From Lytechinus variegatus (taxonomy: Eukaryota; Echinodermata; Echinoidea; Temnopleuroida; Toxopneustidae), in NCBI RefSeq assembly GCF_018143015.1, contig NC_054746.1, positions 21,342,464 to 21,406,463 of the forward strand: DNA of 64,000 nucleotides, written 5' to 3'. Made by a program: the position numbers and the translations under genes. A model generated the notes under the pieces. It was given only the letters and a program-made list of their open reading frames with translations, did no database searches and was not told where the DNA came from. Below, one piece after another: positions 1-64,000 of this stretch (its first letter is position 1; each line of letters starts with the position of its first letter).

Positions 1-323
1 ACATCTACCAAACCCTGTCAGAAGCTCTGCAGAATCCAGAGTACAGTAAGAACGTGAAGCGTGCCTCGGCTATTTTCAAAAACCGGCCAATGACAGCCCC
101 TGATCGAGCAGCTTTCTGGATTGAACACGTCATCAAACATGGTGGAAGCTACATGCGATCCCCTGCCCACGACTTATCGTTTATTCAGTATTATTTGTTA
201 GATGTGATTTTGGTGATAACTTTTGTATTTTTGACAATAATATATCTCATATATAAAATGCTTAGATTGTGCTTGCAGACTTGCCTCCATGTTACCACTA
301 AAGGAAAAATTAAGAATGCCTAG
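1..323 (+). CDS. UDP-glucuronosyltransferase, 3' end only (gene begins before the window)
   Basis: The reading frame is open from position 3 to a TAG at 321-323 and encodes the last ~106 residues of a UGT. It is almost identical to residues 430-535 of the complete copy at 1056-2663. Visible parts are the end of the UDP-sugar-binding domain, the C-terminal membrane segment (around YYLLDVILVITFVFLTI) and a basic cytosolic tail ending KIKNA, a KxKxx-type ER-retrieval signal. The family transfers glucuronic acid or another sugar from a UDP-sugar to small lipophilic molecules on the luminal ER face. The start and catalytic half lie outside the window, so integrity of the whole gene cannot be judged. 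This is a tandem paralogue of the next gene, in the same orientation. Confidence 0.93.
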   Translation, partial: IYQTLSEALQNPEYSKNVKRASAIFKNRPMTAPDRAAFWIEHVIKHGGSYMRSPAHDLSFIQYYLLDVILVITFVFLTIIYLIYKMLRLCLQTCLHVTTKGKIKNA

Positions 324-555
324 ATTTTAAACTCTGCAAACTATGCTTGTTCATGATCTCGAATATTTTGAGTTCATGTCTCTAGTCATATTTGATTTGT
401 TTCATTATTCTAATGATTAATCAAATAATTCATATGTATTTCTTATTCAAAATCGAAAAAAACTCATATGGTAAGTATTCCACACGATTACCAAGAAATA
501 TCACTATCGGAAGAGCTTACATGATTCCCGTGACCGCCAAATTACACGTACTCAT
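324..555 (+). other. Spacer after the first UGT copy
   Basis: The first ~40 bases after the stop are still recognisably similar to the bases after the second UGT stop at 2663, so the tandem duplication included the start of the 3' UTR. The rest is AT-rich, with no gene seen. Confidence 0.5.
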
Positions 556-732
556 CAGGGGCGCTGGAACAGTTTTAAAGTGGGGGAGCTGAGCCAAAAG
601 TGAGGGTGCTGACCATGAAAAAAAATCGCAATCAGATGGCCATTTTTACGTTTTTTTTACACCGTTTTGGAAAAAAAGTGGGGGGGGGGGGCTGAAGTCC
701 ACCCTGCCCCCTCCCCGGTTACGCAGCCCCTG
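556..732. mobile_element. Short TIR repeat with poly-G core, copy A
   Basis: The element starts CAGGGGCGCTGG and ends CGCAGCCCCTG, giving short terminal inverted repeats. Inside are a run of G (668-689 region) and a block resembling, in reverse complement, 12524-12678. Non-autonomous MITE-like repeat lying between the two UGT genes, immediately upstream of the second one's probable promoter. Confidence 0.55.
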
Positions 733-840
733 CACAGAGATTAAGAACAGCAAGATTCAATTTGAAGAAGTATAAGGAATTACACTACGCAAGTTCAAAT
801 GTGTATGCACTATTGATAATTATGAGTTCAAAGTCTATTT

Positions 841-848
841 CCTTTCAG
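841..848 (+). other. Possible splice acceptor for a 5' non-coding exon of the UGT gene
   Basis: A pyrimidine-rich run ending TTTCCTTTCAG lies ~207 bases before the UGT start codon. It fits a spliced leader exon joined to the single coding exon, but no donor could be assigned upstream, so an unspliced 5' UTR is equally possible. Confidence 0.3.
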
Positions 849-1055
849 ACTCAAATATGCAGTGGAGGCCTACAATATTTTTGTACAAGGACAAAATGCA
901 AACAAATCCGTTTGATATTGCCGGCATAATTATGGATAATTTGAAAAGGCACATGTGGTGCTCTCTGTGATACTTTCAAATTGTTCAATATCATAAGATC
1001 GGTAAAGACGGTAATACTGTACACTGCAGAATCCCGAGCAGAATTAGCCACAGAG

Positions 1056-2663
1056 ATGGCTTTAAAATGCCTCTTTAAGCTTTTTACAGTGTGTCTAGTG
1101 GCTGGAAATGTCGCATTCTGTGACAGTGCCAAAGTTTTATTCGTAGGACTTTTTGGAGGAGGGAGTCATATGATGGCCCTGATTCCTATAGGAAGAAGTC
1201 TTGTTGATCGGGGCCATGAGGTGACATTTCTAGTCAATCACTTGGATACTGAGAAATATGCTCAATCAAAGTACACGGATTACTTCAAGTTTGAACACCA
1301 CACTTATAAAACACTAGACCAGGAATTCACCCATATCGACAACCAGATAGTAAATTTGGCTTTCTCAGGTAACATAGTTGGCCAATTGAGGTTTCTAACA
1401 TCTCTGTTCGCGGATCTAAACACTAAGGTTTGCGAATCAATATTCAGAGACAAGGATCTGATGACACGATTAGAAGGGATCGACGCTGTTGTGGTTGATG
1501 TTTATTGGCCTTGTGGGATCTATATGAAATCGTTCATCGCCAAGAAAACGAAGACAACAATTCACGGAATCGTCGTTTCTCCGACTGCGTCAAACTCATA
1601 CATACAGCAGCTAGCAGGGTCACCAGTCAACCCTTCCTATCAACCTATGTCAATCACCGGACTATCTTCCAACATGATGTTCTTGCAACGCGTCATCAAT
1701 ACCATATCGTACCTGGTAGGTAACATATTTAATTACATCATGATTGAGAAACCATATCACGGAATAGTGGACGAATATCGTCTGGATCCTGCTTTGAAAA
1801 AATCAATCCAAGACGATGTCGATCTGTATCTGATCAACACTGAATTTTGTGTCGAATTCCCGTTCTCCCTGATGCCGAACGTTGTCCCAGTGGGTGGTCT
1901 TACGACAGAGGCAGCTAAACCTCTAGATGACGAGTTGGAAAGCTTTATGGGCAATTCTGGAGAGCCAGGAGTTATTGTCTTCTCATTTGGTTCAACATTC
2001 ACGATAATTACAAAGTCAAAGCCTGAACTCACTCAAGTTTTCATGGATGCATTCGGTCGTTTGCCCCACAAGGTGCTGTTTCACCTACAAACAGATCTGC
2101 CAGATGATGTACCTGAAAACATCAAAGTGCTAACATGGCTTCCCCTCCAGGATGTCCTTGGTCACCCTAAGACACGTCTCTTGGTCTACCACGGTGGCAA
2201 CAATGGTTTCCTAGAAGCAGTCTACCATGGTGTGCCCCTTGTCGTCATGCCCCTGATAGGGGACCAGATCGACGTTGCTGCCAGGGTCAAGACGATGGGA
2301 CTAGGTACCACCCTTGACAAGATGCAGTTGAGCGCTGACTACATCTACCAAACCCTATCAGAAGCTCTGCAGAATCCAGAGTACGGTAAGAACGTGAAGC
2401 GTGCCTCGGCTATTTTCAAAGACCGGCCAATGACAGCCCCTGATCGAGCAGCTTTCTGGATTGAGCACGTCATCAAACATGGTGGAAGCTACATGCGATC
2501 CCCTGCCCACGACTTATCTTTTATTCAGTATTATTTGTTAGATGTGATTTTGGTGATAACTTTTGTATTTTTGACAATAATGTATCTCGTTTACAAACTG
2601 CTTAGATTGTGTTTAAAAACTTGCCTCCATATTACTGTAAAAGGAAAATTTAAGAATGACTAG
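1056..2663 (+). CDS. UDP-glucuronosyltransferase (UGT), complete, intronless coding region
   Basis: A 535-residue protein, close to the usual ~530 of animal UGTs. I start it at the ATG at 1056 because it opens a clear signal peptide (MALKCLFKLFTVCLVAGNVA); the frame is open upstream but without an earlier ATG. The catalytic His of the family fits H38 in GGGSHMM and its Asp partner fits D148 in VVVDVYWPC. The donor-binding signature spans residues 361-404 (WLPLQDVLGH, then HGGNNGFLEA, then GVPLVVMPLIGDQ). A membrane segment follows at about 493-513, and the basic tail ends KFKND, a KxKxx ER-retrieval signal. It should be a type I ER membrane enzyme conjugating lipophilic compounds with a UDP-sugar. 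The coding exon is uninterrupted; an acceptor-like site at 848 suggests an upstream non-coding exon. Substrate cannot be inferred. Confidence 0.96.
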   Translation: MALKCLFKLFTVCLVAGNVAFCDSAKVLFVGLFGGGSHMMALIPIGRSLVDRGHEVTFLVNHLDTEKYAQSKYTDYFKFEHHTYKTLDQEFTHIDNQIVNLAFSGNIVGQLRFLTSLFADLNTKVCESIFRDKDLMTRLEGIDAVVVDVYWPCGIYMKSFIAKKTKTTIHGIVVSPTASNSYIQQLAGSPVNPSYQPMSITGLSSNMMFLQRVINTISYLVGNIFNYIMIEKPYHGIVDEYRLDPALKKSIQDDVDLYLINTEFCVEFPFSLMPNVVPVGGLTTEAAKPLDDELESFMGNSGEPGVIVFSFGSTFTIITKSKPELTQVFMDAFGRLPHKVLFHLQTDLPDDVPENIKVLTWLPLQDVLGHPKTRLLVYHGGNNGFLEAVYHGVPLVVMPLIGDQIDVAARVKTMGLGTTLDKMQLSADYIYQTLSEALQNPEYGKNVKRASAIFKDRPMTAPDRAAFWIEHVIKHGGSYMRSPAHDLSFIQYYLLDVILVITFVFLTIMYLVYKLLRLCLKTCLHITVKGKFKND

Positions 2664-2904
2664 ATTTTAATATCTGCAATACATGCTTGTTCATAAATGT
2701 TTTCATTCCTTTTTTTTGAGAATGGACTCAACATGTTGAAGATGAGCAACTTTCATATAGTCTATATACAATCTGCTTTGCAAGTCTAGCATCATATGCT
2801 GCTCCTTTTCGGATCATTTGGACCCATACCTCTCAATCATTATGCCATTTCCTCAGTCTCATCTCATTGTCTTTCTTCTGTGCTTTATGTACTCTTATTG
2901 TGCA

Positions 2905-2910
2905 AATAAA
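2905..2910 (+). terminator. Candidate poly(A) signal of the UGT gene
   Basis: AATAAA lies 242 bases after the UGT stop codon, followed by T-rich sequence. This is the first canonical hexamer downstream of the stop. Confidence 0.55.
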
Positions 2911-5900
2911 TCGAGTTTTATTATGATTCTATTCAGGATATAACTGTCCAAATGTTAGGCTCGTTATGACTCAAGGGAAGATTAATGTAGGGCCTACCTC
3001 AGAAATGCAACTGTGCTACATATTTCAATATATATATAAAAGAGCAGGAATCTGCATCTTTTCAAAGGATAACAAATTTGTAAATCAGACACTGATGTAC
3101 ATGTATATAGCATAACACAAATGGCAAACGCAATTGATTTATTCAAACGCGCCAGAGTAGAAGACAATCGTGGATCAGAATAGCGGCTCGTTTCTACTTC
3201 ATGCAAATAAACTTGCAAGGAATTACTCTGTCTGGAGGATAGGCAATCACAGAAATAGGCATTTTATTATGTATCGATTAAATGCAGGCAAACAAAACGT
3301 ATCTTTGTCTAATGAGCAAAATGGTTCCAGTAGTCACAATAAAATTACTGTTTATGTTTTGATTGTGTCGTGTTTTCTCACATTCATGGGAATAACGGGC
3401 ATAAATACAACTTCAAAGTAAGCATACAAACAATGTGAAATAAAATGAGTCAGCTGGACGCTCAAGTCAAGTTATCATACCTATCCAATCACTTTTTTTA
3501 TAGTTCGAATAAGATTAGCTGATTAATACTTAGTAAAACAAGAGAACCATCCAACATGATTATTTTACGGTTTGGCTTTAAAAAAATTCTCAAACTAACA
3601 AAGCGGTGCGATAAGGACACATGGTATGTATTAAGTCTCAATTGTTGATAGAGACAAATTTATGGCAGAGTATATTTTATCAGAGGAATTACCATTGGAA
3701 AGGATATGCAACAAAAGTACTATTGACATGAAATGTTTCATTTTGAAAACTGCAATCGACTGACGACTAATCAAAGAAAGTAATTCTGCGACATGAAAAT
3801 AGAAGGATTAGGTTGAGGATGATGAAAGGTGCAGTGGATCGGGCAAGAGGTTTAGGCGTTTGCTAGAGTTAACCTGAATCAGCATTGGACAAACCCCAAG
3901 TCAATGTCTTCAGACATTTCTAATAAGATTGTTGAAAGATCTTTTTGGATACACATCAATATTCACAAAGACATTTACAAGAAGAGGGGGCCTGAAAGTC
4001 TCTACACCCCCCCACACAGCTCACAACAAGATGAACCAAGTAAAAACAGAGGCACAGAAATAGACCGTATTTTATCTAAAGTAGCCCCCCCCCACCTAAA
4101 TAAAACATGCCTAAAGGATACCAAAGATTTCGTGAGGAGTCCTGATGTATCTCAATGCCATATAGTATCATGGTTTGCATTGTTTTGTTATGCCTTGCTC
4201 TTCCGGCCTTGGTCAAATACTCTTACCCCATCATAGTCTCAGATGGAAATGACAAATACAAAACAAAGGTAAAATCTGTATCACTGGACTTTAGTCCTTC
4301 TGTCTATGAGCAGTGCCCGGGGAGCAGTGGTTATAAGTATCACTAAAATACTGCTAGATTCAAACCAATTGCAATCATCATCTTGCCTTCAACACCTTTT
4401 CAAGGTCTATGTCATTGTGTCTCTGACAAAAACGTATAAGATCCCACCGCTGCCACCATTATAATGGAGCCTTCATTGAAAATTAGGTCAGGTTGACTTA
4501 ATCACCCATACCTCAACAACTCTACCAAAACATATCTCCTCTTTCATCCGAGTGGAGGAGGCTTTTGTAATTTTTCAGTCTGAGCAAGCTTTTACCACTT
4601 TAATAAACTAGTCTACAAAAATGATCCTTGTCTGTTTCTGATTCTGTGGCACTCAGCAGAGCAGCGTTCCACCGCATCAATGCTAAGCTGGTATATAACT
4701 AATTACATAGGAAACATATTACCCGTAAGTTAATAAGTCAAAGCGGCTGACCTTATAGACGACAGAAAAAAGGCCCCCTCAAAACATACAGACTTCCACC
4801 ACAACTTGATCCTGCCACCTACCTTTACTGTGGACTTTTTGGAGTCAGGTTGACTCTTCATAATCTTCTCTCACCATCTTTGCCAAGCCACCCTCCATAA
4901 CACATCCCACTGCTGCCACAATTATATGACACACACACGCATTTCTTATGATCTAATAAAGTTGTCCCTTTATTACACTAATCACCACTTAACTAATGCC
5001 TCCACCACATAGATGTTACATTTCATTGGCCTCCATCACATCCCAACACTGCCTCCATATATACAGAGGAGGCATTGATAAATGCATGACATACCAAACA
5101 AATAACAAAGCAGATGATATGAACAGATATTATCACATGTTAAAGGTGTTCTCCTCACTCATCTACTTCTTTCTCTGTAATCAAATAAAAATAAATGTCT
5201 CACTTTCCCTCTTGATATTCTGAATACTCACACTCCAGGAAAAAAAAAATCATTTAGAATGATTAAATGGATAATCAATATACAGTACTTTGAATCAATA
5301 GATATATATCAAAAGTTTTTATGCTATTCATGAAATACTGTTTATTGAGACAGCAATATCAATTAAGAGAAGGAATGTAATCCATTCAAGATATGGATTA
5401 AATTCTACTGGTTTACACTTTGGATAATCGGTTATTCAAATATACAAGTACAAATGAGGAAAAAAATATAGCAAAATGGGTTTCATTGTAAACATGTGGG
5501 GGTAAGAACTTGTGCATATCAAGTTGTCAACTATCTTGAGATTTGGTCATTTTGTGATTGACACTGGCTCTTTACAGTTGCTGTGTACAACTATACAATT
5601 AAAAACATTTTTTTAACAAGAGGAGATCAAGAGAAAAAAAACAATAGGGAAACACAGAGAGGGGAAGAATGGGAGAAATTTAAATGAGGGCGGGGTGGGA
5701 GAGAAAAGATAAAATAGAGAGTAATGTAGTGACAATATGGGTAACTCCGTCAAACAGGAACATGATATGAATAAATGAATCAAATTTTGATGTAAAATTA
5801 GAGCAAAAACATTTTTATATTTTGCTTCATTTTATAAAAAACATGCACATCATGGTTGGTATGTAAGGGAACAGATGACATCACCCACCCACTATTTTCT

Positions 5901-7223
5901 TTTTGTTTATTATTATGAGACATGGATTATTTTAATTTTCTCCTCATAGTAATGTGCAGCGAATTGGCTCTGTAAGCATGTGGCATTTCCACTCTTAACT
6001 TATTCTGATTCAATGAAAATATTCCTCATTGTCAAATCTGCAAATATTCACTTAACAAAATACAAAAGAAATATCAAGTGTGTCATCATCATATTTCTCA
6101 AAGTATACATTACTTTGTTGTGCACACATTTTTTGTGAAAAATATGCATAATTTTCAAATGCCACTACTTCCTAACTTAATATCTGAGTTTTATAAAGCT
6201 TTCATGCATGTTTGATATAAATTTCTTCTTATCTTGACAAACTTTTAGTTGGGGTGGACTTCCTCTTTAAATAAAATAATAAATTACTTCATGAATGGAG
6301 ATTTGTAATTGATACTTGCTGACAATATTGTCAATATACTGTGAAGTTACACTGTAATGTGACGGTTCTACTTTACTTCTACAAACAATTCCTAAATCCT
6401 AAACTCTTTTTAAATTAAAGAAAAAATATTGTTTTGCCATTTTTAAGATGTTTAAAATTGTTCATATTCCTTCACATTGATGAAAAATATATTTCCTTTA
6501 TTTACAAGATGAAATCTTAGCTTATAAAAATTGCATCCACAAGAAGAGCTAAAAGCTTTATAGCAATTAGCATTTAATTTAGCTATAACTATGAAGGTAT
6601 GGTAGCAATTTTAGATTTTTAATTCATTATATTTTCATTTTCTGTCAAATTTTCCCTAAAATGTTAAAAACACAATCCTGTTTCTGATAAAGTGTACAGA
6701 AGTGTATATTTCCATTTTCCTGTAAGAATATATTGCATACATGTATCTGTAATGTTTCATTTTGTCCCTTTTTAAAATAAAATATCAAATAACAGAAACT
6801 CTTCAAGCCAATAAAATGTTAAAAAGGTCTTGAAAACAAACATACATGGAGATAACAAAGTTATCCATCGACAGCTCAGATATGGAAGCATCGGTTACCA
6901 AATACCCGTCTACAGTTTTAATGGAGACTTCTAGTTTTTTGTCAAGTTACAAGTACATTTTTTCCTAAATTTTTTTTATCAAGATGCTTCATAAAATCTG
7001 GAAACTTTGGAAATACAGGAACAGTATTGAGAAAAATAATAAAACAAATAATCATTTTCAGTGAGAGTGATGGGACAAACTTATGGGACAAACTTTCAAT
7101 TCTGTGGAAATTGGATATCCCTATCTTTCCAGAGTGAAGCTGAGAAAAGATTGTGTAAAGAATCACATTGCATACAAGTGATAGTTTGTCTCATTCACTG
7201 AAATGAAAAAGATTATTATTGTC
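2911..7223. other. AT-rich intergenic DNA between UGT and GEMIN6
   Basis: No gene is recognised. The stretch has C-runs near 4003 and 4085 and degenerate copies of a CCCACYGCTGCCACC motif between about 4430 and 5060 (listed separately). Short ORFs here, including one of 110 codons at 3904-4236, have no recognisable domain. Confidence 0.5.
4430..5060. repeat. Degenerate remnants of a CCCACYGCTGCCACC repeat
   Basis: ATCCCACCGCTGCCACCAT at 4441-4459 and a near copy at 4907-4922 match the core of the ~62 bp minisatellite at 24835-25880 in inverse orientation. A weaker match (CATCCCAACACTGCCTCCAT) lies near 5040. GTCAGGTTGACT also occurs twice (about 4483 and 4844). This looks like an old, diverged array. 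Confidence 0.4.
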
Positions 7224-7229
7224 TTTATT
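7224..7229 (-). terminator. Candidate poly(A) signal of GEMIN6
   Basis: AATAAA on the minus strand, about 410 bases beyond the GEMIN6 stop. It is one of several such hexamers in AT-rich DNA, so the choice is uncertain. Confidence 0.35.
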
Positions 7230-7641
7230 ATATTCAACAGCGAAAACACAGATTAGAAACGATCAAATTATAGAAAGAAAAGGGAGTATATATCTCTCAA
7301 TTTACCCATCACCTTGCCAATAAACACAGACATCTGGTGGTTTGTATGGGTGGCTAGTTCTTATAGTCAATGTCCTGTTGCAGACTTGCCAGTCTCTTGA
7401 ACCCAGTTCTGCAATTATAAAACTTCTGGTACATAAAGTTCAATTACAGTCCATGTCTTTTACAGGTGACACACTAATATAATAACTTTCATGTGCCAGT
7501 CCTTCAAATACAGCTCTGCAAACATTGCTAAATTTCTTTCAGGAAATGTCCTGGCCAAGGTGTCACATTCATGTAAAAGAACAATACAATTGCAAGTCCT
7601 GCAAACAAAATTGAAGACCTGAGGAATCCAATTATCCAATG

Positions 7642-8026
7642 TCATGATGCATCATCCATGTTCCTAATGAGAGCCTGCACACGAGCCAAGATGATCTCAT
7701 TCTTGCACAGGCAGTTGTCAGGTTCGTACGGAGGCTCAATCACCAGTACATCTGAAATACTCAAGGAGTTATTGTCCTCTCCGCATTCTTTCACTGGTAC
7801 TCTATGAAGTTTCAACCAATCCTTTAGTTTTTCTTTCTGGTTTGCAAGTTCGCCCGCAGACAGGTACTGTGTCTGGGTGTTGTCTTTGAAGAGTTTATCA
7901 AGCAAAGCTTTGTGCTTGGTTGTGTCATTGTCCAGAATAGTGATGTCTGTGATGCTATGTCCCATGACGACAGATAGAGGGAGCTTTCCATCAGGCGAGC
8001 AGTTTTCACATTGGGCCAAGATGATG
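7642..8026 (-). CDS. GEMIN6: Gemin6, last coding exon (residues 56-183)
   Basis: This exon completes the Sm-like fold (PLSVVMGHSITDITIL) and encodes the C-terminal domain. Landmarks shared with vertebrate Gemin6 are an MGH motif, LKDWL and a tail with VLVIEPPYEPDNC then NEIILARVQALI. The vertebrate protein has GVLTIDPPYGPENC and NEIILSRVQDLI at these places, from memory. The splice acceptor is TTCCATTACAG ending at 8027; the exon begins with one base completing a Ser codon started in the exon at 12240-12406. The stop TGA is at 7642-7644. Gemin6 pairs with Gemin7 through Sm folds and belongs to the SMN complex, which loads Sm rings on spliceosomal snRNAs. The C-terminal PPY region resembles the anticodon-binding-like domain also seen in LSM12. 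Confidence 0.92.
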
Positions 8027-10290
8027 CTGTAATGGAAAAAAATCCACAAAGGAATAGAAAAAAAAATCTTCAAAGTACAAACATATGATAGACTGCATAT
8101 ACATGGTGCATCTTTATTCAGTGGAAGATCCAGGTGGGTGTTTTGGAAGAGCTGTCCTTGCCACTTGTCACATTACTTGAGTTTACTTAATAATTTACTT
8201 TGATTCATTGTCCTATTCCTTGTCCTATTTCTTCTAAACTTTCACCAATCTGTCCCATTTTCTCCTACCATAAATCTATTTCAATACCAACATTGGATTC
8301 CCCTTTACTCCATTGACAACAACATTATAACAACAGAAGTATGGACTAGTATGGAGTAATTATGCAGAAAAATCCAGCTTTGACTAACTCACACTAATGC
8401 ATGGTTAGAATACTTTGACTTACAAAATGAACAGTAAATTTATCATATGAAACAAGACAAAAATTGTCAATCCTAGATACATTATCTCACATTAGTAATA
8501 CTAACCTCTCAAATCGCATTTGCTCTAGGTTACAATAGGCAGTAGCTGGTGATATTGCTCATGTGCTAAAGTTATGTTATTATAATTCATGCCATGATAA
8601 TTCATTTGGCCAAAAATTCAGGTGAAATAAGTTGGTACATATTTTGCTATATAAGCTTATCGGCAATATTAGCTAACTTGCCCAGTAATCCTCAAATAGG
8701 CAAGGCTATTGAAAAATTTCAGAGCAACGTGCAGAGGGATAGACTTTTATAGAGCAGAAGTATGAAGCCTTTGAGCGTTGTGGCTATCGCCTATATCCAA
8801 GCTGCATTGAAGATGATAAAAGTTTGAGATTTGGGCTGGGCCTGGTCACATCTTTTGTATGGTGAGAAGAAGGTCAGTCCCGGACGTAAAAAATCTGATT
8901 GACTATGATAATGATAAATGTGAAATACACACACAATTTGACCAAAAGCTTCAGTCTCTGTTACATTGGCTGTTCCACTGAACTCTGCTGGCTCCACTCA
9001 CCAAATACAGAGACTGAAGTACTAAGTTGATCAGTACAGGGACTCAATGGCCATATGTTTATGTATTAAGTTTGGATAAACAAGGGAAGTGGCAGTTGCG
9101 CGACAGCTGAAGTATGTCGCTGTTTTTCTTTTTTTAAGTTTATTTTTTCCTGTTTTGGTGCATTTCAGACCAAAACAGAAAAAAAATCTTTAGGTCCAGT
9201 TTTTTTGATATACTTTAATGAAATAAAGACAAAAATCGATGAGCCCCATCAGGGGGATTTTACATTGTTAACCCCCTAATCATGCGCACATATTGCGAGG
9301 TTAGTATTAATATACTAATGGGGGCTGCACGATCACGAGCCATCTTGGTACGAGGAGAAATTTTTTTAAAAATCCTTGAAACAGTCGGCTGCCAGCTGTC
9401 TAACAATTTTGCTGGCAATTACTTGTGGTTAGAATCAAGTCAGAGCTCTAAGCCTGTAAAAACTTGCTTTGATGTCTAATCTGTCTGACTCTTCAAGTCT
9501 GGACTGATGCCACCCATGGGTTCAATTCATCTCGCGTGCGAAGGATTCATATGCACCTGGTGCATGCGAATCTTTCACACCCTATTTGCTCAAATAAATA
9601 TGACATTATATTATAGCTAAGATTTCTAATTGTGCTATGACACTTCCCGAACCATATGGATCGTTTGTTGACTTCTCTTTGCTGTTTTTTTTTATTAAAA
9701 AAAAGCATTTTCGCTTGATCTTCATGTAGATGCCTCCTGATCAGCATGGATATCAATTTTTTGCCTAAAGATGGCGCACCATATTATTCATATGCTGGTT
9801 TGTACCGTTTGTCTGCAGCTTGTACTGCTTGCTGCATTCTAGACGCTCAGCATTATTTTTTTGCTTGTTCAATCCACTTTCCTTAACATCTGTCAAAAGA
9901 TGGCATACTTTGCCTATAAGTATATACATGAAATGCAACCTGTTGATTTTTTGGTACAATTTCTTATATGCCCCTACGACTTATTTCGAGACTATTCGAT
10001 AGGAAATTCATGTTTCAATTGTTGTTTGCGTGATTTCCACCGCAGTACATGAACGGACAGAGAGGGTATCTTGGCCGAAATTTGGAGGTAAGCATTAAAC
10101 AATCATTTTTACAAATAATTTTGAATAAATTTATTAAATTAAGTAAGGTGATTTACGTAAATGACATATATGATAAACATGTTGTACTTTTTGGCGTGTT
10201 TCAATCTTTCATTCCCTCAGGCCTCAGTCGTGTGATGAATGAAAACGTCAAAATCCACTATGAAATCACATGCATTGTGCAAGGTTAGTA

Positions 10291-11824
10291 CCGTAAGGGC
10301 ACTAGTATTTAACCCGGCATAATTCAAAGATTTTGACATATTTCCAAAAATATTTAGAAATATGGAAACTATCTTAATTTCATACCTTTGTTATTTCCAG
10401 GGTAATCTGTTGTCGGTATTTTCTTTATCAATCTGTCGACTGTATGCGCGTAGGATCGAATTATGCGCCGATGGCCTTTTGCACTGAATTGCACTAGTAT
10501 TCAACCTAGTGAGGATAGATAGCAAATCTCAAAAGGGTTTATATTGCTAAATTAGATTTAGATCTATGTAAGTGTCAGGAAAGAAATTTAATTATACATT
10601 TGAAGAGTTCAAACATGTGTTTAAAATATTTACTGTTTTGAATGTTTTAAAAGCAAGCATTGGAAACGCTTGATGCCCCCCCCCCCTTATACCAGGTTGA
10701 TGTCATATTTTATGCTATGTAAGAATTTTCATACAGGTGTCATACATAGCAAAAAGTGCTCTAGCATTGAATGTATAGAATGCACAGGAAGTCTTTTTAA
10801 GAATGTGTTGCTTTATGCACTCATCTGCTATTGAAATTCCTTGGATTACTCTTTAGAAATTGTACAGTTATTCCTAGTAACGGTAGTGTATATTAGGAGG
10901 TCAATTTTAGTAATTCAGGGAGAACCACCTAAGCCAGAATAGACTACAGATGTTCGTATAGGCAGTCTAAGTTATAACTGAGGGACTACGTCGGTGACGA
11001 GATAACGACCCCAGCTGCCGCCGGTTCTCCACCGACATGACTGGTCAAAATTCATGTCATCATTGGGGGCTCGATCTCGTCCACTAATTCGTTGAAGCCA
11101 CATCTATCTTATCTGGGGGCTATACTCATCGAGGGGTAACACAGTCTGCGGAGGCCGAGTGGAGAAGAGACATCGCAACCTGCGGAGGCCAGGAACTGGA
11201 CCGACCACCAGGGCCAAGTGGGGCGTGTCAGACCAGATATGATGATGGGGGCTCACATCAACGATATTACCGTTTAAGTTAAGTTATATTTTGTTATCCA
11301 TAATCCATATCCATGTATATTTTCATGTAACTCATTGTAAAAGAAATCAAAGGAAACCACAGAATGATTTAAGAGCTTTGATTAAATCTTTCATAACTGT
11401 AAACCTCAGTTTTTACGTGTTCATTATTTTGGTGTCGAGCAGCAGTAGTTAAATAATAAAAAAAAAGTCACTTCCCACGTGACAGTAAGTATCTGGCTTT
11501 GATTACTTCCCTGTTTGGTCTCATCTCAAATGGTCTAGTCCATAGTCGGATGGGACAAGGGCAGATTGAGAGACAGGACCATCTTTCCTCGCTAGGTTGA
11601 ATACTAGTGCAGACGGGTTGAATACTAGTGCAAAAAACCGTCGCCGTATAATTCGATCGCCCGCGCACCAAGTCAACTGGTTGAAGAAAAAAATAACGGA
11701 AAAAGAAAAACCAGCATTTGCTCTTAGAAATAAGACAGGTCTGAAATTCAGGTAAATTCTATGTTTCTATATATTTGATTTTGAGGAAACTCTCCAAACG
11801 GGTTGAATACTAGTGCCCTTACGG
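10291..11824. mobile_element. Non-autonomous DNA transposon, 27 bp TIRs, TA target duplication
   Basis: The left end CCGTAAGGGCACTAGTATT is repeated in inverse at the right end with about one mismatch over 27 bases, and TA flanks both ends (10289-10290, 11825-11826). The subterminal motif GGTTGAATACTAGTGC recurs inside near 10487 and twice at 11594-11637. The 1534 bp body has no transposase-sized ORF. TA duplications suit Tc1/mariner-like or other TA-targeting superfamilies; the family is not identified. The block at ~10968-11275 is richer in G+C than the rest and may be an older insertion. Confidence 0.8.
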
Positions 11825-11930
11825 TAATTAGCCTATAGGACTCAGTGATCATATTTCTTATGATTTTGATATTGTCAATGACAATATCAAATTCATAAAA
11901 AATATGATCACTGAGTCCTCTAAGCTAGTT
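11825..11930. repeat. Long near-perfect hairpin abutting the transposon end
   Basis: The outer arms CTATAGGACTCAGTGATC and GATCACTGAGTCC pair, and the centre TTGATATTGTCA / TGACAATATCAA pairs as well, so 11838-11918 folds almost completely. Weaker pairing continues outward to about 11825-11930. It is probably a palindromic MITE. Confidence 0.75.
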
Positions 11931-12239
11931 AGTAATAGTATCCTAAGTTAACCTCGCATGTTGTGCGAGTGGACTGATGCCAACGCCAGATCATTTTTTT
12001 TTGTGGGCGGACGGACGGACAATATAAAAACAAACATATTTGAGAATGAGATCACCACCAGTGCCAGTGGGTTAGTTTTTTGTTAAAATCGGACAATGCT
12101 GATACAGAATTGAACTATTCATGAAATTATTGTACTTCTACTACGTTCTAAAAAAGTTACAAGAATCTGAAAAGAAATTGTAAATTCCAACTCGTTTTTC
12201 GGTATATGGGACTGTGATAACAATGGCATTTCGACTTAC

Positions 12240-12406
12240 CTAAGTGAAACTGGATCTATCGTGTAAATCCATCCCTCATGCTCATACTCATTGGCCGCAC
12301 AAATTTTAACACGTTTATAAACCATATTTTTTAAACCAATGGGGTCCATTTGCCTGAATTCATCTCCCGTCACCACGCTCACGTTTTCCTCACTGGGCGC
12401 TGCCAT
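12240..12406 (-). CDS. GEMIN6: Gemin6, first coding exon (residues 1-55)
   Basis: ATG at 12404-12406 opens MAAPSEENVSVVTGDEF, followed by NMVYKRVKI and the strand GWIYTIDPVSLS of the Sm-like fold; vertebrate Gemin6 has GWVLTTDPVSANIVL at this place. The donor reads CTTAG|GTAAGT, ending at 12240, and leaves two bases (AG) that join C of the downstream exon to give Ser56, so the phases match exactly. The joined protein is 183 residues, a little longer than the ~167 of the human protein because of the N-terminal extension. The promoter should lie just above 12406; a small TIR repeat sits only ~120 bases upstream of the ATG. Confidence 0.93.
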
Positions 12407-12523
12407 TTTCAGGCAGCAAACAAAGTTGTTGCGCCAGCTACGATGAAGAAACGCGAATCTGTGGATTTAATTTCTTTTTTTTTCTGTTTTAAAACTAATA
12501 CAGTGAGAGTTCCTTGTGAAATG

Positions 12524-12678
12524 CAGGGGCCGCGGAAGCGGGGGGGGGGGGGGGGGGGGGCTTCAGCCCCCTTTTTTCCCAAAACTGTGTACTTAAACGT
12601 AAAAATGACAATCGGAATGTGATTTTTTGCAGGTCAGCCCCCCCCTCGATCAGTCTGAAAACCGTTCTGCGGCCCCTG
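12524..12678. mobile_element. Short TIR repeat with poly-G core, copy B
   Basis: It begins CAGGGGCCGCGG and ends GCGGCCCCTG. The interior matches copy A (556-732) in reverse complement, including the G-run/CTTCAGCCCCC junction and the CGTAAAAATG block. It lies ~120 bases upstream of the GEMIN6 start codon. Confidence 0.6.
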
Positions 12679-12736
12679 AAATTGATGCCAAAATTTATTA
12701 CCTATACAAAATCTATGACTTTATATAATCCTGTTC

Positions 12737-12975
12737 AATATTATCTCCATCATCGTCATCATCACCATCATGACCATCATCATCATCATCACAACTAGCA
12801 TATCCCACATCAATCATATCACCATCCTCCAGTAGATAAGGAATAGTCCATGCTATTGAATAGCTGGTAGAAGGAAAAAATCAATATCATGGTCATCATC
12901 ATCATGGTCATCATCATCATGATCATCATCATCATTATCATCATCATTATCTTCATCATCATCATCACAACATTT
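12737..12975. repeat. Interrupted (ATC)n / (ATG)n microsatellite
   Basis: Two blocks of imperfect CAT/ATC triplets are separated by a non-repetitive stretch. Flanking words such as CCATGCTATTGAATAGC at ~12850 recur at ~14402, so part of this DNA is duplicated. Confidence 0.85.
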
Positions 12976-14555
12976 ACATAGCCTAACCCACATCACTCAT
13001 ATCACCATCCTCCAGTAGCATCTCGTTAATGAAGCAAAGATTTTGAGGGGGGGGGGGGGCTAAATTTATAAAAAGATGTGAGCGAGCAAACAAATTGACC
13101 CTTAATGCTTACAATTTTTTTTCTTTAATAGAATTGGAGGTAATATTCAGAAATTGGTCAAATATTTTAAACTTGTTCTATCCTTTTTCTCCTTTTCTTC
13201 TTTGTCGAGAACATTTGGAAGGTTTATAGGGCCCCCAAGCCCCTACCCCTGTATTTGTACACCAGTACCATCATAATTATCATCCACATTATTACATCAA
13301 ATACTTGCCACAAAATAATTGACAAATAAACAATATAATCATTAATAGACCATAATCTATTAAGTCTATGGCTTGGGATGAATTTACAATCAAAGCAGAA
13401 CAATTTATGGAGTGGAGTGTATATTACAAAGTTTGCATTTGAACATACAATATCTAAAAAATATCTTCTATTAGCATTCAATATTGCATTAACTTCATAT
13501 CATGAAACATGTAATATCTCAGTAACATGATTTTCAAGCATGAGTAGCATGAACATAATCATAGACTTTCATTACATCTTTTCAAAATTAAATAATTCAA
13601 CATTATATAATACTATCAAATTTGAGAAATAATAAATTATAAACAAGGATTGTTTTGTCACAAAGGATATAAATAAACAATGTAAAATCAAAGTAAGTCA
13701 ATTCATGTTATAATCAAGGCAAGTTCTTTTTATTAGTAACTTTTAAAGTCAAACTCTCAATAATCTTTCAAATAAAAAGTACTCTAAAACAGAAATAAAT
13801 ACTTTTTATTTTAAGAACGCACCCCCCCCCAAAAAAAAGTGGAAACATATTATGTTCTGTTCGGATAGTGGGTTTTGTGATATTGAAGGAATATCAAAAT
13901 ACATTTTTGAAAAGTACATACAAATTGGGGCTTAAGAAAAAGGTTATAGGTTTAAATAATTTGGTCTTGCGGCCAGAACAATGTGACTATGTTTTTTAAT
14001 TGATAAACAATGTATGTTTCTTTAAGGATTGAGGGATGAATTACTAAAACAAATATTATTCAACATTCATGCATAATGAAATGTACCAAACAATAATCAT
14101 TGAAATTCTTTGCAAATTACTATTATCTTATTTCTCATTACATATTTTTCAATCAATTTCATCTGCAAGAATACATTAATTTGTAAATAAGGAGTGAATC
14201 GACAGCTGTGAGCAGTGAGAAGTAGTTACGCTAGAGTTCTATTTTAAAAGCAATACAGATGATTAAAGTATCTTCTTCATGATGAAAGATTTCCAATCAT
14301 CCATGTACTATATATTAATGTTCCCTTATTAACCTTTTCTCTATAACATTTCTTTTCTTTCTCTTATTATCTGCCTTTAATAATAGATAAGGAATATAGT
14401 CCATGCTATTGAATAGCTGGTAGAAGGAAAAAAATCCCTATCAAATTTTCAAAACATTAAATAGTTAAAAACAGCCATAGGCAAAGGCAAGGCCAGTGCA
14501 GTCTAATGCAAGTATATTTCGATTTGAAGACATAATTTGTCATGTAAACAATAAT
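12976..14555. other. AT-rich intergenic DNA
   Basis: G-run at about 13047-13060; otherwise AT-rich with no gene seen. A ~45 base segment at ~14386-14432 duplicates 12835-12882. Confidence 0.4.
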
Positions 14556-15661
14556 ACAAGTGGAATGCCTCTGGCCGTCTCACCTGCATCACGCGGTTCA
14601 ATATAGCAGCAGTGCTGACTTTGAATACTACTCTAACTCGCACAAGATGTTCAGTGATACATGGTTACTCTTATGTCCACTTTTTATGAACTAGACCAAT
14701 AAACTTACAGAGATATGATGGTTATTCACCAAAAAACCCCAACATGGCCAAAGTTCATTGACCTTACATGACCTTTGACCATGATCATGTGACCTGAAAC
14801 TCAAACAGGATATTCAGTGATACTTGATTACTCTTATGTACAAGTTTCATGAATCAGATCCATAAACTTTCAAAGTTATGATGGTAATTCAACAGATACA
14901 CCCAATTCGGCCAAAGTTCATTGACCTTTGACCTTGGTCATGTGACCTGAAATGTGCACAGGATGTTCAGTGATACTTGATTACTCTAATGTCCAAGTTT
15001 AATGAACTAGCCCAATAAACTTCCAAAGTTATGATGGTAATTCAACAGATACCCCCGTTTCGGCCAAAGTTCATTGACCCTAATGACCTTTGACCTTAAT
15101 CATGAGACCTGAAACTTGCACAAAATTTTCAGTGATGCTTGATTACTATTATGTCCAAGTTTCATGAATCAGATCCATAAATTTTCAAAGTTATGATGGG
15201 AATTCAACAGATATCTCCAATTCGGCCAAAGTTCATTGACCCTAAATTACCTTTGACCTTGGTCATGTGACGTGAAACTCATGCAGGATGTTCAGTGATA
15301 CTTGATTAACCTTATGTCCAAGTTTCATGAACTAGGTCCATATATTTTCTAAGTTATGATGACATTTCAAAAACTTAACCACAGGTTAAGATTTCGATGT
15401 TGATTCCTCCAACATGGTCTAAGTTCATTGACCCTAAATGACCTTTGACCTTGGTCATGTGACATGAAACTCTAATAGGATGTTCAGTAATACTTGATTA
15501 ACCTTATGGCCAAGTTTCATGAACTAGGTCCATATACTTTCTAAGTTATGATGTCATTTCAAAAACTTAACCTCAGGTTAAGATTTGATGTTGACGCCGC
15601 CGCCGCCGCCGTCGGAAAAGCGGCGCCTATAGTCTCACTTTGCTTCGCAGGTGAGACAAAA
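14556..15661. repeat. GTCTCACCTGC-ended repeat with ~155 bp internal units, copy 1
   Basis: The element starts ACAAGTGGAATGCCTCTGG, then CGTCTCACCTGCATCACG. It ends with a (GCC)n block, GCGGCGCCTATAGTCTCAC, and the inverse GCAGGTGAGACA followed by an A-rich tail. Inside are about five units each containing AAGTTCATTGACC and TGACCTTTGACC-type motifs, spaced 153-191 bases. Copy 2 lies at 41254-42120. Non-coding; superfamily not assigned. Confidence 0.85.
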
Positions 15662-16646
15662 AACAAACAAACAAAATCTAAACAGGTTTTTATCTTATTG
15701 ACATCACCATCATTACTTGGAAATTCTCTGAGGTGCATATCACAAAATGTTAATTATAATTTAGACCGGCTAAATATATTCTTAGAGATGTTCTCAATAT
15801 AAAATCTTCAAGAAATAAAGACTAAGAACTGATAAAATAGTTCTAAGATTTATCCCTCCTGGATGTTGAAAATAATATAATCTAATAAAGTGGCTTGAGA
15901 AATTCTATTAAATAGGGGCAAGAAAATAACTTTGAATATTTTTAAAGTATAGAATACACAAAGTGTGTTTCAACTTAATTTTTTAGAGGTTGAAATATTC
16001 ATACAAGAGATGGTATTTCTTTCATTAAAGTTTTCATAAGTCAATTCAGTCAGAACTTAGTTAGTACTGATACAGACTGAAAATTTTTACATGGCTCCAG
16101 GACAAAAGTCAATGATTATTTCGATTCATATTGGCGAGACATCTAGGAAAAACATAAGACGAGCAAGGACAGATGGGCACTCCTTTCAGACAGCACACCC
16201 CTGGAATAATAATGTAGAAAGTATTTCAATCACATCCCATCCCAAGTTTCTTTGCCAGTAGTTTCTACTTTGGAGGGTCTTTTTAAGGGTTTTCTTTTAA
16301 ACAAATATTTTTGCACTCCACCTGACAGTAGCCAGGGGCATCCTTTGCTAAAATGATCACCCAAGGTATGCCAAAATCCAAGCCTTTAATATGAATAAAA
16401 CGTTGCACATATACATTTCATGTTGGTCATCACTATCAATGAATTTTCTTTGCTTTTTTTCATTAATCAATTACACTTGTTTCGCTTTAGAAATTGCCTT
16501 TAAAAAATGAATCAATCTGCTGCAGTTAAGCAGAGTTGGAAATAAATAAATAAACAATGATAATATTTATAATATGTGAATTCTATTATGTCCTTCTGAA
16601 TTGTTATTTGGCAATCATATCATCTCAAGCAGACATTTATTTTCAA
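15662..16646. other. AT-rich intergenic DNA
   Basis: No gene or clear repeat was seen. A minus-strand AATAAA at 16636-16641 could be a distal poly(A) signal of the receptor-like gene. Confidence 0.35.
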
Positions 16647-17347
16647 GGGTGGTATTTCATAAAGCTGTTCATAAGAGACCCATGACTGGTGACATTTTCC
16701 CCACTTCCTAATCAGGGCCCCGTCTTACAAAGAGTTACGATTGATCTAATCAACCACAACTATGGAAAGCCAGCAACGTCAACATCTGAAATCCATGTCT
16801 GCTCGGCGGGTATATTTTCGATACATAATGTATCTTAATACATTTTCACCGTTTTCTCGACAATTAAGTAATCTTCTCTGTTTTCAAAGGACATTGTGCA
16901 AATTTCCTAAAGAAAAAATTATGTCAAGAATGGATTTCCATATACTTGAGGTTGATGGGATCAATCGTAACTCTTTGTAAGATGGGGCCCAGATCTTCAA
17001 TCAATTTGATTCCCATGAAGTTATATGAAATTCGACCTTCATCTATTCAAATTCTTGTTTAGCACAGTTTCAATGCAAAGTTTATCATCTGTCAATATAA
17101 GATTAATGTCATAGGAAAATCACTCATATTTCATTAGACAGGACATTCATGTAGCATAAGAAGAGGGCCACATTACATACAAGTTACTGTAATGGTTACT
17201 TCCAATGCATCTTTAATTTTGATTGGCTACTATATATAAAATGAGCATCATCACCCTCATAATTACCATAATATCAATTGTTATGCGAAGGCAAACAGGT
17301 CAACATAGTCATTTTAAACTTAAGAACAGCTTTATGAAACGCCCCCC
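16647..17347. mobile_element. Outer MITE with nested MITE, downstream of the receptor-like gene
   Basis: The left end GGTATTTCATAAAGCTGTTC and the right end GAACAGCTTTATGAAACGCC are inverted relative to each other and bound ~700 bp. A second TIR element (16715-16990) sits inside, indicating insertion of one into the other. Confidence 0.65.
16715..16990. mobile_element. MITE with 31 bp TIRs
   Basis: The TIR begins GGGCCCCGTCTTACAAAG and runs to GTTACGATTGAT. The right-hand copy differs at one base in 31. The element is 276 bp and non-coding. A related but shorter element lies at 43890-44036. Confidence 0.85.
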
Positions 17348-17363
17348 TTTGGTAAAGATTCAT

Positions 17364-17450
17364 TCAAATGTCCAATAGTTCAGCTTCACTGTCTCTTCTA
17401 CCACTTTCTAACAGACCTGCATCGCTGAACCGTCTTTCACTGTGCTGTTC
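17364..17450 (-). CDS. Receptor-like gene last coding exon: C-terminal tail
   Basis: Encodes EQHSERRFSDAGLLESGRR and then DSEAELLDI before TGA at 17364-17366. The tail is acidic and serine-rich, with two Leu-Leu pairs. The acceptor is TTATTCAG. The 3' UTR runs to lower coordinates and may contain the nested MITEs at 16647-17347. Confidence 0.88.
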   Translation of the reverse strand, partial: EQHSERRFSDAGLLESGRRDSEAELLDI

Positions 17451-20400
17451 CTGAATAACAAACAAACATAAAGTGAGAAATGTGAGAAATCAAACTAATG
17501 ACTTTATATGGCCCAGAAACAACATATGGAATATGTGATCAATAAACAGAAATATCCAAGCTTGATACCTCAATTTATGATAAGAAAAGAAAGACAACTC
17601 TTATCTAACATGACTTTTCTAGACTAAAAGTATGCATTTTTCATTAGAATTCTTCTAAACCTTACCATCAAGTTTTGATAAAGTACAATGCTTCAGCATT
17701 GAGATTAATTTGAAACAGAATATTGCAGCCCATCTAAAAAAATATTATTAATTGCAGTAAACAAATGTAGTTGGTGGGGAGAATGAATGCAAAATAACGA
17801 CTCAACTGAACTAAGAATTTGGACCTATTCATGTTCTTTTTTCACCAAATAATAAGCAGCTGACCTCAAAATACTAGAACTCTAATTCTGATCCATTGAT
17901 AAATCAGTAATTCTTTTGATGGATTTTGCCAAATATTTATTAATATGTTTATGTTTATCTCCTTTCATAAATATCAACTTAATGTTGGGGCGAATTCCCC
18001 CTTTAAAGAGAAATATTAAAACTAACATAGAGACTTACATCATTTTCGTGTGTCCCTTCATAGACGTGTTCATAGTTGGATGGTCTGAAGTTAATTGTTG
18101 CATTTCTGCCATACACATCATACCTCTCTGAATGTCTCTTCTTAATTCTCATATAGATGAAAGCAATAACGACCACCAGGAAGACACAGAGGGCGATGAT
18201 CGTACCGATAATCGCTGACATGGGCGATGATAGTCCTCGTTTATGCTGAGCTGCAGAAAAATGTTAATAATGGTGGAGGAAAAATTATCATGTATGAACC
18301 AGATATTGATTCCCACATGTTGGTTCTGTTTGTAAACATTTAAAAAAATCCCTATTCTTACTTGAGTATGAAAATAATTCTTATCTTTTGGAAAACTTCA
18401 AATGTCTTTGCATCATCAAAGATAAACAAACATTTATAAAAGTGAGGAAACAAACTTAGATAGTTTCACAAGTCATAGGCAAAGAAAAAAGAAAGAACAA
18501 ACAACTTGCAATTCAGTTACTGCTCATAAGGGAATGCCACAAATGAATGATATCAAATAACTTACTATTAAACAGTTTGTGGGTGGTAATTGCTACAGTC
18601 TTGGATCGTACTTCTCGAGTGACAGTGTCATTGTCCCATAGACCAAGGAGCTGTATGTGATATGTTTCGCCCTCTGTCAGGTTGCGTATCATGTATGATA
18701 GAGCTGAACGTTCTACTATCTCAGATTCCAATACTCGACTTTCGTCCTAGTTTGGGAAAGAAGTTTGTGGTTTCAGGTTATACTTCCAATATATCACAAG
18801 ATAAAATAAATTTTTCCTTTGGTAACCAAGATAGGATGACATACTGGTGAAACAGGATCGATATCATAGTAACTTACTTACTCACACACCCACACCCACA
18901 CATGCACCCCACTGACATTCATGCACTTCTGCATGCTCTCACTCAATTTATTCACACCCATAAACACCACCCTATCGACTATAAAGCACATTCTTACACC
19001 TGTTACTACCATTAACAATGTCAAACAGTTTCAGATGATGCAATGTATTATAAAAGAGTATTGTAGATGAAAAGCCTTGTTCAAGGGCCTTAGTGTTGGG
19101 GACTGAACCCTGAACTTTCATGTGATGGATCAGGTATCTTAGACCACCTGACTATGGCAGTTCCACTACTCTTTGAGAGATTGATGACAGACGATTTACA
19201 AAAAAACCCACACCCTCACCCACTCACACATTTTTAAAAGAGAACTTTGTACTAATCAGTATAAAGAAATACATTTTAAATTGGTGGATAAATAATATTA
19301 ACTATCGTGTAGTACAGAATATAAATACAATAAATATAATGAATTACTTTAAATGTGAGAGATCCTTAAACCACCAAAAGATAAAACATACAGGATTCCA
19401 AACTTTACAATGTGTCTTCCTCTTTTATACTAATGTGATACTAAAATTCTAAGATGTTTAATAAGGGGAGGAAAGAGACAGAAATTAAAAAAGCAAATAT
19501 CTTTTTAAAGAAATTGGTGGATAAATAATATTAAACTATAGTGTCGTACAGAATATAAATACAATAAATATAATACATTACTTAATGTGAGAGATCCTTA
19601 AACCACCAAAAGATAAAACATACAGGATCCAAAACTTTACAATGTGTCTTCCTCTTTTATACTAATGTGATACTAAAATTCTAAGATGTTTAATAAGGGG
19701 AGGAAAGAGACAGAAATTCAAAAAAGAAAATATTTTTTAAAGAAATTGGTGGATAAATAATATTAAACTATCGTGTCGTACAGAATATAAATACAATAAA
19801 TATAATACATTACTTAATGTGAGAGATCCTTAAACCACCAAAAGATAAAACATACAGGATCCCAAACTTTACAATGTGTCTTCCTCTTTTATACTAATGT
19901 GATACTAAAATTCTAAGATGTTTAATAAGGGGAGGAAAGAGACAGAAATTAAAAAAGCAAATATCTTTTTAAAGAAATTGGTGGATAAATAATATTAAAC
20001 TATAGTGTCGTACAGAATATAAATACAATAAATATAATACATTACTTAATGTGAGAGATCCTTAAACCACCAAAAGATAAAACATACAGGATCCCAAACT
20101 TTACAATGTGTCTTCCTCTTTTATACTAATGTGATACTAAAATTCTAAGATGTTTAATAAGGGGAGGAAAGAGACAGAAATTCAAAAAAGAAAATATCTT
20201 TTTAAAGAAATAACGAAATGATCATGCTACAGCTATCTTAATTTCAAGTCACAAAAATATATGAAAAGTGAGATATATCAGACGAATGAAACAAATATTA
20301 AAGAGATGCATGCATTCATGACACTGCTGAAGTAAAAATGGTATCAAATTTAAAATCTCAACAAAATCGCACACCAACTGAAATCAATGTATCCATAATA

Positions 20401-23400
20401 CTGTTATAAACTAAAATATTCTAATTACCTTTGATACAACCATGAGTCGCCAGCCAACTATGTGAGAAATGATTTCCCTTGGTAATGCCGACCACCTAAT
20501 GGATGCTGTGGTCGTTGTGACTTCATAGATCTCAATGTCAAATGCATCTCCAGGGTATGGGATGGCTAAGGAAAGGAAAATAATGAATACAGAACTAAAA
20601 TAACATGAATCGGGCGAAAAAATGGTGGAAACAAAGGAAATTTGTCCCATCATATGAAAATTATCTTGGATTAAAACTGTGTATTACTGTTTGAATCCAT
20701 AAAATAGTGAATATATTGGATTAAATATTATTATAGTAGGTTTTTAATCTGAAAATTTTTATGATAATCCATGTAGTATACAATAATAATCTGAATCTTG
20801 AATATTTTGTTACATATATTTTTGAATTAATAAACATTATTATCCTTCAATTAAAAATATCTAACATTGAGTGGTTGTGTATAAAGTATTGTGAAAACAG
20901 TTACAATACCTATTTACAATAACAACTTTATAAAATTAGTATAGAATCATCAAGGTTCATCCCCTTGTTCACAAATAGGGCATAAATACATTAGTAAAAT
21001 GAGTAGAACAATGTTAGGAGAGTTGACTACTTTTATAAAATATTGACAAAATACAGTTTTCCCCTTTTAATGCTAAAGGAGTAGTGATCACTTACATGGT
21101 AGCCAGAGTGTATCGACTTCAATTTTACTCGTCTGTAGATGGATGCCGACCTGAGCACTTGATGAGCCAACCAAAACAACAAGCTGTACAACGTAGCTCC
21201 TAGCTGGACGTAAGTCTAAGATGGTATATTTTCGCAGCTCAGGCCTAAACAAAATTGAGGCAATAATTTTTTTTAATTATTGGATTTCATTGAAATTTCT
21301 TTTTTTGTCATTAATACACCATATTTCACTTATCATTACTTTAAGACAGAATGCAACTTTTATTCCACCTGAAAAACCTAACACTCACCCATCCTCCATT
21401 TCCCCATAACAGTATTCTTGGTATTCCTCAATCCTCATAATAATTAGTATCTGAGATTATGCAATCAGTGGCCAAAGTAAAGGGTGTCCAAAACTTGTGG
21501 TCGAATCTACTGTTACTAAAGCAATAGCTTTCAAGATCATAATGTCAAGGTAACTTTGGTCATAGCAGCTAGTGCCTGAATGACACAATAGTAGTCAGAC
21601 CATTAGTTGTTGTGGCTTTAGTAACTGTGGTAAGAGCACTTGGTGCTCAACCTATTGTGGTAGCAGCAACAATAATTTATATGTTGGTGCTCATTGTCTG
21701 ATATTATGTAGTCAGATAATACAAGATCAAAGCAGTGGGTGTCAAAGAATGTGAGTTCACAGTAAATAAAATAATAAATGTTATTGTAGCAAATAAAGTT
21801 CATGGCATTTGCTTTAAGAGCAGCTAGGATCAGAGAAATTGACAGCAAAATGTTGTGGCTGTAGACACTAGTTTTGATCCATTTTTTTACTGTTAAACTG
21901 TCACTGTATGGAACAATTTGTGGAGGGCATCATGAGATAAAACATGTATTAATTTACCATCCAAGACGATCCAGTCGAATCAACATTACTTGGATTAATC
22001 CATGATTGAGATTTCGAGGTTGTAAAGAATGTGAAAAAAATTAATCACGTCTGAGATATGTGGTTGATGTAATATCTTTGTTCAACAGCATTTTGGCTCA
22101 AGGTTCTCTTTGAATTCTTTTGTGTTTCGATGTGCAAACTATCCTAGAGTGTAAGAATGCAAAACACATACTTTACCTGAAAGACACTGTACTGTTCCAT
22201 GGTTTGCCACCATACGTTAGCTCTCTGTACTTGAGTCGGAACTGTCCGATATACTGTCTCTGCAGATCTGTCAGTCCAGGCCACCTAATAGTCGCACTTC
22301 TTGCTGATGTGTTGGTTACAGAAATGTTGATTAGGAAAAACGAAAGTGGCAATGGGAGAGGCTTGCTGGCCATGTTGTTGCTTGGAGGAACTGTAAGACA
22401 ATTGGACGGTACAATTATATAGAATGATAGAACTGGAAAATGTACAGGTGGGCGAGAGTGTATTTCACAATCAGCTTCTTGATTTTATTTAAACATAAGA
22501 AAGTGTGTGACTGGTATTAGTAGCCACAAATGATTTATGATTATTTCTGCCATTTATTATAATCACCATCATTAAGCATTCTGAATGTCTGTGATTCTGC
22601 ATTCTATATAATAAAGTATCCCTAAAACTGCAATGTAAAATGAATACTTCTTTTAATTACTCACAATCATAGCACACCCATTCCAGGCAACAGGTATCTG
22701 CTACACGGACCTGTACAGGGTAGGGACACTCAAGCTGTTTGGGCATGGTTGTTGTGCTATTACATACGTTGCGACATGAAACTGTCCCATCATGACAGCG
22801 ACATCTGAGGTCACATCCTTCCCGCCATTCCATTCCATTCTGATAGATCTTGTTGCTATGGCTGCAATCACCATCTAAAAAAATACAGAAGAAATACAGA
22901 AGAATTATGATTAAGATATACTTTTGGGTAATTGTATATTTGGTAATATAAGTCAGTTACAAACTTTTTTAGTATTTGTATGCTGTTTGAACCCAGCTTT
23001 TCTCCCTTACTATTTTATGCTCGAAAATATATCCACTTGATAAATATTTCATTAAAAACAACCTACATGCAGGATATTGCATTATTTCATTTCGGTCATG
23101 GAATTACAAGGGAAATAACCAGAATTACCAGAGTTATTTCAACAAAACAAAAATGTCTTAAAAAGTAAGACTTGCTTTGTACCAATACCGACTTTTATGT
23201 TGTAATTCCTACTCATATTAACTATGTATATTCCAATGATATTGGTATACTAAGAATATTATTGTTTTCACTATCAATATGATGTTAGATTATAATCTTT
23301 CTCATATGGAATTTCCATCTTAAATCCAAGGTGCTAACTACACATTGATAGAACAAAGCTAACCTTATAGTCAACATCATCTCTTATCTTTAAACTCTTA

Positions 23401-26400
23401 TACTAGCAGTCACTTGCCAGGATAATTTATAACCCACACATTTGATTGTATTACATCTTTATTAACCCAAATTTTAACCAAGAAAATTAATTAATGGGTG
23501 CCGAGATGAGAGGAAATTTATCACACACCTAAATTTGACATTTCCCCCCTTTTGCTTTCAATCTGAAATAATTCGTTTTTGGGGTTTATGTTTTGAAAAG
23601 TTTTAATAAGCCTTATAGCAAAACTTTCTTTCACTTGGCACATGATTATTCTGATTTGAATAAGTGTCAATTTCAATTTTTAATGAAACAGTACCAGACG
23701 GTATAAACTACCTACCATTTGGAAAACACTGCCACTCTGGACAGCATTCACCCTTGATGATAACCTGTCTAGGGTTTGGGCATAGTTCAGATGCAATTAC
23801 TTCTGTCTTGGGGCATAGTTCACGGCAGATAGTTCTTCCAGCTCGGCACTCACAGGCAGACTCACAGCCATCATTAAAATGCTCACCATGTTCGTAAACA
23901 ATGCCCTTATAAGTACATGGTTGCGCTGTAATAAGAATAGGAAAGCAAAGTATGTTCCTAAAATTAAACAAAGTGATTCTATATGCAGGAATGAATGGCA
24001 TTTGATGGTCCACTGACTGTATGTTAATGTTGATGTAAATACAATGCAATATTTTAAACATAGGAGGAAGAGGAAAACAGATCATCACATCAAATACCAT
24101 CTTGAATATGACAGTTTTTCATAGGTATTCTGATTTTAATGACAACTTTTATGTAAATTATTCTCAAACAGAAGCTATTACCACTCTGTGATTTGCAATG
24201 CCAAACTGGTTTGTAACCATATCTCCTCATTGCCAGATGTGAGTGGGCCAGTGTGGTATACTTACGTGCATTTTCAGATGTAGTGACAAGAAAGATATCA
24301 GTACTTGGTAGAGTGTTGGGCCATCGTGGGGCCAGCTGGGAGTCCATATTATCTGGTATACTGACTCTGATCTTTAGGTAATATGTTGTCTCTTGCAACA
24401 GGTTATTTATCTCCATCATGATGTGGCCACGAATCTCAACACCAAGGGGAAAATCCTGAGAAGAAAAGGAACAAATAAAATATTTATCACAGTACCTTCA
24501 CAACAGGTATCCTACTTGATATGTTGAATGCATTTTGAAATTGAAAATGTATGCTAAGGCACTGTCACACCGTTCCATGCAATCCTTGTGGGTTAGTTGT
24601 GGGTAATTGCATGCAACTCACCCTAAACAAAGTTTTGAGCATGTTCAAACCTTTCCTGCACAGATCAGACTTCCGTGCGCTTCTGTGGGAAACTGCATTT
24701 GAGATGCGTGCGAGATGCTGACAATGCAGCCGACCTGCTGGTGACTTGCGGGTACCAGCAAATATAGTCACCCGCAAATCACACGCAAAGCTTGCATGGA
24801 ATGATGTGACAAGGCCTTTAAAACCACATTTCAAAGCAGTGGGATACTAACACAAACCATCTAAATGATTAAAGATCCTTTCATTACTAATAAGGTGGCA
24901 GCAGTGGGATACAACCCAAACCATCTAAATGACTAGAAATGCTTTCATTACTAATATGGTGGCAGCGGTGGGATACATCCGATTCATCTAAATGACTTAA
25001 GATCCTTTCATTACTAATATGGTGGTAGCAGTGGGATACAACCAAAACCATCTAAATGACTAGAAATGCTTTCATTACTAATATGGTGGCAGCAGTGGGA
25101 TACATCCCAAACCATCTACACAACAGAGATCCTTTCATTACTAATATGGTGGCAGTGGTGGGATACTAATATAAACCATCTGAGTGACTAAAGATCCTTT
25201 CATTTCTGATATGGTGGCAGCAGTCGGATACATCCCAAACCATGTAAATGACTAAAGATCCTTTCATTTTTAATATGGTGGCTGCAGTGAGATACTAAAA
25301 CAAACCATCTAAATGACTAGAGATGATTTCATTACTAAATATGGTGGCAGCGATGGGTTACAATCCGATTCATCTAAATGACTAAAGATCTTTTCATTAC
25401 TGATATGGTGGCAGCAGTGGGATACAACCAAAACCATCTAAATGACTAGAAATGCTTTCATTACTAATATGGTGGCAGCACTGGGATACAATCCAATTCA
25501 TCTAAATGACTTCAGATCCTTTCATTTTTAATATGGTGGCTGCAGTGTGATACTAAAACAAACCATCTAAATGACTATAGAGATCCTTTCATTACTGATA
25601 TGGTGGCAGTGGTGGGATACAATCTGATTCATCTAAATGACTAAAGATCCTTTCATTTTTAATATGATGGCTGCAGTGGGATACTAATACAAACCTTATA
25701 AATGACTGGAGATCCTTTCCTTATATGGTGGCAGTGGTGGGATACTTACACAAATCATTTGAATGACTAGACTCTAAGATCCTTTCATTACTAATATGGT
25801 GGCAGCAGTGGGAAACAACCCAAACATCTAAATGACTAGAGATCCGTTCACTACTAATATGGTTGCTATTATCTCTAATGCCCCTGATAATCATAGACGT
25901 TAAAGTAATAAGGAGATTGTCCATTTAACAGACAATTTCATCTTAGCGTACCTTTCTCAGTGCCGTCCAATCATCAAGCGTGACATTTTCTGATCTATTG
26001 GTATAGTAGATGATGTATCCATCAGTCATTGCTCTCAGGTCAGTGTTGGCTGGTGGTGTGAACCCAACTGTAATGGCCGTCATGTTGAAGGCCAGAACTG
26101 AGACATCCTGGACCACATTTGGACTCTCTGCAGGGAGAAGAATAATTTATACATTAAAAAACAAAACCAAACAACAATAAGTTGATTCAAAACAATTTGC
26201 TGCATTGGAAATGCTTGAGTTGATAACTACAAATTCACAATGGACCTAGAGATTGTTTGCAAAACAACACCTTATATTTTTGGCACAGCTTGCCAAAGAT
26301 GTGGGGCCTGAAACATACCTCCTTTTGGGTCATGACAAGCAATCACCCGACAGCAGTCTGTTTCTCTCAGCTTGGTAACTACAGGATGTGGACAAAGTGG

Positions 26401-29400
26401 AGTTGGTGATGGTGGTGATGGTTCAGCACACATTGGCATACACATCAGGGTACCTCTGTCACAGAGGCATCGGCTATCACAGTCTTCATTTATCCAGTCA
26501 CCATCCACCATGCTGATGTTCCCTGAGGCACCATGGTACAGGCATCCGGGAGCCGCTGATTTCCGAAAGAGGACATTCAAAAGCCACAGAAAAGAAAATC
26601 ATATTCAAATATAGAAAGGAAATCAATTGAGCAATTATTCTATTCAAACCCTGAAATTCAACTCATAAAACCATCAATACAATATGACTAACATTTTACA
26701 AAGAACATCCATCACAAATTGTTTAATCTTTGTTTAATACTGATCCATAAATAAACCCTTACAATGAAAATTTTCAAGATTTAGTTGTGTCTGCACCTAC
26801 AGCTGCTACTTTAGAGAAACTTATGAGAGCTTTTCCCTCTGTAGTTGAGGGCTAATCTATCAAGTAGGCCTATGAAGAGTAAGTGAAATACAGATATTGA
26901 CGTTGAATTCCTAAGAGATTCATAGACTATCAATGTAATAAATGGCTGTGATACTTTAGAATGACAATGAATCTAAAGGGAAATTTAATCGAATTTTCAA
27001 GAGCATAACATTATGAAGTAATCACACATTTAATCATGCCTGCCGTATATAAATATACATTAATCCCACCGCTGCCACCATGAAATACGAAAGGGTATTA
27101 AGAATACCATAACTATGATGTAGTTATTACATGTTGTTACTCAAGTATACACACCATGCCATGGTAGATTATATTTGATTGGTTAAATAAAAAATTGATA
27201 AATCTTTTAAGTAATCTATTTCTACCTGGCTGTTCACACTCCCACTGCAGACAGCACTCGCCTGGTAGCTGAACCATCTTTGGGTTCGGACAGTTCACTG
27301 TGGAAACAGCAAAGCTGACCGGACATCTAGGGACACATCGAACACTACCGCCAAGACATTGACATCGCATGCTACAATCAACGTCAAAAAACTCGCCATC
27401 TTCATAGGTGTTGCCGTTCAGTTCACATGAGTTTGCTGAATTTTTAAAAGGAAATCATATTACTTTTTCTCAATTATAGCTACTAAAATATTTCATCAAA
27501 TGCATCAATTGAGCATTAGATAAGTAATGTCATATTGCTACATAATCAAGCATGGAAATTTACCACAATCTTTCATTCAAAAAGCTTCTAGTGCAGTACA
27601 AGTTTTCAAAGGCATCCCTGGATTTATATGCAGTGGTTTCGAAATGTAAAAAAAATAGTATACTTATTAATAATTATTTCAAATGATGCTAATATCTTAA
27701 AACTATATCATGTGATGATATACACTTTGGAAAAACTTTATGAGATATCAGTAAAATCAGTAAATTCATCAATTAAAGGATTAATTTATGAATTTACTGA
27801 TTTGGACAAAATTAAATCAGTCCTTAAAGAATTTCAGATTTGACTTATTTTTTATATAAGAAGATTATCACATCTGTTTGTAATCTAACTTAAAGCTTTA
27901 TTTTCCCTTGGAGCTTTCAGTCAAGTAATGTACTTTCTGTTCTACTTACGTGGAGGTGGACATGACCAATGGGGGCAGCATTCTCCCTCCGGTGGTTCCA
28001 GGAGTGTAGGGTGTGGGCATGTCTGGAGGTCTGGAATCATCTGGCCTGGGTCAGGGCACCTACGGGTGCAGTCTGATACCCCATTGTCACAGAAGCACAC
28101 TTCTTCACATCCACGGTAGTAGGTCTCCCCATGGACTCGGAGCACACCACCATCAATGCAGTCAGCTAGTGGGTTGAAATAATTGGGAAACATTGAAATA
28201 AAAATGTACATGAGTGATGCCATACATAAGATTAGGAATGTTTAGAAACATAAGGAATCACCAGAGATGAAAGTTAGATGGATTATCAAGTGTGCAAAGT
28301 TAATATCAATGCCTCCATCCTATCTGGATAGATGTTCACCCACAAGTGAATCCGACAAGACCAAAGTTTCATTTTTTTCTCCAAATAATAAAGCTATCTA
28401 GAGAAGAAGCATTTTTACGTATTCCATGACCTAAGTGGTATAGAAACAGGTAATGAATTTTCTACTTGAAAAATAAGATATATTAATGTAATGGGTGATT
28501 TATTGTAAAATAAAGTATTCTTATGTTCATAAGTATCGCTTCTCTGACAGTTTTCTTAAAGAGCATTGAACTTAGTAAATTTGTTCAGTCCGTATCAAAC
28601 ACAATCATTTCATGTGCAATATCTTTGTAGTTCCATTTATGAAACTTTAAACCAACTTTCAGGGAAAGAGACAATCCTCCTTATTTATCAAATGATTGTT
28701 TAAATGTTTGCAGCAAGAACTTTCTAATTTCCTACCTGGTTGTATGGAGTCGTTTGAACCCTCATCACACTTGATCATGGTGCAACACTCTGGGTCATCT
28801 GGGTGGGGTTCCTCTCTGCAGTTAACAGGGCTGATACGTACATCGGGTGCAGGAGGACAACCCCTTGGTCTGCAGATCCATGAACCCAGAAGACAATCAC
28901 AGACCGAGTCACAGGATTGATGGATGGTCATACCTTCATCATAGTGTCTGTTGTCATGTTCACAGCCACCAAGAGGAGCTGGATGTGTATTGAGAAAATG
29001 GAAGAGCAGAGGGGGAAACAAATGCAGTTTTTCTTATTTTATGAAACTAAGTTGGCTCAATATAAAACATTGTTTAAATAACTGGATGACCAAGAAGTCC
29101 AAGATACGGAATAAAGTATTTGGAAGCACTCTGTATTTTATTAAAATGCATTACCATTGGTCCATACATCATTTTGATGAAGATAACTGTTAAGCGAGTT
29201 AACAATCACCAAACTTTCGAGGCCAAATCCTTTGGAATGTACCGTGGTTATAACAATAGATAAAAAAGGATGTGAAGTAACCTGAATCACCTAGTTGTTT
29301 TGTTAATATCTTATTACATGCTTCGGAATACGTTCTATCCATTGGAGACATCCACCAATTGAAAGTTTTCAGCTTAAAACATTGTCTTGACTTTTTTTTA

Positions 29401-32400
29401 TTTTTATCTATCGTTATAATTCATTTAAAGGTAAATGAATAAGCAATGCCTATGTTTGCTATATGTTTTCTGATCATCGTTACTTTTTTGTTTTTGTTTA
29501 TCAATTTCTTAACTTCATGGTACATTATTGTGATATATGACATGAAGTGCAGACATAAAATAAATGAAATAAATGTTAAAAAAGAAACCTAAATTGTTGG
29601 TATTTTTAATTGCATACATTTCTAGAATATGTATCAAAATAATATTCAAATTCAAAAGCTAATTGTAGTTTCCAGAGACTGCCGATGACTTTCAGCACAC
29701 TTTCAACAAAATCTGAATAATCATTGCAAAATGTAGAAACAAGGTCAAAAAGTTTTTTTTAAGATGGCACAGAAGTAAAAGTATTCCCATATTTGGCAGA
29801 AGCTTTTTGCTGGTAATTGTTGATGAAACCGAAAAAATAAATTGCATGAAAAATAAGTGGGTTAAGAGTGGAGAAGAAGTAACAGCATACTCATACTTGG
29901 CATCAGCTATTTGCTTGAGGTGTTGATGAATCCATGCCCTACTATTATAGGTTCATGATAAAACCGAATAAATAGAAGTAAAGAACTCAGTTGTCTGAAG
30001 GAACATCTGAGTAAGGTAACAACGAACAACAAAATGCTATCATCATCATTAAAAAACACATCAATTCCTAAGTGGACCAAGGAGATGGCACGAGACATCG
30101 CACCATGGGCCTATATATTCATTCAAATAATTTTATATATCGCTCTGATATCACAAGGCATAAATATTAAGAAAAAAAACTAGGGTGCCTCAATCAGTAT
30201 CGCACCAATGACCAGTAGTCACTATTCGCACCACATTTGCTGATCGGTAAGCGGACCCACATGCCAGGCTAGCCCCACTGACAGACCACCAGAGGCATTC
30301 ACAGCAGGAATAACTGACCCAAACGTTTCAGATTCTAGCCCTGGACTTGAGGTCAGAACTTCCAATCATTGACCATGATCCTGCAGCCTCGAGACAGACA
30401 CGCAAGAACACAAGGTGATTGGTTTCTATATGGCAAGCAGTCGATGAAATAAAGTTTAAGATATTTATATGTGTGTGTCAAATTCACGAATTGGAACAGG
30501 TCGAAATTATTCACAAAAGAAAAATAATTCCTTAGCCCTCTAACATTTGAGAAAAAAAAACGTTTTATATCAAGCTGATAATGATATTCCCTATTCCAGT
30601 GTACCCCTTCTCTCCCTTTTCATCTCCTCTCTTCCTCTTCTTCCCATTTTCTTTTTGTTTGTCCATTTTGTTCCTCTTTTCTTTCTTTTTTCTTTCCTCC
30701 CTTCTTTCTTATCTCTCCTACTCTTCCTCTTTTTCTTCTTCCTCTTCCTTTTGTTCCTTATATACTTGTTGTTAGTCCTCACCTTATCATTATTCATCGC
30801 ATCGCATTTCTCTTTTTCTTTTCTGTCCTTTTCTCCTTCTTTTTGTTTTCCTTCTCCTTCCTCATCTTCTACCTCACCTTCCTACTTTCCTTTCAACTTT
30901 AACTATAGACCTTCTTTCTTCTTCTGAATCCCCTTTAATTCTTTCTTTTATGAAAGAGAATGGAAATCAACAAATCACCAAAACAAAATAAATAATATAT
31001 TACTTGTCTTTTTCGAACTTTTCCCAATTTTTTTCCCGATTCTTCAAAATGAGGTAGTTTCTTCACGTTAGTTTGGCATGTATCGCTCGCCATAGCGGCC
31101 ATGGGTACGCATTACGTATCAAGAGGTTTTTGATCTTGAACGCAAGTCCCAAGACTCTCAGAGGGTATAACTTGACCGATGTAGGTCACGACTTTTCCTG
31201 TCATAACTTTTTAATGAACCTGTCTCGACCACTGACAGCATTTTGGTCACAAAAGTGGCGTAACCTGGGTCAATTTTGTAGGGTATATTTCTCTTTTGAA
31301 GTATTGGTATTCTCGCCAATCCCACACCTGGGCCCAGTTTCACACTTACTTTTATTGTGCCTATTTTGGAAATCTTGATTTTGATTGCTGCAAAGACCTG
31401 TTATCTACATCCCTTAGGGATATCGATAGCAAGTTCTTTCTGGGAACCGAAATATTTTAACTTTTACCTTATGGTAATTATGACGGAAATCTCGATTTTG
31501 AATTGGCTTCAAAGCTCCAATCTATCATGGTTACAGTTTTTACATTATTTTATAGTAAAGGCAAAATTAAGAGACGTGATGAATCGTATAGGTACATTTT
31601 TTTCCTGCGATATTATATGCCCTGTCCAATATTTGTAATCATCCTCAGTCATACAATTCTTCCATACCAAAATTGAACATGGACAAGCTCATGCCCTTTA
31701 CAAAATAGTAAATGAAATGGTGCTATGCCTGTCAAAGAACCAATCTTACACCAAAAATGGCCCGTTGAGAAGAGAGTCTATTTAAAAACTGAAAAAATTA
31801 CAAATAAAATGACAACTTGATTTTCAACTAATGAAACACGCGTATTAAGAATTATTTGCCTTGTGGCCTTGTTTTTCCCAATTAATTACAATTACTAACA
31901 AATAATAATTAACTATTCAAATCTCAATTGGTTGGGGGCATGTCATGGTCAGTGTAACAAAAAGAAAGAACAACCTTTATCACAAACCCCTGTTGCCTCA
32001 TCTGGCCTATGACATCTGCCCCCATCATAATTCAGGATTGACATATTGTAAAGAAAACAAAAATAATCGAGACTTTTTTTTCAGGAATGAAATGCACCTG
32101 CCCGTTCGTATCTTGTGTTGGCCCTGCTCTCCATCGAAAAGATTAAGTTTAGCACCCATCAAGCAATAAATGTCTTAAGGGTATTATTAGGATTTGGGGA
32201 TGGAAAAACGTAAAGGCCACGCATTCTGGGTCAAAAAATTACAGGATTCGAAAGTTGACCCGCTTGAGGTATACCTTGCCTTACCCAGATGACATTTACA
32301 ACAAATACCAAAGTGCTTGAAATGTTTCGTAATCCACAATCACTGCTATCAATGATTGGCAAGATATTCATCTACATTTGCCTCTTTCTAGACTGGCAGT

Positions 32401-35023
32401 GATCATATTGATACCAGTTATCATCGTATACTGTATTTTTTCAGCAGGGGTATAGAAGTATGAATAAAATTGATTGTCCACCTTGGTTATTTCGAGCGCA
32501 CACACGTGCCATACACCTAAAGACGTTATTATAAACCCACACACCCCACACCCTCTTCACGCGCCGCCCCCCCCCCGCCCGACACACACACACACACACA
32601 CACACACCCACACGCACCCACCCATACACAAACAAGTGAAACAACCATGCCAATACGCAAAAAAATACTTGACAGCTCATCCCAAAAAGTTTTTTACAGC
32701 CTTGTTTCTCAAACTCGTCGTGATTATTCCGATGACCTTGACGATCGATGGCTAAACTAAGTTTCAAAATAAGCGGTCAAACTATTACTACAACAATCAA
32801 AATCATCGTGTGATTGTTGAGAATGATTTAATGGTGAATAACTTAAGCAGTGAATGATCATGTTAGAATGTATACATTATACTAAGATGGAGATTAAGAA
32901 GGCCTATAAAATGAACAGAAACCAATACGTTTTAAGAGCAAAACGATGTAAACGATTGCTTATCGTGTTACATCGGTGCAATATATACGCGCCAAATCGC
33001 CGGACATTATACGAAATACATTCACAAATACACAATAAGAATAAAGAATCTAAAAATGCACTTACCTTTACCAATAATCCAGACTACTATAATGAGGATT
33101 AAAATACATCCAAACAAAACTTTCAATTATCTCACTAGATGGTCACAATAATTGTAATTACGTTAGCCAAGCTTCATATCTAAATAAGACAATTTTTTGG
33201 TTTATTTATTCACCCATGCAGCATTTTTCGAATATTTTATCTTCCAAAAATACTCCTGACATTTGAAGAATGCAAGTGAAATACTTAAAGGAAAAAAAAA
33301 GTTCCCTTTCGCATTTCGGAAAAGGGTGATTTGGGGCTCTTCTGTGTGTACAGGCGGTATTTCTTGGAAAGGCACTGAAAGGGAATGCCAAGGCCGAAAC
33401 TGGCCGTAAATTCTAATTACCTTTTGTCATATTTTGTAATTTACTGTATAGGGACTAGTTCTATAAATACGGCATAGATAGTAAAGACATAGATGAAAAA
33501 AAACCCCGAAGATTGACCCAATAATATCTCACCAGGTGTTCCTGTCCGATGTAACGCTACTTCCGAAAGATGCCCTTCGAATCTTACACCACGCCCTGGA
33601 ATGTGATAGCTCACCCGGAAATAATAGTCTGTGCTCTCTTTCAAATTTCTGATGGATGTCTGTGTCTTGTTTCCAGCCTGATTCAGGAAGAATAGAAAAG
33701 ACGATTTTCTGAGAATATAATAATCAAAAGAGGTATTTTGTTCTCAATCCATTAGTATTATAAGAGACAGTCAAAGAATAGGAACATATCACAAATCATG
33801 CCCAAACTCAACCTGTACAGGAGTTAAAAGGAATGGGGGGGGGGGGGGCTGGTAGTCAATGTCATATCCGAAAGATAGCCAGTTTCATCAAACAAGACAG
33901 TGTCTTCCGAAGGTAAACAGTGTGGGTGTGCGTGTTTGTCCGTGAGTGTGCGAGCGTGTATGGAGGGTGGGAGGGGCAATATTTATATAGTAATGCCCAT
34001 AAGTCAGCACATTTCTATAGTAATTTGGTTTGCGTCTAAAAATCAATTTTGAGTGATAATGACATTGTTTGACATGCTTCCTAAGATACCTCGGCCCTTT
34101 CCGTCGCGTACAATGTAGCAGTCGCAGTCACAATTTTTATCGATACTGTTTAAATGACGTCATGATCAGTCGTGGGGATGGGGAGGGGGGTAGCCTTACT
34201 TTAAAAAGACAGAGAAGGAAATAATCTAAGAGGTAATGTGAATAGATAAATATGAAACTGGCAAACAATTATTATAATGTGTCACCTGTTGGTTCTTTCA
34301 ACATCGGGATGGTGAATAGAATCAAGTAAACATCACACGCTTATCATTCGCGCGCTTTCTTCTCGTCAATCAAGATCGAATTTCTGATAGTACCGTCTGC
34401 GCGCACCGTGGAAGCACTAGGCAGAAATGTGGTAAGAGAGTAGAGATCGACACTTCAAGTGACTTGGGAAGAGACAATTCTTTGGGATTCTTTGAAGGCT
34501 CACATATCCCGACACCTTAGGGAAGAAAATTAACACAGAACGCATGGACTGGGACACGCTGGATGAAATAAGAGTACCAACAGGGTGTATTGACGATGAT
34601 TGAGAAATTAACTCTCTCGTCGTTGATTCTCCATTTTGTCGCGACCTCTGCATGCTCGCAATGACCCTTATTTCATGTGAAACCCAGATTGGGTGCCTGG
34701 TATGCGGCAACTCAATATTTTTTCAAATCACCGGTGCCTGGCTTTTTTGCTTGAAACGAAGGCATATATTTTTTAGTCAATCGTCAAAAATTAAGGGATG
34801 TGACCAAAAATGTTTTTCCCTGGGTATATTCATTAATATTATCTTTATAAAAGTTAATGAGAAAGATGATAATGCCATATAATGCTTGCAACTATTTCTA
34901 TTACCATGATTACTACTACGACTACTACTACTATAATACTGCGACAACTACTACTACAACGACTACTACTACTTCTACCTCTATTGCAGCTACTACTACT
35001 ACCACTAAATACTACTACTACTT

Positions 35024-35075
<52 letters not shown>

Positions 35076-35369
35076 TACAGCGGTGGCGACAACTACTATT
35101 ACAACGATGAAGACTACTACTACGACGACTTATACTGCTACTTCAATCGATCACTGCTTTTAATAGTTTCATGAATAAGAAAAAAACATTGGCATTGTTT
35201 CAACAAACCTCTATTTGGCCCGGCCAACTCTGGATATGATTTGAGAATGTTGTCGTATAATAGACCACATAATGGCCTTGTGTGGATGATCCAACCATCG
35301 GAAGAAATGAGTTCCAGCTCAGATTGATGGAATTGGTCGTTGAACTCCGAACTTGCAGATTCATTTTAC
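17364..35369 (-). CDS. VWC/FN3 single-pass membrane protein (receptor-like), 16 exons, 5' end missing
   Basis: Exons (minus order): 35369-35209, 33677-33533, 28978-28736, 28165-27950, 27435-27226, 26555-26319, 26127-25952, 24455-24266, 23925-23716, 22874-22665, 22390-22177, 21244-21096, 20565-20429, 18746-18566, 18250-18039, 17450-17364. All introns are GT..AG and all phases join, giving ~992 residues. Domain order is FN3, four VWC, FN3, two VWC, FN3, FN3, transmembrane helix, ~60-residue cytoplasmic tail. Every VWC exon has ten cysteines ending in the CC..W.C pattern. VWC domains in chordin, BMPER and kielin bind BMP-family ligands; here that role is inference. I recall insect proteins named 'putative epidermal cell surface receptor' with VWC and FN3 domains as possible relatives, unchecked. 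The signal peptide exon was not found and should lie above 35369. Confidence 0.9.
18039..18250 (-). CDS. Receptor-like gene exon: transmembrane helix and proximal tail
   Basis: A juxtamembrane stretch (HKRGLSSPM) leads into the helix SAIIGTIIALCVFLVVVIAF and a basic stop-transfer (MRIKKRH). The tail that follows has several tyrosines (RYDVY, NYEHVYEG) that could be sorting or phosphorylation sites. The donor is GTAAGT in phase 0. Confidence 0.93.
18566..18746 (-). CDS. Receptor-like gene exon: second half of FN3-4
   Basis: Encodes YMIRNLTEGETYHIQLLGLW and VAITTHKLFN, the last FN3 strands before the membrane. It ends in phase 1. Confidence 0.88.
19080..19165 (-). mobile_element. tRNA-derived SINE-like fragment
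   Basis: On the minus strand an A-box-like TGCCATAGTCAGGTGG is followed ~50 bases on by a B-box-like GGTTCAGTCCCC. The layout suits a tRNA-derived head; no cloverleaf gene is claimed. Confidence 0.4.
19281..20210. repeat. Four tandem 232 bp units with an alternating dimer pattern
   Basis: Units start (TTGGTGGATAAATAATATT) at 19281, 19514, 19746 and 19978. They are nearly identical. Units 1 and 3 share CTATCGTGT and a GCAAATAT end; units 2 and 4 share CTATAGTGT and a GAAAATAT end. This indicates duplication of a ~464 bp dimer. Confidence 0.92.
20429..20565 (-). CDS. Receptor-like gene exon: first half of FN3-4
   Basis: Encodes PYPGDAFDIEIYEVTTTTAS, then IRWSALP and IVGWRLMVVSK. The donor GTAATT is in phase 0. 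Confidence 0.86.
21096..21244 (-). CDS. Receptor-like gene exon: second half of FN3-3
   Basis: Encodes YTILDLRPARSYVVQLVVLV and IHLQTSKIEVDTLWLP, the L.P...Y.V.V FN3 signature. It ends in phase 1. Confidence 0.88.
22177..22390 (-). CDS. Receptor-like gene exon: first half of FN3-3
   Basis: Encodes a hydrophobic lead (PLPLPLSFFLINISV), then SARSATIRWPGL and YIGQFRLKYREL, typical FN3 strands with the conserved Trp. It joins the next exon in phase 2, unlike the other FN3 pairs (phase 0). Confidence 0.88.
22665..22874 (-). CDS. Receptor-like gene exon: VWC-6
   Basis: Complete VWC module: DCSHSNKIYQNGMEWREGC, then RCRCHDGTVSC, then TCCLEWVC. Ten cysteines, 210 bp, phase 1-1. The donor is GTGAGT. 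Confidence 0.93.
23716..23925 (-). CDS. Receptor-like gene exon: VWC-5
   Basis: Complete VWC module: PCTYKGIVYEHGEHFNDGC, then ACECRAGRTIC, then ECCPEWQC. Ten cysteines, 210 bp, phase 1-1. Confidence 0.94.
24266..24455 (-). CDS. Receptor-like gene exon: second half of FN3-2
   Basis: Encodes LLQETTYYLKIRVSIP and IFLVTTSENA, the C-terminal FN3 strands. It joins FN3-2's first half in phase 0 and VWC-5 in phase 1. Confidence 0.88.
24835..25880. repeat. ~62 bp minisatellite, about 16 copies, inside the FN3-2 intron
   Basis: The monomer contains ATGGTGGCAGCAGTGGGATA, then CATCTAAATGACTA, then GATCCTTTCATTACTAAT. Copies vary by point changes and one to several bases in length. The array fills most of the intron between 24455 and 25952. 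Confidence 0.93.
25952..26127 (-). CDS. Receptor-like gene exon: first half of FN3-2
   Basis: Encodes SPNVVQDVSVLAFNMTAITV and DGYIIYYTNRSENVTLDDW, with N-glycosylation sequons NMT, NRS and NVT. The donor is in phase 0. Confidence 0.88.
26319..26555 (-). CDS. Receptor-like gene exon: VWC-4
   Basis: Complete VWC module: GCLYHGASGNISMVDGDW, then RCLCDRGTLMC, a Pro/Ser-rich insert (EPSPPSPTP), then DCCRVIAC. Ten cysteines, 237 bp, phase 1-1. Confidence 0.92.
27063..27096. repeat. Single inverse copy of the minisatellite core
   Basis: AATCCCACCGCTGCCACCAT followed by GAAATACGAAAGG matches the reverse complement of the 24835-25880 monomer. It lies in the intron between VWC-3 and VWC-4. Confidence 0.5.
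27226..27435 (-). CDS. Receptor-like gene exon: VWC-3
   Basis: Complete VWC module: SCELNGNTYEDGEFF, then RCQCLGGSVRCVPRC, then ECCLQWEC. Ten cysteines, 210 bp, phase 1-1. Confidence 0.94.
27950..28165 (-). CDS. Receptor-like gene exon: VWC-2
   Basis: Complete VWC module: DCIDGGVLRVHGETYYRGC, then VCFCDNGVSDC, then ECCPHWSC. Ten cysteines, 216 bp, phase 1-1. Confidence 0.93.
28736..28978 (-). CDS. Receptor-like gene exon: VWC-1
   Basis: One complete von Willebrand factor C module of ten cysteines: GGCEHDN, then SCDSVCDCLLGSWIC, then ECCTMIKC. The exon is 243 bp with phase 1 on both sides. Confidence 0.92.
30598..30930. repeat. Polypyrimidine tract
   Basis: Over 300 bases are almost entirely C and T on the plus strand (repeated TTCTTCCTCT-like words). 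The long ORF here is a composition artefact. Confidence 0.85.
32520..32640. repeat. C-rich block and (CA)n microsatellite
   Basis: A C-rich stretch (CCGCCCCCCCCCCGCC near 32563) is followed by ~14 CA dinucleotides and more CA-rich sequence. Confidence 0.85.
33533..33677 (-). CDS. Receptor-like gene exon: second half of FN3-1
   Basis: Encodes SIRNLKESTDYYFRVSYHIP and on to LHRTGTP, the C-terminal FN3 strands (L..T.Y.F.V). It joins the previous exon in phase 0 and the first VWC exon in phase 1. Confidence 0.88.
33678..35208 (-). other. Receptor-like gene intron between FN3-1 halves
   Basis: Contains a G-run (33836-33849), a GT-rich stretch (33921-33960) and a long (CTA)n block at 34905-35130. 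No exon was seen. Confidence 0.7.
34905..35130. repeat. (CTA)n / (ACT)n microsatellite
   Basis: Imperfect triplet repeat with a pure core of about 19 units near 35020-35070. Tyr-rich and Thr-rich ORFs across it are artefacts. Confidence 0.9.
35209..35369 (-). CDS. Receptor-like gene exon: first half of FN3-1
   Basis: Encodes KMNLQVRSSTTNSINLSW and then GHYVVYYTTTFSNHIQSW, the N-terminal strands of a fibronectin III domain with its conserved Trp and Tyr. The acceptor is TTTAAATTGTAG. The donor GTTTGT is weaker than the others. The exon starts in phase 1, so at least one more exon lies upstream. Confidence 0.85.
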
Positions 35370-37448
35370 CTACAATTTAAAAAGAAAACGAAGAGCGAAC
35401 ATGTAAGAAAACACGGAGAAAGCTAAATATATTTTAATACTAGGGAGATAGACGGAGATACAGAGAGAGACAGGGAGAGGGGGAAAAAATGTAAAAACTT
35501 GGAATTAACTTCACCTTACTAAATATCTTTACTCTCTGCATAGGCAAAATTTTCTAGAGCGCAAATACATTAATTGACATACTGTTCATAATAAAATAAA
35601 TGAAATGCAGGTATTGTATTTCAAAAATACATTTTCCCATAGGGGAGATGCTTATGATCGACAAGAATCGTTATGATGACAGTCGTAATGATAGCAGCAT
35701 CGGTGAAGGACTTTACTCAATTTCCCCCAAATTCATTTGCGAAAAAAATCTTCTAAGGTAAGTTATCTTATTAAATCAATACACATTTTCACCTCGAAGC
35801 GGTTTATGCTAATTTTGCTTCTCCATCAAACATATCACACCGACCATGGCTCATGCAACCAAGAGAATGATTTAATTGACTGTTCGCCATCGACTACGTC
35901 ATGGTTGGCCGACGGTGGGCAGCCTTGAACGCTGTCTTCTAACCTCACATTCGCGTGTTCCGCTCCGCAGACGACAGACGTTAAAGCCATCATGCGCTAT
36001 CGATAATGCAATAATGGCGCGAAAATTTGAGCAAGGGCACCCTCGAGATAATATTCATGCAATATCATGAATTTCTCTTTCTCTGCGGTTTATAGGCCTA
36101 TTAGTGCATTCCAAACAAGCTACAAGAACACGTACCACTTAGCGTTAGAGGTCAATCAATCCTATGTGGTTTCACCGTAATGGTCAATCAATTACTGAAT
36201 GCATAATAATTGCCACTCAATCTTTATTTAGACATTTTAGGGACATCATGATCATGCATACCAGAAAATGCCTAGTATTGACCTAACGATCCTCAGCACC
36301 GTTGCATAAAACTTGCTGTTACTTTGCTAATAGTAATATGGTAAAAACGAACATCAGCAAGATGGCTCTGCAGCCGAACAACATACTCAAGTTTTTGATG
36401 TTAGTTATCACAATGAAAATATGGTAAAATTGTGAAATACATCGCAATATATTTCATCTTGAAAGACATTTCAAATATCTATTTTCCCATCACCACAATG
36501 ACCCTCTTCAATGTAAGTTTTTATGACGTCACAAGTTTCACCATGAATCTCGGATTTTTGCTCGTTACCATCCATGGGCAGTGTCAAGAGAAAATGGGTC
36601 AAGGAATATTATCACTCCGAGGTTGGATGGTTGTGTTTCATGAAATCTCAAGCAGTTCAATACTAATTTATGAATGACTGGAACTACGACCAAACTTGAA
36701 AATACACAATGTGTTTCTGTCATCAATTCGCAGGAACATTTCCGTCTTCGGAAAAGTTGCGATTGATTTAAATTCGACTTAAAGTGAGATTGAGCTCAAT
36801 TTCCCATCTCTTACCTATAAAATATAAGATCAATGGCAGTTTGAGATTGATTTGATTTCGTCGCAACTCTTCGTACGACAGAGCCCTGATGTAATCAACA
36901 TGCAATCATTGGCACATGCTTGGTTCAAAATGTACTTTTGCCACAAATCTGATCAAATCTAATTGGATCATGGAAAACAGTTGAGGAAAATTGTGGGTTA
37001 TTATTTTGGAAAATTAAGTTAAAATCAATCGTAACGTCACAGTTTTATGAAAGAGGGCCCTGGTATACCGGGGTACATCCGTCCATGTCTCAAGGACCGA
37101 GTGGAGCATGACAAGCCTTGTCATCAAAAGCTTCTTGAGATTGGGATAGAATCGTGATTAATCTATGTCCCACTGTCATGGTTTAGCAAAGGCACGGGTG
37201 AAGAGAAGTAGAGGAGAACAGAATGGGAGGGGTGACGAAACAACTGATAGTGAGTGTACTTGGAATTCTCTCGAAAATGAGTAGATGATCATTGTCTTAA
37301 CTTTAGATAAGATATTACATCGACAAAAAGAGATATAAAAATATATCTACAATATAAAAATGGACTCGTTGTTTATTCTTAGGTATAACTAAGTAATATG
37401 ATACAAACAATGAATGCTTATCGTGACTGTTAAGTATTATTAGCTTAA
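35370..37448. other. Unassigned DNA upstream of the first receptor-like exon found
   Basis: Probably intron or 5' flank of the receptor-like gene. No signal-peptide exon could be identified. Pieces near 36760-36900 and 37020-37060 (GTTGCGATTGATT, AATCAATCGTAACG) resemble ends of the MITE family at 16715-16990. Confidence 0.4.
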
Positions 37449-37672
37449 ACTCTTAAAATGGTTGGGCAAAAAAAGCCAAAGTTTTAACCAACCCTAGGCA
37501 ACATACTGTCCATACAACTATTGGTTAAATCCGCCCAAAGTGGGAAATAAAAACTAATAATTGGGTAATAAATTTGCTCAATTGGATAAAATTTGCAAAG
37601 AATATATATATTTTTTACCAACATACATTACCCAAACACAGTGGACAGTGTGTTGCCCAATATTTTAAGAGT
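37449..37672. mobile_element. MITE, ACTCTTAAAA family, member 1
   Basis: ACTCTTAAAATGGTTGGGCA at the left is matched in inverse by TTGCCCAATATTTTAAGAGT at the right. The inner words GTCCATAC/GTGGACAG continue the family TIR. 224 bp, non-coding. Confidence 0.75.
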
Positions 37673-38285
37673 GTATAGTAGAACCCAAATGGCGCAGTCG
37701 GGTGCACCACCCCCTTCCATGAAAGGTAAATGGTACTCACTATCAGAGGAGGCGCCAGGAGAGGGGAAGACGACGAATAACAGTGGTAATGTATATAGAG
37801 TTAGACTACTTGGATCTATCGTTTTTACTCTCTTTATTTCTTTTAATTTTGAAAATTTTCTGTTGCGAAATGTCCTTTTTATGCGGTTGAAGACCTTTTT
37901 TATGCTTGCCATTTTTTTTTTCTGGTGCGAAATATCCTTTTTATGCGGTTGAAAACCTTCTTTTTTTGCTAGTCAATTTTTTCGTATACAGATAAAAATA
38001 TGACAAAATTATGTCCATATCCTCATTGATAGAGATCCTTGATTCGACTCTCGTTTAGTGCAAAAGGAGGAAATCACCTTTATTATGGGAGAGCAGGGGG
38101 CTGATGTTGTCGTTTTTCTAGAGCCCAGGTTCCCGGAGCACAGGGTGTCGTTTCTCTTTGTACTGAGACGGTGGGGGTGTTGGCTTTTGAATTAAAATCG
38201 AGATAATATGCATAGTTTTCAAAGAAAGTAACAAATTTTTTCATGTCCAACCCTAAAGTAGGCTCGCCGTCATAGTAAAAATTAC
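37673..38285. other. DNA between two related MITEs
   Basis: Contains a locally GC-richer stretch (37688-37790) with a short ORF opening MAQSGAPPPSMKGKWYSL. I do not recognise it. The rest is AT-rich. Confidence 0.3.
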
Positions 38286-38487
38286 ACTTATGAAAATTTT
38301 GGGCAACATACTGTCCACACATCACACAACAATAATGGTTAAAACTTTATCCAATTCTGGATAATTTTAAACCAATAATGTGTATCTTTGGGTAAAAACT
38401 ACACATTAGTTGAAAACTACCCAGAGTTGGATAATTTTTTTTAGCTAATTGTTGTGTGGACAGTATGTTGCCCAACGTTTTAAGAGT
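38286..38487. mobile_element. MITE, ACTCTTAAAA family, member 2
   Basis: The left end GGGCAACATACTGTCCACAC and the right end GTGTGGACAGTATGTTGCCC are exact inverses over 20 bases, with the outer TAAGAGT word degenerate on the left. 202 bp. Confidence 0.85.
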
Positions 38488-41253
38488 ATACCTCAAACAA
38501 AAGTTGTGTTTTAGACAATAACATATAAATGAAAACCACATTTTGATAAGAATTTTAACCTATATATGTTTGGTTGAAAGGATGTTTTCATTGTTGGCAC
38601 CCCCCCCCCCCCCAATTAACAGGGTCTGGTACATGGGTACATGTAATTTCAATGTCCCACGCATAAATTTTCATAATGTATTTTTTTTCAATAACAGAGT
38701 TTCAAAAAGAAAGGATCCACCAAATACTGAATTAGATAATTGTCACTTTTAAATTATGAAGAAGGTCCCAAACGGTCATCTAAGCCGCTTTGCTCACTCA
38801 TGTAGAACTTTTGAAAATTATTACTATGATGACTGCAACATGTGATATATGATATATTTAACATTGCATAGTACAAAGAAGAATGGGAATAAACTTTCTT
38901 TGTTCAACAACTTGAATCCCTACTTCGCAACATCACGGGTTGGTTGTAGCTCAATGGTCGTAACCATTTACGATCTGTTTTTTACATTTTCCCTCATTAT
39001 ACCACCTTCTCCAAACATTTGATCAATTCAATACACACACATGGAACCTTATCCCTCGATCCAGAAACCGGCCCGTATTTCCACTTGGCCGCATTGTCCA
39101 TATGATTTGAATTATAGACAGACCCGGCTGTGACGCAGTACCAAACATATCACAGGGTTTGCTTGGTGTGGCATCTGTGGAAGGAGTTTGGCTGGATACC
39201 AGGGATCGCGACCCCCTTGTGATGCGGATTAGACCCAAATTGATTCGATTAGCTTTGTTGAAGTCATGATGGTTATGTTGGTCCATGACGCGGGGCCAAT
39301 CAGGGCTAATTTGGGGGTACATGCCGAGGGGGCGAGGGTTAAGGCGTAGGCGTGGCTCTGCCCCGCGAACTTGACGCGAAGAAACCTTGCAACTGATTGA
39401 ATGAGGGGATACATATTTAGAGACGTTAAATCGATGGAACATGCAGGCAGGTGAACATGCAGTGAAAATGACTCAATGACAACCTTACATGTAAGATTTC
39501 TTAGTGGAAACCAAATAAAAAATGCTGAGAATCTGTAAAGATTCAGAAATCAAATTTTGAGTTGGAAATCAGCATAAGATATGAAACTACAATTAAAAAA
39601 AGGTGATTAAAATGAATATGTAAAAAAGGGGCAGGGTATGTCAAATGAAAGAGATTATGGTCGATATGTGCCTTTCACTTAATTTGCATCCAAATCTCAT
39701 TATTATACATATTTTCTTGATTTATATCACACTACTGATAACATTATGACGATAGTATAATATACTATCTTAAAGGTTTCCTTCACACGAGCGCGAGAGC
39801 TTCAGTCGTAATGGGAGAAGCTTCAACTCCCAGTACCGAGACGTCTTCTTATATTTCGCACAACATGCTAGGATCATCCCAGCTTATCGTGGCCTATGGG
39901 CATGTATTCGGCGCCACGGAAAAGGGCACAAGGAGTACAGTGATTTTCTGCAACCATACACGATTTTCACATTTGGAGGGTATATTTCGATCGATAAACC
40001 AGCTCTAAGGACATGTTTATAAATACAAAGTGCCATGTGCTTTATGAACAAACGAAATGACATTCAAAACATAGTTTTAAGTCCAATTTGAAAATGTACT
40101 TGGCTCGTTTTTCAATTCATAATTTATTCATTTCAATAAGTTTTTGTTTTATTGATATGAATTCTTTAAGTGCAAACTTGATCAATTATGCAGTGATTAT
40201 GATGGTCAATTATATTGAAATGTTAGAGCATTTTTTTTTTATACCAGTTGACGATAGAAGAGTTGCAAACTAATTATTTTCTGAGGTGATTCAAAATCGA
40301 CGAATGTATTTTATAACCTTTTTTTAAATTATACTAAGCCTATTAGGAATAAATAATAAGCGTCGCCGATCTTTGGCACATCTGTTCCGTCTATACATGT
40401 AGATGCATCTCATTTTTTACAGCGAGGATCCATGTTAACTCCAGATAGATTTATCGTATACATGTATAAAGACGAGTCCCACGTGGTAACTATCATAAAA
40501 TCAATTCTTACGAGATCAAATAAAACGGCCTTTAAACGCGTATGATTATATTCGAAATGGTTCTGGTATAAGGGTAACTGGTCAATTACATCAAATAAGG
40601 CAATAATTTAGACAGGCCTTTTTTCAACAAGCTCAACATGATGATCAATGCACTAGCACAAATCATATGCCATCATGTTGGCAATTTCAAGAGTTCAATT
40701 ATGTTTGTCTCGCTTACATCGTGTCTGTACTTAGTATTCGCCTTCTTCCTTTACGCTATATACCTTTCGAACTACTGTATTGCTCAGCACATGACCACTC
40801 GAGTTGGCTTTAAGATGTAAACCTAAAGAGAAAGAAATAACATGACATGCCCCATATCTGGCATACCAGTAACCAACGGGACGGCATCATTGCACCCGAC
40901 AGAGACCAGACCAGGATATTTATAGATCCTAGTAATTCCTATGGATGGTTGGGGTTGAACCTAAAATAGAAATGATTAACCTTTTTAACTCCCGATGAAT
41001 ATTCCGGGCTTGATAGTTACGAATGTGTGACGAGACAGTTTTGCGGATTCTCCGCCGATTTTTTTTTCCGAGGTCTGATCAGATTATCATAATCAGGTGT
41101 GATGAAATATCAAATAGGTTTATCAAATTTTTATTTCTAATAGCTCAGTAAGAGAGCAAAACGACAGAGCGAGAAAAATGTGGCAACTTCAAACTGAATG
41201 TTGAGCAACCTGCTGAACACATGCAGTGGGTGACAATGTGGTAACTTAAAAAA
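38488..41253. other. Unassigned DNA with a GC-rich island at about 39050-39380
   Basis: There is a C-run at 38599-38614. The island at 39050-39380 is richer in CpG than its surroundings and has CCAAT-type words (GATTGGCCC on the minus strand). It could be a promoter of the minus-strand receptor-like gene, but no transcript start or exon can be shown. The remainder is AT-rich with no gene seen. Confidence 0.3.
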
Positions 41254-42120
41254 ACAAGTGGAATGCCTCTGGCCGTCTCACCTGCATCACGCGGTTCAAT
41301 ATAGCAGCAGTGCTGACTTTGAATACTACTCGAACTCGCACAAGATGTTCAGTGATACATGGTTACTCTTATGTCCACTTTTTATGAACTAGACCAATAA
41401 ACTTCCAGAGATATGATGGTTATTCAACAAAAAACCCCAACATGGCCAAAGTTCATTGACCTTACATGACCTTTGACCTTGATCATGTGACCTGAAACTC
41501 GAACAGGATGTTCAGTGATACTTGATTAAGTTTCATGAATCAGATCCATAAACTTTCAAAGTTATGATGGTAATTCAACAGATACACCCAATTCAGCCAA
41601 AGTTCATTGACCTTTGACCTTGGTCTTGTGATACTTGATTACTCTAATGTCCAAGTTTAATGAACTAGACCAATAAACTTTCAAAGTTATGATGGTAATT
41701 CAACAGATGACCTTTGACCTTGGTCATGTGACGTGAAACTCATGCAGGATGTTCAGTGATACTTGATTAACCTTATGTCCAAGTTTCATGAAGTAGGTCC
41801 ATATATTTTCTAAGTTATGATGACATTTCAAAAACTTAACCTCAGGTTAAGATTTCGATGTTGATTCCTCCAACTTGGTCTAAGTTCATTGACCCTAAAT
41901 GACCTTTGACCTTGGTCATGTGACATGAAACTCTAATAGGATGTTCAGTAATACTTAATTAACCTTATGGCCAAGTTTTATTAACTAGGTCCATATACTT
42001 TCTAAGTTATGACGTCATTTCAAAAACTTAACCTCAGGTTAAGATTTGATGTTGACGCCGCCGCCGCCGTCGGAAAAGCGGCGCCTATAGTCTCACTTTG
42101 CTTCGCAGGTGAGACAAAAA
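41254..42120. repeat. GTCTCACCTGC-ended repeat, copy 2
   Basis: Nearly identical to copy 1 (14556-15661) at both ends and most of the interior, but ~240 bases shorter because parts of the ~155 bp internal units are missing (junctions near 41526 and 41707). It has the same orientation as copy 1, with the (GCC)n block and GTCTCAC..GTGAGAC hairpin at the right end. Confidence 0.88.
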
Positions 42121-43889
42121 TGGGGGACGTATCAGGGCCAACTGTCCCTCTTAATTCTAGAGCCATGCACAGGGGCAAATGTCATGATATCTTATACATT
42201 AATTTCTAAACACCTTCTTTTCTCGTTGCGGTCGACTCGTAATCGAGAGTATTTATAAAATCACAATACATAAAGCTTGTTCTAAGTGATTGAATAAAAA
42301 GCCAGGTGGGAAAGGGATTTGCTGTCACCAAAACCCACGCATTGGGTGTACATCTGAAGATTATCATTCGTAACAATTCTTTACAAGTTTACCGCCAAAG
42401 AATGACAAGACTTCTCTTCCCTTGCAAATCGCTTCCAAATTTCTTTTTACCCTGTTTGATTGGTGGAATAAAAAGATTGTTTGATGGATGTTACATATTT
42501 ATGTTTCCTTTTAAAGCTGAAATATGAACAGTCTAAACGCTTTTGCTTTCAGACAATTCCTGTGAAACCTTGACACTTTGGAAATCATCACTATGAAAGA
42601 TATGAGATTCAAAGTAGTTTATTTAAGGTAATGAACTTCACATGTGCAATTACATGTTAATATTTGTATAACATGATCAAGTATTCATGATATCAAAAAT
42701 TTGTCAACTAAAAATACAGTCCATGAAATAATACATGTTAGGGATCAGGTGGGTCCTTTCACTGAAAGAAATATCAGCAGCTACATCGACTGCAAGTTTT
42801 AAACCCAATACACAACAAAATTCCAAATTCTTGCGTCCTTTTATTGACTCTAGTAAAATAGGAAAATGGCCCCCGCCGAGAGGAATTCAATTTTCTGCTC
42901 GTGTTAAGTGCAGCTGAAAAACAAAAAGATATTCCACCATTACATCAGTGGTGCCAACATAAATATTGTTAGTATTTAGATAGCATTATAGAGAATGGAA
43001 AGCGAGAAAGTCAATACGACTACAACAAAAAAGGCATCGTTTGAGTAAAAACGGTCGTTCAATTTGTTTTTTTACTATTTCGTTAGTACAGAAATCATTA
43101 CTTCGCTGCCATGGGTGGTCCCAAAGGAGGGGCATCCCTATGATCTTCCGTTAAATTTATACAGTTGTAATATAAACAAACATACAAGGAATTAAATAAA
43201 GGTGGATTAAAAAGATAGAAGATTGAATGAAATGAGAGGGTTGAAGACCATGATATCTAAATTTATCAATAAGGGGAAAATGTGTCTTATAACCCCTCCC
43301 TTACTAAGACTCTAGCACTGTCCGTGTTTGGTGCATTCAACTAAACTAAAAAAAAATGACTTACTAGAAGGTCTATGGCGTGAGAGGTAAATCACCATCG
43401 ACATATCGATCAAACTATTAAAACTCCTCCTCATGCCAATGACGTCATAAAACCACATCCCCCTTCATCTAAAACCGATCGAGCTCGATACCGACAAGGA
43501 GTGGGTGGAGAAACTTATTGGGCAGGCTTGGTCGGGGAACGCAGGCACGCGTGGAGCATTTCCGGTTGGCGTTTCGGCCTTGCCCATCATAACTCCATTG
43601 AGAAATCCCTTTCATCTGTGTGGTGTATGTAGCGGTGGCGCAGTGTGGGGTGTGGTAGAATAGCCAGAAGAGGAAGAAAAAAAGTGGGGCAAGAGAGGGG
43701 ACCAAAATGACCTAAAGGTGGTATTTTTCTTCTATTGTCTAAATAAAAATGAAGTAGATGTATAAGCCCTTAATAACTCATTCCTCTCTTTTAATTCTCT
43801 TCTCCTTTTTCTTCCCTTTCCCCTTATTTTCTGTTTTAGCAGAAAAAATGATGGCCAGTTACCGCTGCCGCCCCATGTCGCGCCGCTAA
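42121..43889. other. AT-rich DNA, no gene seen
   Basis: Only short ORFs without recognisable domains. Confidence 0.4.
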
Positions 43890-44036
43890 GGGGCCTGTTG
43901 CAGAAAGAGTTGCGTTAAAACGCAAGTCAAAAAATCAATAGCAAGTCCAAAATGCGCGCTGTTGATTGGCTGAAAATCAAGTTACGCATAATTTTTAGAG
44001 TTGCGATTGATTGCAACTCTTTCTGCAACGGGCCCC
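43890..44036. mobile_element. Short MITE with ~24 bp TIRs
   Basis: GGGGCCTGTTGCAGAAAGAG at the left is matched in inverse by CTCTTTCTGCAACGGGCCCC at the right with one mismatch. 147 bp. It resembles the 16715-16990 family in design (GGGCC start, GAGTTGCG/GAGTTACG inner word). Confidence 0.85.
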
Positions 44037-47000
44037 TGAAGATGATGATGCGTTCTATTCAGAACTGTGTGATATGTTGATGATCTGGCCATTGCCTTGG
44101 TCATGTTGGTCGCAGTGCAGACCAGGAATTAGAGGAGGAGGTGGACGCCCGGTCGAACATTTCTCAAACATGTCAAAGGTGAAAAAACATTTCTTAAAAT
44201 CATGATAATTAAATTCAATTAGTATATTACGACGATGGATCATATTTTCTGACAAAGAACCTGGTTCGATTGTCTGAGAGCATGATTATTAAATTTAAAA
44301 AAGATATAAAAATAAATACTGCAAAAAAATAAATGAATAAACGAAATGACACATATTTTTGGTTTCATTTCGAACATCCCTAAGTTCGGAATGCCATCAA
44401 GAGAAAGGGTTTATGCTATCAGTGGCGTCACCATTACATTTTGTTCGTTTGGGGTAAGACAATTATAAAGATGATTCCCCCTCCTCTCTCTCATTCATAT
44501 TTATGATATTAGGAGTATTATAGAGTTGGAAGTCCTAGCCTCTCTTTGTGTGATCCTTTTTTCTTCTGTTCTTCCTCTTTCCCCTTTACTCCTATTTAAT
44601 AATTTCATACTTGAAAATCATAAAGGGCACTCGCCCCTGCCCAAACACCATGAGGCGCTGCCCCTTTACGCCATCAGTTCCTCCTGGTTGCATGCATGCA
44701 GCGATTGTATGGTGGGAAATCGAGTTTGGGAATAGAAAACACATTAGAACATTCAAGAACCACACACGTTTGTCAAAAACATTACGAAGACATGGAAACC
44801 ATAAACTCGTATTGATTAATCAAATCCCATGTGTTCTTTCGTGGAATTAACATCATACCAACGGGAAGAGGTGATTAAAGTATGGTTTCATTTAAGAATT
44901 TCAATTCCAGGAGAGGAAGCGAGAGAAAGGGAAGAGTATGAAAAAGAGACGAAAAGAATTAAGGACGTGAACAAGGAAAAAAATGAGGAAATTAAAAAAA
45001 GTAATATTAGTTATAACCTGTATATATTTGAGGATCGTGGGGAAGGGTGCAGTGCGACATGATACATAATTGTTATTGTGCTTCAACATCTATATTCTTG
45101 ATTAAAATCATTGCGGAATTTGAATATGTTTCCCCTGAAAGTGAGAGGGTTTGCCTCTTTGGCGAAGTTCTGGTATCGAAGAAATCTAAAATTCTGATAT
45201 TTAATTGCTAACATTAGTAATGTCACTGCTGACTTTTTAGCCCGTAAAAAAATATCCAACCCTCCTGCAGAAAATGCTGGATCCATGCACCGCCAGCTCC
45301 ATCGATGCCGAAATCATCCATGAATTTCCCCTTAAAACGGGCAAATTTTACGCCACCGCGATCACGTAAGTCATAAACACACATGCCCCTATGTTGCTTC
45401 GTGATAGAATGTGCGGCGTTCCATAATACACCCCTTTTCTTTGCTGATTGATGTGCATTTAAACATCGGAAATGAAACAGCCTCGTCAACAACATACCAC
45501 AATGTTGATCTTCAGGCACAGACAGACCTACCATTTTCTTATAAAAGGAGGGGGTGAATCGGGTAGGGGAGGGGGCATTAAAATGTTTTTCGTCTGAAGA
45601 GGAAGGGAGACAGTATGCATACATTTTCTCCCATAAATAAGACAAACAAGCTTGAGAGCATAAACATACAAAAACTTTATGGGGCAAAATGAAATCCGAT
45701 TTGGCTTAACAACCCCCCCCCCTTGTGACTTTGGGGCCATGTCTTTCCTTACCCATATATTTAAAGGAAAAGGGAAAATGCACACATGTCCCACTCATGC
45801 TAATGTACACATTCTAGTTCTTTTTATAATCAAATCCTTTATTCCCATTATCAATATGACATTACAAAATCTATTATTTCCACTATCAATATGATATTTA
45901 CATACAGTTCAAAGAAGGAAAGAAAGAAGAATAAACAAGAAATTGCGACCACATTCAAAATTGGACATAACATGATAAAACCGAAATGAGGACAAAACAA
46001 AGGTCTTCTCTACAGACGGTCGCTTTGTGTGAAAGGTCGAGCGGAAAATAAGCAAAGAAACATAAATTGGTCATTTCTTCTTTTAGAAGAAATGATTTCT
46101 ATGCTTCTTATTTGACGGCTAGCTCAGATTATCTGGATAAGCCATTATTTCTAATTTGGAAGTAAAATCTAGAAGTCCATGACTCATCTGTCTTTAGATT
46201 ACTGATGAGTAACCGAGAACTTGATGTTTCTTAAAGATAACCAAAATCCAAGGTCGTTAATAACTGACGTTTGATCAACAAAACACCACAAACTACAATT
46301 AAAAGACAATTCAGGACATTTGTTTTGGTCTCTGTGTATTTCATCAAAACACCTTTTTTTTCTTTTTAAAGATTTATATACTACAAACAGAAAATAATAC
46401 TAAAAGCCGAAACTTACTTGGTGGAATATTCAAAACCCCCTCCCCTATATCAATGTGTCAATACCTACATGTATATATATATTAACATGATGAAGTATAA
46501 ATTTTATTCTAATTATATTCCATTCATCAAAACACAAGATATTCTACTATAAACCACAGGCTCATATGAATTGTAACTAGAATATTGACTAGAATATACT
46601 AAAAATGACCAGAAAATTCTTCGAATAAATCTTGAGACGTTTATGCAGCCATGCATCTTGCCTGTCAAACACTATCGTCTACCACGCGACCTCTATATTC
46701 CACCATGCAGGTTTCGTGGTCGACCTACGCGCCGTTCACGTCTTCGTGATCGGTGGCAAGAAACTTTTTTTAAGCGTGACAATAACTTTGAAGTGGACAA
46801 TGAGAGAAGATGATGTGGATGTTCGGTGTTTTGATGTGGTCTTGGTATTGGCGACGTGTGGGTGTCGAATGTCCTTAATGGTTTCCGGTAAAAAGCAATT
46901 TGCGTTCATTTTGGTGCCATAATGATCACGATCATGGTGACCGTCCTAACGACCTCTGAAAACAATTCAATTTATATGAAATGAATGCTTCTCATTATGG

Positions 47001-47076
47001 TTACTGGCGCGAAATATATACTACGGTTCCCGTAGACATCAGAAAAGTTTGGTAACATTTTCTTCTTTATACCTCA
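44037..47076. other. Unassigned DNA, no gene recognised
   Basis: There is a purine-rich stretch at 44900-45010 and a C-run at 45712-45722. The longest ORFs (45223-45687 minus, 46632-46922 plus) show no known domain. Confidence 0.4.
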
Positions 47077-47222
47077 GTCACATTTATCCTACGGCGGCCG
47101 TACGATTTGGAAACAGTCGTTTATTCCCTTTACTAAAATCACACATTATGTATAGCTGGTACACAAAATGTTAAAACGGCTGTTTTCGACTCGACGTGCA
47201 GCCGCCGTATAGGGAAATTTCA
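47077..47222. mobile_element. Possible 146 bp TIR element abutting the foldback composite
   Basis: GTCACATTTATCCTACGGCG at the left is roughly inverse to CGCCGTATAGGGAAATTTCAC at the right (mismatches in the middle). The right end coincides with the left end of the foldback composite. Confidence 0.4.
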
Positions 47223-50210
47223 CGGGTGTCTGGAAAACGAAGACCGAAGACCGAAGACCGGGGACACGTATCACACTCGTGTGAAAGCGTTTGTAGTTCA
47301 CGCACGAAGCGTGTAATATTAAGCAGTGCAAAGTGTGTACAAAACACGTGCGCGGGTTAGAATGGACTTTGGACCTTGCCCCCTACACATGTTCTCCCAT
47401 TGACATAACGCATGTCCCCGGTCTTCGATCTTCGTTTTCCAGACCTGTTGTTGGGTGTCTGGAAAACGAAGACAGAAGACCGGGGCCATCGCATCCGTCT
47501 AGCTAAAATAAACCATTATTATATTCAGATCAAATTCAGGAATATTCTGATATTGGATATGTAATGAATTATGATTGGTTAATGATTAATTGTATGGATA
47601 TCGTAATGTGAATGATAATTGATTGAGCAATATATCGCGCTCAGCTCAGCTGGCATGAAAATTTTATACCATTGACATAACGCATGTCCCCGGTCTTCGT
47701 TTTCCAGACCTGTTGTTGGGTGTCTGGAAAACGAAGACAGAAGACCAGGGCCATCGCATCCGTCTAGCTAAAATAAACCATTATTATATTCAGATCAAAT
47801 TCAGGAATATTCTGATATTGGATATGTAATCAGTTATAATTGGCTGATAAGTTAATGATTAATTGTATGGATCGTGATGCATGATAATTGATTGAGCAAT
47901 TATATCGCGCTCAGCTCAGCTGGCCTTAAAATTTTACTACCATTGACATAACGCATGTCCCCGGTCTTCGATCTTCGTTTTCCAGACCTGTTGTTGGGTG
48001 TCTGGAAAACGAAGACAGAAGACCGGGGCCATCGCATCCGTCTAGCTAAAATAAACCATTATTATATTCAGATCAAATTCAGGAATATTCTGATATTGGA
48101 TATGTAATGAATTATGATTGGTTAATGATTAATTGTATGGATATCGTAATGTGAATGATAATTGATTGAGCAATATATCGCGCTCAGCTCAGCTGGCATT
48201 AAAATTTTATACCATTGACATAACGCATGTCCCCGGTCTTCGATCTTCGTTTTCCAGACCTGTTGTTGGGTGTCTGGAAAACGAAGACAGAAGACCGGGC
48301 CATCGCATCCGTCTAGCTAAAATAAACCATTATTATATTCAGATCAAATTCAGGAATATTCTGATATTGGATATGTAATGAATTATGATTGGTTAATGAT
48401 TAATTGTATGGATATCGTAATGTGAATGATAATTGATTGAGCAATATATCGCGCTCAGCTCAGCTGGCATTAAAATTTTATACCATTGACATAACGCATG
48501 TCCCCGGTCTTCGATCTTCGTTTTCCAGACCTGTTGTTGGGTGTCTGGAAAACGAAGACAGAAGACCGGGGCCATCGCATCCGTCTAGCTAAAATAAACC
48601 ATTATTATATTCAGATCAAATTCAGGAATATTCTGATATTGGATATGTAATGAATTATGATTGGTTAATGATTAATGGATATCGTAATGTGAATGATAAT
48701 TGATTGAGCAATATATCGCGCTCAGCTCAGCTGGCTTTAAAATTTTATACCATTGACATAACGCATGTCCCCGGTCTTCGATCTTCGTTTTCCAGACCTG
48801 TTGTTGGGTGTCTGGAAAACGAAGACAGAAGACCAGGGCCATCGCATCCGTCTAGCTAAAATAAACCATTATTATATTCAGATCAAATTCAGGAATATTC
48901 TGATATTGGATATGTAATCAGTTATAATTGGCTGATAAGTTAATGATTAATTGTATGGATCGTGATGCATGATAATTGATTGAGCAATTATATCGCGCTC
49001 AGCTCAGCTGGCCTTAAAATTTTACTACCATTGACATAACGCATGTCCCCGGTCTTCGATCTTCGTTTTCCAGACCTGTTGTTGGGTGTCTGGAAAACGA
49101 AGACAGAAGACCGGGCCATCGCATCCGTCTAGCTAAAATAAACCATTATTATATTCAGATCAAATTCAGGAATATTCTGATATTGGATATGTAATGAATT
49201 ATGATTGGTTAATGATTAATTGTATGGATATCGTAATGTGAATGATAATTGATTGAGCAATATATCGCGCTCAGCTCAGCTGGCATTAAAATTTTATACC
49301 ATTGACATAACGCATGTCCCCGTCTTCGATCTTCGTTTTCCAGACCTGTTGTTGGGTGTCTGGAAAACGAAGACAGAAGACCGGGGCCATCGCATCCGTC
49401 TAGCTAAAATAAACCATTATTATATTCAGATCAAATTCAGGAATATTCTGATATTGGATATGTAATGAATTATGATTGGTTAATGATTAATTGTATGGAT
49501 ATCGTAATGTGAATGATAATTGATTGAGCAATATATCGCGCTCAGCTCAGCTGGCTTTAAAATTTTATACCATTGACATAACGCATGTCCCCGGTCTTCG
49601 ATCTTCGTTTTCCAGACCTGTTGTTGGGTGTCTGGAAAACGAAGACAGAAGACCAGGGCCATCGCATCCGTCTAGCTAAAATAAACCATTATTATATTCA
49701 GATCAAATTCAGGAATATTCTGATATTGGATATGTAATCAGTTATAATTGGCTGATAAGTTAATGATTAATTGTATGGATCGTGATGCATGATAATTGAT
49801 TGAGCAATTATATCGCGCTCAGCTCAGCTGGCCTTAAAATTTTACTACCATTGACATAACGCATGTCCCCGGTCTTCGATCTTCGTTTTCCAGACCTGTT
49901 GTTGGGTGTCTGGAAAACGAAGACAGAAGACCGGGGATCGCATCGATCCGTCTTGCTAAAATAAACCATTATTTTATTTAGATCAAATTCAGGAATATTC
50001 TGATATTGGATATGTAATCAGTTATAATTGGCTGATAAGTTAATGATTAATTGTATGGATCGTGATGCATGATAATTGATTGAGCAATTATATCGCGCTC
50101 AGCTCAGCTGGCCTTAAAATTTTACTACCATTGACATAACGCATGTCCCCGGTCTTCGATCTTCGTTTTCCAGACGTGTTGTTGGGTGTCTGGAAAACGA
50201 AGACCAGGGA
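47223..50210 (+). repeat. Left arm of the foldback composite: outer module plus ~10 tandem units
   Basis: Hairpin boundaries recur near 47414, 47690, 47957, 48231, 48501, 48768, 49046, 49317, 49590, 49866 and 50146. Two unit types alternate: type A has GAATTATGATTGG and GATATCGTAATGTGAATG; type B has CAGTTATAATTGGCTGATAA and GATCGTGATGCATG. Order from outside in is A B A A A B A A B B. Diverged homology continues to about 50245. Confidence 0.9.
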
Positions 50211-50408
50211 TTTTGTCTAGGTAATTACCACTTATAGCGTGCTACGGACACGTTTTCGTGCAATTGTACTTCGTTTTCTTCTAGTCGACTTATAAAAAGT
50301 TATATGTCGCCATGACGAGATATGATATCTTATAAAAGGTCATATAGCCTATGTGGACATGGCATGATTAAGTTTCTCGCCAAGTCGATGGCACTTAAAC
50401 GTGTAAAA

Positions 50409-50986
50409 GGGATGGTCCGGGCTGAAAATATTTATATTTTAATACATACAGTAGAATTCACTGAGCAATGTGCCGAAAATTTTATCAAAATCGGATAGCA
50501 AGTAATATTAAGTCATTGAAATTTAAAGTTTAGCAATATATTGTGAAAACAGTCGTCTTGAATATTCATTAGGCGGGCTGATATTGTCACATCTCCACTT
50601 TCCGTTTTCCTATGTTATTAAATATGACCATAATTTTTACATTATTTCATACTTGTGCAAATAATATGTCTCCCTTATAATGAAATAAGTTGCAGCAATG
50701 AATATTTGATGCACTAAATCAGTTGCCAATCCAATTTTTCTAGTTCTTGGATGAAAAAAATTGAATAAACCTAATTTCACATACTAAAATACAAAAGAAC
50801 AAGTGGAGATGTGACATCATCAGCCAACCTAATGAATATTAATGACGACTGTTTCCACAAAATATTGCTAAATTTTAAAATTCAATAACTTTGTTTATAT
50901 CCGATTTTGATGAAATTTTCGGTATTGTACTCAGTGAATTCTACTCTATTCATTAAGCTAAACACACTTTCAGCCCGGACCATCCC
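50409..50986. mobile_element. Palindromic MITE (GGGATGGTCCGGGCTG family)
   Basis: GGGATGGTCCGGGCTGAAA at the left is exactly inverse to TTTCAGCCCGGACCATCCC at the right, and pairing continues, with mismatches, for roughly 190 bases (for example GAATATTCATTAGGCGGGCTG with CAGCCAACCTAATGAATATT). A one-armed copy is at 62020-62320. Confidence 0.85.
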
Positions 50987-51217
50987 ATTAAAAACTCCGT
51001 ATAAAATAAACCTAATTGTAATAGAAAGCAATGTCATCGACCTAAGACAGGTGGCAAGCGCGCCCTTGGAGAATGTTTTCCATACGGTCGGCGAACATGA
51101 AACACTAGTGTGTCGCTTGCTTACTACTTTGCGGTTAAACCCGAGACGTTCCCACGCGTACATTTCGAGACAGCAACATTCAGTACGCGTTTGGAAGAAA
51201 ATTACCCTGTTTACACG

Positions 51218-51254
51218 TGCATCGGCTTTTGGTTCAGAACCAAAAGCCGATGCA
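51218..51254. repeat. Perfect 37-base palindrome
   Basis: TGCATCGGCTTTTGGTTC and its inverse flank a single A. The half CAGAATCGGCTTTTGGTC recurs just downstream (51253-51270). Confidence 0.85.
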
Positions 51255-51359
51255 GAATCGGCTTTTGGTCTATCTTGCACCGCAGAATCGGCTTACCCTC
51301 TCTGGGAATCGACGGGCAGACGACATTTGGATCTCTTAGTCTCGCCTTCACCTCTTGTG

Positions 51360-51830
51360 GGCGAGACAAACAATGAGAGAGAGAAAGAGAATAAAGAAAC
51401 AAGAGGAGAAAGGAAAAGGACGTAGAGTGAACAAATCTAATCATCCTGAAATAGGGCCTACTATTAAACAAGTGAGAAAGGGGTTAGAAATAAAGAGATG
51501 GCAAAGTGAAATGGAAATTTTAGGCGGGAAAGGGATGGAAAAGAGGTCAAAATAAACGGGATGTGAAAATGCTAACATGAAATCTGAATAGAAAACAGAA
51601 AAACAAGGGGGAAAAGAAAGAAATTAAGAACACAACAGCTAGTGGCTGTGTCAGGGCGGGGGGCTCCCCCCCCCTGAGATTTGCTGTGAAAAAAAATTGG
51701 CAGAGCAAAAAAAAAGAGAGAAAGAAGAAAAGATAAAAGGAAAAGAAGAAGAAAAGATAAGTGGAAAATAAGAGGAGGAAGACGAGTGAATGAAATAATG
51801 TGAGGGGAAGACTTCCCAAAAAAAATCTTC
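51360..51830. repeat. Purine-rich, strand-asymmetric tract
   Basis: A and G dominate the plus strand (AGAGAGAAAGAG, AAAAAAAAGAGAGAAAG). The leucine- and phenylalanine-rich ORFs on the minus strand are artefacts. Confidence 0.7.
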
Positions 51831-52059
51831 CATGTTACTATAAAAAAAATCTTTGCTTTTGCTTCGCGCCAGAATTGCCTTTTCGATGAGATTCGTATCT
51901 TGCTCAATACATGTAGGCTGATATGGAGCAAGTTTTGAATTTATTATACAAAACATAATTAGCTCGGACATCGAGCTTTCAATATTTTTTTCATTCACAA
52001 ATTTAAGTGCTCTGTAAAATGTCCGTTTTATTGTCTACATATCAGCATTTTTTCTAAAG

Positions 52060-52860
52060 CTCACGCTGCGTGGTCACATTGTTTGATTTGCCAAGTTCCT
52101 ATTGTCTATAATGTTTCATTAAAGAATGTATTCAGAAAGCCCAGATTCTAGGTCTAAATCTAAAACATGCGCGATAGCCTGCATGTTCTTTATTTAAAAT
52201 CTATTTGAATTATCCAGTTTCACATCATAATATCAATAATTGTCTGCTCGCGCCTCACGATCGCATTAGTAATGATACCCAATTAACTATATCTTATTTA
52301 TTATTTACAAAATATGAATAGTGTCCCGCTTTTAGGTCTGAAATCTCTTTTTTTTCCTCTCGCGCTTCGCGCTCGCATCCATTGTTTCGTTACATACCTA
52401 TCCCTTTTATTGATACAAAAAAGTAATTACCATTCTTTTAGGTCGGAATGTTAAAAAAAATGCTTTATTGAAATATATACCGTCTTCGTGGGTACCTATA
52501 AACAGTCCTTAACAGGTCCCTTTTCGATAATGCTAGGACAGTTAATAACAATTTCTGCTCGCGCTTTGCGCTTGCAGTAATTATCTAGTTACATACGCAT
52601 CTTGTTCAGGTTCACAAACATTGCCCAGAATAGTCAATTTTCAGGTTAAAATATATACATGCAATTCTAAAAATTTTCAGCTCGCGCTTCGCGCTCACAT
52701 ATATGGAGCTTAAAATATCAAGATTTGAAGTTAATATACAAAACATATTTTATCTCGGATATCGAGCTTTCATTATTTTTTCAATTTACAAATTGATTTT
52801 TTCTTGAAAGTGCTATGTAGGTCTAAATATTAATATTTTCAGCTCACGCTGCTCAGTCGC
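52060..52860. repeat. Degenerate GCTCGCGCTTCGCGCTCGC repeats, block 1
   Basis: Six copies of a CTCGCGCTTCGCGCTCGC-like word occur at about 52060, 52245, 52358, 52555, 52679 and 52838, separated by AT-rich sequence with shared words (GGTCTGAAAT, ATTTTCAGCTC). This is the same repeat as at 63060-63780. Confidence 0.7.
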
Positions 52861-53077
52861 ATTATTTGATTTGCATAGGTCTACTTCTATATATATTCTT
52901 ACGTACCGTCCTTAAAATGCATCTTAAACGAATGGTTTACTATCATGATTGCCAATTTGTTTAGAAAAAACACTGTTTTTGATTATGTCATATTCTTTAC
53001 AATTGTTTACAATTTAGTAATTTTGGTACTTAATTTCCTTCTTTAATGTTGCTTTCATCCAAGAGTAAAACACAAAA

Positions 53078-53130
53078 AACACCTTGTAATTTTACCATTT
53101 AGGGCCTAAATGGTAAAATTACAAGGTGTT
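53078..53130. repeat. Perfect 26+1+26 palindrome
   Basis: AACACCTTGTAATTTTACC through ATTTAGG is followed by one G and then its exact inverse. Such uninterrupted arms would extrude as a hairpin. Confidence 0.95.
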
Positions 53131-53757
53131 CTTGTTTGTATTATCTTTGCATAAAGTTTTTGAGCTTGCTGGAATGTGCACCAATCGTTTCATAATTTTT
53201 AGCTTCTTATTAGTTGAATTGTTTTAAAATAACAGGATTATAAGTCCTACTTGAGTGTGTTAGTGTTGATAGATGCGTTATCGACTTTCAATATATTTTT
53301 ACCTATAAAGGTGTCTTTTTACGTTTTATCTATTTGCCTGATTTCTTTCCTGAAATTGAACCCAAAATAAATATTTAAAAAATCAGATCAGTTGGAATCG
53401 GAGATATTCAACATTTGTGATTATTATGACTAATCGTGTTCAATTGATCTATGAAAACTTAGTATGAGGGCCAGTTTACACATTTTCTGATGAATATACG
53501 CATAGCCAAACGGGAGATTTCGGGTGCAAGACCCCCCCCCCATTTTTCATGATGCAGAAGGCGCCGCTAAACAAAAAAAAACCGAAGAAAGAAGAAAGTG
53601 AGAGAAAAGGAAAAAGAGCAATATCAAAGAGAAATAAAAATTATCAAGGTAAGATAATGTAGAAAATATTTCGAAAAACCTGTGCCACCGACCAAAACTT
53701 AAAAAGGGTCCCGCTTCTAACATTGATGCTGGAGAGAAGGGATGACTTTATGGGGGG

Positions 53758-53990
53758 AAATTGTCCGGGGGATAATTGTCCTCGATGGTTTTTGTCCGGG
53801 GGCTAATTGTCCTCGAGGATAATTGTCAGGGGGGTAAGTGTCCTCGGGGGGCTTATTGTCCGGGGGTAGTTGTTCGGGGGTAGTTGTCCGGGGGGAATTG
53901 TCCGAGGGTGATTGTCCAGGGGGTAGTTGTCCGGGGGTAATTGTCCGGGGGTAATTGTCCGGGGTAATTGTCCGGGGGTAATTTTCCTAG
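53758..53990. repeat. (GTCCGGGGGTAATT)n minisatellite
   Basis: About 15 units of 14-17 bases, varying as GTCCGGGGGTAGTT, GTCCTCGAGGATAATT and the like. The minus strand reads as a PGQLPPDNYPRTI-like peptide, an artefact of the unit length. Confidence 0.92.
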
Positions 53991-54004
53991 AACCATTCAC
54001 ACAA

Positions 54005-56284
54005 ATAACCATATATCCGCCGCCAATCATAGCAGATGACGTATCCAAGATCAAAATATTCTTGAACTGGTGCTGAATATTATAGGCCTATCTTAGCTAG
54101 ACAAAATTATACGCGATCCCCGGTCTTCTGTCTTCGTTTTCCAGACACCCAACAACAGGTCTGGAAAACGAAGATCGAAGACCGGGACATGTGTTATGTC
54201 AATGGTAGTAAAATTGCAAATGCCAGCTGAGCGCGATATATTGCTCAATCAATTATCACTCACATTACGATATCCATACAATTAATCATTAACCAATCAT
54301 AATTCATTACATATCCAATATCAGAATATTCCTGAATTTGATCTGAATATAATAATGGTTTATTTTAGCTAGACGGATGCGATGGCCCCGGTCTTCTGTC
54401 TTCGTTTTCCAGACACCCAACAACAGGTCTGGAAAACGAAGATCGAAGACCGGGGACATGTGTTATGTCAATGGTAGTAAAATTGCAAATGCCAGCTGAG
54501 CGCGATATATTGCTCAATCAATTATCACTCACATTACGATATCCATACAATTAATCATTAACCAATCATAATTCATTACATATCCAATATCAGAATATTC
54601 CTGAATTTGATCTGAATATAATAATGGTTTATTTTAGCTACACGGATGCGATGGCCCCGGTCTTCTGTCTTCGTTTTCCAGACACCCAACAACAGGTCTG
54701 GAAAACGAAGATCGAAGACCGGGGACATGCGTTATGTCAATGGTATAAAATTTTAATGCCAGCTGAGCTGAGCGCGATATATTGCTCAATCAATTATCAC
54801 TCACATTACGATATCCATACAATTAATCATTATACCAATCATAATTCATTACATATCCAATATCAGAATATTCCTGAATTTGATCTGAATATAATAATGG
54901 TTTATTTTAGCTAGACGGATGCGATGGCCCCGGTCTTCTGTCTTCGTTTTCCAGACACCCAACAACAGGTCTGGAAAACGAAGATCGAAGACCGGGACAT
55001 GCGTTATGTCAATGGTATAAAATTTTAATGCCAGCTGAGCTGAGCGCGATATATTGCTCAATCAATTATCACTCACATTACGATATCCATACAATTAATC
55101 ATTAACCAATCATAATTCATTACATATCCAATATCAGAATATTCCTGAATTTGATCTGAATATAATAATGGTTTATTTTAGCTAGACGGATGCGATGGCC
55201 CCGGTCTTCTGTCTTCGTTTTCCAGACACCCAACAACAGGTCTGGAAAACGAAGATCGAAGACCGGGGACATGCGTTATGTCAATGGTAGTAAAATTTTA
55301 AGGCCAGCTGAGCTGAGCGCGATATAATTGCTCAATCAATTATCATGCATCACGATCCATACAATTAATCATTAACTTATCAGCCAATTATAACTGATTA
55401 CATATCCAATATCAGAATATTCCTGAATTTGATCTGAATATAATAATGGTTTATTTTAGCTAGACGGATGCGATGGCCCTGGTCTTCTGTCTTCGTTTTC
55501 CAGACACCCAACAACAGGTCTGGAAAACGAAGATCGAAGACCGGGGACATGCGTTATGTCAATGGTATAAAATTTTAATGCCAGCTGAGCTGAGCGCGAT
55601 ATATTGCTCAATCAATTATCATTCACATTACGATATCCATACAATTAATCATTAACCAATCATAATTCATTACATATCCAATATCAGAATATTCCTGAAT
55701 TTGATCTGAATATAATAATGGTTTATTTTAGCTAGACGGATGCGATGGCCCCGGTCTTCTGTCTTCGTTTTCCAGACACCCAACAACAGGTCTGGAAAAC
55801 GAAGATCGAAGACCGGGGACATGCGTTATGTCAATGGTATAAAATTTTAATGCCAGCTGAGCTGAGCGCGATATATTGCTCAATCAATTATCATTCACAT
55901 TACGATATCCATACAATTAATCAGTAACCAATCATAATTCATTACATATCCAATATCAGAATATTCCTGAATTTGATCTGAATATAATAATGGTTTATTT
56001 TAGCTAGACGGATGCGATCGATGGCCCCGGTCTTCTGTCTTCGTTTTCCAGACACCCAACAACAGGTCTGGAAAACGAAGATCGAAGACCGGGGACATGC
56101 GTTATGTCAATGGGAGAACATGTGTAGGGGGCAAGGTCCAAAGTCCATTCTAACCCGCGCACGTGTTTTGTACACACTTTGCACTGCTTTGTACACGCTT
56201 CGTGCGTGAACTACAAACGCTTTCACACGAGTGTGATACGTGTCCCCGGTCTTCGGTCTTCGGTCTTCGTTTTCCAGACACCCG
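54005..56284 (-). repeat. Right arm of the foldback composite: ~7 tandem units plus outer module
   Basis: Hairpin boundaries recur near 54117, 54388, 54657, 54929, 55200, 55479, 55749 and 56025. From outside in the units read A A B A A A A, the two innermost sharing a variant (GTAGTAAAATTGCAAATGCC). The stretch 54005-54116 is a clearly more diverged unit fragment. Confidence 0.9.
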
Positions 56285-58449
56285 ACATCTCACTGTGGTA
56301 AGGCTAGTTAGTGCACGAATAGCATCTTATGTTTTGAAGTATTACCCCCTCAAAATACTAAATCTCATGAGGGGCAATGATAATGGGTCAGTTATAATCA
56401 TGGATGTTAAAAATGTACTTTTTTATTTGACCATTACACAATTAATTCCAGTGATTTCCAGGAGATGTTGTTTCTTATCAGATGTTTATGGTCGACATGA
56501 GTATATTTAAATTGAATAATATCATAAATAACAATCTAATACCATTTTCATCCTTATGAATGAGACGTTATAAAAGATGGAAAAAAACTGATTTAACACA
56601 CACAATCTAATGAAATTTACTATGTAGGGTGGAACATGCATTTTTGTTGGTTACATATCACCAAATATAATGTTGTATAGTTTTGCCTATAAAGTATGCT
56701 ATTTATTTAATATACATCTCACTAAACAAACACTCATTTTCATTTTTACCCGGTGTAAAGAGAGCCCAAAAAAGAAGTATGAAGACTTTTATGCCTTTCT
56801 ATGTCTATCTGCCTGCTTTATAGCTTTCCGTTTCATGTTGCAGTCAGCGTGGTAGAGGAGCCATAACGCTGCATGGTCTTTCATGATTTTTGAACGAAGA
56901 CCATGGCGCCAATAAAAAAGAGCTAATCAAGAGTGATCAAAAAGAAAAAATTACACTTTTGCCTAAAAAAAAGCGGGGAAAAGAAACCAAATGGGAAAAT
57001 TTAAAGGAACTAGCTTGAGAGTGATCTAACTGGCGGTGAGAAAATGACAATCGGTGATCAGCCCTATCAAAATGGTGCCATGTTCTACTATATATAATAT
57101 CAGATCATTCATGATCACGAAACGATTCGTAGAAATGGGACGGAATAAAGTATTCTACACGTTTTAAAGCCACGATGATTTTTTTATCATTAAAGGGGAA
57201 TTTGAATGGCAATGCCCATTCATCATTACCTCCCTCATTAAACTGGTGTGCAAACACCAACATATAGTCAAAATTTGCCCCCCAATGTTTTATCTAAATT
57301 TTATTTTAAAAATTATTTTTCGAGTGAAAATTAGTTTTGAGGGTATTTCGATGGAAGTACGGAGGATTTCGGGGGGGGGGGGTGGGGGTAAGAATGAAGG
57401 AAATATGTTCATAACATAAATGTGCAAGCGAGGAAGCAAATCAATCGAACAGACGACGAAAGATGTGTTTAATAGCATGGTGGGTCGATGGTGACACGCA
57501 TTGAGTGACTTGCAATGTGCAAGAAAAAAATGACTCATTTTGATTTCAATATTATTTTATGATCTCATCATTCGCATATTATGATTCATTTCTTATTATG
57601 ATGATTATTAACGTTATCATCAAAACATTTTTTGAACATTTATTTATATGTCTCCTACTATGACTACACTTTATTAAACAGCATTCATAACTAATGCTCA
57701 CAAATTATGAAAAAAAAACAGACCCAACCCAGGTTTTTCCCCAGACGCTACAGTTAAAAATTAAATATATACCACATATAAATCCCAATTACACTTCTCA
57801 TTTAAATTTAATATTGAAAAGCTGTCAACATTACTGCAGCTGCTAAAGCATGCTAATTCATATTACATTGTATTATAGGCTTAAGTGATAATCGTTCCCT
57901 CCAATAGACTACATTGAAAAGGGAGGTCAGGTGTGAAATTACAAAATAATATACGTGTCTATCATGATTTATTAAATTATGCGTAATCCCAAAGTTTCGA
58001 GAATTATTCATTTTACTAAATTCGACAAAGCGTGAAATTCTTCATTATATACTTGTCATAACCCAGAATGCGAAAAATATACGATTTTGTTCCCCATTCA
58101 CCCCGTGTGACACAAAGTTTACAGATCAATTGCTTATTAAACAAGGCAAACGCCAAGCGTTGTCTCGCCTGCATATTGCAGTCATGAAGAGACTGCATGT
58201 CAAAACTATGCTATATGACTTCTGAGGCTGTCAGCAGTTTAGGGGGTGAATTGTGGTGTGAATATTATAAATGGTGCGAAGAACTATAGCTCATTGAATA
58301 AATAACAACAACAGTTTTTAAAGAATAAACAAGTAAAATACAAAATCTGGTTCAGGTATAGAGAGTACTGAGTTCTGAAGTAAAATGTTAGTGTTAAAAA
58401 GTATAAAATTATAAAGTTCATGTCATTAGAGGAACAAAGTAGTGTGAAA
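56285..58449. other. AT-rich DNA, no gene seen
   Basis: There is a G-run at 57369-57390. Only short ORFs without known domains. Confidence 0.4.
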
Positions 58450-59275
58450 GTTCATTGACCTTTGACCTTAATCAAATTCAACGCATTCGAACCGGACCAG
58501 CACCTTTAGGAGATGGACCTCAGTTACGAGTTTGGCGATCCCACCTCGAAGCTATAGAAAGTTATTGTGTGTGCAACACAGCACAGTGTCAGTCATGGAA
58601 AGTTCATTGACCTTTGACCTTAATCAAATTCCAACTCACATTCGAACTTGACCTGCACCTTCAAGAGATGGACCTCTTGTATGAATTTGGCAATCCTACC
58701 TCGAAGATATAGAAAGTTATTATGTGTACAACATAGCACAGTGCTAGTCCTGGACAGTTCATTTACCTTTGACCTTATTCAAATTCGGCTCACATTTGAA
58801 CTTGACCTTCACCTTCAAGAGATGGACCTCTGTTATGAATTTGACGATCTCACCTCGAAACTATAGAAAGTTATTGTGTGTACAACACAGCACAGTGCTA
58901 GTCATGGAAAGTTCATTGACCTTTGACCTTATTCAAATTCGACTCATATTCGAACTTGACCTGTGCCTTCAGGAGATGGACCTCTGGTATGAATTTGGTG
59001 ATCCTACCTCGAAGATATAGAAAGTTATTATGTGTACAACATAGCACAGTGCTAGTCCTGGACAGTTTAGTGACCTTTGACCTTATTCAAATTCGACTCA
59101 TATTCGAACTTGACCTGTGCCTTCAGGAGATGGACCTCTGGTATGAATTTGGTGATCCCACCTCGAAGCTATAGAAAGTTATTGGGTGTACAACATAATT
59201 GTTGACGACGACGCCGACGCCGGAAATAGTGATACCTACAGTGTATGTCTCGCTCCGCAGGCGAGACAAAAACAA
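58450..59275. repeat. Five ~154 bp units with DR1-type motifs and a GTCTCGC hairpin end
   Basis: Units start (GTTCATTGACCTTTGACCTT) near 58450, 58602, 58757, 58911 and 59065. The right end GACGACGACGCCGACGCC, then ATGTCTCGCTCCGCAGGCGAGACAAAAAC, parallels in layout the ends of the copies at 14556 and 41254 while the unit body differs. It looks like a second subfamily of the same repeat type. Overlapping ORFs in it are artefacts. Confidence 0.85.
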
Positions 59276-62019
59276 AGTTTATTGGATCCTAGCCACTCCT
59301 GTGAACAAAATACACATATTATGTATACAATGCAAAATATGGTGTTAGTTAGAGAGGACTACAAACGTAACATGGAGACTGATCACAAATTTACAACACT
59401 GAATACTATTAGAATAATAATTATGATGACACCAATTATAGGTTTTGTTCCACGAATTTAGCGCTGGTGCAAAATGCTTGATGTGATATTCTTTTGCACG
59501 TCCTCCCTCCAATACCAATGTGTGTGCCAAGTTTCGTGAGTATTGGGCGAAAGCTCAGTTCCCTTATACATTTGTAGTGTAATTTTAACACCGTTATTTT
59601 TTTCATTAAGTGTAATTCTCTTGATTGACTTCTGCCAGTTTCACGATCGGCATACGTATGTGTTGCAAAACCCTAAATGATATCTGTACCAAAATGTCGA
59701 CAATAAATTTTAACACATCGCAACTTCAAAAACATTTTACTGAATTAGAACGATCTCCTCCTGAGTTGAATCTGCGTATAACAAAGGCAATTTAACGAAG
59801 CAGTAGACATATAGGCCCTTATGTAGAAAATAAGACATGATAATGAAGTATATATTGCAAAGTGCGATATTGCATATGGCTTTTGTTGACGAGGTCAATG
59901 CCAGAGGTTAGCTGAACGACTCGTTTGAAAAGAGAAAAATGCAATTATTTTCTCAGCTTGATTCTAATACGAACATTATTTCAGAGGAACCTCAACAAAA
60001 CGTTACAGGAGCCATATGCATTTTATTTCTAGGTCGCGGTATACCGCGAGGGCCAAAGATATCTTTATGGATGGAGGGTAGGGATAGGCCCAGGCCAGGG
60101 ATGCTGTCCACTGAAGACATACTGATGGACTTCAGTTAATTTTGAACATCTATGCAAAATATTTACAATTTTATTGCGTTCTTTAAAATCAGACAGCGAT
60201 GATGATATAAGATAATATAATATGATATAACAAAATAAAATATATACAATTTCTTCTCCCCCACCACGTTTCTTTCTTTCTCTCTCCTTTTCTCCCTTTC
60301 CCCGTTTTTTTCCTTGCCAGTCGATGGGGTGGGGGACACGTGCCCCCCCCCCCTTCCTCAGGAGCTACGCCACTGGTTTTCGTAACAAGACGAGAAAAAT
60401 GCGGCCATGTGGCTGTAAAATACAGAGGGGATCCTACATTGGAAAATGCTAAGTTAAATTATTATTGGTTGGTGTTTATTTCAACGGCGTTTGCATTTCA
60501 AAAAAATATTTACGCTTTAGTCTTAATTCAATATTATAGATGTCATTATTTTTTTTCATATCCTCTGCATGTATGATCGTCATTCTACTAATATCTTACT
60601 AATGAGACAAAAACTTTGTTATCAAATTGACGTGTCGTGATTATTATGGTGAAGTTAAGTGTCATGAAGTGTTAAAAAGGGCCTATTATGGTATAATATA
60701 TATGACAAATCTTTAATAGAATAATGATTTTCAAATTTTCATATATTTTCATAAATACGTCAATCTTACATGTGGGATATACCATATTCTATATACATTC
60801 ATGTTCAAAACAGTTCCTTTAAATTGCCAGAATGTTCGGTATGCAATCCACTCTCCCCGTAGAGCCTTTGAATTCATGTGGGGAATACAGGGTGCTGAAA
60901 CATTCTGTATCAGAAAATTAAATTCTACTTCCCATCTGACTCTGATTTACATTCAGGAAGGCGATTCCCTTACAGCTAAAATCAATATTGGGTTCCGTCT
61001 CACAATCAGATCTAAAGAATAGATTTCGTCTTTCTTAGAATTTATTTCAGATATATGAATCAATGAAGTTAGCATTTTGGCTGTTATTAATTCCAAGGTC
61101 TCGGGTAGATTTTATTTTTTTTCCTCTTAAATCTTCTGTGAACCCATGATCCCTTCTTTATGTAGGAATAGTTGGTTAAGAATTACCTTGTTGATCATTT
61201 TATGAATCAACTGAAATTGGTAATTGTATCGCAAATGTGAATTGTACAATAGAATGAACGCAATTCATATGACGCTATGAAATATATTTCTACTCATTAA
61301 ATGGTTTATTTAAGTGATCCTGGCAGGGGGAAGGGTGGTATCATTCCGTTTCTCATCGTCTATTTTTCTTCTGCAACTATTTGTATTCCTCTTGACCCTC
61401 TTTTCGCTCTATAATATCTTTATATCTTTAATTATAGCGGGGGGGGGGGGCGGGGTGGTCTCCCTCCATTGGCATTACCCCGTTTTTCTTTTTTGGTTGT
61501 TGGTGCTTTTTTAGTTCTAATTTTCTTATCTCAAATCTTTATTTTTATCATGTACAATGTAACTTATGTCTGTTCAAATGTTTGTATTTTATTATTTTGT
61601 TTAATGATTTATAATTTATTGTTATATGTTTTTCAACTTTTTATGTACGGACTTGCTGAAAAACAGCCTTGCGGATGAAAGCAGGTTTTTTTTTAATCCC
61701 GTATTTAAGTAAAACATACATACATACATACCCCAAAAATGAGTTTAAAGGCTTATAATAATATGAGTTAAACAGATAAAAAAAAAATCAGACAAATAAA
61801 ACACTTAAAAGTTGATCAAACAAAGTTATGGCCTTTTAAAGACTTGCATTATTCCGGTGACACATTTTTCGGCAAGTCTTCAGGAATATTTAATGAGCAA
61901 ATTGATATCATATTCCGACTGGTTCTTTTGTATTTTATTATATGAAATTATGTTTATTCAATTTTTTTTCTACCAAGTACTGAAAAAAATTGGATGGGCA
62001 AATGATTTGGATATTCATT
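59276..62019. other. AT-rich DNA, no gene seen
   Basis: C- and G-runs at 60343-60354 and 61439-61451 are followed by words such as GAGCTACGCCACTGG (60362), which look like fragments of a dispersed repeat. No gene recognised. Confidence 0.4.
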
Positions 62020-62320
62020 GCTGCAACTAATTTCATTATAAGGAGATGCATTATTCACACAATATATGAAAAAATGAAACAAATATGATTTCATGTAATT
62101 ACATAAGAAAAAGAAAATTGTGAATGTGACTTCATCAGCCCACCAAATGAATATTCATAATGGCACGCATATAGGTATTTTCACTAAATATTGCTAAACA
62201 TTACGTATCAATAACTTTATTTGTCATCGGATTTTGATGAAATTTTCAGCATTTTGCTGTGTGCATTTTACTCTATTTATTGAAATATAAATATTTTCAG
62301 CCCGGAGTATTCCTTTAAGG
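62020..62320. mobile_element. One-armed copy of the GGGATGGTCCGGGCTG MITE
   Basis: Matches the central part and right arm of 50409-50986 (ATTTCATTATAAGG; CATCAGCCCACCAAATGAATAT; GATTTTGATGAAATTTTC; TTTCAGCCCGGAGTATTCC). The left arm is absent. Confidence 0.75.
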
Positions 62321-62325
62321 ATGCG

Positions 62326-62593
62326 GTTGATCTTCGTGTTTCTCCATCTTCTCTTTTTCACCTGCTTTTTTCCTCCTGATATCGCTTCCCTTTTTTCAAA
62401 ATCAACCTCCCAACAAAATTCCATTACCTCCCCGTCTTGCCAGAGGAATGGGGGGGGGGGGGGGGGCTCCGCTGGTGTCACCCGTAAAATTACGTTTGAT
62501 CTTCTCGTTTCTCCTACGTCTCTTCTTCCCCTACTTTTTTTTCCTCCCGACACCCTCTTCCCTTTCTCAAAATCACTCTCCCAACAAAATTTC
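62326..62593. repeat. Two direct ~100 base repeats around a G-run
   Basis: GTTGATCTTCGTGTTTCTCC..CTCCCAACAAAATTCCA (62326-62422) is repeated with changes at 62493-62593. Between them is a G-run (62450-62466). Confidence 0.7.
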
Positions 62594-63059
62594 ACTCACG
62601 GGTCTGTAGCTCGTCTTCATTGTTTTTATTTCGGAAGAGATCTATTGTAAGAACCTTCTCAGGTGATTTCATGGTGCATTACGCGCTCGGGCTGCTGCTA
62701 TCCGACACTCTCCCGTGAGCTGAGGGAGGTCTATCGGTGAAGGTATATAGGGGCATGGGGGCACCCCCAAAATAAGGATGCCGAAAATTATACCGAAAAA
62801 TGAAAATACATTTTCTTGGAAATATACTTTTTTTCCTTAATATTTTCATTGGTTTACTTAATTAAGCTTGAGTTATTAGTGTTGCTGCGTGTGTGTCGTG
62901 GGGGTATCTTATTGTTGATGTTGCCACGAGCATCTTTGTTTCTTCTTTTTGCTCTTATTGAAAATATGTCTTGATTTATGGCTGCTTGTATGAATTGTTT
63001 AATGATTAACTGATTTATCTTCATTTGTTTCCTTTTTAAGCCAAGTATTTTTTTCATGA
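62594..63059. other. DNA without recognised features
   Basis: AT-rich, no gene seen. Confidence 0.35.
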
Positions 63060-63780
63060 CTTAAAGCGCTTTCCTTTTTTAAGGCCTGAATAGAAAGTAT
63101 TTCTATTCCGTGCTTACGTTCGCATTGGTGGATTGGGAAGATATGTCTGCTTTTCAAAAATTCCTAAAACAGTCCTTAAAATGTCCCCTTTTGGGGTCTG
63201 AATGTCAAACATTTTCAGCTCGCGCTTCGTGCTCGCATCATTTGGTTAGTGCAATATGTATGGTCTTAGTAAATTCCTACAAACAATCCTTAGAATGCCC
63301 CTCTTCAGATCTGAATCTAGAAAATTTCAGCTCGCGCTTCGCAATATTTGATAAAAGAGATACGTATCATTACAATGACTACAAAAAGTGCTTCATGTGT
63401 TTAGATGTAATTCTAACAAAATCAGCAAGCGCTTGGCGCTCGCATTAGATGACTATGGTGAGATATGTATGCTCTTCATGAATTCCTAAAAATAGTCCTT
63501 AAAATGTCCCTGTATGGGGTCAATATATACAAGAATTTTAGCTCGCACTTCGCGCTCGCATTGTTTGTTTAATGAGACAGGTACGTATCATAACAAAAAT
63601 TTGCTTAAAAATGTCCCCTTTTTAGGTCTGAATATGAACAATTTTCAGCTCGCGCTTCGCGCTCGCATTATTTGATCAATGAGCTACATATCCGTCTAAT
63701 GGCACAGTCCTTGAAATATCTCTAATAGGTCAGTATACCTGGCTATTGAGCGCACTTCGCGCGCCCAAGGGACTCAAAAA
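63060..63780. repeat. GCTCGCGCTTCGCGCTCGC repeats, block 2
   Basis: About six units of ~105-110 bases: AGCTCGCGCTTCGCGCTCGC-like words near 63219, 63328, 63427, 63540, 63646 and 63747, each preceded by GTCCTTAAAATGTCCC and GGTCTGAAT-like words. Better preserved than block 1 inside the foldback loop. Confidence 0.85.
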
Positions 63781-64000
63781 TTTTGCTGGTGCCCCCAATG
63801 CTGTAGCCCACGGTACGCCACTGTACACAATACTTTTTTGATAACGTGACTCTTTAAAATTTGTTTTAAGTAATCAAATTGTCTGAATATAATTATAATT
63901 TTATTCATTAAACAAAAAAAAATTCTAACCAAATTTCCACTCCTATGAGATTCATTATTTCGAACCACTCTGTTCTTCTGAGATCTTATTTAGACCAGGA

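Follow-up and report, generated by a model that had tools for sequence, protein, structure and literature searches.

Foldback-type elements are a known class of DNA transposons, represented in sea urchins by the TU elements of Strongylocentrotus, which have modular inverted ends, outer domains of ~15 bp tandem repeats, and 8-bp target duplications. The anatomically closest known system to the element reported here, judged by description, is Tetris of Drosophila virilis. In the parts of its account drawn on here, each Tetris arm comprises a flanking domain on the outside and then tandem repeats of ~220 bp, variable in number, which also occur in longer satellite-like arrays; the middle is non-coding, target duplications measure 8-10 bp, placement in Mutator is by duplication length, and no autonomous copy is reported (PMC4079207). 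Tm1 of root-knot nematodes, according to the cited portion of its description, has composite inverted ends of variable length and duplications of 8-10 bp (mostly 9 bp), with some members lacking a transposase and others encoding a Phantom-type (FLYWCH + MULE) enzyme (PMC3169594). The relevant sections on Galileo of Drosophila describe tandem-repeat arms whose repeat number can differ between sides, propose the repeats as secondary transposase-binding sites, and report a P-superfamily transposase and 7-bp duplications (PMC3573991). Rehavkus, as summarized in the sections cited, combines 9-bp duplications, inverted ends of up to 400 bp, a PHD-finger transposase and an internal minisatellite located before the 3' end, the hosts tabulated being arthropods and annelids (PMC6446971).

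The sea-urchin element is a new case within this class; it lies in the window, the whole 64,000-nucleotide stretch of Lytechinus variegatus DNA that was analysed. Mitochondrial code and gene order likewise point to a sea urchin as the most likely host. Like Tetris as described in that source, it has long inverted arms of tandem repeats, an outer module, a middle without coding capacity and similar duplications; unlike Tetris, for which three structurally complete copies are described, it is represented by 26 paired copies with a duplication (≤1 mismatch), and it differs further in host phylum and in its 272-bp unit. Composite inverted ends, duplication length and transposase-less members are shared with Tm1 as cited, whereas no Phantom-type transposase is tied to the sea-urchin family. 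Duplications of 9-10 bp set it apart from Galileo (7-bp duplications, P-superfamily transposase, in the sections cited), while the occurrence of 9-bp duplications and of a minisatellite inside the element recalls the published description of Rehavkus. Set against TU by description only, it is likewise a sea-urchin foldback with modular inverted ends, but has 272-bp units and 9-10 bp duplications in place of ~15 bp repeats and 8-bp duplications. Taken as a whole, it is very probably a non-autonomous Foldback-type transposon of a sea urchin, a reading that includes turnover of its arrays and mobility driven in trans by a transposase of the Mutator-like (MULE) kind.

Anatomy of the element

The element occupies window positions 47224-56283 (9,060 bp). 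Its two inverted arms flank a loop, and each of them consists of an outer module (226-229 bp) followed by tandem ~272-bp units (10 left, 7 right). The left outer module (47224-47452, plus strand), with the terminus GGGTGTCTGGAAAACGAAGACCGAAGACCGAAGACCGGGG, adjoins the left array (47453-50206, plus strand), in which 10 full units of 265-280 bp are followed by the innermost terminal word. The non-coding loop of ~3.9 kb (50207-54117) contains a nested palindromic segment (50406-50989; arms of 92 nt at 83% and 91 nt at 88%) and a 14-bp minisatellite, GGGGGTAATTGTCC (53753-53987, plus strand). Inverted relative to the left arm, the right array (54118-56057, minus strand) holds 7 full units of 268-278 bp and is bounded by the right outer module (56058-56283, minus strand; 226 bp) with its inverted terminus. 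TRF delimits the left array at 47397-50204 (period 271, 10.3 copies, 94% matches) and the right array at 54118-56113 (period 272, 7.3 copies, 96%); a scan of the window against Rfam gave 0 matches at gathering scores.

The terminal word GTCTGGAAAACGAAGA (the terminus of the family is also written GGGTGTCTGGAAAACG) has 40 exact occurrences in the window, both strands together, and still 40 when up to 2 mismatches are allowed, all starting within 47228-56264. It stands in inverted orientation at both outer ends and also bounds the units, where it lies opposite its inverse (11 junctions in the left arm, 8 in the right), confirming the observation of a prior sequence-only reading that one word marks the outer ends, bounds the units and faces its own inverse. 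The same reading had this repeat acting at hairpin, unit and whole-element scale; the proposal stands as anatomy but not as three working ends, because no array-internal unit was seen serving as a transposon end. In a search covering exact-pattern, unit-type termini not preceded by T, 6 were found, of which 5 were array junctions and 1 was an outer module whose terminus consists of two words, so that internal unit ends were rejected as alternative transposon ends (0/6). For the looser word GGGTGTCTGGAAARCG, again without a preceding T, the genome has 224 places (control 0), more than the strict ends explain; the surplus would consist of additional ends or of array variants. The motif CGAAGAC has three copies in the left outer module and one exact copy in each of the 11 inner left-arm junctions, 10 of which also carry a degenerate second copy, AGAAGAC.

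Folded as single-stranded DNA, three junctions (70-71 nt) reach -25.1, -30.0 and -30.4 kcal/mol. Their shuffles average -7.5 to -8.9 kcal/mol (z -8.8 to -9.9; 0/200 shuffles as good), and one mid-unit control stretch gives -0.1 kcal/mol. Examples are the hairpins at 47416-47486 in the left arm (-30.4 kcal/mol, z -9.69) and at 55199-55268 in the right (-30.0 kcal/mol, z -9.85). Genome-wide, the unit-junction pattern (≤1 mismatch) has 2,826 matches, and the reversed control has 0; with the outer-end counts given below, this rules out a chance origin of the pattern.

Sister copies and the likeness of the two arms

Over 3,915 loop columns, 0 substitutions separate the window element from the copy on C4; the loop differs by 2 from the C6 copy, and by 9, 15 and 19 from three further copies. 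The window and its C4 sister have 11 vs 8 junctions in one arm and 8 vs 5 in the other and so differ, if both assemblies are right, by three units per arm. Unit number varies from copy to copy and also, within a copy, from arm to arm: the locus C1:1580142-1593515 has 44 listed units in 13.4 kb on one side of the loop and 6 on the other. Some of these differences could be technical, because near-identical repeat arrays are where assemblies err. Arrays appear to change length between copies before loops gain substitutions, and block periods of 2 units (L026), 6 units (L012) and 3 units (L025) are found within arrays. Arrays probably lengthen and shorten as whole blocks of units are duplicated or lost, independently in each arm, by way of unequal exchange or replication slippage and perhaps aided by the junction hairpins; change of this kind would make some arms satellite-like.

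The likeness of the two arms could instead be maintained mainly by gene conversion between them, through hairpin or cruciform repair, and not by block duplication within each arm. Inverted stretches in opposite arms of the window element are 100% identical over up to 619 nt, and, with outer modules removed from the unit set, units from the opposite arms of a single element are on average 0.073 apart, vs 0.132 for units from different elements. Set against the average for arms of other elements, the best opposite-arm match is clearly closer in three of seven elements (window, L011 and L016) and slightly closer in L027, and in two the values are about equal. In L009, however, the opposite arm is outranked by 20 of the 23 other arms, and each of the seven elements has at least two other arms that come closer than its opposite one. 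An equal excess of opposite-arm likeness is, moreover, predicted by common descent of the two arms. The outer modules also argue against conversion, since in both the window element and L009 the element's own two modules differ at 5/163 columns (between-element mean, 0.8%), and one arm-specific marker, retained by both of these elements, is missing from the remaining 24 outer modules compared. Three more elements allow their two modules to be compared; there the differences amount to only 1, 2 and 3 columns, and the module test therefore speaks from two sister copies only. On balance, inter-arm conversion is unlikely to be the main process, and block change within each arm remains the preferred reading.

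Ends, target duplications and superfamily

The outer module is not confined to this locus: a 31-base outer-end pattern, allowing up to 2 mismatches, identifies 126 ends (66 + 60) in the 870-Mb genome and 0 in the reversed control. These modules serve as ends at insertion, which produces target duplications of 9-10 bp. Among 28 convergent pairs with both termini present (C2:54.25 Mb, whose right terminus is missing, was excluded), the duplication is exact in 23, the 10-bp form (14) being commoner than the 9-bp form (9); with up to 1 mismatch it is found in 26 pairs, and with up to 2 in 27. Ends combined from different elements gave duplications in 0/756 combinations at any of these three levels. 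Element-free copies of the insertion site occur elsewhere in the genome at least 11 times for C1:7.56 Mb and at least 29 times for C17:26.27 Mb, with a 100% match across the joined flanks and a single copy of the duplication; scoring covered 40 of 10,122 candidates, all of them from these two of the 26 joined sites. Long paired intervals are those at C7:3.17, C16:28.97, C2:48.74 and C1:1.93 Mb.

Given the 126 outer ends, the target duplications and the element-free sites, the element is a transposon and not an accident of assembly. The Foldback-like composite with modular inverted ends that had been proposed from sequence is upheld by the inverted arms (very long tandem-repeat termini around a loop) and the paired-end duplications. 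The condition set at that time for refuting it, outer modules present only here on misassembled arms, failed against the genome-wide ends, the duplications and the element-free sites. One paired copy (L021) lacks a duplication and resembles the chimeric Galileo copies without matching duplications described in the cited sections (PMC3573991). The window element itself is flanked by an imperfect 10-bp repeat, GAAATTTCAC (47214-47223) on the left and GACATCTCAC (56284-56293) on the right, with 2 mismatches, a level reached by 0/756 cross-element combinations. Such a repeat makes exchange with another element less likely, though possible, and a search for the window element's flanking 9 bases beside other ends (≤1 mismatch) returned 0 and 0. 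Because 2 of 10 positions are mismatched, yet the loop equals that of its sister at substitutable positions, simple ageing does not fit.

Most copies examined have a common non-coding loop, matched in 17 of 20 stretches around other ends (in one by 173 bp only), with pieces of the window loop at 96-100% in 10 of the 20. Its longest stop-to-stop frame is 178 aa, and 8 loop frames gave nothing above cut-off in Pfam. Four copies (L015, L020, L022 and L024) carry 2.6 kb of extra DNA after loop position 149, in which the longest frame in L024 and L020 is 127 aa and two L020 frames have no Pfam match above cut-off; weak matches of frames from the loop and this segment to IRK and Neil1-DNA_bind fall below curated cut-offs. 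A 611-aa frame beside the lone end L013, the only long frame there, was rejected as a transposase, resembling by eye a TRIM-type host gene. The genome does contain FLYWCH+MULE frames, and places coding for FLYWCH or MULE include C4:30424172, C3:50374732, C19:18228125, C12:35685896, C13:4491893 and C6:17306359; 0 of 34 MULE places fall within the 33 paired intervals, and the terminal word was found within ~1.5 kb of 0/20 MULE loci (20 of 31 matches examined). An 892-aa MULE frame at C4:1418193 is 38 kb away from an outer end and another of that size, at C4:3497720, is 48 kb away, the relative direction being the same for both. The absence of a transposase domain from the loop, noted earlier, thus extends to a Pfam search of 8 frames, and mobility would, as suggested then, be supplied in trans.

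Members of the Mutator (MULE) superfamily make target duplications of 8-11 bp, mostly 9. With exact duplications of 9 bp in 9/28 pairs and of 10 bp in 14/28, the element is a Foldback-type non-autonomous DNA transposon that is Mutator-like by duplication length only, no transposase being tied to it. Galileo, in the sections cited, illustrates how superfamilies that are unrelated can each give rise to Foldback anatomy, and no transposase was found here that could decide the superfamily; its 7-bp duplications (PMC3573991), against 9 or 10 bp in the sea urchin, nevertheless make membership of the P superfamily very improbable. That an inverted or misassembled satellite array has taken on an element-like outline by accident is scarcely credible, for although the unit is satellite-like in its many junction matches and in the 44-unit run on C1, the number of outer ends, the flush exact duplications in 23/28 pairs vs 0/756 and the common loop adjoining the arms in 17/20 stretches speak against it, and the element-free sites refute it for the family.

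Proposed movement and implications for array change

We infer that the Foldback-type element moves by cut and paste, using in trans a MULE transposase, because its duplication length is that of the superfamily; the repeated terminal words would provide many putative transposase-binding sites. A more doubtful extension is that the element acts as a "satellite nursery", in which hairpin termini might make the arms change blockwise faster than by base mutation, so that every transposition would start a separate satellite experiment in either arm, and old interiors might be overwritten by newer copies. Overwriting would account for an aged duplication flanking a loop that has no substitution relative to its counterpart on a different contig.

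From the three complete copies of Tetris it has been suggested, in the part of that study cited, that foldback elements can seed satellite DNA (PMC4079207). The sea-urchin family offers, in one chromosome-scale genome, 26 paired copies with duplications (≤1 mismatch) and element-free sites for two. Sister copies with substitution-free loops but unlike arrays make the element useful for studying array change. Should the array lengths hold up in long reads, one could measure directly how fast and in what steps arrays change, and what part the junction hairpins play.

Anatomy of the element, its copies and its surroundings

The foldback-type element occupies window positions 47224-56283 (9,060 bp), with GGGTGTCTGGAAAACGAAGACCGAAGACCGAAGACCGGGG at both ends, inverted relative to each other. 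The window itself spans positions 21342464-21406463 of contig C7. An outer module caps each arm (229 bp on the left, 226 bp on the right), and inward of it lie tandem units of 265-280 bp, ten in the left arm and seven in the right. The first 21 bases of a unit are those of the outer end, and the unit finishes with the inverse of the terminal word, so that the junction between units is a long hairpin. Three junctions folded as DNA gave -25.1 to -30.4 kcal/mol (as good a value in none of 200 shuffles), and a mid-unit control stretch gave -0.1 kcal/mol. The sequence-only reading had placed the terminal word at the outer ends and at the bounds of every unit, pairing with its own inverse at unit junctions; the first part is borne out by the shared starts and inverse finishes, the second in the three junctions folded.

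A nested palindromic segment lies in the 3.9 kb loop, as does a minisatellite of 14 bp, and two 52-nt stretches pair there in inverted orientation at 77%. That reading's loop without a transposase agrees with what was found: no frame exceeds 178 aa, and a Pfam search of eight loop frames gave no match above cut-off, nor did two frames of another copy, L020.

We compared 20 stretches of ~10 kb around other ends, taken from the first places among the best 40 of 312 candidates. The loop was matched in 17 (in L018 by 173 bp only), with no loop match in L013, L019 or L021. Ten copies match at 96-100%, and six (L011, L015, L017, L020, L022, L024) mostly at 91-95%, forming a second subfamily. Four of these six (L015, L020, L022, L024) carry an additional 2.6 kb after loop position 149, at 5252-7844 in L020; L011 and L017 have ~215-220 bp in its place. 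L021 (601-3076) is loopless: at a hairpin junction its arms, of different unit types (AA versus DTDB), join head to head. Lacking a duplication as well, it looks like a chimera from recombination between two copies, resembling those described for Galileo (PMC3573991).

The number of terminal words varies: at C4:56978562 (stretches L093 and L096), an outer module has a two-word terminus like that of array units. At C3:46393215-46394127, three terminus words lie in one orientation, 448 bp apart and each after C, resembling a tandem duplication of the end. In L013, a 611-aa open frame (6118-7953, minus strand), resembling by eye a B-box/TRIM-type protein, lies ~5.5 kb inward of a lone element end.

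Elsewhere in the window are two separate arrays of related 153-192 bp repeats with TGACCTTTGACCTT (14635-15594 and 41707-42055), a 64-bp unit in 16 copies (24835-25863), a 232-bp unit in four copies with 97% matches (19278-20211), and a 572-aa open frame (945-2663, plus strand) resembling by eye a UDP-glucuronosyltransferase. On contig C33 of the same assembly, a COX1 frame is open under the echinoderm/flatworm mitochondrial code, 24 codons being read differently from table 11, among what we take to be 16S rRNA, COX1, tRNA, ND4L, COX2, tRNA and ATP8. Such an order fits sea urchins.

Ends, target-site duplications and element-free sites

The sequence-only reading had proposed a genome search for further composites and a comparison with insertion-free alleles. 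In the assembly (869,567,369 bases, 33 contigs), a 31-base pattern within the outer terminus (at most two mismatches) has 126 matches, 66 forward and 60 reverse, and its reversed control none. Convergent neighbouring ends among the matches listed were paired by eye into 33 intervals of 2.5-51.5 kb (median 11.5 kb); the longest may be mispaired or contain further insertions. Flanks were read for 29 pairs, the window's included, and 28 were scored after exclusion of C2:54.25 Mb, which is without a right terminus. Exact, flush duplications flank 23 of the 28 (14 of 10 bp, nine of 9 bp), and three more have one mismatch; for the window element two of 10 positions mismatch, and L021 lacks a duplication. 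None of 756 mixed-element combinations matched even at the two-mismatch level.

The flanks of 26 elements were joined with a single copy of the duplication and searched against the genome. Out of 10,122 candidates, the best 40 all match in full, at 100% and through the junction, and come from two of the 26 joined sites alone, with at least 11 for C1:7.56 Mb and at least 29 for C17:26.27 Mb. The matches are copies, free of the element, of the repeats that the two elements entered. The element is a transposon.

The sister copy and the length of the arrays

L009, at C4:22.6 Mb, and the window element have in common a marker confined to one arm, in its outer module; the other 24 outer modules compared lack it. 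Over 3,915 columns their loops show no substitution and seven short gaps, of which five are single bases within the minisatellite, one is a base of an A run and one spans 3 bases. The window element has 11 junctions in one arm and eight in the other versus eight and five in L009, three fewer per arm, and the elements differ in length by 1,621 bp; 9 of 17 window units occur exactly in L009, and 6 of 11 L009 units in the window. If both assemblies are right, array length would have changed without any loop base being substituted, although arrays may conceal assembly errors.

The copies of the window duplication (47214-47223 and 56284-56293) differ at two of ten positions. Two changes in 20 bases beside an interior free of substitutions against the sister copy are, by reasoning rather than a computed test, not expected from age alone, and the insertion seems to be older than what it encloses. 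Sequence from a younger copy may have replaced the interior, or the duplication may have been imperfect from the start. The match could also be due to chance, the two ends deriving from different insertions, but no partner end was found genome-wide for the element's flanks.

Arm-to-arm conversion may make opposite arms of one element alike. With outer modules removed from the unit set, the distance to the opposite arm was below the average distance to arms of other elements in four of seven elements (slightly in one of these), about equal to it in two and above it in one; in all seven, two or more arms from other elements were nearer than the opposite arm. The outer modules of the window element and L009 also count against conversion, and those of three other elements carry little information.

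The unit-junction pattern (at most one mismatch) has 2,826 genome matches (1,390 + 1,436; control none). At C1:1580142-1593515 lie at least 44 exact units in one orientation, interrupted four times by gaps two or three units long. A loop match at C1:1577885 adjoins this run, with at least six units on the loop's far side. The matches listed, in both the 31-base outer-end search and a looser terminal-word search, include no right outer end for this copy. Lags were calculated for the 17 arms with at least nine entries. The underlying set of 268 units, drawn from 20 loci and the window, includes nine entries that are actually outer modules. Identical units recur at lag 2 in L026 (13 pairs) and the left arm of L014 (three pairs), with none at lag 1 in either, and at lag 6 in L012 (four pairs); distances are lowest at lag 3 in L025 and the right arm of L028, and the remaining arms have no comparably clear period. 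Duplication thus seems to have acted on blocks of two, three or six units, the pattern of higher-order satellite repeats.

Superfamily and relatives

In 45 of 53 cases Tm1 has duplications of 8-10 bp, with 9 bp in most (PMC3169594), and those of Tetris are 8-10 bp (PMC4079207). Since the duplication lengths match those of Mutator-like transposases, we infer that the element is Mutator-like. MULE domains occur at 31 genome places (E 0.001 cut-off), and two of five proteins tested from such places also have a FLYWCH zinc finger, a combination as in Phantom elements. None of 34 MULE places (the 31 and three further) lies inside the 33 paired intervals, and the terminal word (at most three mismatches) was not found within ~1.5 kb at the 20 MULE loci examined.

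In the open-licence literature searched, we found no description of the element, nor of any foldback family from sea urchins with such a unit size. Closest in anatomy is Tetris, which already combines a flanking domain and a tandem-repeat domain with a non-coding middle, has duplications of 8-10 bp and forms satellite arrays (PMC4079207). The arrays of the sea-urchin family resemble an emerging satellite, and the family is good material for asking how foldback arms become satellites.
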